DNA of 64,000 bases from Amyelois transitella (lineage: Eukaryota > Arthropoda > Insecta > Lepidoptera > Pyralidae): the NCBI RefSeq assembly GCF_032362555.1, contig NC_083507.1, positions 4,839,001-4,903,000 on the forward strand. Reading direction: 5' to 3'. The position numbers and the translations under genes were made by a program. The notes under the pieces were generated by a model. It did not search any database and had not been told where the DNA came from. It saw nothing but the letters and a program-made list of their open reading frames with translations. This document shows positions 1 through 64,000 of the stretch, piece by piece; position 1 is the first letter of the stretch; each line of letters starts with the position of its first letter.

Positions 1-395
1 TAAGTTTCACCAAGAGCTATGCGCTAAAAGGCCTGTCATGTCATACCTTGTGGCTGATGTAACAATAACGAAGGCGATTGCGCAATCACTATTATAATAG
101 TATGGAATAAGGTCCTAATCCCATTGGCGCAAATCGGTGGGTGTTCCACGTGGAGTGGGTACTCGAGCTGAGTAAAGAAACCTGTTTAGGTCACGACAGA
201 GCCACGTGTACCATGTCGTTTATTTCAATTGCTCTGTGATATCATTTAATACACTACTCGAGTCTTGTTCGCACCTTCTAGTTACATCTAGCGGCCATTG
301 AGCACCTAGGAAGAACGAGTAAAAACTGCAGATAAGAAACTTATTGACATGTGAATGTGTAAAAACCTTATTGAAAAATGCTCAAAAGTTTAACT
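1..395. other. Non-coding sequence, nothing recognised
   Basis: I see no gene here. The stretch near 280-300 holds a 'catctagcggcc'-type motif of the kind often seen in insect transposon remnants, but no element boundary could be placed. Confidence 0.3.
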
Positions 396-640
396 ACCTC
401 TGTGGCGTAGATGTAATGCGCTTATCTGTGATACACTGGAAACAAACTTTCGCAGATTGACATACATATGTCTTGGATGTTTATCTATATACATAAGTAT
501 TTAATTTAAAAAAAAACTATCGTTGTGTTAGCATCTCGTGATACAAGCCTCGAACATACTTCGAGTCTTACTCAATCTGTGTAATTTTACCCGTATATAT
601 TTATTTATAATTATTTATTTAATTTTTACGATTTGAATCC
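396..640 (+). mobile_element. tRNA-derived SINE, diverged copy
   Basis: The left end (396-440) reads like a degraded tRNA head ('cctctgtggcgtag', then 'gcgcttatctgtgatac'), matching the better head at 18690-18745 on the other strand. The body (460-590) contains 'tcttggatgtttatctatat' and 'ctcaatctgtgtaattt', and the tail is TATTTATTTA-rich. This layout is that of the tRNA-derived SINE familiar from Lepidoptera. A piece between box A and the body seems deleted, including box B. Confidence 0.55.
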
Positions 641-1256
641 AATGCGAAGTACTTATTTTGGCCATAAATATTTCATTTACATTAAATTGTACTGACTTGC
701 CCAATCAATGTGCTGGGATACTCTAAAGAGATGTGAGGATGTAACAGGGACACAACAGTAAAACAGTCAGATACACTTTGCTCGATTGAACAAAATCCAA
801 TGCTGCCTTTATTTAATATTGGTTTTGATTACTGTCCCTAAAATAAAAAACTAAGTAAAATTCAAATTGAAAAATTCAAAATTTTTATTCATTATTATAG
901 GATACTATATATCGCTTAATAATTGTCGTATGGTTTAACAACATTGGTTGACGTCAAATAAATTACTTAAAAACTAAGTTTACTGCCGCTTCCAAGGCGT
1001 CAGTGCAGAAGAAGCGGTAACAAACTGCACTGCAGCATTTTCTTCAACAACGTCAACTTCACAATATTAAATTATACTTAGAATAGAATGTGGACGAGAG
1101 AATACATTATTTAATTTTATATATTTATGAGATTTAATATTGAAAAAAAAAAAAAAGAATATATATATATATATTTTATGGATTGCCAATTTTAAAAAGA
1201 TTTATGTACAGAGTGTACTGAAATTTTGATTTAAGTTCAAATTAAACTACAATTAA

Positions 1257-1664
1257 TTACGAGGTTCCTGTGCCAAGCTCGAGCCAGATGTTTTTATCAT
1301 TAAGATAATCATCAGTCCTATAATAAGCCTTCTCACAAAGTACTTTCTTTACATACTCTTTGAATTTTCGGTTGGGCATATCAAGAACAGACTCCGGCAA
1401 CCTATTATAAAATCGTATACAGTTCCCCATAAATGATTTACTGACTTTGCTAAGCCTATGAAACGGCATGACTAATTTATGTTTATTACGTAAATTTCTA
1501 TCAGTTGTGGCACTAACTTTTTGAAAAAAAGAGGTATTTTCCTTACATACATTATAAGATCAAAAATGTACTGGGACGCTACTGTAGGTATGTTTATTTT
1601 CTTAAAGAGTTGTCTTAACGAGTCTCTTGGTCCTAAGCCGTAAATTGCGCGAACGGCCCTTTTC
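1257..1664 (-). mobile_element. 3' end of a non-LTR retrotransposon (Jockey/CR1-like), frameshifted
   Basis: Read on the minus strand, 1664-1540 encodes RAVRAIYGLGPRDSLR and continues to a DLIMYVRK motif. After a frame change near 1540, the 70-residue end carries NRLPESVLDMPNRKFKEYVK and KAYYRTDDYLND before a stop at 1257. This combination is the conserved C-terminal tail of reverse-transcriptase proteins in Jockey/CR1-type LINEs. The copy is 5'-truncated and broken, so it is a dead fragment. No target-site duplication was identified. Confidence 0.7.
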
Positions 1665-2550
1665 TGAAAATAATCATTTTAAGAATCATATTATTATTCT
1701 GCTTCAGTAACTTATACGATATAATAATTTAAACGTAGACGAGTAAAATGGCAAATTAACGAAAAGTAATTAAATTCTGCATTATATTAGGTATTTAAAA
1801 CAAATCTCTCTATCTCTTAATGAATTCTTCCTCTAGAGTTATAATACTTAGAACTGATATCCACGAAACTTGATCATAAGAAAACCTTAAGTGGTAGTTT
1901 TATATAACTGTTATCATAAAAATTGCATAGCTTCATCGCTAGACAAAAACTAAGGAGTGTTTCGCGTGAGCTTTGACATTGAATAATGAGAGCCAAGATG
2001 CCTCGAAATTGAACTGTATTTTATTTTAATGAATGCATTTGTAGGTCGACCGTTGTGTGAGCCATTACGATTACTAATCATGAAACGTTACTTGAAAATA
2101 TACTTGATTGATTTGAGAATGCAAGAAGCCATTACACCTAAATGTATATTACAGCTGTCTTGAATCCGGCGCTTGCGCAGATATACAGCATGTGCAAGTA
2201 AAACGATGGTAACTGTAATTTAGATAACCAATGAACGTATGCGTCGTAAAACTAGCTATTAAAGCCTGTTTTACTGCATACAATAGCTGTTTAGCTTATT
2301 CATATAATGTAAAACATATAACGATCCACTCGGAGTGCAAAACAAGATGATTTAAAAATAAAATGTCTTAATAATAAAATAAGCTGCAGTTATAAAATAT
2401 AAATACTTAGCTTAATTAAGTTTTCAGAATTATACACTCTACTCGCTTGCCTTTCAACAATTATGAACCGTCTTAGCATATGCAACTACAAAATAACTAT
2501 CCCGGCTTACAAGCCGTACAAACTCCACCATATTCGTATTAGGTACTTAC
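1665..2550. other. AT-rich non-coding sequence
   Basis: No convincing coding exon, RNA gene or repeat boundary was seen in this interval. Confidence 0.3.
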
Positions 2551-3120
2551 CTGGGTGAACGAGCGGTGCTCGATGGACGTCAGAAAAACCATAAAAAGTA
2601 GTAAAATCAAAAATTCACAAACAAAACTCAGAAAACCCATATAAAATATGTTATTAATTTTGTAAAAAGAGAACCGCCTTCAAGTGATATCCTCCTTTTT
2701 TGAGGACTATTAATTTTCAAAAACCTTCTATGAATCGTAACAAATACTCTCCTGAAAACCGCATCAAAATCGGTTCAGCAAAACGCGATTATTCTCACGT
2801 GTTGCATACAACCATGGAGGTTAAATTAGAGAACCACCTTTTTTCTATGTCTACGGATGAAACACCATAAAAAATATAATAATAAAAACAATCCAAAAGA
2901 TATCCAAAATCCACCAAAATATGGAAAAACAAAAAAAAAATAAAGTAATCCCTGTTGCCAAGGATCGAAACGAGACACTTGACTTGAAAACCGATGACCT
3001 GAGCTTTCGCATCGAGCAATCGCGGTGGGACATTAAGATCGATTTTTCCCCGTATAATTTAAACTAAATCGATAGAGACGTTTTCGAGAACGCGAGTACA
3101 ACGTCACAAAGGGACATATA
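2551..3120. repeat. Degenerate interspersed repeat block
   Basis: The block contains the phrase 'catcaaaatcggttcagc' (2763-2780), common in insect transposon remnants. It also holds two related AT-rich modules, around 2590-2650 and 2860-2940, each with an 'accataaaaa' core. At 2950-3030 the minus strand has a tRNA-like stretch ('gctcaggtcatcggttttc', then 'gtttcgatcc') that could be a SINE head. No intact element could be delimited. Confidence 0.4.
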
Positions 3121-3600
3121 CTGACTTCATATCTATTTTTAACCGATACGAACACAGATTTGGAGTCAGGTATTTTTAGGCCCAGATATCAGTCCAAGCA
3201 AATGTGTTACCCATAAACATAATCAACATCGTAAAACAGGTGTCAGTGTACCTGCGCGTACGCACGATCCGCTCTTGCTTGCGGTCAACCCAGATGCACG
3301 TGCATGCTAGTGCACCTCAGACATCACCGCATCTATACTGTTATCCGCATTGCGACTGCGGTCATATGTAGGTCGAAATTAAGTTTATGGCTAGAGAATT
3401 CCATACTAATTGCAACTCCATATTCTGAAGTCTCATTATAGATGCTTGCTTGAACTGGTTATACGATATGACATGGAATAGTTTTTAGATGTTTCAATAA
3501 AAGAACCAGTCGATAAGTGTTGCACATGCACGCTCTGTCGGTTTGTTTCATTCATTCCTACTATCCATATTTAATTTATTCCGTAATAAGAAAACAAATC
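3121..3600. other. Non-coding stretch with a GC-richer block
   Basis: The part at 3240-3370 is clearly richer in G+C than its surroundings and contains the palindromic 'tgcacgtgca'. It is open in more than one frame but has no recognisable protein signature. It could be a promoter or first exon of an unseen gene, but nothing in the sequence proves that. Confidence 0.25.
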
Positions 3601-3639
3601 TACAAAAAGGCAATTTTATATTCAAACTGCCTTTTTGTA
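3601..3639. repeat. Perfect 12-bp inverted repeat (hairpin)
   Basis: The sequence tacaaaaaggca at 3601-3612 is exactly complementary to tgcctttttgta at 3628-3639, with a 15-base loop. Its function is unknown. Confidence 0.8.
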
Positions 3640-5699
3640 AATCCACGGCTCGGCTTTCGCTCAAACTAACAAATGATAATTGAATAATAATTTATGTGAT
3701 TAGTTTTCTGATGGTAAAATCCTTCATTAAAATATTCCTAACCTATGTGGGAAGGTTGCTGGTTTGCTGTTGCATAAAGGAATTCAATGCCTATTTAATT
3801 GACATTAAAATGCAGTATTACCTTGGAGTTAATTTGTGAAGCAATCGACTTCTGTTTACTTACCATGAATAAGGCAAATGTCCACCGTACTGACCTTTGT
3901 GAAATACTTGATTTATTTAACAAAGGTATTATTCCAAGAACACTTATTATATAACCTATGCACTGTGCAGATAATATAAGCAAAGTATCTCACTCTGGAA
4001 AAACCTTTTATAAATATTTATTCATTACTCGAATTATAAATCTACCTTAATTACTGATAAGATACATTTATACTAACGATGAAGTAATTACATCATCGTT
4101 TTCATTTTATGACAGCTCACATTTTTACACCTGTTCAAAGCGCGTTCATATTGATCTAACAGAAATGTTCACCAGACAGCCAAATTAATTTTACTTTACC
4201 TCCTTATACAAGTACATATAGAGAGAATGCTCGTTGACACATTGTAAGTACTTGGTTGTCGCTTGTTAGCCGAATTTTCAACATTGTTTAGTACAAATTA
4301 TAAAGAAATTCTTACATAATCATGAAATTTAAATTGTTTCAAATCTAGGTATCTAGTAAATTAATTTTTGATGTAAAATCAAAAAAAAATAATTTGCTGC
4401 TCTCCTATGCCATTACTTACGATAAGTATATAATGACGTCTATATCCCATGCGGGGTAGAGAGAGTCTAGAGTTCAGGCCACATTCAGCTTAAGCCATAC
4501 TTAATGATGGAATTCAGATTCTGTTCTATTCTTACCAAAAGCGAAATATCTATATATAGTGAATTAAAAAACAACAAAAAACAGATTTGTTTACATTCGC
4601 CCATCTGCAGTTGCTGCCACGTTACGGGATGCAGCTTCCCACGATCGTCCAAATATTTGTAAAAATCTAGTTAAGGCGCCTTGTAGTATTTTCCATCACA
4701 TTCAACACTTAGCTATCAAGTAACTTAAACGAGGCATAAACACGACACCAGACTGTCGCACCCTCTCGAATTAACTCCCCTTTATACAGTCGAATGTTTT
4801 ATAAAACTTTACAAGAGACGCTTTGGAATATAAACATAAATAAGTAGTTGAAGTGAAAGAGCTTAGTATTTCCAGTAATTGAGTGGAAACAATCTTTTAG
4901 ATGGAATCTTCTAATAATCACTTCGCTTTCTTAGTAACATGCATAATATATAAAATTCTTCTTTTGCTTCATTCACATTATTCAATCTTTTCATCCAAAC
5001 TCTGTTTCATATTACACGAGTAATATATGTGATAAGCTATGAATACCTATCAATCTATATAATAAAGAGAAAAAATAATTAATAAAGAGAGGGACATTAC
5101 ATAACGCTACAGATGTAATGTTATTTATCTCTTAGTTGCAGTGGATACCGGACCTAATATGTCATTGTGAGCGGTGCACCATTCTCTCACATTGATTGCA
5201 TTACATTCTCTATGTAATACTTATAGTGATGATAACCGCAAAGGAATTCTTTTTTTATCGTATCATCATGCGGTATACAAACCCACTGACATTTAAGAAA
5301 TTTTATTTTGCAATTCTAGTGCAATGCCTCTAAGGTTATGTCATAATTGATGACACATTTAATGAACAATAGTACCATAGAAATCTTGATAATGGTAAAA
5401 CGATTATGATTACTTAACAATAATAACAAGTGCAACCATAACTTATACCGTATTTAAAAAATTATTGAACTTACAACGTACATATAAAATTTATTAAGTT
5501 GTTTTTCTTTCTTTCTAATATCTTCTTTAGTGTTTTTAAACTCTACGCAATACACATTTCAATGACTGGATTATGTGAAATACAATTTGGCGTTTAAATA
5601 ACCAGAGAAGGGTACTTTTCGTTCCTGAAAAAAAAACACTACTTACCTATAACGATAGACAATAATAGTTATTTAAAGCTAGATAATTATTACTTAATA
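3640..5699. other. AT-rich non-coding stretch with one SINE fragment
   Basis: No gene was recognised. The only identifiable element is the minus-strand SINE fragment at 4434-4527. The remainder is low-complexity AT-rich sequence with no clear splice-bounded exon. Confidence 0.3.
4434..4527 (-). mobile_element. SINE-like repeat, 3' fragment
   Basis: On the minus strand this matches the right half of the SINE-like family: a 'ctgaatgtggcc' segment, the 'ctaccccgcatgggatatag' segment and 'acgtc'. The TATG tail has decayed. Confidence 0.6.
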
Positions 5700-6080
5700 C
5701 AATTTCCGCTACGATTGAAAATTAAGGAAATGAACGAAGGTCACCCCCATGGTAAAAAAGGGATGTACCGTGCCTACCGCCATCGACATCGTGACCTGGA
5801 ATCCCAGTGGCACCACCACACCTCTACCGCCTTTTGTGACGCCTCACGCCGTATTTTCGCCCTCGTTAATAGAGGCCTTTTGAAGTTTTTCTTGATCGAT
5901 GGCATACAGTCAACCACATTTATTAGGTTACTTACAAATTTTAATAACAATAAAAAAATTGCCTCGAGCGGAACCACGTCCTCTAAACCGTGCCAGCATT
6001 ATTTTTACGTACCTATTAAAATTTATCTTAATTCATATCCAACTAGTATTAAAAGTACCTACATGGAAAGAAAATTATAA
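5700..6080. other. Unidentified GC-richer block
   Basis: Positions 5740-5880 are GC-richer than the flanks and open on both strands. The translations are dominated by His, Arg and Trp and show no domain I recognise. No good splice sites frame it. It may be a transposon remnant, and I do not call a gene. Confidence 0.3.
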
Positions 6081-6176
6081 CAGTGGCATTTGACCAGCGC
6101 CTATTTAGAAAATAATCTCTACGACAGAACCTTTCGATATAACAACTTCCTGTAATTTTAGTAATATATCATATCA

Positions 6177-6209
6177 ACAAGCTTACAACCTACTTGGTTG
6201 TAAGCTTGT
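6177..6209. repeat. Perfect 14-bp inverted repeat (hairpin)
   Basis: Bases 6177-6190 (acaagcttacaacc) pair exactly with 6196-6209 (ggttgtaagcttgt) around the 5-base loop tactt. It lies about 160 bases left of a SINE-like copy. Confidence 0.85.
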
Positions 6210-6367
6210 ATGATGTACAAACGATAAATCGAGTTATAAATCCAAGATATAATCTTGATTATAGTTATAAAGTAATCTTATGGCCTTCACTGAGTCTATT
6301 GTCTAAGTAGATAATTCTATCTTATTTATTTTAGCTTTATGACGTTACATAATAATAACGTTGTGAT

Positions 6368-6617
6368 TCCCGGCATCAAATAAAAAAAGAATAAGACCAC
6401 TCCATCGCGTTCCCAAGGAGGTCGTAAAAGGCGACTAAGGGACAAGCTTAAAAACTTGCGATTCTTCTTTTAGGCGATGGACTAGCAACCTGTTACTATT
6501 TGAATCTCAATTCTATCATTAATCCAAACAGCTGAACGTGGCCTAACAGTATTTTCAAGACTGTTAGCTCTGTCTACCCAGCAAGAGATATAGACGTTTA
6601 TATGTATGTTTGTACAT
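6368..6617 (+). mobile_element. SINE-like repeat, near full length
   Basis: The copy begins with the 'cccggcatcaaa' head. It runs through 'gtcgtaaaaggcgactaagg', 'ttaggcgatggactagcaac', 'gctgaacgtggcc' and 'gctctgtctacccagcaag', and ends in 'atatagacg' and a short TATG-like tail. The same order of segments recurs in many copies in this window. Confidence 0.75.
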
Positions 6618-6761
6618 AAAAATAGTTAGAATTGACAATTAGGTAAATAAGAGCGACAGTAGAGTATAAATCGTGTGTTTAAATTAAGACTCGTGCATTG
6701 AATATGTTTGATCCCTTGTAGACAGTTCCTGGCCGCATGTAGCTGGATGGTTAGCTAATGA

Positions 6762-6791
6762 TTCAGGCTGGATGTAACCATCCAGCCTGAA
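6762..6791. repeat. Perfect 13-bp inverted repeat (hairpin)
   Basis: ttcaggctggatg at 6762-6774 is exactly complementary to catccagcctgaa at 6779-6791, with the 4-base loop taac. Part of the stem ('gctggatgg') also occurs at 6742-6750. Confidence 0.85.
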
Positions 6792-7752
6792 ATTCAGAAA
6801 CTTATATTTAACGACAGATTGCTAAATCAATCAACTAAAAGCGAAATGTAAAGTTAAATGACTTTTACTTTATTTTTTTATTACTCTGCGCTGGAAAATA
6901 ATTAACTATATTTTATCCTTAACCAGACTAGTATAAAATTAAAATAAGGCATGAAAATTTCTTCCCATCTTAGTGTCTTCTTTATGAAATTCGCTGTTCA
7001 GGGAAGCGAGGGTGCCGATAAGCCTGTGGGAAACCCATGAATGTCACTAGTCACGCGAATGGGCGTTCCCTTGAGTAAAAACCATTTTATTGATCAGCTA
7101 GAATCATAGTTTATGTAAAAAAATTAGGCAAGTAATAACGTTCGTGGTAGAACAATACTTATGTAAAGTAAATATACTTACATAATGAAGAGAAATTTTG
7201 TTTTTTTTTTTACTATTTTTATGTCAATGTTTGAAGAGAGAGAAATGTTTTATTAAAAGATTAACAAACATCAGATAATTCTATACCTCTTTTGTCAAAG
7301 TTTAGAGGTAGTTATTGTCATAAGAGAAAGTTGCATTTTATGTTAATGAAGAAGTTGATTGATAGCAGCGTAACTATAAGTTGCAAAAAAATATTGTTAT
7401 TGGCAAAATATTCAGTATTTTAATATTATACTCATTATCAGTAAAGATGTCTAATATACAAAATACCATTTAGTTATAAATTAACTTAACATTTAGATCC
7501 TCAATACACCTCTGAATATAAAATAAATATAAATTCAGATATGACTTGACTAAATGAATGTTGACAGGTAGAGAATGGCTTCGCAAATTCACCTGTTTAT
7601 GACTCAATAAAGTAACCCATTAAACAAATAGACGAGAGACCCAATTTAAAGAATACAATCAAAGGCCGTGTTACTTAGACTAACGCCAATGGGAAAAAAA
7701 TTTTTGAAATAAATAAATAATTAAACTTATAACATGTTTTATTTGTTTACAG
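6792..7752. other. Probable intron upstream of the GT49 exons
   Basis: This AT-rich sequence ends in a polypyrimidine-AG acceptor at 7751-7752, just before the first recognised GT49 exon. It is therefore probably intron. No upstream coding exon was found in it. Confidence 0.4.
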
Positions 7753-10700
7753 ATGGCTAGCTCCCGTGAGTTTGGCTATTCACGCTCCAGGCGCGGACAT
7801 GACCGCTGCTGTGAACAGCATCAGATACCTGCGGGACTGCCTGGGCAACGAACTCATCCGGCAGTACGTCACGTTCCACATCTTCTTCTCCAATAAACAT
7901 ATACCTGCTAAGGTTAGTATCTAGCCCTTTATTGGTTTGACCAAATTTAAAGAACAATGGTCAGAACAATGTGCTAAGAGCGGTAAAACAAACACGCTTT
8001 CCCATTTTTAGTAACAAAAAGTCCGCCTTTTGTACATTTTTTATATAAGTAAATAAATAAATAAGTGTGGAAGTATAGATATTAGGTCAAGAGAACTTTA
8101 ACCTTTCCGGTATCACCACTAAACCACGCACGTCTCGTACCTCCCTTTGCTATGATAGAATAGTATTTTCCAAATTTAATTCTGGACTCTTAAAGACTGG
8201 ATAACATAACTTACTATTAAGAACCTAGATCAGCAGGAATACCACATCTATTATAGGAATACAAGTGGTCACTGGGCAAGCAAGTCTACGGACACGCTTA
8301 ATAGCAGCAGTGTGGCGCGGAAGCTACCGGATATTGTTCCTTCCTAATAGAACACGATTAACTTAGTGCTTTTGAAATAAAACTTTAAATTAATGTTTCA
8401 GATTCCAGACCCGAACAAATTTCTGGCGACTCCTTACAATTGCACACTTTCACCACCGTACACGAATGTGAATGTTAGCAACACCTACATGAAGCAGAAG
8501 AGTCTATTGTACCCGGTGAATGTCGCTCGGAACGTTGCAAGAGATTCGGCCTTGACACACTTTATCTTGCCTTCAGACATAGAGCTGTATCCGAGTCCCA
8601 ATCTCGCTCCAAGATTCCTTAATATGATTGCGAGGAACGCCAAGCCTTTGAATACTTCCACCAACCCAAGAGTCTTTCCAATAAGCCTCTTTGAAGTCGC
8701 CACCAATATCCAAGTAAGCTTTCTTCTATTCTATTGACTAAGGGATAGGCTTACAAAATTGGCATTCTTTTTTTAGACGATGGGCTAGCAACTTGTCACT
8801 ATTTGAATCTCAATCCTATCATTAAACCAAATAACTGAACGTGGCCATTCAGTCTTTTCAAGACTGTTGGCTCTGTCTGCCCCGCAAGGGATATAGACGT
8901 GACCATATATATATACTATTGGGAACATACATACCTGGCCGTGAAAAATATATTATAAATGGAGTATTTACCCACTTAAAGCAACCTATAGCTACTTATT
9001 TATTTAATTCTTCATTGACTTAATAGAATAAATTTAAAAACTGTATGTCATTGTAAAAATATGAAGTACAGGATTTTTTTAAATTGGATTATAGTTTGAA
9101 ACGTTCACGAAAACAAAACTCAATAAAAGAGTTCAATAAACTCAAAATTATTTTTTTTTTTAGGTGCCATCGACCAAAACGGAACTGCAGGCGATGTTAG
9201 CGAAGAAAACCGCAATTCCTTTCCACAAGTACGTGTGTCCGTATTGCCACAACATACCTCAAGGAGAACAATGGATGAATGCATCGGAAACTTCGCGTAA
9301 GTTAGACTTGTGCATAATATGCATAATTTATTAACAATAACTTTTCCAAACACATTTTTGTAATAATTCAGTTATCAGTCCCGGCGTTAGACTCTGTTGC
9401 GTCTTCAACTCTCCAAAGAAGAGTCCGGTGTATGACCATTGATCACTATCCTGAAGTGGGTAGGACTCCCATCTGACTACCTTTACCTTTGCAGTCTAAC
9501 CCACCAGGGTTATATGCCCAGTTGCGTGAATCTGCAAAATTTTTCCCGATGTTTTCTCTCACCGCAAGAACATCATTTGACAATCAAACATGATCATGAT
9601 TCAGAAAACAGTGATTTGAACCAGTGCAACATGCTTCTTTATGCGTGTATTAAAAAAACAATTGACATGAACAATTAGAAACTTTCGATATTGTGTGGAT
9701 TTTCATTAAGCAAAATATCAATGTAGTTCGAGTTCGAGACAGGACAAGAGCTCAATTTAGACTGGTCAACATGGAGATTAGAAATCGCACGACACATCCT
9801 GGATTTTATAATCATATTGTACGAATTCGTACATTAAACGTTCTATACATTTTAAAGAACCGGTGATTGATGTAATCAATTCTTATTGAGTGTAACTTTC
9901 GCATGGGTCTTCAAGTTACTTCGGTAATTAATCTTTATGCTGTTAGTATCGTGAGCTATTTATGCCGTATGTAGTGGCGTGGTCGTCGTATGGGGCATTC
10001 TATTTGCGTATTATGGTTCAATGACCGCGCCTTACACACCCATTCCCAGACTACCGGGTACCGGCTCAGACTTCTACGCCAATTTGCAGAATCATAAACT
10101 TTCTGCCCCAGCACAACAGGGCCTAACTGCCACTAACGATAGTCTTGCGTAATTTCCGTAATTCCATATAAGTACCTTTACAAATATGTACATATAAGTA
10201 CTTAGCTTAGTTACATATGAGCTAGTCGAAGCCAACTTTAAACCTGAATAGTTCCTGCTTTGATACCTTCTTTCATTGAAAACCAAGAAAATTTCACACA
10301 AGTTAGTAACTTACCTAATCAATAAATATTTCTATACAGTGTACCTACTACTTAACTTTGGTATTACATGATCAAGCCATGGCTAAATTTACGTGAAAGA
10401 TTTTTGATTTACCCAATTATTATTATTTTTTACAGAAATGGATGTATTTCACATTGGGAAGAGACGAGGAAAATTTGTTCATTGGGAACCAATATTTATT
10501 GGAACTCATCAAGATCCCCATTACGATGAACGACTGAGTTGGGAAGGCAAGAAGGATAAAATGACACAGGTAAATTACTCAAAAGTTTTGAAGAAATACC
10601 TTCGTCTTTAACGCAAAGAACATTTTTTCATATAAAAATTATCTTAACAATATAATACAGTTTATAAATTACTCAATTAATTTAACGCGATAATTTTAAA

Positions 10701-11113
10701 TACCTATCTTAAACGTGAATGACGGTAGCGCACTGCAGTATTTTCACGAATCATGACGTGCCTAGCTAGACGATATATGCGGAAGACTCGATCCGTCTTC
10801 AGATTTAGTTCGAGTTTTGTATTTATTTTGTAATGGCTTCAGCGCTGTGCACAATACAAATAACTATCGTATAACTATTTCTATCATTGTACTAAAATAA
10901 CTTGTTTGATTCCAGGGCTACATCCTTTGCGTCAAAGATTACGACTTTATGATTCTTAACAACGCTTTCCTCATCCACAAACCCGGTATTAAACGCTACG
11001 TCAAAGACGCGAAAAGAGATTTTCTTACTTCTAAACAAGGAAGCTTCGTTAAAAATGTCATAATGCCAGAACTCAAGAAACTTTTTGGAACAAAGAGTGG
11101 GTGCGCGCTGTGA
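7753..11113 (+). CDS. GT49 family glycosyltransferase (beta-1,4-glucuronyltransferase 1-like), 3' exons
   Basis: Five exons join in phase: 7753-7912, 8402-8713, 9164-9296, 10436-10569 and 10916-11113 (stop TGA). All have AG/GT borders. They encode the last 311 residues. Signature segments include WLAPVSLAIHAPGAD, YPVNVARNVARDSALTHF, LPSDIELYPSP, a CPYCHNIP pair of cysteines, FVHWEPIFIGTHQDPHYDER and NNAFLIHKPGIK. This matches the GT49 domain of B4GAT1, a Golgi type II membrane enzyme that adds glucuronic acid to the O-mannosyl glycan of dystroglycan; arthropods have several less studied relatives. The first base completes a codon from an upstream exon, so the cytoplasmic tail, membrane anchor and roughly 100 N-terminal residues lie upstream, unrecognised or outside the window. 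The usual D-x-D metal motif reads D-I-E here. A polyadenylation signal AATAAA lies at 11232-11237. The family call is firm; the donor and acceptor sugars are inference. Confidence 0.9.
8738..8915 (+). mobile_element. SINE-like repeat inside a GT49 intron
   Basis: This 5'-shortened copy starts in 'gactaagggataggctt' and contains 'gacgatgggctagcaac', 'gaacgtggcc' and 'ctgccccgcaagggatatag', then 'acgtgaccatata'. It lies just downstream of the exon ending at 8713. Confidence 0.75.
9370..9670 (+). repeat. Interspersed repeat of unknown class, in a GT49 intron
   Basis: Segments such as 'tatatgcccagttgcgtgaa', 'cccgatgttttctctcaccg' and 'tgaaccagtgcaacatgc' match a repeat type common in insect genomes. 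A second, shorter copy appears at 40025-40140. The class (SINE or LINE tail) could not be decided. Confidence 0.45.
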
Positions 11114-14100
11114 CGAAGATGCAAAGTTGTTAAAATCTTTGGAAACGTACCAAGAGCAAATGTTTGAAAATATATCTTGATCCGATAAGAAAAGGATTCG
11201 CCGGGATGATGTATAGTGTAGAAAATTGAACAATAAAGCCATCCTTATGTACAGGATGCAAATTGCCTCATATTGAATTTTATAAATATTAGAATTGAAC
11301 ATATCATTTTGAATAGAAGAAGATACGCTAGATGTAGCAACAGAGAATTGAATTTCTATCAAGTAAATGATTCTTGAGATAAAACAAACAAAATGTGACG
11401 AATTAAGAATAGTGGTCACATTCACATTTAGTGACCATTTCTTTCCCAGGAAAGGTAAATTATTTTTATAACAATATTCTTACCAAAATGTTCTTACTAA
11501 AAATGTGGCCTTATCAACTTTTAAAGTGTCGTCGTACAATATTTGTAGGAACTTATCGGCCTAGGATTCACAATTATTTAATCTACAAATCCCTTCACAT
11601 CGGAACTGCCATGATAATGTGAGTTTATGAGCAATAACAGATTAAAATTGAAATATAGTCTAAATTACATACAAACATTACTATTTACAGTTTGATTTCA
11701 AGTTTTTGGATTCATCGTCTGTGAACATGGTAATAGAAAAGCAATAAAAACTTTCCATTGCAATGGCTTCCATTAAAATGATTCTTTAAAAATAAAATCT
11801 GTATCTTTATAATGTTATCTTAAATACTCCATATTCCATATCACCATCCCTAGTTCCTAGATACTGGTACCTCGTACATACATTACAGGACCAAAGATTA
11901 ATCCCATATTATAAGTATTTCTATAACAAAACGTCAAAAGCAAAAACTAGTCGATCATAACGAACATCTACTAAATCCAAAATAATATTTTTATGAAGCA
12001 AAATAGCAATGCAATAAAAAAAATTCAATGAATAGCCACAAAATACCTAAGCTCTTATTGTAGACGTTGAGCTATTGGTGTAAGTAAATGAATGTATGTG
12101 AATTACGTCCTTGTTGCCGACGTTGCCGTTAGTCCGATAAAATGTTGTATATATGTCGGCTGACCTAGATGATTATTGCAGAACCCTTCATATCAAGAAA
12201 AGTATAGAAAATTTCAAACGTTCCATGTAAGTATGTAATCTAATTAATTTATCTGTAAAAATAAACAACAGACAGCAAAGAAATATAAAGCTCTGGAATT
12301 GATTATGAAAATAATAAAAGTAGTTGACTTATGTAGATGCCATCTACTATTTACTGTGTTTTACTTTCGTTTGTATGAAAAATCTGTTACTGATGTATAT
12401 TGGTTTGGTTTGTTTCCTAATAACATTACCTACTGTTTTACAGTTATTGAATTCTTGTAGTATAATTATATTTTAGTATTTATTGATGCTAGGAAATGCA
12501 AATAAGATTATATCACGTTTACGTTCGCCAATTTTAAACCTGGGGGACTGGAGCTTTTGTCCATAAATAGCAAAAAATATTAAAATAAAGTGATATACTC
12601 GTATAAGTAATCTCTAATTGATAAGTGAACATTCAACTCAATATCGCACTCGAGTTGTGCCATTTTGATAGGGCAGTGATGCGTTTATTTATGCCCGCCA
12701 CCGTGAACTCTGTTTACCCTATAAGGAATAAAGACGTGATACGTGTGTGTGTATGTATATTAGAATTATACTTGAATAAAGCTATCTATTTCCAACTATT
12801 TCTTTTTCTATCTTTTTGCTTATACACATATTTTAATGAAAGATTATATTAAGTTAATTTAAGTCTTCTTATTGTGATTTGTTTCCATAATTTTTTAGGA
12901 ATTTAAAAAAGTTGTGTCTTGTGATTTCCGAAAAGTATGTTTGGTCCTATAATGTAAAATGTTAAAGTTAGCCGTTAACTATTTGCAAGATGAAGTCAAA
13001 ATCAATCCAATAATTTTGCTATTATTTGTATCAAATGTTTAAGTTATATTGTAAATTATGTTTTCAAACTGTTGATAATCAATATTTAAATTGTTTTCAT
13101 TTGGTGAATTTTCATTTCACCTTGTAAGTAGTGCACATCATACGTTGGCCTAACTGATGATGTTAAATAATAGGTATTATTCATTAAGAATATAATGAGT
13201 GTTAAACTTACCACGTTCGATTTTAGTATAATTTCAAATAGTAATTAAGTATTTTTTAAGCATTCTGTTAGGTTTTTTACGTTAAGCACCAATATATTAA
13301 GAAAAGAAAATATAGATTTTTTTTGATTTGTACAATGCTAATCTGTTGTATAACAACTTTAAACCAACTTTTAAAAAACTTATTACATGAAATTTTTCAA
13401 AAAAATTGACAGTCCATAACACATTTTTAATAAAACAAAACTAGGAATCTTAAAATGTTAAGTATCATAAAATATTTACGTTGATACTATGTTGAAACAA
13501 CAAGTTATAAAATTAAAATCAGCTTTGAAAAATAGTCATTAGTTTAAGTTAGTGGGGTTTGATATAAAAAAAATGTGCAAAATGGGATTTTTTGAATTCA
13601 ATTTAATAGGAAAAAACCTATTTTAATAAATCAATATATTGGAAGTTTGTTCTGTTCTTTAATACCAAAAGTAGGTAACAGGCGCAGGCACTGTTTTGAA
13701 AATTGTAGTTGTTTTTATATTTTCCATTATCCAAGATATCACACAATATTTTGATTTAGTATTTTAGTCTGGTAAGTTATAGCTATATTGGGTTTTGGTA
13801 ACGGTTTATGCATGTGGTGAGTTTTCACTCTTTAGCAATTATGTATAATTGCAATTTATTCTAAAGTCTCTCAATGTGATCATTTACGAAAATGTATTTA
13901 TGTATTAAGAATGTAATTTTTATATAAACGATTTAATACAATCTACAGGCATACTTGTACTCTTTAAAAAATTGAAATAAAAGAAATAAAATTTATCTAA
14001 GTTTGATTTGCGTTAATCGCTCACCTGTCCAGCATTAATTCTATACTACCTTGATAAGACTAGTAAAATACCTACCTTAAAAAAATGTTACCAAAGTAAC

Positions 14101-14121
14101 AAAGATAAGTAAATTTAATGC
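11114..14121. other. Intergenic, AT-rich; GT49 3' UTR at the left, one SINE fragment
   Basis: The left part should hold the GT49 3' UTR, with candidate AATAAA signals at 11232 and 11743. A 3' fragment of the SINE-like family lies at about 12690-12760 ('ctctgtttaccc', 'aaagacgtga', then a GTGTGTGTATG run). The rest is AT-rich with no recognisable exon. Confidence 0.45.
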
Positions 14122-14658
14122 CTATAAACTTATCATCAAAACATAGACTATCAATGATAGCGATATTCGCCAATTTGTGGCATTAGAACGTCTGTAATCA
14201 GGGCTTGGAGTAGGCGGATAGTGATATAGATTATCCGGAGGTTTAGTCCAGTTTCCAAACTTGTGGTAGTCATGGAAGGCTTGGTCGCGGTTGCGGCTAG
14301 GATCTCGTTGTGGTTGAACCTCTACACTGGGTTGCTCTGCCTCAGGTTTGGACTCCTCTGATTTTTGCTCTTCACCACTTCCCTTTTCCTCATCTTTTGA
14401 ATCTCCATTTGAAAATAGATAAGTATCACTAAACGAAAAAACTTTAGTAAACTCATTTATTTCATGGTGAAAAGCAGAAGGCTTCCCCGAGTTATAATTT
14501 AATGAATGGCACAATGGTTTTCCGTATACAGGTAATAAGTTGATTCGGTTATAAATATTAGTAACACGTCGCACTAAGTAGTATCGTAATAATGTTGCGT
14601 TAAATTGCAAAGTAATAAGAGCAAAAATTAAGAGTAGGTACGAAAGCTTTCTCCTCAT
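14122..14658 (-). CDS. Small secreted or surface-anchored acidic protein, copy A (unrecognised)
   Basis: I do not recognise this gene. The start at 14658 is chosen because it gives a typical signal peptide (MRRKLSYLLLIFALITL); the frame stays open 31 codons further up to an ATG at 14751. The single-exon product is 178 residues. After the signal comes a basic/aromatic stretch, then SNGD followed by a Glu/Lys/Ser-rich acidic segment, then a Pro/Tyr-rich segment ending PPTPSPDYRRS. The tail is 17 mostly hydrophobic residues with no charged end, as in a GPI-attachment signal or tail anchor. N-glycosylation sequons are visible (NWT, NAT). The downstream neighbour at 15181-15702, on the same strand, has the same layout. 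A LINE fragment lies between the two. Secretion and anchoring are inference from composition only. Confidence 0.6.
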   Translation of the reverse strand: MRRKLSYLLLIFALITLQFNATLLRYYLVRRVTNIYNRINLLPVYGKPLCHSLNYNSGKPSAFHHEINEFTKVFSFSDTYLFSNGDSKDEEKGSGEEQKSEESKPEAEQPSVEVQPQRDPSRNRDQAFHDYHKFGNWTKPPDNLYHYPPTPSPDYRRSNATNWRISLSLIVYVLMISL

Positions 14659-14939
14659 GACAATTATTCTCAAAATTTCTTTAGAATATTTCCTTTCATA
14701 ATTCAGAAATATAAGATATTTTGTCATCAAACTGAGCGTCACACAAGTCAATACAATATAGATGACAGGCGACTCCTTAGAGTATAGAAAATTAAAAATA
14801 ATATCATAGTTATGTAAAATGAGAATTTACGCATGTATGTCGTGTGAACCTTCCAAAACCTAACTTCTTAAATGGTCTGAAACCGTTGAGATAATGACAA
14901 GAGCCTATCGTGACTAAACAAAAAATAAAAAAGTTCCTC

Positions 14940-15058
14940 ATTAATACATACATTTCCCGGAGGGATAGGCAGAGACTACCTCTTTCCACTTGCCACGATC
15001 CCTGCATACTTCCTTCGCTTCATCCACATTCATAACTCTCTTCATGCAAGCTCGGCGG
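14940..15058 (-). mobile_element. RTE-like LINE, 3' end fragment
   Basis: On the minus strand this encodes [20 protein letters not shown] and continues through [15 protein letters not shown], then a short TATG-type tail ('atgtatgtatt'). It is nearly identical to the last part of the complete element at 29828-33134. It is a strongly 5'-truncated insertion between the two small paralogous genes. Confidence 0.85.
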
Positions 15059-15180
15059 TTCATTAATATTTGATTATAATATAAGATTTACCTTCAATAT
15101 TCCATAACTTATTTAAAAAGGAAATAGGTTAGTGTAAATAAAAAGATATCTTACTTTATCTAAAATCTGTATCATAATCT

Positions 15181-15702
15181 CTATAATAATAAAAACAATG
15201 CAAAAATACTTAGCACTAACAAAACGAAATACTTTTGAATTGTAGAACTCCTAGATCGTCTGTATCCAGGGACAGGTCCAGGCAGCTGATGGCTGTCGTG
15301 GGTGTCGTAATGAGGACTACTTGAATTTCTAACTATACGTTTTCGTCTTTTCTCTTCAAGCTCCGATCCGTCTATTTCTCCTTCTTGTTTCTCTTCAGAT
15401 GACCTATTCCCTTCAGGACTTTGTTCATTACTTGACTCATCGTTATCTCCATTTGAAAGCAACCTATTATTTTGAAAATTACGAAAATCTTGATCAAAAT
15501 GAGTATTTTGTGATATTATAAAAGCACCATCTATTGAAGATATTGGCCTATATACTGTAGACATTATTAACTCTCTTCCTCTTCGCGGCCAAAAATTCCT
15601 GTTGTACAATTTTATATTACGTTGTAGTAGAATTTGATGCAAAAATATAGCATTATAAAATAATATTAAGACGATAAATAAAGACTGATCATGGCTGGTC
15701 AT
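15181..15702 (-). CDS. Small secreted or surface-anchored acidic protein, copy B (unrecognised)
   Basis: I do not recognise this 173-residue single-exon product. It opens with a hydrophobic signal-like segment (SLFIVLILFYNAIFLH). A basic stretch follows, then LLSNGDNDE leading into a Ser/Glu-rich acidic region with sequons NRS and NSS, a dibasic RRKR furin-like site, and a Pro/His segment ending PGPVPGYRRSRSS. The tail is a strongly hydrophobic run (YFVLLVLSIFALFLLL) with nothing after it. Shared order with 14122-14658 (signal, SNGD, acidic middle, P-x-P-x-YRRS, hydrophobic end) suggests an old tandem duplication. The expected product is a GPI-anchored or tail-anchored extracellular protein, by inference. 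Coding status rests on length, layout and paralogy. Confidence 0.6.
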   Translation of the reverse strand: MTSHDQSLFIVLILFYNAIFLHQILLQRNIKLYNRNFWPRRGRELIMSTVYRPISSIDGAFIISQNTHFDQDFRNFQNNRLLSNGDNDESSNEQSPEGNRSSEEKQEGEIDGSELEEKRRKRIVRNSSSPHYDTHDSHQLPGPVPGYRRSRSSTIQKYFVLLVLSIFALFLLL

Positions 15703-16823
15703 AGTGAGCTTTCATTGTCACAAGTGAAAACAGATAAGACATTTATTTTTTTAATACGCTACACTCGACGCTACACTTTTATTTCGAAATAGTTCATCAA
15801 ACATGTAGGTTTCAAACTTTAATTTAAATAGGAATCGAAATAATTATTTATTTACAAAATTTAAATCTCTCATTAATTATAAAATTACTGCATTCTAAAC
15901 GCCACCATAGTCATTGTATTCAGAGCCATGCTAGTTTCAGTAGAGACCTCATCCCTTTCGCTAATCAAGTAAAGGACTTTTACAGAACTCAGCAATCGAA
16001 GGCATTAACACGTAACTACTAAACCTACCTCGAGACTAGACCCCTTCGGAGGTGGAACATTAAAGATTCCTAGAGCAATCGAAATTCTCCAAAAGTTAAG
16101 TTCTTCCAAATTACCGTAGATTGCATGGCGCGCAATCTCGAATACAAATGAGGAACGGGATAAGGAAGTTCATCTTCAGACGGGACGTGCTTCGAATGCT
16201 GGAATCTTTGGTTTCCCTGATGTTTTCTGAATTAATTACTAATCATACAGTCTTTATACGGTTGGAATTTTTATTTTAGACGATGGGCTAGTAACTTTCT
16301 GTCTTTTCAAAACTGCTGTCTTCCTCGTAAGGGATAAAGTCGTATGTATGTACCTATATAAATATTGATATTATTTTAATGCTATGATAGAAGTTCAGTA
16401 CAAATGATATCATCAGTTGATAATCTGGGTTTAGTTTCGCAGCATCCAAGATTATCATCAGTCTTCAAAAATAAAGTGTAGAGATAAATACCTACCATAT
16501 GCAAATATTATGGACATAGTAAAACCGATAGAAGCCCATCAAAATTTTGCGTATTTTTGAACCTCTTCCTTTAAAGTGCCTGTAGTCTTCCACTACTGGA
16601 TAAACTCAACTAAAAAATCTCGAATCTTTCGTTAGCCATACTACATGGTTACGCATCTACACGTGATACGTCTAATTCAAATGGTACATCCTGGTCGATC
16701 TCCAGACTACGAAATTAAAAGATTGTTCTTATGACACCTATGAAGGTGTGGCTAAGATGAGTCGGAGTTTCGCAAGTCGTTCTGACCCAAGGTCGCTTCT
16801 CCTCAACTCTTGCGCATCGCCAT
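15703..16823. other. Intergenic region upstream of the chitin-binding cluster
   Basis: No gene was seen. A short, internally deleted SINE-like copy lies at about 16262-16360 (+), with 'gacgatgggctagtaac', 'cttttcaaaactgctgtctt' and 'agtcgtatgtatgtacc'. Sequence closer to 16824 is the presumed promoter of the first chitin-binding gene. Confidence 0.4.
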
Positions 16824-16828
16824 TCAGT
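16824..16828 (+). promoter_or_regulatory. Candidate arthropod initiator (TCAGT)
   Basis: TCAGT lies so that its A (16826) is 43 bases before the start codon at 16869. The third gene of the cluster has the same element 42 bases before its ATG. No TATA box is visible 30 bases upstream. Confidence 0.35.
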
Positions 16829-16868
16829 GTATGTCCGAGTAAAGTGCGAACGTGTTGTCACAGTTAAA

Positions 16869-19800
16869 ATGAAGGCTTTTGTGGTTTTGGCGTGCGTCTG
16901 CGCCGTAGGTAAGTACCATGGATACGCGTATAATAGCAAAATCATAATAATAATTAGGTTCTTTACTATAACAATATGGGGTACAATTAATACATACATA
17001 GTTTTCGTAACAAAACAGCACAATTTTTAACAGTTTTCCATACTGATTTAAAAATCTAATTAAGAGGACTCACACCTTTAAAATTAATAAGAACTAATGA
17101 AAACAAAAAAACATTAAATCCAACCACACAATTATTAGTAATGCTTCATGCGACCAAAGAGTTTAGTGGGTTTTTCCAATTAGATAATTTTATAAACCCT
17201 TCAAGAATCGTTGTGACAGAGCGCCAAACATTTTTTATATTTTATAGTTGAATGCAATGCAAATGCATGGAACTAAAACTCCTGCTTATTGTGCCCAAGT
17301 CAACATTTTCTAAGCAATATTGTCAAAAAATTAAAATGTATCCAATTTTAGAAAACGCTTACCTAGTACCTACTTACTGTACATGTACTTATACCAAAAT
17401 TTAAATAACACTTTTAATGTGTTCTTGTATAGATTCGGAGGAAGAAGGCATTTAATTACCTATAACAACAAATGACAGAGGCTTGGCCACTCCATAATTG
17501 GGTAATTAGCTGTGAAATAATAGACACGAATGTTAATTTTCACGCGGTCATGGGAGAAAAATAATGATAGTATAGAGATAACATCTTAATTAAATTTCAA
17601 ATTAGTTAAATAAGTTATTTTTATGCATTAAAATAGAAACCTGACCCAGTCGTCAAAATAATATAGTTTTAGAGTTACGTTAGTAAAGGCCAGAAATAAC
17701 AACAAATTGAGCAACTAGAAACACAAAATCGAAGCTGATATAGTAGAAGTAGTAGGTAGAATTACGGATTTTTGTTATTGGAATTATTATCAGTTTTATC
17801 TTACCAAGAATTTATTACTTTTATACACCAATCAATTTCAATATAAAATGCATATCATACAAGAATCTGTACACTCGAACAATATGAATAACAGATGTTT
17901 AAAAATATCAAAATGTTTTGTCTAGGTATTGTTTTTATGAATCTACGAAAGAATATCCCTCCTCATTTTTTCAATTGGTTGAAATGAATAAATTATTTTT
18001 TCTATTATCGCTTGCTGTGCATGCCGTGCGGTGGCCGGCACCAATAGAAAAATGAAAAGGACCATTCCATCTCTTTACCATGGATGTCGTAAAAGGCGAA
18101 TGAGGGATAGGCTTATAAGCTTGGGATTCCGTTTTTAGGCGATGGGCTAGCAACCTGTCACTTGTTGAATCTCAACTCTACCAATAAGCAAAACATCTAA
18201 ACGTGGCCTTTCTGTCTTTTGAAGACTTTTGGCTCTCCCCTGCAAGGGATAAAGACGTGACTATGTGTATGTATGATATGTTAAAATAAAGAACTTGGAT
18301 TAACTTTTCTTCTATAACGTTTTTGTTTTGTAGCCGCAGCTTCGGTTGGATCGAAAACAATGGCACTATTTAACCTTAATTAGTGTCTAATGATGTAATT
18401 AATAAAGATGTTCGTAATTTGTATTATTTCATAGGCAGAATATATTATCTGCTTCAAACTTGTTCTATTGTTACATAAGTTACGAATGTGTAAGACACGC
18501 TAAATGAGTTGGGTTTACGGTAATACAAAAAGACTTAATTTGTAGTTTCCTTTTTGGGATAAATAAATAATAAATAAAATAAATACATTTTTAATACTGG
18601 AAATTATATTTTATAATAAATATTTATAAAGATAATCATCAAAGACAATCAGAGAAAGTTCGTTTCTCACCCTGACCGAAATTCGAACTCAGGGGCTCTG
18701 GAGTCACAGACAAGCGTACTACCGCTGCGCCACAGAGGCCGTTCTGTAAAAACTAATAGAAAGATTCAAATAATTAAAGTGTCCTGGTCCTTAAGCTTTT
18801 GTGGCGGGTGCAACTGTAAACACGCAAAGTTAAAAGAGTGAGATGTAAGTTCTTATAGTATTAATTACCTGTCTGGATTTCAATTATTATTTTTTACAGT
18901 AAACGCGCAGTTTGGAAATTCGCAATACCAATCATCATTCGGTCAAAATACTCGCGGACAGAACACTTTCCAGTCAACGGCTAGACTTCAGAGTCAAAAT
19001 GCTTTTGGAAACCAAAATCAGAGGAACCAGTATCAGCAGAATCAATATCAACAAAATCAGTATCAACAAAGCCAGTACCAACAGCCTTCTGCGCCAAGGT
19101 CGCAAAACCTCGGATCCTGCAGAGACAACGAAAGAAACCCAGTTTCTGGCAGCTGCGATCGTTACGTCGAATGTGTTGTAAGTAGAACACGCCTACAGCT
19201 TCGGTCACGTAAAAAAAATACCGCTTATTTCCGTTCCCGTGGGAATTTCTAGAAAATCTGTCTCCGTAGGGGACTAAAGTTCCTAAAAAATATACATGCC
19301 AGATTTAAGCTTCCTAGGCCAAGTAGTTACAGCTGTATGGTGTCATCAGTCAGTTGCTAGAGATTGATTTTGTTTCATTTATAATTAAATGAAAATACAT
19401 ACTCATATACAACCAGAAAAGAATACGACATTAAAATACTAAACGACCTACATCTGTATACCTACAACGTGTAATATTCGCAAAGCTTTACCTCATTTGT
19501 ATGTAAGATGTGTTGATGAACAAACTAGCACTCATGTAGATAAAACAAAAAGAATATTTGGACCGTAAAATATTCGCAACCGGATTCTAATGTTTGAAAT
19601 GACCTGAACAAATTATTTCTGTATTCTGATGTCTACGAATGCAAAGGTTAAGGAAACTAAAAATTAAAAGCGATATAGATTTCTATATCTAAGTTTAGTT
19701 TCTAACTACGGTCAACGTAGTAAGAAGAAATCTATATTTTTTTTATTATTTCAATATTTAATTGACTGCAGTTTAACTGATGTATAAACTGTATTTCCGT

Positions 19801-22800
19801 GAAGTTTCCAAGTTCAATACTCAAATATTATCACATTTTTCATATTAGTGAAATAAGATTGTTGGTATAAACAAATGATTTGTATAATACTGATTCTTGA
19901 AGGTAATACTTACAAAAAAGAACATGACAGTGGTGCCTACAGCGACAACCTAGACTTCGAGCTGATGATGCATCTATGAGAACAAAGACGAGTTCTTTAA
20001 AACATTTTTACTTTAAAAACTCTTGAAAGTCAAATTGTCTAAGAACTTTGTTTTTTTTTCTAATCCAGTCTGCTTTAAAATGAGTAAAGTAAATTATAAT
20101 TTAAAATTTACGTTTAGAATGGAACAGCAGAAGAAAAGACTTGTCCAGACGGTCTTCTGTTCAACCCCAGTGCGAACGGCTATCCTTGCCAGTACCCCAA
20201 CGAGGTGACCTGTCTTGAGCGTTCTTCCTTACGTGAGTAAAATATTAATACATAGAATTAAAATAAAAATATAAGTACCAGATACTTACATGCCTACACG
20301 GGATTGCCTAACGATAAGCTTCTGGTCACAGTTGACTAAAACTGTGCAATTAGATGTTATTTTTCTCTAATGTATCTTTGTTACAACAGGCATGTTTAAT
20401 GTCTTCAATTGAGCACAGTAAAGTTACTTTCTTGTAAATTTTCTTCTCAAAAATCTGAATAATTTTAAGACTAATTTGAACTATTTTAAGTTTTATGTTT
20501 ATTTCTCATATTACACAAAATTACTTCTGTTACACCTAAACCACCTACCGCATAATGAAGCTTGCTTGACCATGTTTTTCATGAGCGTTATTTACGTTCA
20601 TTCTGCCTTTCACGCGGAATTTTTCACACTGAGAACAAACTGATATTATCATAATTCAAATACACTGGCAGCCATGTAGCCTTCCACACATATTAACATT
20701 TTCCACAGTTTATCTAGACACATCATCGTTGTGCCAACGTCTTGGGCGCTTCACGCAACTTAAAAGGTCACCTTTGTATACTTTACGTCTTAAGATTGAT
20801 TGCATATACGTTTCTTGTTCTTTTAATTCCACATTGCTTGCCGTTTGGTTGAAAAAAAAAACAGATAGATTCATTGAAGTTTATTGGTATTTATTGAGAA
20901 TAAACGACAGTATTACCAAACTTAAGGAAAAATATTGCATTAATTTAAACAAAAGATATCAACGCGTTTAATGGATTAATAAAAAAAATTACTGACACAT
21001 ACGGACATTACATGAGATAACCAATGTACAACAGAAACAATGAAATAGTTTTTTTTTTTTCGGAAAAAAATATTGAGCCCTGTTTCAAGATAAAGCTCTA
21101 AATGCAAAATTATCACATTGCGGTTTGTATATTTTTTAATTGCATTAATTTAAAAAGCAATCATTCTATTCTATTCGCTCTTACTCATTCCACGCGTTGG
21201 TATCTTTGGTTCTTTCTGTATTTTTCTTATGCCCATAATTTTAGTTCCTAATTTTATTTTTGGTTGTTGACTTTACAGCTCAATGTCTACTTACAAAGAA
21301 TATGACAAGCTGTAAAAGTTGCGACATCGTTATAACGGTCTGGGGCACTAGTTGTTTTGTACTTAATGGACGCAGACCTCCACGTTTAAGTAACTTTAAC
21401 TCTTTCAGAGCCTGCCCAACCGACCGCCGACTGCCCCCACCAATTCGGTTTCTTCAAGCTGGGTGACGCTCGCAACTGCAGCGGTTTCAGGAACTGCGTG
21501 AATGGAGTTGGTTTCGACTTCACTTGTCCTGAGGGCCTGGCCTTCAGCTCTGAGACATACCGCTGCGAGTGGCCAGACCAGGTCGCCGACTGTGACGCTG
21601 AAGGTAAGCAGAGATCTTTATACACCTGACCAACTGAAAATAATCAGATAAGTATGTACCTAGTTAGTGCACTTTTCAGACATTTCCATCCTTCATTTAA
21701 GTTCATTTCATTCATTCATTAACCTTCAACTCTTTTAACTCAAACTCCACTAAGCCTACCCAATTCAAATATCTATGAGTCAAACAGCATTTTTGAAATA
21801 AAATCATTTTAAGCCAAAACATTAATCAATACATTAGGCCAAAAATTGTAAAATAATTGATCGCTTTTTGTAAAGGCACACATTTGATTTGTACTCCATA
21901 ACTTCTTACACCAAATACGGCTATTTAGTTTCTCTGGTAAATCTTTGTTGCAAACCTCCTTACGCAGTACAGACAATAATATTAAATTACCATTAACATA
22001 CTTTATATGTGACCTCACCTTTTGTAAGTAATACCAGAGGTTAGATCTATAATAAGATGTTTTTATTCGCTTAGCTGACTGACGACATATATCAGATCTT
22101 ATGAATACTTCAGTCCTTTTGATACGGTCCGAAAACTCAAAATAGGTAAAAGTCTTTTGCGAAAAACGAAGTAAAATTTATGTAGGTATTCATTCTACAT
22201 TTTTGTTTTGTTTTAAACTTATTAATGTTTGATTTAATTGTTCAAGACTAATTATTTTCTCAACTTTTCAGCTTTTCTTGGTTTCCGGTGTCCAGAAGTA
22301 CCAGTATCTAGAGAGCTTGGGCCGCCTGTGGGATACAGATTTTATAGGTAAGTTATATACAGTGTCATTATCATATGCATGCATTAGCATATAGTATATT
22401 ATTAAACTTATCTATGTATCACTGTATCTACGATAAGGAAAATCATTTTGGTATATTTTCATCATTTTTAAATTTAGAAACACATTTATCATAGGTAGTT
22501 TTAGATAAATTGATAAATTGTTATCAAGGTTCAGTTACTAGGGAATTAATTGGAAAATCAATATTTCAAAAAACTTGTTTGATCAACGCTAGTAACTTTT
22601 CGTTGAAAAAAAAATACGTTACTTCTTCATATTTTCTGGTAGTTTAAGTTAAAATTTATATTTACCACTTTAGCCAACCGCAAGTTTCAGTTTTGTTTTG
22701 AAACTTTGTCGATTGTCTTACTTAATAGATGTTATTTTCTTAAATATTTTACGAACACGGTCATCACATACATATAGTTTGCGTAAACGTTAGTGCACGC

Positions 22801-23966
22801 AACAAATTGCCTCACCTAAGGTATACGTCTTATTGTTTTCCGCATATTGGAATCTGTGTATATTGTGTACAGTTGAAATTACAGTCATAAATCTAAGTCA
22901 TTATTAATTATCTTGGCTTAATAAATAATAAAAAAAGACCGTCTCTTTAACCTTCAATCGAACACTCAATTTAAAAAAACAGACAAAGTGTTACATTACG
23001 AAAACCAAAATAGGTGCTCATTTTATTTGATTAGAACAAATAAAAGTAACGCTTGTTTTCAATCGGTCAGATATTTATGGATTGAAATGTTAACTGGTTA
23101 CCTAATGAACCGGTCGGTCATTGCAGGTCTTTAATGTCAGGAGATGAGCAAAGTTGACCTTGTGTTATATAACCTCGCATTAGAAATGCCAACCCGAGTA
23201 CATCACTTGACCTTCTTTATATTTATTTTTATTAAATTAATATCGAAATGTTGCTCTTAAGTAGATATTGAAAGATAAAGTTGTGTCAGAATCGTACGTT
23301 AAATATAACTACCTACTTCTTTTACCCGCAGATTAGCTTATGTAAGTTTTGCCTTTCTAGTTCATCGTTCTCCTGATGTTAGATCCGCTGTCGTCTTCAT
23401 CTCTCTTGAGAGGAGCTTCTTTGCAGGGGAATCATATATTGGATTATTTATATACTTACTTCCTATCACCGCTTGTCTACCTGGTAAACGGGATAAAAAA
23501 TAACTACTTATATTTTTAGTCTGTCTCTATTATCTACTTTTTCTATTAATTTACTTCACTTCTTAATTAGAATTTCTGACAGAAAACTTCATTACATAAA
23601 CGTACCATGACATTGATTGTATTCATTGAACAACTAGTTACAATTAGCGGTGCCATCAATTCCTAATTAGATGAAGGCAATTACTCTTTCTTTTTTCCTT
23701 ATTAACGTAACTCTTATATTTTCAGATCTGACAGTAACTGTCAGAAATACTTCCTCTGCATCGAAGGTCGCCCTCGTGTTTTGTCATGCGGTGGGGACTC
23801 TGGCTTTGACGAGCTCACGTCCACCTGCGTGTCAGCAGACGAGGTCGGTGCCTGCCCTCCAGAGCTGAGAGAAGCCGCTGCTCGCTCGCGCCAGGAAGAG
23901 AAACAGCGGTTGGCTAAAGAAATAGATTTCTACTCAAAACCTTTGGAACATAAAAGAAGGTTTTAG
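16869..23966 (+). CDS. CPAP3-type chitin-binding protein, obstructor-E-like, with Gln-rich N-terminal linker
   Basis: Six coding exons: 16869-16908, 18900-19177, 20118-20232, 21409-21603, 22272-22347 and 23726-23966. They join in phase (1, 0, 1, 1, 2) into 314 residues. The signal peptide (MKAFVVLACVCAV) is split by the first intron. Residues 18-86 form a Gln/Asn/Tyr-rich linker with three QYQQN-type repeats. Three ChtBD2 (peritrophin-A, six-cysteine) domains follow: from C87 with DRYVEC and CPDGLLFNP; then CPHQFGFF to RCEWPDQVADC; then FRCPE to DEVGAC with YFLCIEGRPRVLSC. Spacing and the LGF-x-CP lead into domain 3 match Drosophila obstructor-E. Such proteins are secreted and organise chitin in cuticle. 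The C-terminal 40 residues are Arg/Glu-rich. The Gln-rich insert is unusual for CPAP3 proteins. Family and splice model are well supported; orthology is likely but not proven. Confidence 0.92.
18020..18280 (+). mobile_element. SINE-like repeat, near full length
   Basis: Located in intron 1 of the first chitin-binding gene. It shows the whole family order: 'ccggcacc' head, 'catggatgtcgtaaaaggcg', 'gcgatgggctagcaac', 'aaacgtggcc', 'ctgcaagggataaagacgtg' and the TATG tail. Confidence 0.8.
18578..18745 (-). mobile_element. tRNA-derived SINE
   Basis: On the minus strand the head reads 'cctctgtggcgcagcggtag' (box A region) and 'gagttcgaat' (box B region). It is followed by 'gagaaacgaactttctctga' and a TATTTATTATAAAA-type AT-rich body. 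The cloverleaf is too degenerate at its 3' half to be a working tRNA. The same SINE family is present at 396-640. Confidence 0.7.
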
Positions 23967-24130
23967 TTTTAGCGATTTACTTAAATATCATGACTTTATC
24001 TGCCAACATTGAGTTATTCTGTAAATTTGCTTTATTATATAATGTTTTCTTTCTTATAAATAGTTGCAATATTTTCTCATAGAACTTACTTTTTAGTTCT
24101 ATAAATAAGGACTATGGTAAATGCCACACA

Positions 24131-24276
24131 TATACATATTACGACTGTATCCCTTACAGAATAGACAGAGCCATCAGTCACGAAAAGAATTTTAAGACAC
24201 CTACAGGATGACTTAAAATAAGACAAAATTTAGAATAGTAACAGGTTGCTAGCCAATCATCTTATAAGAATACCAA
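24131..24276 (-). mobile_element. SINE-like repeat, 3' part
   Basis: The minus strand carries the family segments for 'gctagcaacctgttact', 'ctctgtctattctgtaaggg' and the following 'atacagtcgtaatatgtat' end. Confidence 0.6.
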
Positions 24277-24431
24277 GTTTATAAACATTTATTTTGATTG
24301 ACTAGGTACGTAGATATTTTATTCTATTCAGTAATTTAATACCAGTTGTCTCTGAACTTCTGCATGAATGACATTCTTTATTATTATTATTCCAGTATAT
24401 ATAAGTTGATCCAAGTCTAAGTGACGAGTGG

Positions 24432-24655
24432 TTACCGGGACCATATTAAAAAAGAATACTCCATCTCTTTCCCACTGATGTCGTAAAAGGTGGCGAAGGC
24501 TTATAAACTTGGGATTCTTCTTTTAGGCGATGGGCTAGAAACCTGTCACTATTTGAATCTATCATTAAGCCTATCAGCTGAACGTGACTTATTAGTCCTT
24601 CAAGACTGTTGGCTCTGTTTTCCCCGCAAGAAATATAGACGTGATCATGTGATGA
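24432..24655 (+). mobile_element. SINE-like repeat
   Basis: It contains 'ctccatctctttcccact', 'gatgtcgtaaaaggtggcg', 'gcgatgggctagaaacctg', 'gctgaacgtgac', 'cttcaagactgttggctctg' and 'gaaatatagacgtgatcatg'. It is oriented head-on to the copy at 24131-24276. Confidence 0.75.
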
Positions 24656-24989
24656 AGTTGATCCAAATAAAATAATTATCAATGTAACTATCCCATATAC
24701 TGTAATGTATAATGTCATTAAGTGTCAAATGTTAATAAAAACATCTACAATTTAAACATATACCTGGGTAATTCTACTCCTGGGTGACTACCTACTGACC
24801 AGTCTCTAATCGCAAATTATTTGCTAAAAATAGGTAATGTATAAACTTCCAGTCTAGTCCATCAGTGTCATTTTGAACGATGTAAATAGATAATTTTTAA
24901 TGAAATAAAAGTATTTTGAAACAATAGATTTTCATTTTCTCGTCGTCCTCCGTTTATTAAAATCCTTAAATAGATAACAAGTTTTTCAT

Positions 24990-25170
24990 TTGATTGCTTC
25001 GATCGGAAACCTACGTTGCTTAAGTTCCGATGCGGTGAGGGAAAATATTTTAAGGCAACCTATGAAGGAAACTGGCATAAAACATTTGTTTAATTGCTCC
25101 GATCCCAAGTCCGCGTGGCAACAAGCTCCGATGCTTAGGTGATGGAAAACTTTTTAAGGCAACATATGTG
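24990..25170. repeat. Diverged tandem pair of roughly 75-100 bp units
   Basis: Two units share the order 'tgctt/ccgatc', 'cgttgc/gtggca', 'ttccgatgc/ctccgatgc' and 'aaggcaacctatg/aaggcaacatatg'. They lie at about 24994-25066 and 25093-25170. They are separated by a short AT-rich spacer. The class is unknown. Confidence 0.5.
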
Positions 25171-25674
25171 CAACCTTCACATTCAGGCAACTGAACACAC
25201 TATAATCTATTATGGGATATAATTATGGGATGGTGGTATTTTTCTGCTTTCTTTCTCTTTTTTAATTACTGTTATATAATATAACAGAATGGATATAACA
25301 AAATAACCAAAACTCTTTCTGACAAACATAACAAACTGAATTTAAAAAAAAAACACGAGCGCAATTATACAACAAACTAGTATTACATGTATACCTACAC
25401 ATTTAGTACCAGAATATTCACAATGGATGTTTTTGACCGACAAAGAGATATTAAATTTATAAGTATCAATATATTTATTTAAACTTACCGCTCATAATAA
25501 ACGGAACCTAAGCTCGAATAAAAATAATCGGGGATCGATTACATTCATATCGATAAAGATAGTTTACTAATTTTAATAACAAATGCTATTAACTACACAA
25601 ACCACACTTAGTCACTCGCATTACAAGAAACAGTTAAATTCAATTCATTGTTAATTAAGTTTTAGATCGACTGT
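25171..25674. other. Upstream region of the second chitin-binding gene
   Basis: AT-rich, no gene seen. It presumably contains the regulatory sequence for the gene starting at 25752. Confidence 0.3.
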
Positions 25675-25683
25675 TATATAAAA
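25675..25683 (+). promoter_or_regulatory. Candidate TATA box
   Basis: TATATAAAA precedes an initiator-like TCATC at 25711-25715. The latter lies about 39 bases before the start codon at 25752, the same leader length as in the two sister genes. The TATA-to-initiator distance of about 36-38 bases is slightly long. Confidence 0.45.
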
Positions 25684-25751
25684 CCAATGGACAAAACTAT
25701 TTTCCACCATTCATCACACATCTAGTCAGACAAGCCACGAAGTTAACAAAG

Positions 25752-28100
25752 ATGACTCCTTTTATTCTGATCACTATCTTCTTGGTCGCTACCAGTAAGT
25801 ACCAAACACAACAGTGAAATGTCTTTTTTAATACTTACTTATTTATACACCAAACTGTAGGAATTGCATTTTGTTTAAAATTAATTACAGTACGAGTCGC
25901 AGGAATAAAGCAGTTAACTTATAAATAGTGATTAACCCTTGCTATCAAAAAGTATAAGGATTACAACGCTTTATTAATCGTTTTTCTTAATGATCTAAGC
26001 GTTTTCCAATACCGACTATAGGGTAATTAAATGGACTTAAACTAATAAATAAATTGTATTAGCATAATTCATTTATGGCTTTTAAAAAAAAATATATTCT
26101 ACATGTGTTGATTGATAAATTGTGTTGGCCACTTGGAAGGGTATGTAAAATTGTTTATGGCTGTCAGATTATGGAGCTTCCATGGAAGAGATTCAGCAAA
26201 AGAGCCCTAACTGCGCTGCCCGGTATGGGTTCTCTCCGGTGGAGGGAAGCTGCGACTCCTACATCGAGTGTATGGTTAGTACACATAAAGAATGTAAAAC
26301 CTCGCTGAAAAGATCAAAAATTTATAAACTCTTTTTAAACTGCAGGTTTCAAAGTCTCTTAGATTTTCAATTTAGGCTGTAAGATTGTACCATATTAAAC
26401 AACACATAAAAAATAATTTTATGAAAAAGTATCATTTAACGATCAATAATAACGGAATAGACACAGCACGTATAAAAATATAAAATAAAGATGGCTTAAT
26501 TAAATAGAAGTTTGACGTTACTTTAGTGATTCAAAAACTTTATGTATGAGAGAGATTTAATTGATAACATAATGAAAAAGATAACTCATGAATTAACGAT
26601 ACCATTTTCTTTCATTCATCATCTTTGTTTCATTCATAGGATTTCCAACCGAAGCACTTGCAATGTCCCGACGGGCTTCACTACGACCCTGAAGTAGTAT
26701 GGCCTGCATACCCTTGTGGATACCCGTCGGAAGTTGTTTGCCAGGGACGCGGTTCTCCTCGTAAGTTTCCAATTCTACGTTTTATCTTTGAGTAATTATA
26801 CGAGTAGGTTTCCAAGCGGTTACGAACCTCTTAGTACTTTTCCTGCAAATAATATTAATTTAATACCTACAAGCTGCGCCCTCCGGCTTCGCTCCCATTG
26901 GAATTTCTAAATAAAAAGTAATAAATTTTGGTTATTCCATGTTATGTTATACACGTGTACCAAATAACATTAAAATTCATGCCGTAGATTTTACGCGTAG
27001 GATTACTAAATACAAATCCACACATCCTTATAAACTTCATAATTTAAAAGAAGTATACATAAACATAAATCTGATCCAATTTAACTAAGATCGCGGTGAG
27101 AGATACGTTTAACTCTCGACAAAATTTCTTCAATGTTCGTAAATTAAATTTAATAATGAATTTACCTCAATTTCATACCTTCAGAGCTAGCTAAAGCAAC
27201 AGCTGAATGCCCGCACCAATACGGCTTCTTCCCGTCCCCGAAGGCTTCCTCCAGCGAATGTGGATTCTACCACAGATGTGTGGAAGGCAAGGCAATAGAG
27301 ATGCAGTGCCCACCCGGACTGGCTTTCAACCCTGAGACCGCCCGCTGTGATTGGCCTGACCTAGTGGCTTCTTGTAACGCTGATGGTACATACTATGCAA
27401 TATATATTTTTTTTACCTAACCTTTTTCCATTCCTTTTGGTTTTTGTTGATCATAGACATCAGCCGAATCAACTCAACTTCATATACAAATAAAATAATA
27501 GATACCTACCTAACTTATATGTTAACTAACAAAAACGATATATATTTTTTCAGAATTCTTAGGATTCAAATGTCCAGCTGGTCCTTTAGACGAGAACAAT
27601 AAGCCTTTGGATACTGTTATCAACTACAAGTAAGTATACATAAACCATGAAACGAAAACACATTATCATTTTAAGAAGCGAAGTAGGTATACGTCTCGCC
27701 ACACATAATTGTCACGTCTTTATCCCTACTATTAGGTAGATAGACACAATAATCTTTGAAGATTGAAAGATTGAAAGGCTACGTTAAATTCTATAACTTT
27801 ATGATGAATTGAAATTCTTGTTGCTTGGAAGGAGAAATTTGGAGGAGTGTGAAAGAAATGAGGGGAATTAATTCAACACAGTTAATATCACCCTAGAAAA
27901 CTTATTAAAAACTCTTTAATTTGAATAATAATATATTAAAAAATTTCAGGTACGAAGGAAACTGCTTCGCGTTCTACTCGTGCATCCACGGCAACGCTCG
28001 CCTGCTGACCTGCGACCCTGGGTTCGGGTTCGACCCCAGCTCTGGCAGCTGCAAACCATCAGACAAAATTAACTGCGAGAATCCGAGGCGTCCCGCGTAA
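25752..28100 (+). CDS. CPAP3-type chitin-binding protein, obstructor-E-like
   Basis: Six exons: 25752-25794, 26168-26274, 26640-26760, 27185-27385, 27554-27629 and 27950-28100. Phases 1, 0, 1, 1, 2 are identical to the upstream paralogue, and exon 5 is 76 bases in both. The 232-residue product starts with a signal peptide (MTPFILITIFLVAT). It carries three six-cysteine ChtBD2 domains: domain 1 with GSCDSYIEC and CPDGLHYDP, domain 2 with ECPHQYGFF to RCDWPDLVASC, and domain 3 from EFLGFKCPAG through NCFAFYSC to a C-terminal INCENPRRPA. It lacks the Gln-rich linker of its neighbour and is near the normal CPAP3 length. It is predicted to be a secreted chitin-binding protein of cuticle or a related matrix. 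A polyadenylation signal AATAAA lies at 28171-28176. This is a tandem duplicate of the gene at 16869-23966. Confidence 0.93.
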
Positions 28101-28170
28101 CTCACTTATGTAAAATAGTCAAAGAAATCTGAACAAAACAGATTTCGCTAAACGTAGTGCTTTCAATTTT

Positions 28171-28176
28171 AATAAA
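28171..28176 (+). terminator. Polyadenylation signal AATAAA
   Basis: Canonical hexamer 71 bases past the stop codon of the second chitin-binding gene. Confidence 0.6.
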
Positions 28177-29814
28177 TTTTTAAGTTTAACCGAATCGTTA
28201 TTTCTTTTACCTCCTCTGTTATTTTAGAACTAAAGTTCCTTTTCATAATTCTTGAAAATGCTATTAATATAAAAGCTAGATAATGATCTGTTATCTTCTA
28301 TTCACACATCACTTGAACACTTTCAAGAACAGCTGCCAATATTAATTGATTTCCGAAGCTAAAAATCCAATCACAAAAACAATTTAATAATCTGTGTCTC
28401 TGCAAAGAGTCAATCGAGCGTTCAGTCAATCGGTGTCCTTCTTTTATACATTTAGTCTGGGTGCAAGTCAGTGCCCCCACAAATCAAGAAAAAGAAGCAG
28501 TACCTACGGCCGTGCCATACTTTTCTCGAAGCAATTCAGACCCTTTTCTACCCCTTATTTCTTTCTTCTTATAGTCTTTTTACTTTGTGCATAGAACAAG
28601 AAGCCTGAATTTTCAGTTACAAAGCAGGCATTATATAAATACTTACTTAATATTTAAAATGTCAAAACTACTGGTTCAATATAATTTAAACCAATACTTT
28701 AAGAATTGTAGCTTTTCAAACTTTCATAATTTCGACATTCACTGACGAACGAAGACATTCAAATTAAAAATATTATTCGTGTTAAGTGTCTTAATCAAGG
28801 AAAATTTACAATATTTTATAATTTCCATCCAGTTTCCTAGACACTTAAATTGCATGATATATAAATGTACAGGATTACAAAGATCCATTTGCAGTTAATG
28901 AATCATTGTACCCGTAAAATTCCCAATTACCATGAAAGTAAAAACACTATATCAAAACTGCTATGTTGTCGATAAACTGTTATTGTTATTTTAGAAGTAA
29001 AACCTACAAAATGGGTAAAGTAGGACACTAGAAAAAGAAGTGAGATCCCATCAAAACATTCTGTAAAAAAACAAGCGTCGCCACTCACATTTTCTACCTT
29101 AAAAAGATGTGTGATGCATTTCATACCAAGTCGATTAATTTACTTAGTCCTTACTTATGGGACCTTCTTTCTTAATTTATTGCGTAAATTATTTTCATGT
29201 CAATATTGAAAGTCTTTAACGTTTTAAATAAAAACATCGACTTTGCCATTGCATGAAAAAAAATTTATGAGTATGTTTCACACAGCACTACGGGTCAGCA
29301 TGTGGGATGATCTTAAAAAAGTTAATGTTCCTGAAATTTCTTTGGGATAAGTATTTATGACCAGACCTTAAACAAATATTTTTATGGGACCCCACGGACA
29401 CTATTCTTTTTAATGCAAAAAGATTTTTTCAAATCGGATTATAAATACAGGAGACATGCCGTAACACTTGTATTATTTTGTTTAGTTGTTCCCTGGAATA
29501 TCTTAAATACCGGAGGTATGCTGTAAGCTTACATAAAAAATAGGGTCAAATTGGAAACCTGTCTTTTTGAAGTTGTTTAAAAATTAATGCTGTGATTACT
29601 ATAAAAATTAAAAGTTCTGTTTATAAATTTACTAGATTTTGCTCGAGGCTTTGCTCCCGTGTGAATTTTTAGTATAAATTCTTGGACCTTTACAAAATAT
29701 AAATCTCATCTCTTTTTCTATACCTACTTGAAACCTGTCACTAAGTATATCTTTTTATAATGATTTTAAGTAATAATTAATAACGAAATATATTATTACA
29801 TAAATATTGTACGC
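28177..29814. other. Intergenic AT-rich DNA
   Basis: No gene seen. A short Helitron-end-like phrase ('ctagattttgctcgaggctt') sits near 29632. Otherwise the stretch is unique-looking AT-rich sequence up to the LINE insertion site. Confidence 0.35.
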
Positions 29815-32800
29815 TATTTTATACCAATCTAAGGTCTGCCGCGCCGATGGATGCATGGCTAGGGGCGAGCCTAGTCTCGAGCGTGCCACTTCCGCCATGG
29901 GGTTGGGCGACCCCCAGGTAATGGCTAGCCTTACCCTGGCATGCGGGGCTCTGCTGGGGCGGACAAAATTTTTCCCTAGCGTCTCGTGGGAATCGCATGG
30001 ATGCAAATTTTTTGAAAGAGCACCTAGATGGCGGCGATGGTGTCCGCACCCCATCACGTCTCGTTCCCGGCGGGAGCGGTATGCGGTCTGCTGAAAGCCG
30101 CTTTGCGACGATGAATGTAAGAGGAGGAATGAAGGATAAGATTGAGGAAGTATGCCAGATGATGGATGAAAGACGTTTGGATGTGTTGTGCGTGAATGAA
30201 ACGAAGCGGAAAGGATGCGACGCGACGCAGCACGGCCCTTACACGGCGTATTGGTCTGGAATTTCCAGTACCAGCCGAGGCTGTCAAGGGGTCGGTCTAA
30301 TTCTTTCTGCACGAATGGCTGAGTGCGTGAATGAGTATGAGTGTGTCAGCCCTCGTCTTCTATGGATTAGGCTGAAAGTTGGAATCACTCGGATCTTCGT
30401 TCTAGGTGTTTATGCACCTTGGGATGTGGGTTCGAGGGGTACAACATCAGCAAAAAGCGAAAACGAGGAGTTCTGGAATAGTGTAAGAGAAGTATTGAAA
30501 GTTACCAAGCCAAATGAGAAGATTATTATGTTAGGTGATTTTAATGGATGGGTGGGTGTAAAGCGTGATGGATATGAAAAGGTGCTTGGTGCGTTTGGTG
30601 ACGAAAAGGTGAATGATAATGGAAGAAGTGTATTAGAAATTTGTCTAGAGTGGGATCTTTTTGTGTCGAACTCAATGTTTCAACATAAAGAGATCCACAC
30701 CTACACAAGAGTGGAAGGTATTTTAAAAAGTATGATAGACTTTGTGATTGTAGATGAAAGATTGAAGAACAAAGTGCTGGATACCCGTGCATATCGCGGT
30801 GCTGGCATTGACTCGGACCATTTACTGGTGATATCCCGGATAAGGGGTATCTTCAATCGCTGGCGGCACAGGGTAAGGGAGCAAACCAGCGCTTTGGAAA
30901 GAGTAAAAGTAGGAAATTTGCAAGATATGGATGTAGGTAAGAAGTATATTAATAGACTGAAGGATGAATTTGAAGATTTAGAGGAAATGAGCGATATTGA
31001 AGATGGATGGAAGGAATTTAAAGAAAGAATTGTGAAAGTAGCTGTTGAAGTGTGTGGTGTAAGTAGAAGAAGGAAAGGAAAAAATCACAAAAATGCGTGG
31101 ATGAGTAAAGATGTGCAAGAACTTGTGCGATTAAAGAAGAAAGCATGGCTGGATTTGTTAGCAGCAAAAGCTAACTTAAGAATGCAAGAGGTTATAGATG
31201 AAGATGTGAATGAAGCACGTAAGGAATATAAGAAAATGAAAGATTTGGTTAAGAAAGCTGTGATTAGAAAGAAAGAAGAGTATAAAGAGGATTTTGATAA
31301 AAGGCTATCAGAAGACTTTCAGTCAAATCTGAAAGTATTCTGGAAATCCGTAAGGTCAGCCCGAGGAAATACTATAACCAGAGAGCTGACTAGGATCAGA
31401 TGCCAGGATGGTAGCGTTGTGAAAGGAGAAGAATGTGTACTAAAGATATGGAAGGACTATTTTGAAAGTTTATTTGAAAAAAAGGAAGGAAATAAGAAAG
31501 ATTTCTGCTATAGCGAAGAAAAAGAGAATGAGATGGAAGGCGAAATTGAAATGTTCGAAATTGTGGAAGCACTTAAGAGTATGAAAGCGGGAAAGGCTGC
31601 TGGGTGTGATAGAGTGTCGGTCGAGATGCTTAAAGCAGGAAAAGGCGTAGTAGCTAGTCAGTTGTACTGCCTTTTCAATTTGTGTTGGAGAAGCGGCCGA
31701 GTACCAAAAGATTGGTGTAAGGCTGTTATCGTGCCACTTTACAAAGGAAAAGGGTCACAGCTGGACTGCAAAAATTATCGTGGTATAAGCCTGCTTAGCG
31801 TCGTCGGCAAATTGTATGCTAAGGTATTGATTAATAGAGTCAGGAATGAAACTGATGACAAAATATGGGATGCTCAAGCGGGATTTCGAAAGGGAATGGG
31901 ATGTACTGATCAGGTCTTTTCCTTGCGGTGCATAGCCGAAAAGTTTTTGGCCAAGAGTCAAAAAGTCTATTGCACATTCGTAGATCTGGAAAAGGCCTAT
32001 GACAGAGTTGAGAGGAATGAATTGTGGTCAGCACTTTCTATGCATGGGGTGAGCAGTCTCTTAATACGAGCACTGAAATCCTTATATGAGGATTCGAGTG
32101 CTTGTGTCAGGATAAACGGAGCGCACACTGAGTGGTTTAAGATTGAGAAAGGCGTTAGGCAAGGATGTGTTGCGTCACCGTGGCTGTTCAACCTATTTAT
32201 GGATAGCTGTTTGACAGATTTGAAAGAGTCTAAAAGTGGATTAAGGATGAATGAGTTACTCGTCAAATGTCTGCTCTATGCCGACGATCAGGTTATACTG
32301 GCGTCATCAGCGGAGGAGTTACAGGAGATGGTAAACTGTATGCATGAAGCTTTAAAAGAGAAAGGAATGAAAGTGAACGTAAGTAAAACTAAAACACTGG
32401 TTTTTGAAATGGAGAAAGAAATGACAGCATGTAATATTTTGATTGGAGGAGAAAAAGTGGAGCAAGTGAAAGAGTTTGTATATCTAGGATCAAAGTTTAC
32501 ATCAGATGGCAAGTATGATAGTGATATTGAAAGGAGAGTGAACGCGGGGAACATGGTGAATGGAGCTTTGCATGCCTTTATGAGCAGTCAGAAACTATCC
32601 AAAAAGGCTCGACTGGCTGTGCACAGGGGCGTGTTGGTCCCGACATTAATGTATGGGAGTGAAAGTTGGGTATGGCAAAAGAAGCATGAAAGCAGAATAA
32701 ATGCAGTGGAAATGAGAGCGTTAAGGAGTATGATGGGTGTGAAATTGAGTGACAGGATAAGGAACAGCGTGATAAGGGAATGTTGTGATGTGAAAGAAGA

Positions 32801-33147
32801 TGTAGTTACAGGAATAGAAAAGGGTATGTTAAGATGGTTCGGTCATGTGGAGAGGATGAATGAAAGCAGGTTGACTAAGCAGATATACAAGGAGAGTGTG
32901 GAGGGAAAGGTCGGAGTGGGAAGACCTAGACGAACGTATCTTGATCAAATTAAGGACGTCCTGGTAAAGGGTCAGGTCAAAAGTACCCGAAACCGCCGAG
33001 CTTGTATGAAGAGAGTTATGAATGTGGACGAAGCGAAAGAAGTATGCAGAGATCGTGGCAAGTGGAAAGAGGTAGTCTCTGCCTACCCCTCCGGGAAAGA
33101 GGCGTGATTTTATGTATGTATGTATGTATGTATGTATTTTATACCAA
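29815..33147 (+). mobile_element. Complete RTE-like LINE with 13-bp target-site duplication
   Basis: The 13-base direct repeat tattttataccaa at 29815-29827 and 33135-33147 flanks the element (29828-33134, about 3.3 kb). Inside are a GC-rich 5' region, one intact 1036-codon reading frame (29997-33107), a very short 3' UTR and a (TATG)n tail at 33113-33134. Size, single frame and short-repeat tail match the RTE clade of non-LTR retrotransposons. The perfect duplication and unbroken frame indicate a recent, possibly active insertion. Truncated relatives lie at 14940-15058, 47668-48003 and 63255-63462. Confidence 0.92.
29997..33107 (+). CDS. LINE polyprotein: AP endonuclease plus reverse transcriptase
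   Basis: The 1036-residue product nicks target DNA and reverse-transcribes the element's own RNA at the break. The N-terminal endonuclease/exonuclease/phosphatase domain (about residues 35-280) shows MNVRGG, the NETK motif, GDFNGW at 180-185 and the SDH triad at 273-275. A Lys/Glu-rich linker follows. The reverse transcriptase (about 500-830) shows YRGISLLSVVGKLYAKVLI, AGFRKGMGCTDQ, the FVDLEKAYD motif, GVRQGCVASPWLFN and the catalytic YADD at 761-764. The C-terminus carries WFGHVERM and [11 protein letters not shown], typical of this LINE group, and ends YPSGKEA. No frameshift or stop interrupts the frame. The chosen ATG is the first in frame upstream of the endonuclease; a later one near MNVRGG is possible. 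It is a selfish gene, unrelated to the chitin-binding neighbours. Confidence 0.93.
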   Translation: MDANFLKEHLDGGDGVRTPSRLVPGGSGMRSAESRFATMNVRGGMKDKIEEVCQMMDERRLDVLCVNETKRKGCDATQHGPYTAYWSGISSTSRGCQGVGLILSARMAECVNEYECVSPRLLWIRLKVGITRIFVLGVYAPWDVGSRGTTSAKSENEEFWNSVREVLKVTKPNEKIIMLGDFNGWVGVKRDGYEKVLGAFGDEKVNDNGRSVLEICLEWDLFVSNSMFQHKEIHTYTRVEGILKSMIDFVIVDERLKNKVLDTRAYRGAGIDSDHLLVISRIRGIFNRWRHRVREQTSALERVKVGNLQDMDVGKKYINRLKDEFEDLEEMSDIEDGWKEFKERIVKVAVEVCGVSRRRKGKNHKNAWMSKDVQELVRLKKKAWLDLLAAKANLRMQEVIDEDVNEARKEYKKMKDLVKKAVIRKKEEYKEDFDKRLSEDFQSNLKVFWKSVRSARGNTITRELTRIRCQDGSVVKGEECVLKIWKDYFESLFEKKEGNKKDFCYSEEKENEMEGEIEMFEIVEALKSMKAGKAAGCDRVSVEMLKAGKGVVASQLYCLFNLCWRSGRVPKDWCKAVIVPLYKGKGSQLDCKNYRGISLLSVVGKLYAKVLINRVRNETDDKIWDAQAGFRKGMGCTDQVFSLRCIAEKFLAKSQKVYCTFVDLEKAYDRVERNELWSALSMHGVSSLLIRALKSLYEDSSACVRINGAHTEWFKIEKGVRQGCVASPWLFNLFMDSCLTDLKESKSGLRMNELLVKCLLYADDQVILASSAEELQEMVNCMHEALKEKGMKVNVSKTKTLVFEMEKEMTACNILIGGEKVEQVKEFVYLGSKFTSDGKYDSDIERRVNAGNMVNGALHAFMSSQKLSKKARLAVHRGVLVPTLMYGSESWVWQKKHESRINAVEMRALRSMMGVKLSDRIRNSVIRECCDVKEDVVTGIEKGMLRWFGHVERMNESRLTKQIYKESVEGKVGVGRPRRTYLDQIKDVLVKGQVKSTRNRRACMKRVMNVDEAKEVCRDRGKWKEVVSAYPSGKEA

Positions 33148-33385
33148 ACTTGGAATAAAATAACTTAATAAAATGGCGTATGTTACGTCATACCATATCC
33201 TGGAGAAAATATTATACTAAATACTAAGATAACGAAACAATGTAATAGATATCTGTCTTTCGCTTAAATAAATTAAATAACCCATTAAAGTAAAAAGTGG
33301 TAAACCGCACTTGTCTTTCTTTGAATTAAATAACAATTTAGTAATGACGAAACATACATTCAGAACATTTACTGATAACAAAGAT

Positions 33386-33421
33386 TATAAAAGTAAGATT
33401 TAAAGAGACCATAATTTCAGT
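33386..33421 (+). promoter_or_regulatory. Core promoter: TATA box plus initiator
   Basis: TATAAAAG at 33386-33393 is followed by TCAGT at 33417-33421. The initiator A (33419) lies 33 bases after the first T of the TATA box, ideal spacing for an arthropod TATA promoter. It predicts a 42-base leader before the ATG at 33461. This is the best-formed promoter in the cluster. Confidence 0.7.
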
Positions 33422-33460
33422 CTCATTAAGGTAGTCAAGGTCTGTCTGTGTGTCAAAGAA

Positions 33461-36400
33461 ATGGTTTGGCAAAAAATATTATTTTTATTGTTTTTTTTAG
33501 TTTTTGATGGTAAGTTCTGATACATATTTTTTTTTCTTTTTAATATAAATAATTTGTATATTATTATAATTTATTTACAGTCAAAGCAGTAGAAATATAC
33601 AATGACGGCCGGGATATGGAGCAATCTTGGTATAGAGACTGGAGAAAACCGGTTACAATACACCCAGCTAAAAACAACCAAAGAACACTTTTGAGTACAC
33701 CACCCCCATTATCAATTAATGAGGAGCCTTCAACAACAGGAATGCCCGAACATAGTATACTAGAAATTACTAATTCTTCAATAGACAAGCCAGGAAAACT
33801 TTATGAAATGGAAGAACTGCATAGCAGCTCTATAAGTCCTATTCAGACCCTTATTGAGATACCATCTTCAACAACTCCAACAATACTAACCACGACAGAA
33901 GAACTTCTTGTTGAAACAAAGCCTAGTCATCGTATGTTCAACTTTGGAGTTCAAGAAGCTTCCCAAAAACCTACAGATCTCGCCAAATCAACAAGTGCTG
34001 TATCTTGGAATCCTGAAAGAATTTCAGAATTCCAACTACCTTCTAGTTCGCAAGAGTTACCAGCAATAATTAAATCACAGGAACCAGTGCTAGAAACAAA
34101 GCCTGTCATACATCATACTTTCACATTTGAATCCAGCCACCTTTCTTATCCAGAAGTCGAGCTAAGTAAAACTACACCCAGTAAATTGTACTGGTTTCCT
34201 GAAATCATTGCAAAAACAGAACCGCCCTCAATGCTCACAACAGAAATTTCTTTGTCTGGAATAAAACCTGATTCCAAATCTGTCGATTTTGGAGCACCCC
34301 CACCTTCTTACAGAGAAATGGAACTACCCAAAACATCATCTAGTAAAATATCTTGGGTTCCAGAAATCATAGTTAAATCTAAACCATCTATCGATCTAGC
34401 AATTTCATCTACTATATCTCCAACAGAGAAACCTATACTCGAAATGGAATCAACACAAAACACTTTAAATTTTAAACCAACACAGGTCGAATTCAACACG
34501 GAAAGAGAACAACCCAAAGAAACCACGTCTTTAACTTCTTCTGATATTGTTGTTGAACCTTTAACTTTGCAAACTTCTCCAGATATGTTCAAAGAGGGAC
34601 AATCACCTACCCTAGGAGTCAGCCAAGTCACTTCGTACATGAATTCAGAAATCCCACCAAGTCCAAGAACATCCAATCCTGAAATTATAACAGAATCTAT
34701 GACAACAATACCTGACTTAATTAAAGAAAGAACACAGCCTGCTTTTGAAACGGAGCTCAAATATCGCACTTTCAACTTCGGGTCAACTTCACCTGATTTC
34801 ACAACATCTATCACTCACTCAACTGAATTAGTATCGGAACAAGAATCCTACCATACTGAAACTTTGGCTATTACAGAAATTCCTCGAAATACTGAATTAC
34901 ATACACTAGAGTCCAAAATACCTGCATCGATCCTTAGTGATAAAAATGGTAAGTATGCCACGGAGATTGAATTTGGAGCTCCACCAACGCTAATTGAAAA
35001 TTCACCCGGTTTTATAGTATACAGATTAGAACAACCTCTATTACCGGAAAATCTTGTTAATAATTTCGTATCTTCGGCTCATCCACAAGAATTCAAATGT
35101 CAAGCGAAAAATGGATACTACGAGGTAGTGAGCAACTGTGACAAGTTCGTCGAATGCAAGGTAATCGCTATTTTATAAATTTCGAATATTGGCGTATTTT
35201 AGGCTGGTATTTTAAAATATACAATGTTATGATGATTTCTTTCAGGATAATGTTCTAAAATTATATCAGTGCTCTAACAAACTTCACTTTAACCGGAAAG
35301 CAGTTTGGCCAGCAGTTCCTTGCGATGAACCATCGTTAGCATATTGTAAGATCGAAGAAATACAACTAGCATCAAAAATCGAACACGAACCTGAACCAAA
35401 ACTTTCAGCTAATTTGATCTCAAGTCATTTTGACTTCCTCTGCCCAGAAAACACTGGATATTACAAACATAACAATGATTGTGAAGAATTTATCAAATGC
35501 GAGGTATGTATGTTGATATACTCAAAAACCAAGGTCGGAATTGAAACGTCTAGGCTGAAACTTTGTGCCCCATTTATGATGCTTCATTATTCTATTCTGT
35601 TTACCTATTTCATTTTAATACTTTTTTCACATTAAATCTCTTGAATCAAGGTTTTTGAAAGGGAGACGAAGTACACATCAGCAGTAATAAATCTAAATCT
35701 GATAGTTGAAATATTATATACTAGAGGCCGCCCGCGACTTCGTCCGCATGGAAACCCTATCAATCCCGCGGGAACTCTGGGATAAAAAGTAGCATATGTG
35801 TTATTCTGGGTCTTCAGCTACCTACATACCAAATTTCATGGTAATCGGTTCAGTAGTTTTTGCGTGAAAGAGTAACAAACATCCATACAAACTTTCGCCT
35901 TTATAATAGTAGTAGGATGTATTAAGTATCTAAAAATAATTTTAATATTCCGAATGAAATTTTAGGAATCCATAGCATCATTGTATAAATGTTCATCTGG
36001 GCTCCAATTCAAACACGATGCCACATGGGGTCAAGACCCATGTGCCGATGAAAAAATTATTCGCTGTTATTCTCCAGTATTACAACCTCGATCAGAACCA
36101 AATTTTTCAGCAGATTTAATAACAACACAAATTGCAAATTATGAGTGTACATCTTCTGAGGGATACTTCAAACTTGGGAAGGATTGTGACATGTTCATCA
36201 AATGTGAAGTAAGTAAATATTTTACTCATAAATATTACTTAACTTAATGACACTTCATCGTGTCAATTATGCTCCCTTGATTGAAGTATGAGAATTGGCC
36301 CAGGTATTTTCTGTACCAAGAAATTAAGGAAAAACATAAGGGTGGAAGAAAAGCAAATTTGTTTGAATAGGAAGTCAGAGTACTTACAAAATTACATAAT

Positions 36401-39109
36401 ATATACCTATTTCAGAAATCCTCACCGTCTGCTTACAAATGCTGGCAAGGACTCCAGTTCAACGTAAACGCAACTCGGGACGTAGACCCGTGTGCTAGTA
36501 AAGAAATTATTGGCTGTGTTGTTGCTGATGTTGAATCAAATAAAGAGCCAGTGTCAAAATTCTCAGCTATCGCGTTGTCTAAGATCATTTACGACTTTAC
36601 CTGCCCTGCAAACAATGGATATTTTGAATCCAAAAATGAGTGCGAGGAATTCATTAAGTGTGAGGTATAAAAATATTATTTTTTTATTAAAAAAATATAA
36701 TACATTTGTTGTTCGCCTCGAAGTTAGTCCTAGCGAAAACTTTTTTTTACAAAACTTTGAATGTCTCAAGAACGACTGAACCGATTGCATTGCTGAATTT
36801 AAAAATTCTATAGACAGACCTTAAATTTTATCTAAATCAGACCAACAGTTCAAAAGTTATCGTGTTACAAACATACATACGTACGTAAAAAAATTGTATC
36901 TTCGCCCCAAGTTGATCAATATCTAAGAATGTAAGAGGTAGACAGAGCTCACAACTTCAAATAGGCTAGGCCACGTTCGGCTTATTTCAATTTAAATAAT
37001 TGTCGGTTGCAAGCTCATCCCTTGTTAGAAGAATCTCAAGTTTCTACACCTTTCCCGTGATTGACTTTTACAATCTGCGCCAAAAGGGAAGCAGCTGGCA
37101 CACACTTGAACCTATACACCATCTATTACGAGTAAATAATTATTTCAATTTAGAATGCAGTCGCCTCACTGTACAAGTGCTTGCCTGGTTTGCGATTCAA
37201 CCGCAACTATTCTTGGGGAGAGGACCCGTGCGAAACTGAAGCAATCGTTACCTGTAAGCCAGTCGTCCTAGAAGGCAAACCTTTGGCACCCAAGTTCTCA
37301 GCTACTATGGAATCGAGTATAGTCATCGATTTCAGCTGCCCGGCTAACAATGGGTATTTTGAAACTAAAAATGAATGCGAGAAATTCATCAAATGCGAGG
37401 TAAGTTAAATTATAAGTATAAAAATCTTTATGGGCGGAACAGTAATTAAAGTAATCTAAAACGTTTATTTTTAATTTACAGAATGCGGTTGCATCCCTGT
37501 ACAAGTGCTTGCCTGGACTGCAATTCAACCGCCGCTCGTCTATGGAAGAGGACCCGTGTGACAGTGAAACAATTATTGGCTGCAAACCAGTCATTTTAGA
37601 ACCCAAACCAATGCCGCCCAAGTTCTCAGCTACCGTCGAAACTAGTGTAGTCATCGATTTCAGCTGCCCGGCTAACAACGGATACTTCGAGACTAAAAAT
37701 GAATGCGAGAAATTCATCAAATGCGACGTAAGTTTAATTAGGTATTCGTTTTTAAACCAATTTAATTCCAATTTGCCACATGAAGTTATGCAACTTCATT
37801 TCGGAAAAGAAAAAGCTATAAATATTGTCTTTGAAATATTTATCTGCAGATTTAATAATAATAACAAAATAATGCATTTTATAATAATAACAAAATAAAT
37901 TTATTTCTGGTGTACAGAATGCTGTTGCATCTCTGTACAAATGTTTACCTGGTCTGCAATTTAACGGCCGTTCGTCTTTGGGAGAAGACCCGTGCGAGAG
38001 TGAAGAAATTATTGGCTGCAAACCAGTCATTTTAGAACTCAAACCATTGCCATCCAAGTTCTCAGCTACCATAGAATCAAATGTAGTAGTCATCGATTTC
38101 AGCTGCCCGGCTAACAATGGATACTTTGAGTCTAAAAATGAATGCGAGAAATTCATCAAATGCGAGGTAATTTTCATTTTATGAACGATATCTAATTTAA
38201 TTTTAAAGTTATTTATTTAATTACTGCAAATGTAGGACGAGATGCCGAGTCTTTTATGCTTAATATAAAGTATTATGTAGTAGGTTGCATCCTATACAAA
38301 TTTTCACCTAGCCTGCAATTCAACCCCCGGCGCTCGACTTTGGGAGAAGACACGTGCGAGATTGAAGCAATCGTTGCAATCAAAAATCGGATGCAAACCA
38401 GTCATTTTAGAGTCGGTTGGGACTCGTTGCCGCAAAATCTCTGCTAGATACTGTTGAATCTTGTTTAATAATCGATTTTAGCTGCCCGTCTAACAATGGA
38501 TACTTCAAGTTTAAAAATGATTGCGAGAAATTTAACGAATGCAAAATTTCATAAATCTTTAAATTGAAAAGTCTGGGATCTCTTGCATCTAATAATATTT
38601 TCACCCCACACAAAAATATTTACTAACCACCATCAGGTGAAGATATGTGATCTCTGCTAACACCTCCGAAAAAAATCCCGAATAAAAATACTTATATTTA
38701 CCGAAAAGTAACCGTATAAATTGACAATTAAAATTTATTTTCCAGAATTTTATGGCAACATCGTACAAATGCTGGTCTGGTCTTCAATTCAACCCTCAAG
38801 CCTTCTGGGGGCAGGATCCTTGTGCCAGTGCATCGGCTGTGGGTTGCAAAGCCGTCGACATACCAACTACTTCTACGCCTAGACAGAATTTCTCAGCAAT
38901 CCTCATATCCAGTCCGCATATGGACTACAGATGTGAAGTGTCTCGTGGACACTTTAGTATTGAAAACAACTGCGAAAGATTTGTCGAATGCGAGGTGAGA
39001 TTTTTATTTTTTATATAAGTACCTAATTGTAATTTTGTTTGTCAAGTAACCTTTGTAATTTTGTTTCTTGTGTTTATCAGTCTCGATGTTTTCTGTGTAC
39101 ATAAATTAG

Positions 39110-39165
<56 letters not shown>

Positions 39166-41119
39166 AATTTAAAGAGTTGTGAAGTGATATAATGTACAAT
39201 ACCTTTAAAAATTGTCTCGAAATTAAATGAAATGTCTATACTTACCAGATGTTCGTGCCATCATTGTACATGTGTCCAAATGGACAGCAATTTAACACAA
39301 GAACTCGATTTGGTGAAGAGCCTTGCGCAAGTGCGTCGATAGTGCAGTGTGAAGTCAAAACTACTACACCCGCAGTGGTCGAAACTGCCATGACTACAAC
39401 CACTTCTGTACAAGTCCTGTCATACACATTGATCTTGAAAAATGTGCTTGGTTATACTTGTGCTGCTGCTACTGGATATTACAACGTAAAAGATGAATGC
39501 GATCAATTTATTGCGTGCAAGGTAAATAAAAGTTTTATAAGGTTCGTTCGTTTTCTTTACTTTAAGGAATTCTCTTTTATAAACAGTGTGGTCAAAAGAC
39601 TACTTATTAGATGTATACTAGTTACATATGTCATAGAAGCAAATGATTAGCACGAAATGTTAAGAAATACTTATGTAAGATCAATGTCAAAAAACGCAAT
39701 GCAAAGTTGATTCTTATAACTCTATCTTATCATAGATATCAATATCAGAATCCTTAATAAGGAGTTTTGAAATATCATTGTTACTAAAAAGGTGTTGTTA
39801 ACAATTAAGTACAGCCATAACTAGGCTATAAAGAATCTTGACTCAGTTTATTCCCGTTAAAAATATTCTTCGTCCTTTTTCAGAATTATATTCCATCGTT
39901 GTACAGATGCAATTCTGGTCTTCACTTCAACCAGAACGTGATGCGAGGCGCGGATCCATGTGCTCAACCATCGGTAGCACGTTGTGAAAAATATCTCAAG
40001 AGTAAGCAAAACCGATTATATAACTATCATCATCATCGTAACTTTAGCTCGGATTAAATCCTCAACCTCATCGATTTGGAATCATGGTTACACAATCAGT
40101 TGCTGAAATGAGCAGGTTTCCTCGTGACGTTTTTCCTAATAAGAAAAAAAAAATTATGCTTCTTTCTTAGGGCCACTAGGAGTTATAGAAAACGATGATA
40201 CCCAAGACGGCTTCCAGTGTATGGAGAGAGATGGCATATTCCCGTTCGACACATTGGAATGCAGTAAATATATAATGTGTGAAAAGGGCATGGCCACAGT
40301 GATGCCTTGCCCGCCAGGACTGGTGTTTAACCCTGAGCTTGAAACATGTGATTGGCCTGTAAATGTACCAACATGCAACCCGGAATGTAAGTTCAATTTT
40401 AAAAAATACGAAGTCGAATCTCTTTTTTAAGTTCAATTAAATTCTATTAAAAAACAATGACTCTACAATATTCTAAAAGTACTTATTCAAAACAAACAAG
40501 ATTACGAAGAATGCCAATTACCTACACGTAGAAAATCTTAGTTATATTGGTTTTTAATATTAACAATAACAGTATCTTTGAGCATTGATTAAAACCTTTT
40601 TAAAACTAAATAAGTTGCATGTTAGAAACTACAAGTTTATTTTAGTTCTTTTTTCTATATAAGATGCATAAGTTATTGGTGAACGACTAGTAATACCTAA
40701 TTTGTTTATTTTCAGTATTCCAAGGGTTCTCGTGCCCCGCTCCTGAAAATGACGAATATGGCAGTATTTCGGATAAAATTACTACATTCAAGTAAGTACA
40801 ACTCCATCTTTCTCGATTATCCTGAACGCTTAATGATCAAACGTGTATTTGAAACTGAATCTTTAACTTGACATTTTTAGTGCAATTTAAAAAAAATATT
40901 GAGTTAGGAAGAATGTCCCGTAGGTAATCCTTTTGTTTTTTTATACCCATAACTCCAAACACTATCAAATATTTTTTCAGATATGAAGAAAGTTGCACAC
41001 AATATATCGCTTGTCAACACGGACACCCTCGACTACTCAGTTGCGACAAGGGACTGTCCTTCAGCGAAGAAATTCAGGCTTGCGTTAGTACCGAAAAAGT
41101 TCTAAGATGCAGAAACTGA
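33461..41119 (+). CDS. Large mucin-like protein with 11 ChtBD2 chitin-binding domains
   Basis: Fourteen coding exons: 33461-33509, 33581-35160, 35246-35503, 35966-36208, 36416-36664, 37154-37399, 37482-37727, 37918-38166, 38746-38994, 39249-39521, 39884-40001, 40171-40386, 40716-40791 and 40981-41119. They join in phase into 1396 residues. A signal peptide (MVWQKILFLLFFLVF) is followed by about 500 residues rich in Ser, Thr, Pro and Glu, with degenerate repeats such as ETKP...FNFG and SWVPEII. Nine ChtBD2 domains follow, each split by a phase-0 intron; a typical unit reads NGYFE-K-ECEKFIKCE, then SLYKCLPGLQFN and EDPCE. Domains 10 and 11 lie in exons 12-14 and match the last two domains of obstructor-E, including a 76-base exon 13. 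It is predicted to be a secreted, O-glycosylated chitin cross-linker of cuticle or peritrophic-like matrix. AATAAA lies at 41335-41340. The splice model is well supported; the biological role is inferred. Confidence 0.9.
35721..35917 (-). mobile_element. Short non-autonomous Helitron
   Basis: On the minus strand it starts TCCTACTACTATTATAAAGG, has a 'gcggacgaagtcgcgggc' end motif and finishes CTAG. It is preceded by A and followed by T, the usual A^T insertion. It sits in the intron between exons 3 and 4 of the 11-domain gene. Confidence 0.7.
36685..36990. repeat. Repeat debris in intron: transposon remnant plus SINE fragment
   Basis: 36690-36890 resembles Helitron/MITE remnants ('gaaccgattgcattgctg', 'caaacatacatacgtacg'). 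36915-36985 is a minus-strand fragment of the SINE-like family ('aggtagacagagctc', 'taggccacgttcggctt'). Both lie between exons 5 and 6 of the 11-domain gene. Confidence 0.45.
38281..38535 (+). pseudogene. Decayed duplicate ChtBD2 exon
   Basis: The block aligns with exons 6-8 of the surrounding gene: 'ggttgcatcctatacaaatt', 'cctgcaattcaacc', 'ttgggagaagacacgtgcga', 'tttagctgcccgtctaacaa' and 'tacttcaagtttaaaaatga'. It has lost the acceptor (the cag of its sisters reads tag), contains frame changes and stops after 'gcaatcgttgcaatc', and lacks the GAG|GT donor. Its sister exons are 243-249 bases and start AATGC-GTTGCATC. It is probably spliced over within the 38167-38745 intron. Confidence 0.85.
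39109..39163. repeat. (TAAA)n microsatellite
   Basis: About 13 copies of a TAAA/AAAT unit, in the intron between exons 9 and 10 of the 11-domain gene. Confidence 0.95.
40025..40140 (+). repeat. Interspersed repeat, shorter copy of the 9370-9670 type
   Basis: It contains 'cacaatcagttgctgaaatg' and 'gcaggtttcctcgtgacg', matching the family's conserved core, within the intron before exon 12. Confidence 0.4.
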
Positions 41120-41340
41120 GAAGTTTTCATTGATTTTATTGTATGGAACAATAATTTAACTATAAAATAGAGCTGTAAGAAATTAGTCTATTGAAAAGAA
41201 AAGCTTGGATAAATCATATGGTTTTTTTTTTTTCATAATATTAATATCAATCTCATCATTACTTTGATTCTAAAATCCATCACGTTATCTACAATGTGCA
41301 ACCAATTTAGTCAAAGCCAAAAAGTTTATTATTTAATAAA

Positions 41341-42854
41341 GTAATTAACAAAAACCACCGAGATGTCGATTATCTGACGACTTATTATTACCAAGATTAG
41401 TCAACATTTAACCACCGATTTAATTAATTGAATGATAAATTGATTTGACTTAATACATTAACTATACCTCCTTGTACAGGGCAATTATCTATGCCATTAA
41501 TTCCTAACAGGTGTGATAATTACTACACGGTTGATACTTAGTCTTAATACGACAAAATCTTCACGAGAGAATTCTGGTGCAGATTTTTTTACATTTACAG
41601 CGCAAATTGAATTCATTTGCACGGTCAGCTATAGTTACTACTAGTTGACGCCCGCAACTCCGTTTGCGTTATTGGAAAAACGAAGGTTAAGGCTAGTTAA
41701 ATTTACTCAAATTTCGATACATATTACAAAGTGGCTGGTCCCTGGCTTATACATCACATGATCCATATCTCTCATTTTTTTTGTCGCCAAAAGAAAATGC
41801 TCATCAGGTTGAATAACTTTGTCAAGACGTCTTTTCTTTTCCATATTTCGGATGATTTAGCTGTTATATAATGGTTCTGCATCAGGTGTTCTAGCTCTTC
41901 GATTTTTATAAGCCAACAGAAAATGCTCATCAGGTTAAACAATTTTTTTTGTTAAGCCCTCATTTCCTGTAGTTTAGCTGATATGTTATGGTTCGACATC
42001 AGATGTACCAGATTCAAAAATAAATTATACCCTATATTGGCCAGGCATAAGAGTTATACAACAAAATAAGTTTCATTCAAATTCGTTCAGTAGTTCCGGA
42101 GATTAGCGTGTTCAAACAAACATACAAACAAATAGACTTCTTTTTCAAATTCATGCTTGGTTACTATTTTTATAAAGTTATAAATATAAATAGTTTTTTT
42201 AAATATACTCAATGTACCTAGGTACAGGCAAAATTTTTTTACTGTTTTATTATAAGTATTGATGGTGTACCAAACGATTATAACAAATTTTTGAATGCAA
42301 AGTAAATAAGTATATATCACCTCATACTATAAATACGTATTTACCTATTCATCATTTTATTTGATAAATCATTTACTACCTATGTGCTACATGGTCATTA
42401 TGTATTTTTATTGAACCTTTAATTTAATAGTGCTGGCAAACCGTTGTTTATTATATCAGGATTGGAGCAAAAAGAGAGAAGAAACTCAATAAAGGACGGA
42501 GCCTACTCCATCATATTAACTACAATAATCTTTACATAAAACGCCCAGCATCTTATCTACGTATAATTACCTATGTATAAATAAAGTTTCTGTATCTTTG
42601 AAATTAGGTAATTCGATTTTATGGAACGATTCTTGAGAAGGTAGCATGGCCACATCTAAATATCTCTACGCCACAAGTCACAACAGCCAACCACGCGGCG
42701 CTAAGAGCCAATAACAGCGAAGAGTCTAAATCGCGCAAAAAAAGATTTCGCGAATTGGGACATATATAACAACATCGTCGGAGTCGCGGTTTCCCACGCA
42801 TAACACCTAGCCTGGCGAAAGGCTCTTACCTTTGATGGCAGTCGAGCCAAATCA
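41341..42854. other. Intergenic DNA with a Helitron-like remnant
   Basis: A minus-strand Helitron-like remnant runs from CTAG at 41641-41644 (with 'gacgcccgcaactccg') to about 42135 ('cgttcagtagttccggag', 'caaacaaacatacaaacaaa'). The section 42600-42840 is of mixed composition with no clear exon. Confidence 0.45.
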
Positions 42855-42967
42855 TCGCTTCCTCCAAAAATATATGCCTAGAAGGACGACTTCATGTACT
42901 TACTTGTGATCCCGGACTTGCCTTCAGTCTAACATCGAGTTGCATTGTGACGGGTTGCATAAATTAA
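42855..42967 (+). pseudogene. Relic last exon of an obstructor-E-like gene
   Basis: In one frame this reads CLEGRLHVLTCDPGLAF, then LTSSCIVTGCIN and a TAA at 42965-42967. That is the third-domain pattern of the two CPAP3 genes upstream (compare CIHGNARLLTCDPGFGF and CIEGRPRVLSC). Before it, 'ttcctccaaaaatat' would give FLQKY, but a one-base shift separates it from the CLEG frame. No matching upstream exons were found, so this is a broken remnant of a fourth gene. Confidence 0.75.
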
Positions 42968-43074
42968 AATATTTATCTTATATGATATATTTTTAAATGA
43001 TCATTCAAGCAGGCATAGTGTTAAGTACTTTGTAGCAATTCAGTAAGCGCTTATTCATCGCTACATAATTACCA

Positions 43075-43175
43075 TCCCTATTCTCTAAGTCGCCTTTTAC
43101 GACATCCATCATTTTATGACATCATAGAAAAGAGATGAAGTGGTCCTATTACATTTCTATGCACTCTAGGTTAAA
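43075..43175 (-). mobile_element. SINE-like repeat, 5' fragment
   Basis: The minus strand shows the 5' half of the family: 'aataggaccacttcatctct', then 'gatgtcgtaaaaggcgactt'. The rest of the copy is missing. Confidence 0.55.
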
Positions 43176-43654
43176 TAGTGCCCAGTTAAGACTCGTGAAA
43201 CTTAACTTGGGCACGCTGACCACGCCATCAATTCTCGAAGAAATCGATTGATGTAATATCGATTATTTAAAACATCCATGAGTAGCACCATACTAACAAA
43301 AAAAAATAGGTTCGTTCTCTCATCCAGCCAAAGTTTTGTTGAAAATAAATTTTGTAGGTTTATTGGCTCTGAGTAGTCCCAAGACTTTAAAATAGGTTAC
43401 ACCACCAATCATATTAAACACATGATTTTTGTACCCAATAAAAGCGTTTCATATTTAAAGCCCAATGAGAAGTGGCTATTTCCGCGAAAGTGGCGCGATT
43501 TGAGACCTTTTTATTTCAAATTTAAATTTTTAATAAAACTTGCATGTTAGTTTGTACACATACAATTTGTTATGAATTTCGACAATACACAATAGTATTG
43601 AAAGTGATTAGTAATTCAATATAAGTAAAGACAAAAACAGAATCACATAAGACA

Positions 43655-43800
43655 CACGAGTGTAGCCGTCAGCCACGGGCGCCGAGACTTTCCACTGGCG
43701 CAGCCCTGGCGGACATCGCCCGCCCCAGTTGCCCCTTGGATCGAACTATTGCGTAGTCACGAGGAACGACCGTAGCCCCCGAGCCCTATAGATTGTGTCC
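43655..43800. other. GC-rich block upstream of the zinc-finger gene
   Basis: A distinct GC-rich patch (for example 'gccacgggcgccgagacttt' and 'ggcggacatcgcccgccc') about 100-240 bases before the start codon at 43895. It may be a CpG-containing promoter or non-coding first exon, or a transposon fragment. Confidence 0.35.
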
Positions 43801-43894
43801 TGTCAAATTCATTTTTATTCGAAATACGAAAAGTATTAACATGTCACATTGATTACAATTCAACAAGGAAAAAGATCGTAGTTGAATAATAAAA

Positions 43895-45718
43895 ATGGAA
43901 GATTCCTACATTATCGCCAATTTTCATGCATTGTGTCGCCTGTGTCTGAACAAAAGCACCCTCTCTGTCTCGATTTTTGGTGCAGCACCCGACGACGAAA
44001 CCAATGTTTCTTTAACCTCTAAAATATCTGATTGTTTCGAACTGCAGGTAAGAGCTTCTTTATTTTTACAATTTATTAACCTCTAATTTCTTTTAACAAC
44101 ATATTAATAAATCCTATTTTTACTACTACTTCAGATAGATCCTAATGATGGCCTGCCTGGAAATATCTGTTACAAGTGCCTGTTTGAAGTAGACAAATGC
44201 TCCAAATTCAAACTCCAGTGTATACAGAATGAAAACAGACTGAGGCAAATTACAAATCAAGCTGGAGAATTGGATAACTCAAATTCTTCGGAAGTTAATA
44301 ATTATTACAATAATACGAAAGAATCTACAAGACCGAAGCCTGAAGAATATTTTGTCGGGGACAGTGTTGTCATGGTTGTAGATCCAAGTCTAGACTATCA
44401 CTCCGAAGAGTCAGATGATTCTGACAATGCTGAACAAGTTGAACATGAAACTGAAATGGAAAACATTCCTGAGGGTGACCCAATGCCAGAAACATTTTTC
44501 AAAAATGTGTTTATGTGTCAATACTGTGACCAAGCTTTTGTATCACAAGAAAAATGCAAAGACCATGAACAAAATTACCATGATGCCAACTTACCATACA
44601 AGTGTGTTGAATGCAGTCTAGTTTTTGCAGAGCGAAGTCAATATGTGCACCATACTAAACATGTGCATGGTAATGATAAACCTTACCACTGCCCTGAGTG
44701 TGAAAAATGTTTTGGTAGACGATCAGATTTGAGGAAGCATTCAATCGTCCACACTGGCATTAGACCTTACCAATGTCAGTATTGTTTCAAAAGTTTTTCA
44801 CGGAATACTAATTTGAGTAAACATCTTCGTATTCATGCTGGCCACAAACCACATGTCTGCCCCTTATGCCCTAGAAGTTTTGTAGCAAGAGGGGATCTGC
44901 AACGGCATGTAATAGTTCATTCAGGAATGAAGCCATTTCGCTGCCAAAAGTGTCCATTGTCATTTGGAAGAAGAGACAAGCTCCTTAAGCATGAAATGAA
45001 ACATGGCCATGTAAGCCCTCATCACAAGGCTGATGAATATGGTAATGACCAGGACACACATGATATGGTAGTAAGTGTTAATCCTTTCAGCAACCTAATG
45101 ACTTCACCACCTCAACTAAATCCTGATTCGTCTAATATGGACTATGAACTACCTAGAGTTCCAGACCATATTACTGGAGAAAACAGTTTTATGAATCAAG
45201 CCTCCAAAAACCCTTCTACCACTGGTAAACAAACACAAAATTCACCTACAAAACTGAAATTAGGCAGTAAAAACAGACCAAAGAACATTAAATGTCATCA
45301 GTGTCCCAAAAGATTTTCTTCACTGGATGCCTATAAGACTCATGTTTCTATAGCTCATGTAGGTTCCAGAGGTTTTCAGTGTAAAGTTTGTTTTAAGAAG
45401 TTTGCGAGAAAACGTGATTTGGATCGACATACAGCAATTCATTCTGGGGTGATGAAACAATTTTCTTGCAGCCAATGTGACAAGAAGTTCACAAGGAAAG
45501 ACAAGCTAGACAAACATGAAGAGTCTCATGAGAGCACAGTTGTGAATTTGCCTTGCATTGAGTGTGGTGCCACTTTTGAGAAAAAATCAGATTTAGTTGC
45601 TCATCTCAAATCTCATTTCACAGATCAGTATGACGAAAAGAACTCAGTATCTCAGATTAAAAAAGAAGAAGAATCTGACTTCCAAGTGGAAGATAGCTAT
45701 TATGATTTAGAGACTTGA
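43895..45718 (+). CDS. ZAD-type C2H2 zinc-finger protein
   Basis: Two exons, 43895-44047 and 44135-45718, join at phase 0 into 578 residues. Residues about 9-85 form a ZAD (zinc-finger associated) domain, with the CRLC pair in exon 1 and the CYKC pair in exon 2; this domain mediates dimerisation in insect transcription factors. An acidic segment (DYHSEESDDSDNAEQ) follows. Ten C2H2 fingers come next: six in tandem from FMCQYCDQAF to HEMKHGH, a linker of about 90 residues, then four from IKCHQCPKRF to HLKSHF. Fingers 3-6 have classic linkers such as HTGIRPY and HSGMKPF. The protein ends with an acidic tail holding an IKKEEE motif. It is predicted to be a nuclear, sequence-specific DNA-binding factor. 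AATAAA occurs at 46320. It converges with PPIL3. ZAD genes are a large insect family, so no individual symbol is assigned. Confidence 0.95.
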
Positions 45719-46939
45719 GATTTAAATCCTGGCATTAGATACCTTATTACAGATACCATAATTTAGAATAATTGTTGTGTTGTCCCACCATGCAAATCAT
45801 TTAAGAACTACATACTTTCTTAACACTATGTGTAAAATTAAAAGCAGTAGATTAGTATTAGACACGTTATGAAGATATTAAGTTCATGTTGATTTGATTG
45901 TTCTTTATAATTATATCTCAACAGTTAATTGTTTACAAGAAAGAATGAATGTGTTTCGTCCTATGAAGTTTTTGCGGTAATGGGACTGGGTTGAAACACA
46001 CACAAAAGTATTTTTAATTCTGTGTGCCATTCCCCCACCCATTTTACAAAAGTAAATTGGCATAAATATTTAAATTTATATATGTGTTCTCCTAGCTAGT
46101 GGAATTAAATAACCACCCGAGCGTTTCCAAAGCCAATTTTTTTAATAAATTTAAAAAAATATATTTTTTTTATCTGTTTTGACTATATAGATCTTAGATT
46201 ATGTTTGAAGTAAAACTTGATTGTTTTGAATATAAATTTTTAAGTTTATGTTTGATGTATGTTAAACTCAATTTCGTTGTTGCTAACTGTATTGCTAACT
46301 GCACTAAACATATTCAAAAAATAAATTAACAATTGTATTTGTTAGAATCACGGAACACATTTTGAATTTTTATGAAGCGTTATTTAGTCCCTTTAGGACG
46401 AAAAATTCATAGGACATAACACCTAATGATCATTTACAATGTTTAATTTTATCCTGGCTTAAATAAATCATGGAGACTGATTTAAGTTATGTATATTATT
46501 AAAATATGTCTGAAAAAGGACAAAACCAGTTTTTCTTTTTTTTTTGTGGCCAGGTAAATCCAGTATAAAATTAATATAAAATATGTTGAATAAATGTGGT
46601 TGAATTTAAACTAAAAATTTTACATCATCTTGTATTTATTGTTACTTTGTTACATGATGTAGTCTAAAAGTTCATTCTTAAACATAGAAACGCACAAGCT
46701 AAAGTAATACATAATCTAGTAAAATTTATACAGTTATACAAATAGGATTTGAAATACAAAAATATAATGCAATTCTCATTTAAATTCCAATGACATGTTT
46801 GCTTCTGATTCTCAAAAGAATGTGCTCCATTGTTTTGTGAAATCAAGAGTAGGAACATCAGTTTAAGGTAATGGATTATCTATTTGGCTCCTAGAGGTTT
46901 TGCTGCCATTTTGAAGACTGGAAGACTTGCATAACACGG
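45719..46939. other. Convergent 3' UTRs
   Basis: The region between the two convergent stop codons has candidate polyadenylation signals for the zinc-finger gene (46320-46325, and near 46588) and, on the minus strand, for PPIL3 (46635-46640). No further gene was seen. Confidence 0.5.
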
Positions 46940-49089
46940 TCAACCAGCAAGTGGATTTGCATGTATAGTGACTGATGTTATCCTAGCCTCTGTGAGAGGT
47001 TTGAAAGTTTTTGGATTAACTGGCATTTTTTCTAAATCATCAAGTGCTTCAAAACCATCTATAACTCTGAAAAATATTAAATAGAATGTGTTAAAATAGG
47101 AATGATGACAAGTTCTTGAAATATTAATATAATAAAGCATACACATATTGTAATACATTAGTTAAATATTTTTAATTTTAATGCCACTATATTTATTCTA
47201 ACTACGATGGGAAAGTCCATTAAAAAAATAACTATGCCCTCAGTGAATAAATATAAAAGGATCAACTTTTAAACTCACATTCAAACATATCTTTAAACGC
47301 AATAATTAAGGTAGATGCCAAACAAATAAGGTTCATGGCACAAACAAGAAACTCAAGTGTGTCAATGACATCATACTAACTATTTCGTAAGAGGCATTTT
47401 GGACTCTCCCAAGTAATGTGTTATGAACTACATCTCAGGCAGTTACTTTTTACTCAACATTTGGGATAAAACAAATTGAAAATCAACGTAACATAATAAT
47501 TAAATTTTTGCATGTTCATCCTTTTGGGATACATTCTTCAAATTTGACTTTTTGTAAACTCAACATTTTAAGAATTTAACTTTCCGGTCCTGAATGTTTT
47601 TGTTGCGATTTATTTATTTTAGCTTCATTGTAAAAATACATGGCACAATCAAACTAAATAAATACATTTATACATACATAAAATCACGCCTCTTTCCCGG
47701 AGGGGTAGGCAGAGACTACCTCTTTACACTTGCCACGATCTCTGCATATTTCCTTCATTTCATCCACATTCATAACTCTCTTCATGCAAGCTCGGCGGTT
47801 TCGGGTACTTTTGACCTGACCCTTTACCAGGATGTCCTTAATTTGATCAAGATATGTTCGTCTAGGTCTTCCCACTCCAACCTTTCCCTCCACACCCTCC
47901 ATGTATATCTGCCTAGTCAACCTGTTTTCATTCATCCTCTCCACATGACCCAACCATCTCAACATACCCTTTTCTATTCCTGTAACTACATCTTCAATAC
48001 ATTTATACCTACACAAAATACAAATAAAATAATTATAATTAACATACATAAAAACTACAACATCTATACTAATACTATAAAGCTGAAGAGTTTGTTTGTT
48101 TGTACGCACTAATCTCAGGAACTGGTTTGAATTGAAAAATTCTTTTTGTGTTGAATAGACCATTTATCGAGAAATGCTTTAGGCTATGTAACATCAAGCT
48201 GCAACTATTAAGAGAGCAGAAATAATGGAAAATGTGAAAAAGAAATGGGGTAAATCATTCATCCTTGAGGGCTTCAATGATGCCCAAAATAACTATTCCA
48301 TGTGGACGAAGTCGCGGGCACAGCTAGTACATAAATAAAATTATTACATGTTTTAGTTGTTGTAAACCTAAATTGAGATAAAGAACAAAACAAAAATTTG
48401 TCATCATGCTTATTCTACATATGTTCAATATGTTCATTAATATTGCAATACTTTACCAAAAATCCTATTTTATATTTTAATTACCTTCCGAAAATTGTGT
48501 ACTTAAGATCTAAATGAGGCTGTTCTCCATATGTAAAAAAAAACTGACTTCCATTTGTATTTGGGCCATTATTTGCCATACTGACAATCCCTTTTGTATT
48601 GTGCTGTAAAAAATTAGATTTTAATAACACTAACAATTCTATTAAAACTTAAAGTGCTTCCAAATGCAACTTCACATTTTAAATAAATAATTAAAATAAT
48701 AATATTGTGTTACCTTTAATTCCTCTTTAAATTCGTCCTCAAATTTTTTGCCCCAGATAGATGTGCCTCCTTTACCAGTCCCAGTTGGGTCTCCTGTTTG
48801 CACAATAAATCCCTAAAAGTTACAGAAAAATATTATAAAAACTCTTAAATTTTACTACATTAGTTGATACCTACATACCTACTTTCTTTTATACTGATCA
48901 GTTAAGTCTGTAAACTAGCTCTAAATAACCAATGCTGCTGCTAATTACCTTGATATTTCGGTGAAATAAGCAACCGTTGTAATAATCACTAGCGCATAAA
49001 GCTAAAAAGTTTTCACACGCTTTTGGACATTGCTCGCAAAATAATTCTATTTTGATATCACCAACATCTGTATGCAATGTTACCGACAT
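46940..49089 (-). CDS. PPIL3: Peptidyl-prolyl cis-trans isomerase-like 3 (cyclophilin)
   Basis: Four exons on the minus strand: 49089-48949, 48812-48714, 48603-48485 and 47066-46940. They join into 161 residues, the same length as vertebrate PPIL3. The start [15 protein letters not shown], the catalytic-site segment [15 protein letters not shown], the [14 protein letters not shown] insert and [14 protein letters not shown] are near-identical to the family. The cyclosporin-contact tryptophan of cyclophilin A is His here ([11 protein letters not shown]), as in other PPIL3 proteins. PPIL3 is a single-domain cyclophilin found with the spliceosome, presumed to isomerise prolyl bonds or act as a chaperone in the nucleus. 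Intron 3 (about 1.4 kb) carries a LINE fragment and a Helitron. Confidence 0.97.
47668..48003 (-). mobile_element. RTE-like LINE, 3' end fragment
   Basis: In PPIL3 intron 3. The minus strand encodes [20 protein letters not shown] and continues to [19 protein letters not shown], then stop and a TATG tail. The coding sequence is open and differs from the complete element by only a few residues (for example W-L-G-H for W-F-G-H), so the insertion is fairly young. Confidence 0.9.
48063..48327 (+). mobile_element. Short non-autonomous Helitron
   Basis: It begins TCTATACTAATACTATAAAG and ends 'gtggacgaagtcgcgggc' - acagCTAG. It is flanked by A on the left and T on the right. The end is shared with the element at 35721-35917. 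It sits in PPIL3 intron 3 beside the LINE fragment. Confidence 0.8.
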
Positions 49090-49261
49090 AATTCAAACAG
49101 TCTTAATATAACAATCACAAAATTTAATGATTTTGTTTATTAAATAGGTTAAATCAAACAAAACAATAACAATCTCAGAAATTATTTAAAAAATTTAGGT
49201 TATACAGAAACGTCAATGTAACAATGACTTTGACGTAAAGTGTGATTCGATATTGCCAAAA
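49090..49261. promoter_or_regulatory. PPIL3 upstream region
   Basis: This is the short interval immediately upstream of the PPIL3 start codon and so the likely promoter on the minus strand. No TATA box is obvious. Confidence 0.35.
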
Positions 49262-50272
49262 TAGTGCTTCCGCTAATACAAAGGTACTTTATTAAACTTA
49301 AAATACTATGTAATTTTCAAAGAAAATATCCAAGTCCTCATGGAAGATGGATTATTTGGATCACTCTAAACCCTGTCTACGCTATTCAAGGAACATTTAA
49401 ATACTTCTGCCTGTTAACTTACGACTTCGTCAGTTATTACAATTATTATGTGGGTACATGTAAATATGCACGGGCCCATTGGGACTCGGTCATTCGGGAG
49501 GTGTTCATAAGGCCAAAGCCAACATAAAAGGCCCTGTGGTACCTTTTGTTCTAAAGTGAGATGTAAGCAGCAATGGAGATCTGTCCCTTGATGAACCATT
49601 GGGATACACCAACGGACAGCCCTCCAGAGCTGACAAACTATTGCCAGTGAGGGATTTACTTAGTTTGGGTCATGCGGATGGGATACTAGTGGACTGGATA
49701 ACTGGGCTATGGAATGAAATACAGACATCTGCCTCGAAAATCTCTCACGTAATTTTGACCAGGCAGATGGTGACTCGCTGCTCAATGATTATATAATAGC
49801 CTGTGGGCATCCTAAATAAGCCACCATGCGGCGGCCAGGGTGCAACATGTTTAAAGCAGCTATAGTATGGCGAGTGGTGTGGCCCCGGTTTCACGAGCAC
49901 GAAGTAAGACCTCGTACTGTTTGCCCGCTATGACGCCATTAGGTACGTGCAATACACTTCCACCCTGGGGCATAGGCGCCCTTGCGATTTCACTCCGGCT
50001 GGCCGGCTAAGTCAAGCCAGAGACGGCGATAGTGACACTGTGTATTTGTGTATGTATAGCGCATGTCTGTATGTTCCCCAAGAGGTAGGGTCCGTGGTGT
50101 CGCCACTCACCAACGGCTTCACCACAAGCCGCCCCGCGGAGACTAACTGCACTGGGAAGGAAACCCTTCTACAGAGGGCGACGCAGTCGTCGCGTCCCTT
50201 TGCTTATATTATTACTTCTATCCCGAAATTCCCACGGGAGCGAAGACCCGGGGCGCAGCTAGTATACAAATG
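49262..50272 (+). mobile_element. Unidentified 1-kb GC-richer insertion with a Helitron-like right end
   Basis: The block is far richer in G+C than its flanks and has no sustained coding frame. Its right end, 'gaagacccggggcgcagCTAG' then T (CTAG at 50269-50272), matches the 3' terminus of the Helitrons here. The left boundary is uncertain. It may be a Helitron carrying captured sequence or a Helitron end beside an unknown element. Confidence 0.4.
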
Positions 50273-50825
50273 TTGCTAGTTATTTTATAAAGGATAGGAT
50301 GTAACTAATCAGTCTTACTCAACGGGAATACAGAGTAGGTACCTTTATGTCGTAACAGTATCACTCATTAGGAAAATGCCAGTTGCACGGAGCACTTGCT
50401 AACCGAGACTTGTCAGACAGACCTACAAAATTTATTCCGAGAATTTATTATTGGCTGATTCTCTCTTTCTCTCACACATAAATAAACATTCTTCTAAAAA
50501 GAGGATGGGAAGGTTTTCATTGAGAAGTAGTGTTACTAATCGTGAAACCGTGACGTCTAATCGGGAATAAACGATCCTTACTCATGCAAAAGTAATTCTG
50601 AGTGAAGATGTGACGCCTAAACCCAGATGTCGCGGGTACAAGCTAGTAGATTATAGGTACCTACAATATTTTTTATCACCACCAGTGGTATTACAAAATT
50701 GAAATACAAGTGAATTGATAAAAGGCAACAAATAAAAGATTATCTTTTTAAATTTAATAGATTTAATATTATTTTTTCTTAAATTAAAATCGTCAACGGA
50801 GCACCTAAAATTGCAAATTTCTATA
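50273..50825. other. Repeat remnant and sarcosine dehydrogenase 3' flank
   Basis: A second Helitron-like end (CTAG at 50643-50646, preceded by 'gatgtcgcgggtacaag') lies here. Closer to 50826 is the presumed 3' UTR of the minus-strand gene, with only a variant ATTAAA-type signal. Confidence 0.4.
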
Positions 50826-53800
50826 CTATTCACTGCCTCCAGCCCTTTCGTTTTGCCCGGCGTGAGGCTCGTGTGTATTTTCGTCCGTTCCATGTTCGCC
50901 GTAATTTCCGAGAATTCGCTGACTAGTGGGGTCGAAAGGCGATTTAAGATGAAGCCTGGCCTTGTATTTTTTTCCTTGGACATCAATCTCATAATCGCCA
51001 CCAGTCAAATAATCTTTGGTGACTTCTGAGCCTTTGTTTTTGATGTAGCCAATTCCGATTGGTTTTTTGAGATAAAAACCATAGTCGCCTCTTCTTAGAA
51101 ATCCTACTGGTTCGCCGTTTCTGTACACGGCTTCTTGACCGTAAAGCGCTACCTGGAAATTATACAGATTAGTTATCAATGGCTGTCAAGTGGTGTTTAA
51201 TTTCTCCCTCTATTTTTAACCTTTTTTCAACCGTTGGCTTCAAGTATCACAGTCCGTCGATAGAAAAATACATGACACTTTCTTCTAAGATTTGCCAGTT
51301 TATGCCAGATATAAAGTTTAGGAAAACTGTCCGTCAGGTGATCTGATCTCTGTGACGGATGTCAAAAGTATTAATTATAGTAATGGGCCCGTCTTTTCCG
51401 CAACAACTTCGGTGGTTGTTCCATCCTACTGTCACAGAGGTACTGTATGAGGCGACTTTAGTTCTTAAATATAACCTGACATATTTAAGCACTATAGTCG
51501 CCTCGTACAAATCCACAGAAACATACTAATTCCAACTTTTCTACTCCACCTAAAACCACACGAAAACACATGAATAAAATATCTCTCTTTTCTCTCTCTT
51601 CTCTCTCAGCCGTACCTGGTCGTCTAATGTGAAGAAAGCGTATTTCTTAGTAACTCCATTTTGTCGCGCTTTCGTGACTTTTTCATTTCCTATGTAATCA
51701 CCATCTTTACGGCATGTGAACCCTAAATTAGCTTCAATCGGATTATCGTCAGTTCTAACGTCAACATTCCATAAATGATAACCTGAAAATGAAATGAAAT
51801 AATTATGGTTAATCATTTATTTTCAAAAGCTACGATAATATAACATTAATGAATATGTTTTAATGTTCAGCTCCCGGCACTTTACAATAGAACTACTCCA
51901 TATCTTTCACATGGATGTCGTAAAAGACGACTAAGAGAAAGGCTAATAAACTTGCAAGTTTCTTGTAGGCCATGGGCTAGCCACATTTAAGTATTTAAAT
52001 CACAATTCCATCATTAAGCCATGGAGCTGAGCGTGGCCTATCAGTTTTTTCCAGACTGTTTACCCCGAAAAGAATTTTAATTTAACAACAATATTAACTT
52101 ACCCTTTTCAGCACTAAGAGACGTCAATGCCCTCCATCCTGCATTCTTAAGGCCTTTAGCGGCAGCTAGCGATCTATAGACCTGCGGCGCGTGCGCTGAA
52201 GGCACATGTAACTCCCAACCGAGTTCGCCAGTCCAGCCTATGCGCAATGCTCGGCAAGTAAACGTTTTATTTTCTGGAGAATAAGGCGCTTTTGAAATTC
52301 GAATACTGCGGTGTGTGCTAACGGGAAACGCGTCGTTGGACAGACCGGCGTCGGTGTATCGCTGTAGTATGCGCTGGCTGGAAAGGAAATTACCAAACAG
52401 ATTATTACATATATTTGAAACCAAGCAAGAACTCAACTATGCACAGCTGAACAAGTCCAAAAACACTGAAAGTATTATTACTAGGTTATGGTGCCTCTCT
52501 CGCGGTTGTTGTGATTGCATCCTCCCTGAGAGGAAGCCTGAAGTTCAGTTTGAAAGAGCGACTCCGATCTCAACTCCACGACTTTATAAACTCACACAAA
52601 ATTATAAAACACTAATAATGTGCGTTGATACGATGGTAAGTCAGCCAGTATCTTTAATAAATACAGATATATCCACGTTTTTTAACATATTTTGTTCCTA
52701 CCTGTCTGGACCCTGTACACTGAGGATGCATAGTTGTTTAGTGACATCAGTGATGGTCGCTCGCAACTTGTGGATCTGCACGATGCGACGTAAATGCGCT
52801 AAAATGTGATTAGCGTTGAAACCGCTCGTCACCACGTAGTAACCGCGGCCCTGAATATTGTTCGAAATGTTACCATAAAATGAAAATATTTAATTTATTT
52901 GACACTTTACATTTAATTTTTATGTTTGCATGTTATGTAAAATGGCATAATAGGTTAAGCGACAATTAGAGAAGTGTCTTAATTTATTCGGTACTTAGCT
53001 TTACAAAAATGTTATAAGAATATGTCTGGCGACTGAATGATTTATGCTCAGGCAAAATAGTAATACTAGTTGACCCTGGACAACGACTTTACCTTGAAAA
53101 TTGGTTCATGGAGCTGTCCGCTGCCCCCGTCCAATATACTGACTGTGACATCTGCTTCCACGCCACCCTTCTCATTCAGCAGAAGTGAATACATTACCCT
53201 AAACAAACAAAAACTAATAGAGCTTAATATTGGCAGAAATGTCGAGAAAAATAGGTCGAGTGACAGAACTTAAGTTTTATTTTGTAAGTCCATAAGTAGG
53301 AAAGTAGTGTTTATTCTATGAGAATGCAAGTGCCGAGCGACGTCACATAAAAAGCAGGACGAAGTTAGCCTTATAAATAACAAAGTGTAACTTATGATTT
53401 ATGTGGTGCATTTGATATCCATTTTAGTATTTATCGAGAGAATTATAGTAAACTAGCGGACCCGACAAACTTCGTTCTGTCAAAAAGACTTGTAATGTAG
53501 CAGTTTCTTGTTCTTGCCTTTTGTGCATAAAATTGAAATTTGAAATTTTAATATGATTGAATTAGAATTTTGTACAGCGATAATAAAGTGCAAATTAAAT
53601 ATGACGTTTTGAACACACCTACAGTGCTTAGACAACAGTGAACTTTATACAAAAGCAATAAAGCTCAAATAGACTCTACGTTTTATTTACAAAACGTATA
53701 GTATAGTAAAAAGAAGTAGGGGCTGTTTTTAGAGGTTTTCCAGCAATTATTCGAATTTTTCTCCACGAACTATTAAATACCCATCCTCGAACTTTAACGA

Positions 53801-56800
53801 ACATTTCAAAAAAAGAATTGGCCAAATTGGTCCAGGCGTTATTGAGTTATGCGCTTACCAACACATTCTGCGATTCATTTTTATATAAAAGAAGATACCT
53901 TTCGTCTTTCTTGGAGAGATCTGCCGTGAAAGCGAGGTCGGCGGTGCGCTGCGCGTCGGGCCCCGTGAGGTAGAACTTGCCGAAGTACGACATGTTGAAC
54001 ATAGCGGCTGCGTTACGACATGCCAGAGCTTCTTTGCCTATCTAACATTGGAATGAATCAATTGATACAAAACCCTGACCATACATACATACATATAGTC
54101 ACGCCTATATCCTTTGCGGGGTACACAAAGCCAACGAAAAGACTGAAAAGCCATGTTTTACTGTATAACCTCATGATGGAGTTGAGATCCAATAGTGACA
54201 GGCTGCCAGCCCATCGCCTACTAGAGGAATCCCAAGTTTATAAGCCTATCCCTTAGTCGCCTTTTACGAATGGGAATGATATGTAGTGGTTCTATTTTAA
54301 AGTGCCAGAAATTACAGGGTACATGAATATTTTTACAAAAAAAATGATTGAATGATGATGCAAATGAATATAAAAACTATGGTGTACCATGGATTCTTAA
54401 GCTAAATTTGTATCATCCAATAACATTATATATTTTTTTAAATATCTATCGTATTTAAATTTAAATAGCTGAACGTCGCCATTCAGTTTTTTCAAGACTG
54501 TTGGCTCTGTCTACCAAGGGATATAGACGTGACCATATGTATGTATGTATGTATTTAAATTTTGGTGTTTTAACAAATTTTACTAAGGTTAGATATTTAA
54601 TTTTTTACAGAATCAGTAATATAACTTACCAGGTCATGGTGCTTAGAGAACCCAAAAGTGTGATCTCCTTTCAGAACATCTTCATAACGATGGTCCGTGT
54701 TACGCGGGTAGTCGTGTGTGCCGTACCAATCGTACTGTGGCACTCTGATCTGAAAGTTTATCAAAAAAAAGCCCGAATTATATTAGGTATGTTATAGGTA
54801 TATATTTATGTAAGAACCTTACAATTGAGTTTTCTTTGCGTGTTCAGTATAGTGCAAAAGTTGTGGGAGAAATCATCATCATAAATAACATGAGTTACAT
54901 ACTAACTATCACAATTCTATGAAGTACGCCTAGGTTCCGCCATTCTTGATTAAGAGTTTCGGCTCTTAAATCTAGCAAACACAATTTGGTTCTAGTTATC
55001 ACATTACCTTCTCTCCTGGCATGAAGAAAGCGGGCCTCTCCCAACCCGCTCTGCTCTGCATCACGGCCCCGTCTTCCACCAACTCCTGGTGAAGAGCATC
55101 ATGGCTTGCATCTCGTCCGGCTTGTGGCTCGTCGTGAGGAAACACAATGGCATAGTTCTTCACATAAGCTTCGTGACTGCGCTCGCGCATCCAGTGTCCA
55201 CGAGACAGCTGCGCGGGAGTGAAGCGACGTATGTCATAGTTGAACATGTTTCGGCTTGGCCTGTCGTTACAAGAAGCAATGTATAATTTAACTAATTTAG
55301 TGTGAAACATGGCAGCCCAGACGAATAGTTAAAAATCGCGTAGAAATCACCTCGTACTATTTATTTGTTTGGTCTGTGTATGTAGGCTGATACTAAGTCT
55401 GAGTGCCAAGAGCCGCGATGACCACCTTTTGTACTTAATAAGTGCTATAAATTAGGAAGAAGAGTGTAAAAGACTTGTTTAGTACGAAATATCATACTAT
55501 GGTATCTAGTATTTACATCTTGACAACGCCCAGTAACAAGTATTTACGTAATATACTGACGTAACATTATTAAAGCCGTTGTCAGTAGTTATCATAATGA
55601 ACTGACAATCAAATAAGTTCAAAGCAATATCCCTCTGATAGTCTGATATCCTCCAATAACCTTTGCTTTTTCTACGTCAATTGTCAATAAATGATTGAAG
55701 GAAAAAGTTGTTTATGTTTTTTATACCATTCATATTTTTTTTTTATATACTTATTTACATTATATCTGAATGGTGTACGAGTAGCGTGTAACGTTTACTC
55801 AATATACTTTCTGAATATTTTTTTCAATATTTTTTCTTATATACCTAGGTACTTTCTGAAATACTCAAACCAGACTTTCAATTACCAATTCCATGTTCTT
55901 CAGATAAGGCATGACCCAAAAAACATACTTATAAATAGAATTGGAGATAAGCAATGGCGATCAGTCAATATCAAAGTTTCTTTTTTAAATAGAAGCTCAG
56001 AAGGAAAGACATATATCGTGAAACGCATTATGCTTACCTTCCGGTTAAAACCCATTCTGCCATTTGTATTGCACAACCTGCTGAGAGCATCATACCCGCA
56101 GAATTGTAGCCGCAGTTGTGGTATAAACCTGAAAGTATATTTCATACGTCACCCTATGATTAGCCATATTCGTTAAATAAAGTAAGCCAGCGTAAAGTGA
56201 ATATTCCTTTCTAGCAGAAATTTAAAACCTACCAAATATATTAGGATCCTCCCCCATCAGCGGCTTATGGTCTGGCGTGAAAGACTCCGGCCCACAAACT
56301 GTACTCTTGACTCCCACGGTGCCCAGCTTTGGGCAGAGTGTCGTGGCACTAGTCATATGAACCCCGAATATGTCCCAGTCGAGTTCATACAGGTGGAATT
56401 GTTGATTGTCTGGGACCTGTTGAAAGTTGGTTATTAACATTTTTTTAGACCATTCTTCAATATGTTACATAATATTCTACAAAATGGAATTTCAGAAGCC
56501 CTGTCAGTCATAATTATATTAAGAACAATCAATATTTATATACTTGAATATCCGCAATAAGTACTTAGCAAATTCAAAGAAAGTGACAACACAGACTCCG
56601 TGGCGCCAATCGATCGTAAATATTACCACGTCAGTTTCGCAGCAATAATTTTTTAATTTTCAACAGGGTTAATTTCATTTCTGTGGTGGGTTAATTTCAA
56701 GTCGAAATATACATAGGACATAGAATGTGTGAGTGTGGAACTCTCGCGAACGCAAAGACGGACGGCAGTTTGTCTTAGTATTTATTGCAAAGAATAAACG

Positions 56801-59800
56801 TCATCTGGTGTTTGTCAATAAGTAAATTGTGTCCTCCCTAAATTATTGATATTTTCCTCCACCGTATGTGAAATGTCGTATATGTCAAAACAACACTATG
56901 TCTTCTAGGTATATGCCTACTTTGGTAGATTTTCCGATATTTACCTGATCTAACATAATCGGATTGCTCTCATAACCTCCGATGCTACAGGTTTCTCCCT
57001 GGATCTTCAGATACAGATTAACATCGTGGTCCCTCAAGTTGGGGCACCCGCGAATTTCTGGTATGGCATCGCAAACAACGTACGCATGCTTGAAAGGTAT
57101 TAGTGGTAGGGATGGGACACCAGCGTATCGAGCTATGCGGGGACCCCAGGCGCCTAAAATCAGCAATTATCAATAATGTATGTTACAAATATAATTATAT
57201 GTAACACTAACCCTAATCTATATAATGGATAACATAATAAACACATTCCCCAAAACTATCCTTTGTTCGAGAAATCTGGATAAACAAATTAATTTTATCA
57301 GTCGTTAAGCAACAAACAGACGATATGCTTATTATGGAAATGATAAGTATTATCAACTAAAATATAAACAAGTTTATTCTAAGTAAGAAAGTAAACTATA
57401 GTCAATAACAACTAACAACTATTTAAAACTCTCTGCGTTGACAGAAGTTTTAGTATTTTTAAATAAAAGTTTTCATTTTCCCTCATAGCAACTACTGAAA
57501 TGTCTAATTTATAATTATAAACCCCGTCTTTCCTAGCATTCAATATGTTTTAACTATTGACATTTGGACGTCAACTGTTTGATAAATAATGTTAAATTAC
57601 TTATTTCTCAACAATCTGGAAAAAATTTACGTGTTTTGAAATTGATTGAGATTATTATTATTTTGTCGCTTGCATGTTAAATGACTTACCACCAGCGTTA
57701 ATAACGCATTTAGTTTTGATAAGACCTTTGTCTGTATGAACACCAGTGACTTCCTTGTTTCCTAATGTGTTGTGAGAGTAAAGAATATCTAATACCGGAC
57801 AATCTTCGTACACCTGCAAACGAACAAAATGATTAGAAATTTATCAGTAATTTATAAATATATTAGCAAAAAATGTTCCAGACATTTTTTGTAATATATT
57901 TATAAATATAATGCTAACTATATGGTCTTTTCTTGTTTTCAACAAATACCAAGTCAATTTACACAACCGTGCGTCAGATGACTTCTGACATTGTTTACAT
58001 CACCACTGGTTGGCGATTGGGACCCATGGTTTACATGACGAAGCACTAAACTTTTTTCATTGTAACTCTACATCAATATTTACCAATTCTATAATCCAAT
58101 AAGTGCCATATTTTTTTTATCTTGTTCATAATCGCCGACCTCCGTATGTAGCGTATTGGTTTGCAATTTTAAATCTTATTGATAATGCTTTAGCCGGAAA
58201 ATGCTTATTGATAGATATTAATTAATCTTTCATGAGAAAGATTTAACAGTCCAAAGTCCTAAATCATGAAAATGATTTCATGATTTTGTTTGCCACATGT
58301 AGATTTTTACTGTAGTAAAAAAAAAACTAAGTACTTACTATAGCCCCATTGCTCTTAGCTACTTTCAATAAGGACGTGCACGCCATAGCAGGGTCAATAG
58401 TCCCGTCGTTAGGGCTGAACAGGGCCATTTCGAAAACTGATGTGTCCAAGATCGGGAGAAGCTTCTGAGCGTCGTGGGGGCCCAGCACTGAACTGGGGAT
58501 GCCCATGGCATTGCCCAGAGAATGTAAACGCATGTATTCTTGGGTTCGAACCTAAAAATAAAGCAGATTCTCATTCAAGTACATTTATCGCTTTGGGAAA
58601 TTAATATTTTCCTGGGCGAATACAACAAAGAAAACGAAGGTTTTAAGAATAGTGCAAATTTTATTAAAATAATAATAAAACAATCATAAAATAATTGATA
58701 AAAATCAATTATTAAAAAAATTTATTTACGGCATTTATTTACCTTGCTACGAGATATGAAGAGGCCGCCATTGTTTATCCAACCCGCGTAGTTCTCGTCT
58801 TCTTTCTCCAAATTCTTGTACACTGCCTGAGAGTCACGTAACAACTCCACTTCCAAGTCGTCGGGACGGAGTGACCATACCAAACCTAAAATAGTACAAA
58901 CAAATATAAATGCTGCAATATTGTTCGAAAGTAGATTGGTCTGGTGGAGAAGAATTAAAGGTCAATGATATTCAGTTGTACTGAAAATCATTGCAATTTT
59001 TGCACAGCTACCTATATATTGTCACCGAGTTGCTGCCTTTTTGTATTGCTGCAGCACACGCATTCATGATTAGTTTTATCTTTTTATGCCAATCTTGTAT
59101 TTTCTGTTATAAATGTGTGTTTTGTAGCTACAAATTAAAAAAAACCTATCTAAGAAACAATTTTTTCCTACACACTATGTATTTTCCATTTTTCTATGAA
59201 TTTAGAAAAGTTAAGTGAAAAACCTTAATTAAAAAATAAGCTTGCCATAAAATTATAATAAGACGATAACACACTTACAAACACTTCTTACAAATATAAA
59301 AATAATTGCCTATATCGTCTTTGTTCCCACTCTAGTAGATATGATGAGCAACAACAAACTGTGCACCCACATGTTTGTGTAATAAAACATGCTTCGAAAT
59401 TGATTGCCCGATCAATTGTCCAATAACTACGGTCTACTTCTGAGGGCAGTGTCACAGTGGGTAACAACATACTTACCGGCAGTATGCCATGTAGTTCCAC
59501 TAGTAATTTTACCCCTTTCAAGTAATACTGCTTTCACTCCTCTTTTAGTCAGCTGATATATTGTGTTCGCCCCAGTTATGCCACCACCTAGAAAAGAATA
59601 ATGATAATATGGAATCTGTCATTTTATCAATTGTTAGGTACCTTTGTTAATCTCAATATACCTGACTTTTGCTCAAATGATCATGATGTTGATTGCTAAT
59701 CTTTTTTTAAATATATATTTGAGTGCAATGGTATTTCGATACTACAAACACACTTCCGATTGAATATACGTAAGAAAAATTATTTACTTTGTTGACATTG

Positions 59801-60180
59801 TAGGGTCAATTACAAAGCATAACTAATAATCTAGTTTGATTTATGAATTATTACTTTAGTAAATATGAAAACAAATAATTTTATTGATATCCAGTTGAAA
59901 TATTTTGGAAAATCCCCTCAAAGCAAATGCAAATAAATAATTCAAACAATTAAATCAAAATAAACTCTTTGTTCTATAAAAAAATAATGCCACAAACATA
60001 CGGGTACAATAGTAAAAAAATACAACGGCAAAAATTTTTAAAATTAAAATACTCACCAACAACAACAACATCCGCGGAAGACGGTACCTCCTGTTGGGAG
60101 GCAAAAGTCCTTTTCTTCACATTTTTTAAAAAGTTTGCAACTTTTTTTCTTACACTACCATCTCTTATAACTTTGAACAT
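50826..60180 (-). CDS. SARDH: Sarcosine dehydrogenase, mitochondrial
   Basis: Sixteen exons on the minus strand: 60180-60057, 59587-59477, 58885-58743, 58551-58339, 57813-57690, 57153-56945, 56416-56233, 56128-56038, 55260-55008, 54749-54630, 54041-53899, 53198-53093, 52850-52702, 52377-52103, 51782-51616 and 51152-50826. They join in phase into 912 residues; human SARDH has 918. The enzyme demethylates sarcosine to glycine in the mitochondrial matrix, passing the one-carbon unit to tetrahydrofolate. A basic N-terminus ([14 protein letters not shown]) suits a transit peptide. The dinucleotide fold reads [22 protein letters not shown] holds the histidine expected to bind FAD covalently. [19 protein letters not shown] and YGGYESNP-like IGGYESNP are family hallmarks. 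The folate-binding GcvT-like half runs from MSYFGKFYL to HLKSPFDP, with a short extra hydrophilic C-terminus. Several introns hold SINE or Helitron debris. It is intact as read. Confidence 0.97.
51865..52075 (+). mobile_element. SINE-like repeat in a SARDH intron
   Basis: Located between SARDH exons 14 and 15. It contains 'ctcccggcactt', 'catggatgtcgtaaaagacg', 'catgggctagccac', 'gagctgagcgtggcc' and 'ccagactgtttaccccg', and lacks the TATG tail. Confidence 0.7.
53453..53900 (-). mobile_element. Helitron-like remnant in a SARDH intron
   Basis: The minus-strand end reads 'aacgaagtttgtcgggtccg' then CTAG (53453-53456), like the other Helitron 3' ends. The opposite end is not clear. Confidence 0.4.
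54080..54310 (-). mobile_element. SINE-like repeat in a SARDH intron (minus)
   Basis: Full family order on the minus strand, ending in the CATACATACATA complement of the TATG tail at the left. It lies between SARDH exons 10 and 11 and faces the copy at 54468-54553. Confidence 0.75.
54468..54553 (+). mobile_element. SINE-like repeat in a SARDH intron (plus, 3' part)
   Basis: 'gctgaacgtcgccattcag', 'caagactgttggctctgtct' and 'agggatatagacgtgacc', with a clean (TATG)n tail at 54536-54553. It is opposite in orientation to 54080-54310 in the same intron. Confidence 0.8.
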
Positions 60181-61658
60181 TATTTTTTCAAAACAACGAA
60201 CGGCGTATCCCGTTCACAGATCACCAAACACAAACAGCGAATGAAGCGTTTAGAGTACGAGATAAATTATATACCAATACGTGCCATACCGCAAGCGGCC
60301 TTCACACTAAAGCTTCCTTTTCACTGCAAAATATATTTAAATTCAAATTAATTCCTTAAAATACTTTAAATATAACGCAATTAATTTATTAAATTTGTTA
60401 TTTATTTTAATATTGTTTCGAACAGCATTTGCTCGTCTGCAAGATCCGTCTGATGCAACTGGACTGGGACAATCCATTGAATGCGCTGTGTTAATTTTAT
60501 TAAAGATCCACTTTTAGACTCAGTAGAACTGATTTTCTTATCAGACTTTTAACTTGTTCAAATGATTTGCGTATTTCTTATCCAATAAAGAAATATTTTA
60601 TCTTATTTACTCAAAAAAAATACAAAGTACTGGATAATTTATATTTCATAAATAAAAGCTTATAATTCTTCAACCCGACGTCGACCCCGAAATACTCTAA
60701 CTGATCAAGCAAATTTGTTATGGGTAGTTAGTACAAAAATGACAAATAAAACATTCTATATTTTGCCCAGCAGTGGAATACAATTACAGGCTTAAATACA
60801 CATCCATCAACATTTTGTATTTATATTGTAGCTGTTATGAGAACAACGATACTGCACATTCACCTGCCATCATCGCTTTATTCTCGGTGGATCTGGCGAT
60901 TCAGCCTAAAAAGTTCCATATCAATAGTAGTAAAAAAATTGAAGAAAGAAATATATTCTATTCTGTAGATTCGGTTTGGAATCATTAATTCGTACAAGAC
61001 ACAACAAAAATGCTTGTTTTTAGAAAAATCAATCGATAGTTGAGACTGAAACTTTTTAACATTATTAACTCACGGGTAGGAGAGTATTGGTTTAAAGCTA
61101 TTTTTATATATTTTGTTATCAAATATGGTGACAGCGTAGCTCATATTAAGTAGGTATATTATCTATTCCATGGCCGGGTCAACTGCACAAGTTGAAGTCT
61201 TAACGACGATATCATATCGGCAAGTCACTACATGATTATGAATGCACATTCAGGGTATTATTTGTGATTTACATTCAGCTGTTAAACGAATTATATTCAT
61301 ACAAAAATCTACAAGTGATAATAAAATAAATTAAATAAATAATTAGTTGTCTTGAACTGCGAAACTTCAAATCTGTTCTAAAAAATGCTGTTTCGTTCTC
61401 CACCGTTTGTTTTTTTTTAATGACAATTATTATTTCATTACGCTCAAGCAATATCAGCTTTAAAAAAAAATAAACAATATCTCCATCTATCTTCATATCT
61501 GTTCCATAATTGTTTACAGTTCAAGGGTCAGACATTAATTTTAACTTGTTTTTGTATTGTTTTATAAATCGAAAGTTTGAGACCCAAAATGATTAATTTC
61601 TTAACTTTGTTAACCCTACATAGTCGAGTATGTATTGGTTTTAAGTTTTATCAGATGA
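60181..61658. other. SARDH upstream region and intergenic DNA
   Basis: Immediately upstream of the SARDH start codon is its presumed promoter. The remainder is AT-rich sequence with no recognised gene. Confidence 0.35.
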
Positions 61659-61809
61659 GTTAGTGCGAGATTACTCCGTCACACGCGTCGAGAGTCGAAA
61701 TTTGTAATTTAATCAGCGCCGTCTAGTGGTATCGCGAATGCACTATTGCAATTCCATACAAATCGCGTTACTTGCGCGCCGCGTTTGATCGAGTAAAACT
61801 CGCACTAAC
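61659..61809. mobile_element. MITE-like element with terminal inverted repeats
   Basis: gttagtgcgag at 61659-61669 is the exact complement of ctcgcactaac at 61799-61809. The pairing resumes inward (actc / gagt) after a few mismatches. The 151-bp interior is GC-richer than the flanks and includes 'gcgccgtctagtgg'. No coding capacity. The target-site duplication is unclear. Confidence 0.6.
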
Positions 61810-62624
61810 CCCTCAGTAGGTACAATATCTCCTGCATTCTGTCTTTTGATTGTAATCTTACCCCAAATAGCAGTTCTATGTGGGCTATAAAAGTTAACAA
61901 ATTCTACTGTTGAGTAGTTGATTTAACCCTGTGAAAATATTGCTTTAATATTTTCCTATAATTCAATAATTCCTATCTTCTTTAAAGGAGAGCAGTTGTA
62001 AGGTAAAACTTGAATATGAGTGAAACATTGAAATAAATAGATTTAACTTTCGTTAAACGATGAAATATTTATTAATTAGATACTTAAATAAATGCAATAC
62101 AACTACAGACTTTTGTTTCCTTTTCTTCTTATAAATTCTTTCTTATCTTACTAATTGTTAAGAATGTAAAGTTAAAAGTAATACTTTATATTATTTATAT
62201 AGATTTTATAATTATTTATATATAATATTAATCATCATTTGTATAACTACTAAATTACATTTGGCAAGCCAACATATTGCATTTTCTCTACACACACAGA
62301 GTATTAATAATAATTAACCAACTTAATACATTCCATCTAAATTTAAAAAAAAAATCTAAATATATGTAGAATTCGTAAATGAATGCAATTGTAATAAATT
62401 TACTGCTATAGCAATACCTTTTTACTGTTACTAATAAACAAAGGCGGTCGGTTATATAAATTCACGTCAATGTTTTATTTGTATCACGGCATGTTCTTAA
62501 TTGCCATCTCAGTCGGGTCCAAATTTCAGGGATCACTTATACAGTTTGGGAAATTTTGTTATCTTTCACATTTGCACATGTAACCCTAAATCTAAAGTTT
62601 TGATTAATTCTTTTAAAAAAGTTT
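61810..62624. other. AT-rich intergenic DNA
   Basis: No gene, RNA or clear repeat was seen. Confidence 0.35.
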
Positions 62625-63010
62625 CTAACATCTCATCTTGCGAGACCGGTCGCCCAGTCGAACAGCGGCTTTTACTTCTTTAGTTATATGGCCTACTACT
62701 AGTAACATAATAAAAATAAAACTTATCTATTCAAGTTTACAACAAATTAAAAAAATATATGTGAACAAGCCATTTTATAGTAACAAAAAAACTTATTTAT
62801 ATTATAATATACATAAAGTAATGAAAAGTATGACCTTTCATTCAGGTTCCATGTCCAGCTGCTTTGTTACCTGTAAAAAAAAAGACAATTACATTGCTGT
62901 AGGTGTTGCTCGCAACTTTGTTCGCCGTAAAAGTTCAATGACAATCTTTCATACCCTCTTCTAAGCCCTTCTCTCCAATGTTCTTCGGCAGGGTCAAATC
63001 TATCTCTACA
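62625..63010 (-). other. Coding-like segments on the minus strand, possible terminal exons
   Basis: Three pieces look coding. 62698-62625 follows an AG acceptor and reads VGHITKEVKAAVRLGDRSRK before MRC and a stop. 62870 onward follows a polypyrimidine-AG and reads VTKQLDMEPE then a stop. 63004-62890 reads DRFDPAEEHWREGLRRGYER and on. They cannot all belong to one simple model, so alternative ends or repeat origin remain open. I do not recognise the protein. Confidence 0.25.
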
Positions 63011-63065
63011 AAATTTGGGATGAAATATGGGACAGCAACATGAAGCTTTATCTTAAAGAGCTAAC

Positions 63066-63217
63066 CGGTTTCAGACGTGGTGTGGACTGGCGACCCTGGG
63101 CGGAGTCAAGCCGAGACGATGATGCCTCGCCGCGTGGTCTCCGGCCGCGGCGGCCGCTGCAGCCTCCAACTGAGCTCTCAGGGCTACCAGCTCGCGAGTC
63201 CGCTGGTATATGGGGTC
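63066..63217 (-). CDS. Putative 3' coding exon of an unrecognised minus-strand gene
   Basis: A GC-rich block follows an AG acceptor ('atatgaacag') at 63218. Two models are possible. In one frame it encodes DPIYQRTRELVALRAQLEAA, a coiled-coil-like helix, then an Ala-rich run and GLTPPRVASPHHV with a stop at 63071. In another it encodes a Ser/Arg-rich stretch ending STPRLKP at a GT donor (63066) and would splice in phase to VTKQLDMEPE at 62870. Sharp contrast in base composition with the flanks supports an exon, but neither frame matches a family I know. Upstream exons would lie beyond the mariner or outside the window. Confidence 0.35.
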
Positions 63218-63254
63218 CTGTTCATATAAAATAACACGTTATTTTAAAAAGTTA

Positions 63255-63462
63255 AGGCAAGGATTTTTGCGTTACCTTGGCTGTTCGACCTATACGTGGA
63301 TAGTTGTTTGAGAAAGATATGTAAGAAAAACAAGCTTAAAAAATGTTTATCTCTACTAGACAAACTATTTATATTATCGTACATAAACGGTTCAACGGAG
63401 ACTACATCTTTCCACTTGCCTCTATTCCTGCACACTTCTTTCCCTTCATTTTTTTCCAAGTT
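63255..63462. mobile_element. Two RTE-like LINE fragments in opposite orientation
   Basis: 63255-63345 (+) aligns with the reverse-transcriptase core of the complete element near 32155-32245 ('aaggcaaggatttttgcgtt', 'ccttggctgttcgacctat', 'gtggatagttgtttga'), with frame damage. 63390-63462 (-) encodes KEVCRNRGKWKDVVS, the 3' end of the same LINE. The intervening pieces are missing. Confidence 0.7.
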
Positions 63463-63515
63463 TATTTGTTCGTTACCGTTTATATATCTTTATGAAAACT
63501 TTTCGGTTTAAGGTA

Positions 63516-64000
63516 CGAGGGTGGTTTGAAAAATTCTCGGCCCGTCTAAGAAAACAACGATAAATAAACAAAAAAATATTTTTATTTTTCTACATAATCC
63601 CCTCTTGTCTCAATACACTTATTTAATCTATATTCTTGGGCTTCTATGCCACTCTTATAGGCCGATTCTTCCAACTCGTCGAAAAAACGTTCCGCCTTAG
63701 CTATGACCTCTTCATTTGTGGAAAATTTCTTTCCAGCCAGGTGTTTTTTCAAATTAGGGAACAGATAATAGTCCGATGGTGCTAAATCCGGTGAATAATG
63801 GTGATGGTTTAATACTACAAAACGCAGTTCATGGAGTTTAGCCATTGCAACAACTGACTTGTGCACTGGTGCATTATCCTGATGAAAAAGGATTTTTTTT
63901 TTTCGCCAATCCCGGGCGTTTTTCACGGATTTTTTCTGCTAATTTATCCAACAGGTTAGCATAGTATGGGCCTGTATTAGTTTGTCCTTTCGGAAGGTAG
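63516..64000 (-). mobile_element. mariner-type DNA transposon, truncated by the window edge
   Basis: The right terminus 'cgagggtggtttgaaaaatt' followed by 'ctcggcc' starts at 63516, just after a TA dinucleotide (63514-63515), as expected for a mariner inverted repeat. The transposase gene lies inside on the minus strand and continues past 64000. Confidence 0.85.
63582..64000 (-). pseudogene. mariner transposase C-terminal part, frameshifted and incomplete
   Basis: The last 110 or so residues of a DD34D transposase read on the minus strand. FHQDNAPVH carries the second catalytic Asp and HHYSPDLAPSDYYLFPNLK the third, and the protein ends before the stop at 63582-63584. Upstream, PKGQTNTGPYYANLLDKL belongs to the same protein but lies in another frame: a run of 11 T at 63893-63903 causes a one-base slip. 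The transposase would cut and paste the element at TA sites. With the frameshift this copy is probably dead unless the run is a sequencing error. The N-terminal DNA-binding half is outside the window. Confidence 0.85.

Follow-up and report, generated by a model that had tools for sequence, protein, structure and literature searches.

A CPAP3-E cluster gene of Amyelois transitella with eleven chitin-binding domains, likely enlarged by tandem duplication of a symmetrical exon

A 14-exon gene with eleven chitin-binding domains

We analysed a window of 64,000 nucleotides of Amyelois transitella DNA (contig NC_083507.1, positions 4,839,001 to 4,903,000), in which a 14-exon cuticle-gene model was traced on the plus strand from 33461 to 41119. 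The model encodes 1396 residues, all 13 of its introns have GT-AG borders, and its sole stop lies at the very end, at 41119. A hydrophobic N-terminus is visible in its translation and may be a signal peptide, a feature of CPAP3 proteins. The TATAAA and TCAGT upstream of the start codon are motifs typical of arthropod core promoters and may form one here. As a preliminary description of this DNA had stated, exons 3 to 10 are 243-273 bases long (258, 243, 249, 246, 246, 249, 249 and 273 bases, respectively), and each of them is phase 0-0.

Table 1. Coordinates within the window of the features of the CPAP3-E genes
Feature	Position	Strand	Content	Basis
G1	16870..23964	+	D1, D2 and D3 pieces; position of silkworm CPAP3-E2; incomplete model	
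G2	25752..28100	+	Six-exon model, three ChtBD2, 232 residues; position of silkworm CPAP3-E3	
Candidate core promoter	33386..33421	+	TATAAA at 33386, TCAGT at 33417	Upstream of start codon 33461; sequence
Exon 1	33461..33509	+	Start codon, hydrophobic signal-peptide-like stretch	Gene model, sequence reading
Exon 2	33581..35160	+	Ser/Thr/Pro/Glu-rich domain with imperfect internal repeats, then D1 first half	
Exon 3	35246..35503	+	D1 second half, linker, D2 first half; phase 0-0	
Exon 4	35966..36208	+	D2/D3 repeat unit; phase 0-0	
Exon 5	36416..36664	+	D3/D4 repeat unit; phase 0-0	
Exon 6	37154..37399	+	D4/D5 repeat unit; phase 0-0; in similar trio	
Exon 7	37482..37727	+	D5/D6 repeat unit; phase 0-0; in similar trio	
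Exon 8	37918..38166	+	D6/D7 repeat unit; phase 0-0; in similar trio	
Dead ninth repeat exon, intron 8	about 38283..38542	+		72.6% identity to exon 8, 263 aligned bases, E 3e-37
Exon 9	38746..38994	+	D7/D8 repeat unit; phase 0-0	
Exon 10	39249..39521	+	D8/D9 repeat unit; phase 0-0	
Exon 11	39884..40001	+	D9 second half and linker; 118 bases; counterpart of 121-base exon 3 of G2	
Exon 12	40171..40386	+	Entire D10, closest to G2 D2	
Exon 13	40716..40791	+	76 bases, D11 start	
Exon 14	40981..41119	+	Remainder of D11 (closest to G2 D3), stop	

The protein contains 66 cysteines, all of them downstream of residue 522, which form 11 complete six-cysteine ChtBD2 domains (D1-D11), the number originally proposed. 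Pfam CBM_14 matched the whole protein with an E value of 8.6e-66 and recovered 11 stretches at a per-stretch limit of E 10 and 8 at E 0.001; thus, three of the domains are individually weak for the Pfam model, while their cysteines are complete. D1-D9 and D1 of the neighbouring gene G2 have one exact cysteine spacing, 12-5-9-16-7. The available text of PMC10138643 gives the CPAP3 spacing as Cx13-24Cx5Cx9-10Cx12-16Cx7-8C, which is matched by D10 and D11; the first gap of D1-D9, x12, falls outside 13-24, and a first gap of 11 or 12 was also found in all seven other D1 domains of the tree set. CPAP3 proteins are characterized by exactly three ChtBD2 domains, the number described for those of flies in the accessible part of PMC5226733 and for those of beetles and crayfish in the portions available of PMC5799365 and PMC3504105. 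Because it has eleven such domains, the protein is a CPAP3 descendant and not a member by count.

Neighbouring genes and the silkworm locus

A single D1 domain is present in each of the neighbouring genes, G1 and G2. G2 resembles the 14-exon gene in the cysteine spacing of D1, in a phase-0 cut within D1, and in its last three exons, which start in phases 1, 1 and 2 and include a 76-base exon; unlike the 14-exon gene, it has three domains and lacks both the long N-terminal domain and the fused repeat exon. A strict search of G1 found no 76-base exon, and the exon between D2 and D3 is missing from the G1 model. Therefore, the suggestion that exons 12-14 keep the two-domain end and the 76-base exon of the neighbouring genes holds for one of the two neighbours, G2.

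The order and strands of the E2-E3-E1 row and of the adjacent CPAP3-A to D cluster are those of silkworm nscaf2888 (PMC7379184, Table 2); the exception is silkworm E3, for which the strand given in print disagrees with the coordinates given. The gene thus has the E-cluster placement of CPAP3 group E. Its initial designation as an obstructor-E gene was right as to this group, but one-to-one orthology with fly obst-E does not follow from that; the gene belongs to an E cluster of three. The matching place in the row is that of Bombyx mori CPAP3-E1, for which 712 residues and three domains are given (PMC7379184, Table 2), compared with eleven domains here and with 725 residues for the 14-exon protein minus its eight repeat exons. 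Silkworm E1 is an annotated entry that carries no SilkDB number, and some exons may be missing from it.

Exon 2 carries internal repeats, and a genome search with this Ser/Thr/Pro-rich exon returned only the exon itself among the four candidates scored. Since the three-domain silkworm CPAP3-E1 is close in length to the protein predicted here without repeat exons, the Ser/Thr/Pro-rich domain probably predates the expansion; the earlier idea that the unit was multiplied and fused to this domain was not borne out, the domain probably being already present. A profile of the unit linkers gave no significant match to exon 2 (-3.7 bits; of 500 shuffled controls 363 scored, the best at 4.7 bits), and the stretch upstream of D1 ranked 19th of 505 by ungapped linker score. 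With no significant counterpart of these linkers in exon 2, the first joining could not be traced to a breakpoint.

Identification of the multiplied domain

In a phylogenetic tree of 30 domains, D1-D9 formed a single clade (83/92) beside G2 D1 (84/73) and G1 D1 (85/90), and D11 paired with G2 D3 (94/80); these supports are moderate, and none of the 27 branches reached the strict threshold. The best non-self match of each of D1-D9 was a D1-class domain, namely G2 D1 for four of the nine (D1, D7, D8 and D9) and D1 domains of other CPAP3 genes for D2-D6. With the affinities of D10 and D11 (Table 1), the domains follow the class order D1, D2, D3. In addition, the phase-0 cut, which lies one codon past the third cysteine, is shared by G1, G2 and D1-D9 and was absent from all six other D1 domains compared. 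These sequence comparisons indicate that, in a CPAP3-E gene with three domains, only the first was multiplied, to nine copies. G2, with its three domains, lacks the unit exon, which is itself a fusion of the second half of a D1 with the first half of the D1 that follows. The proposal that one phase-0 unit of an obstructor-E ancestor was multiplied is thus upheld as to CPAP3-E descent and the symmetrical unit, and is narrowed to D1.

Age of the repeat exons

Exons 6, 7 and 8 are indeed very similar, as first described, with mutual identities of 82-88% in DNA and 78-84% in protein. Their dN/dS values were 0.16-0.35, and dS was 0.25-0.37 between exons 7 and 8, the youngest pair, and 0.41-0.69 between exon 6 and exons 7 and 8. 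Among the other 25 exon pairs, NG86 gave dS values of 1.5-4.1 for 8 and no finite value for 17; overall, dS was finite for 11 of the 28 pairs by NG86 and for 5 by YN00. Introns 2-10 produced no alignment with each other (blastn, E 0.01). Given the dS of the youngest pair and introns that can no longer be aligned, the expansion is not very recent, and the word recent in the preliminary description is not supported. Homogenisation, the alternative given there, is conceivable.

When exon 8 was searched against the genome, 9 of the best 13 candidates scored matched at E <=0.001, and all 9 fell inside the 14-exon gene (the eight repeat exons and one dead copy), which indicates that the repeat array is not due to chance. 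The dead copy carries frame-breaking insertions and has lost its donor site and one cysteine. No relative was confirmed in the viral contigs scanned, where a two-domain piece gave two pattern matches.

Origin of the domain array

We consider it likely that the gene is the counterpart of silkworm CPAP3-E1 and that tandem duplication of the unit exon brought its D1 to nine copies once the Ser/Thr/Pro-rich domain was in place; its product is predicted to be a multivalent cuticle cross-linker. In the ancestor, D1 would have been split by a single phase-0 intron; a duplication that brought the last part of one D1 up against the first part of a second would have created a single fused exon with a copy of this intron on either side, and unequal crossing-over may then have added and removed unit copies.

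Many chitin-binding domains together with a mucin-like stretch are also the usual build of peritrophic-matrix proteins, and the gene might instead have turned into a midgut protein whose expansion served the gut lining and not the cuticle. Silkworm peritrophic proteins, such as the many-domain PMP12, are listed with up to 24 ChtBD2 (PMC7379184, Table 2), and other open frames of the same genome have 12 and 21 CBM_14 matches, the former in a 1682-residue frame on C11. However, such matches lie within one open frame, whereas the array here is split over symmetrical exons, and the cysteine spacing differs: the silkworm peritrophic pattern in the available text of PMC7663561 is CX11-15CX5CX9-14CX11-12CX6-7C, whereas the fourth gap is x16 in D1-D9 and the last gap is x8 in D10 and D11. 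Among solved chains, the best sequence match, a 25 kDa polyphenol-binding protein with ChtBD2-like repeats (8in3; E 3.6e-16 with a 462-residue part), might be counted for a peritrophic role, but it has 229 residues, its likeness to G2 is weak (E 5.4e-5), and the match reflects general ChtBD2 likeness and is not evidence of function; polyphenol binding was dropped as a lead. As locus and domain classes are those of CPAP3-E, we regard a change to the peritrophic matrix as unlikely.

It also seems doubtful that the array is ancestral, with units lost from the silkworm gene or missed in its annotation and no expansion in the Amyelois transitella lineage. The great age of the repeat exons other than 6-8 by NG86 dS and the missing SilkDB number would agree with this, but G1 and G2 each have a single D1, 712 residues fit the unexpanded form closely, and CPAP3 proteins have three domains in the flies, beetles and crayfish covered by the partial texts cited above. 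Each of the eight units, being phase 0-0, could be skipped with the domains left whole, so the repeat exons would conceivably be alternative cassettes of which each transcript takes only some. According to the accessible text of PMC5226733, Drosophila Obstructor-E, likewise of the CPAP3-E group, underwent exon duplication within the gene in brachyceran flies and has two splice variants from separate domain-coding exons; that case, however, is a choice between two sets, with three domains per protein and the variants not strung together, and the sequence here bears no sign of skipping, which makes cassettes rather improbable. Repeats are a common source of mis-assembly. An assembly artefact, or a set of separate short genes, is nevertheless very improbable: the DNA of the intact copies diverges by 12% or more, their introns are mutually unalignable, and the eight units are all in frame with GT-AG borders, each needing its neighbour to complete a domain.

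Predicted function and significance

Under the favoured origin by D1 multiplication, the secreted protein would hold adjacent chitin fibrils through many domains at once, the extended N-terminus possibly serving as a spacer between the fibril grips. Judged from its domains, it may be a strong multivalent cross-linker or organiser of chitin in the cuticle; in the fly, Obst-E is a chitin-binding protein that orders chitin in the cuticle (PMC5226733). A more speculative idea, to which we give little credence, is a device of tunable valency, in which skipping among the eight interchangeable exons would yield binders of 3-11 domains and splicing would set cuticle stiffness or extensibility by region or stage.

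No multiplied CPAP3 form was found in the literature searched, which is weak evidence because coverage was mostly of papers outside subscription. The defining feature of CPAP3 proteins is an unvarying set of three domains, and here one cluster member departs from it through its first domain alone, its neighbours being unchanged. Should the order of events be borne out in orthologues, natural genes of 3 and 11 domains at this locus would permit a direct test of the effect of chitin-binding valency on cuticle mechanics. It also offers a clear case in which an intron-split domain gave rise to a symmetrical exon able to multiply and die unit by unit.

Gene model and domain content

The gene under study fits a single 14-exon model on the forward strand, in which all 13 introns carry GT-AG and the sole stop is its end; the coding length is 4191 and the protein has 1396 residues. 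Each of exons 3 to 10 bridges two ChtBD2 domains, encoding the latter half of one and the first half of the one that follows, and the protein contains 66 cysteines, all beyond residue 522, which gives 11 domains (D1 to D11). The full-length protein matched Pfam CBM_14 at 8.6e-66. With the limit set at E 10, 11 stretches were counted, compared with 8 at 0.001. The layout of exons and domains in the preliminary description was borne out. By a count of three, the protein has lost its CPAP3 status; by descent, it keeps it.

Features of the window, in window positions
Feature	Position	Strand	Remark
Two adjoining frames	14122-15711	-	234 and 176 residues; alike near hydrophobic C-terminal ends (by eye)
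G1, neighbor gene	16870-23964	+	position of silkworm CPAP3-E2
G2, neighbor gene	25752-28100	+	position of silkworm CPAP3-E3
Retrotransposon	29922-33107	+	open 1061-residue frame; endonuclease and reverse transcriptase matches
TATAAA	33386		upstream of the 11-domain gene
TCAGT	33417		upstream of the 11-domain gene
11-domain gene	33461-41119	+	candidate counterpart of silkworm CPAP3-E1
Exon 2	33581-35160	+	repeats ~55-60 residues apart; motifs resembling W-x-P-E and F-x-F-G
Exons 3 to 10 (unit exons)		+	258, 243, 249, 246, 246, 249, 249, 273 bases; phase 0 at both ends of each
Exons 6-8	37154-38166	+	third-position identity tends higher toward the 3' end than the 5' end; few sites
Dead unit in intron 8	~38283-38542		72.6% identity to exon 8 over 263 bases
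Downstream gene	43886-45718	+	presumably a multi-zinc-finger protein (by eye)
Fragment	63582-63938	-	taken by eye to resemble a mariner-type transposase

Origin of the multiplied domains

The cysteine spacing C-x12-C-x5-C-x9-C-x16-C-x7-C is identical across D1-D9, while D10 (13-5-9-12-8) and D11 (23-5-9-12-8) differ from it. G2, which encodes 232 residues with three CBM_14 matches at E 0.001, shows 12-5-9-16-7 in its D1 and 23-5-9-12-7 in its D3. In a phylogenetic tree of 30 domains from the same genome (short domains, some left out), in which none of the 27 branches reached the strict threshold, D1-D9 formed one clade (83/92) next to G2 D1 (84/73) and then G1 D1 (85/90), within the D1 class; D11 was sister to G2 D3 (94/80), and D10 was basal to the D2 and D3 domains (84/82). 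Pairwise scores against 19 non-self domains gave a D1-class best match for all nine of D1-D9, and G2 D1 itself for four of them (D1, D7, D8 and D9). For D2 to D6 the top-scoring domain was a D1 from another CPAP3 gene, which weakens the support for a tie of the array to G2. The nearest domains to D10 and D11 were G2 D2 and G2 D3, respectively. Spacing, tree and pairwise scores together show the gene to be that of a three-domain protein with a multiplied first domain. The earlier proposal of a multiplied exon in an obstructor-E ancestor was right in its main idea, with the correction that D1 alone was multiplied.

Out of 55 positions, D1 to D9 in order share 23, 12, 13, 14, 12, 12, 17, 16 and 21 with G2 D1, so the array ends are the least changed part. 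All nine have the six cysteines in common, and a further five positions, G, F, Y, F and P, are likewise invariant.

A phase-0 intron one codon past the third cysteine cuts the D1 domain in G1, in G2 and in D1-D9. Among six other CPAP3-type D1 domains fetched from this genome, four (L009, L013, the minus-strand one of L011, and L015) have no cut there, the plus-strand one of L011 is cut in phase 2, and that of L012 in phase 1, further on. The second half of D1 in G2 is a separate 121-base exon, whose counterpart in the 11-domain gene is exon 11 (118 bases); thus, the unit exon was absent from the three-domain form. A joining event would have made it, and it would afterwards have been symmetrical, flanked by two like introns. 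No significant likeness was found between the unit linkers and exon 2 upstream of D1.

Age and upkeep of the array

Exons 7 and 8 share 88% identity, with dS of 0.37 (NG86) or 0.25 (YN00); dS between exon 6 and these two was 0.41-0.69, and dN/dS within the trio was 0.16-0.35. In the remaining 25 unit-exon pairs, NG86 dS was 1.5-4.1 in 8 and had no finite value in 17, and no two of introns 2-10 could be aligned at E 0.01. Exons 6-8 are the youngest part of the array, yet not recent on the species scale, and the "recent" expansion previously described does not hold as worded. For the higher 3' third-position identity in this trio, conversion and constraint are indistinguishable at so few sites.

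Exon 8 had nine matches in the genome (327 Mb, 33 contigs; 13 candidates scored), all within the 11-domain gene, the dead unit included. This unit has frame-breaking insertions and has lost its donor and one cysteine, which indicates that units were both born and lost.

Comparison with the silkworm and the N-terminal domain

In the accessible part of PMC7379184, the nscaf2888 row contains CPAP3-E1 (712 residues, three domains, 3522018-3526446, -; an annotation without SilkDB number), E3 (237 residues; printed '+', though its coordinates run downward as in E1 and E2) and E2 (280 residues, -), then A1+, A2+, D1+, B-, PMP2-E+ and C- at 5.64-5.77 Mb, and D2+ from 6.69 Mb. On contig C3 of the present genome, the 11-domain gene, G2 and G1 occupy 4.88-4.86 Mb, all +; further ChtBD2 genes follow on -, -, -, +, -, + within 3.42-3.36 Mb, and on - within 2.73-2.72 Mb. 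Relative to that silkworm row the order is the same and the strands are reversed, a fit of order and strand rather than independent naming, as the CPAP3 names of the fetched genes were taken from the silkworm order. The shared arrangement points to a lepidopteran genome.

The Ser/Thr/Pro-rich stretch has 35% S+T+P in 500 residues. Exon 2 contains imperfect internal repeats (best self-match 88 vs. a maximum of 52 in 30 shuffles scanned in coarser steps), and its sole genome match was itself (4 candidates scored). The eight unit exons encode 671 residues, and the protein without them would have 725, compared with the 712 residues listed for three-domain silkworm CPAP3-E1. Most simply read, this comparison means that the long N-terminal domain was probably already in the protein when D1 came to be multiplied; the domain noted earlier is present, and it is the order of its fusion that changes.

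Possible function

Drosophila Obst-E, as far as covered in PMC5226733, is a three-domain, chitin-binding protein that shapes both the arrangement of chitin and the ridges on the larval cuticle. Eleven linked domains might raise avidity, one chain bridging several fibrils, with the Ser/Thr/Pro-rich stretch as a possible spacer. A peritrophic role is a less likely alternative. Many ChtBD2 domains per chain are not new in themselves, because among at least 117 CBM_14 matches in this genome, a 1682-residue frame on contig C11 holds 12 and a 2317-residue open frame (C15:3296477-3303304, source of L003-L008) holds 21. The latter, in which many matches have the same score and a regular spacing of 345 bases, probably encodes a peritrophic protein whose repeats multiplied recently. 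What speaks against a peritrophic 11-domain protein is that the x16 gap of D1-D9 falls outside the silkworm peritrophin pattern in the portion of PMC7663561 available. The accessible text of PMC10138643 has all CPAP3 genes but E4 expressed in larval epidermis; epidermal expression of E1 cannot be read off it because its E numbering differs from that of PMC7379184. A literature search covering few subscription papers found no description of a multiplied CPAP3 form, which is weak evidence.

Neighboring element

The 1061-residue frame stops ~350 bases upstream of the start codon of the 11-domain gene. Of 1377 candidates in the genome search, 40 long copies were scored, the element itself included, all at a rounded 100% identity; it belongs to a very young, busy retrotransposon family.
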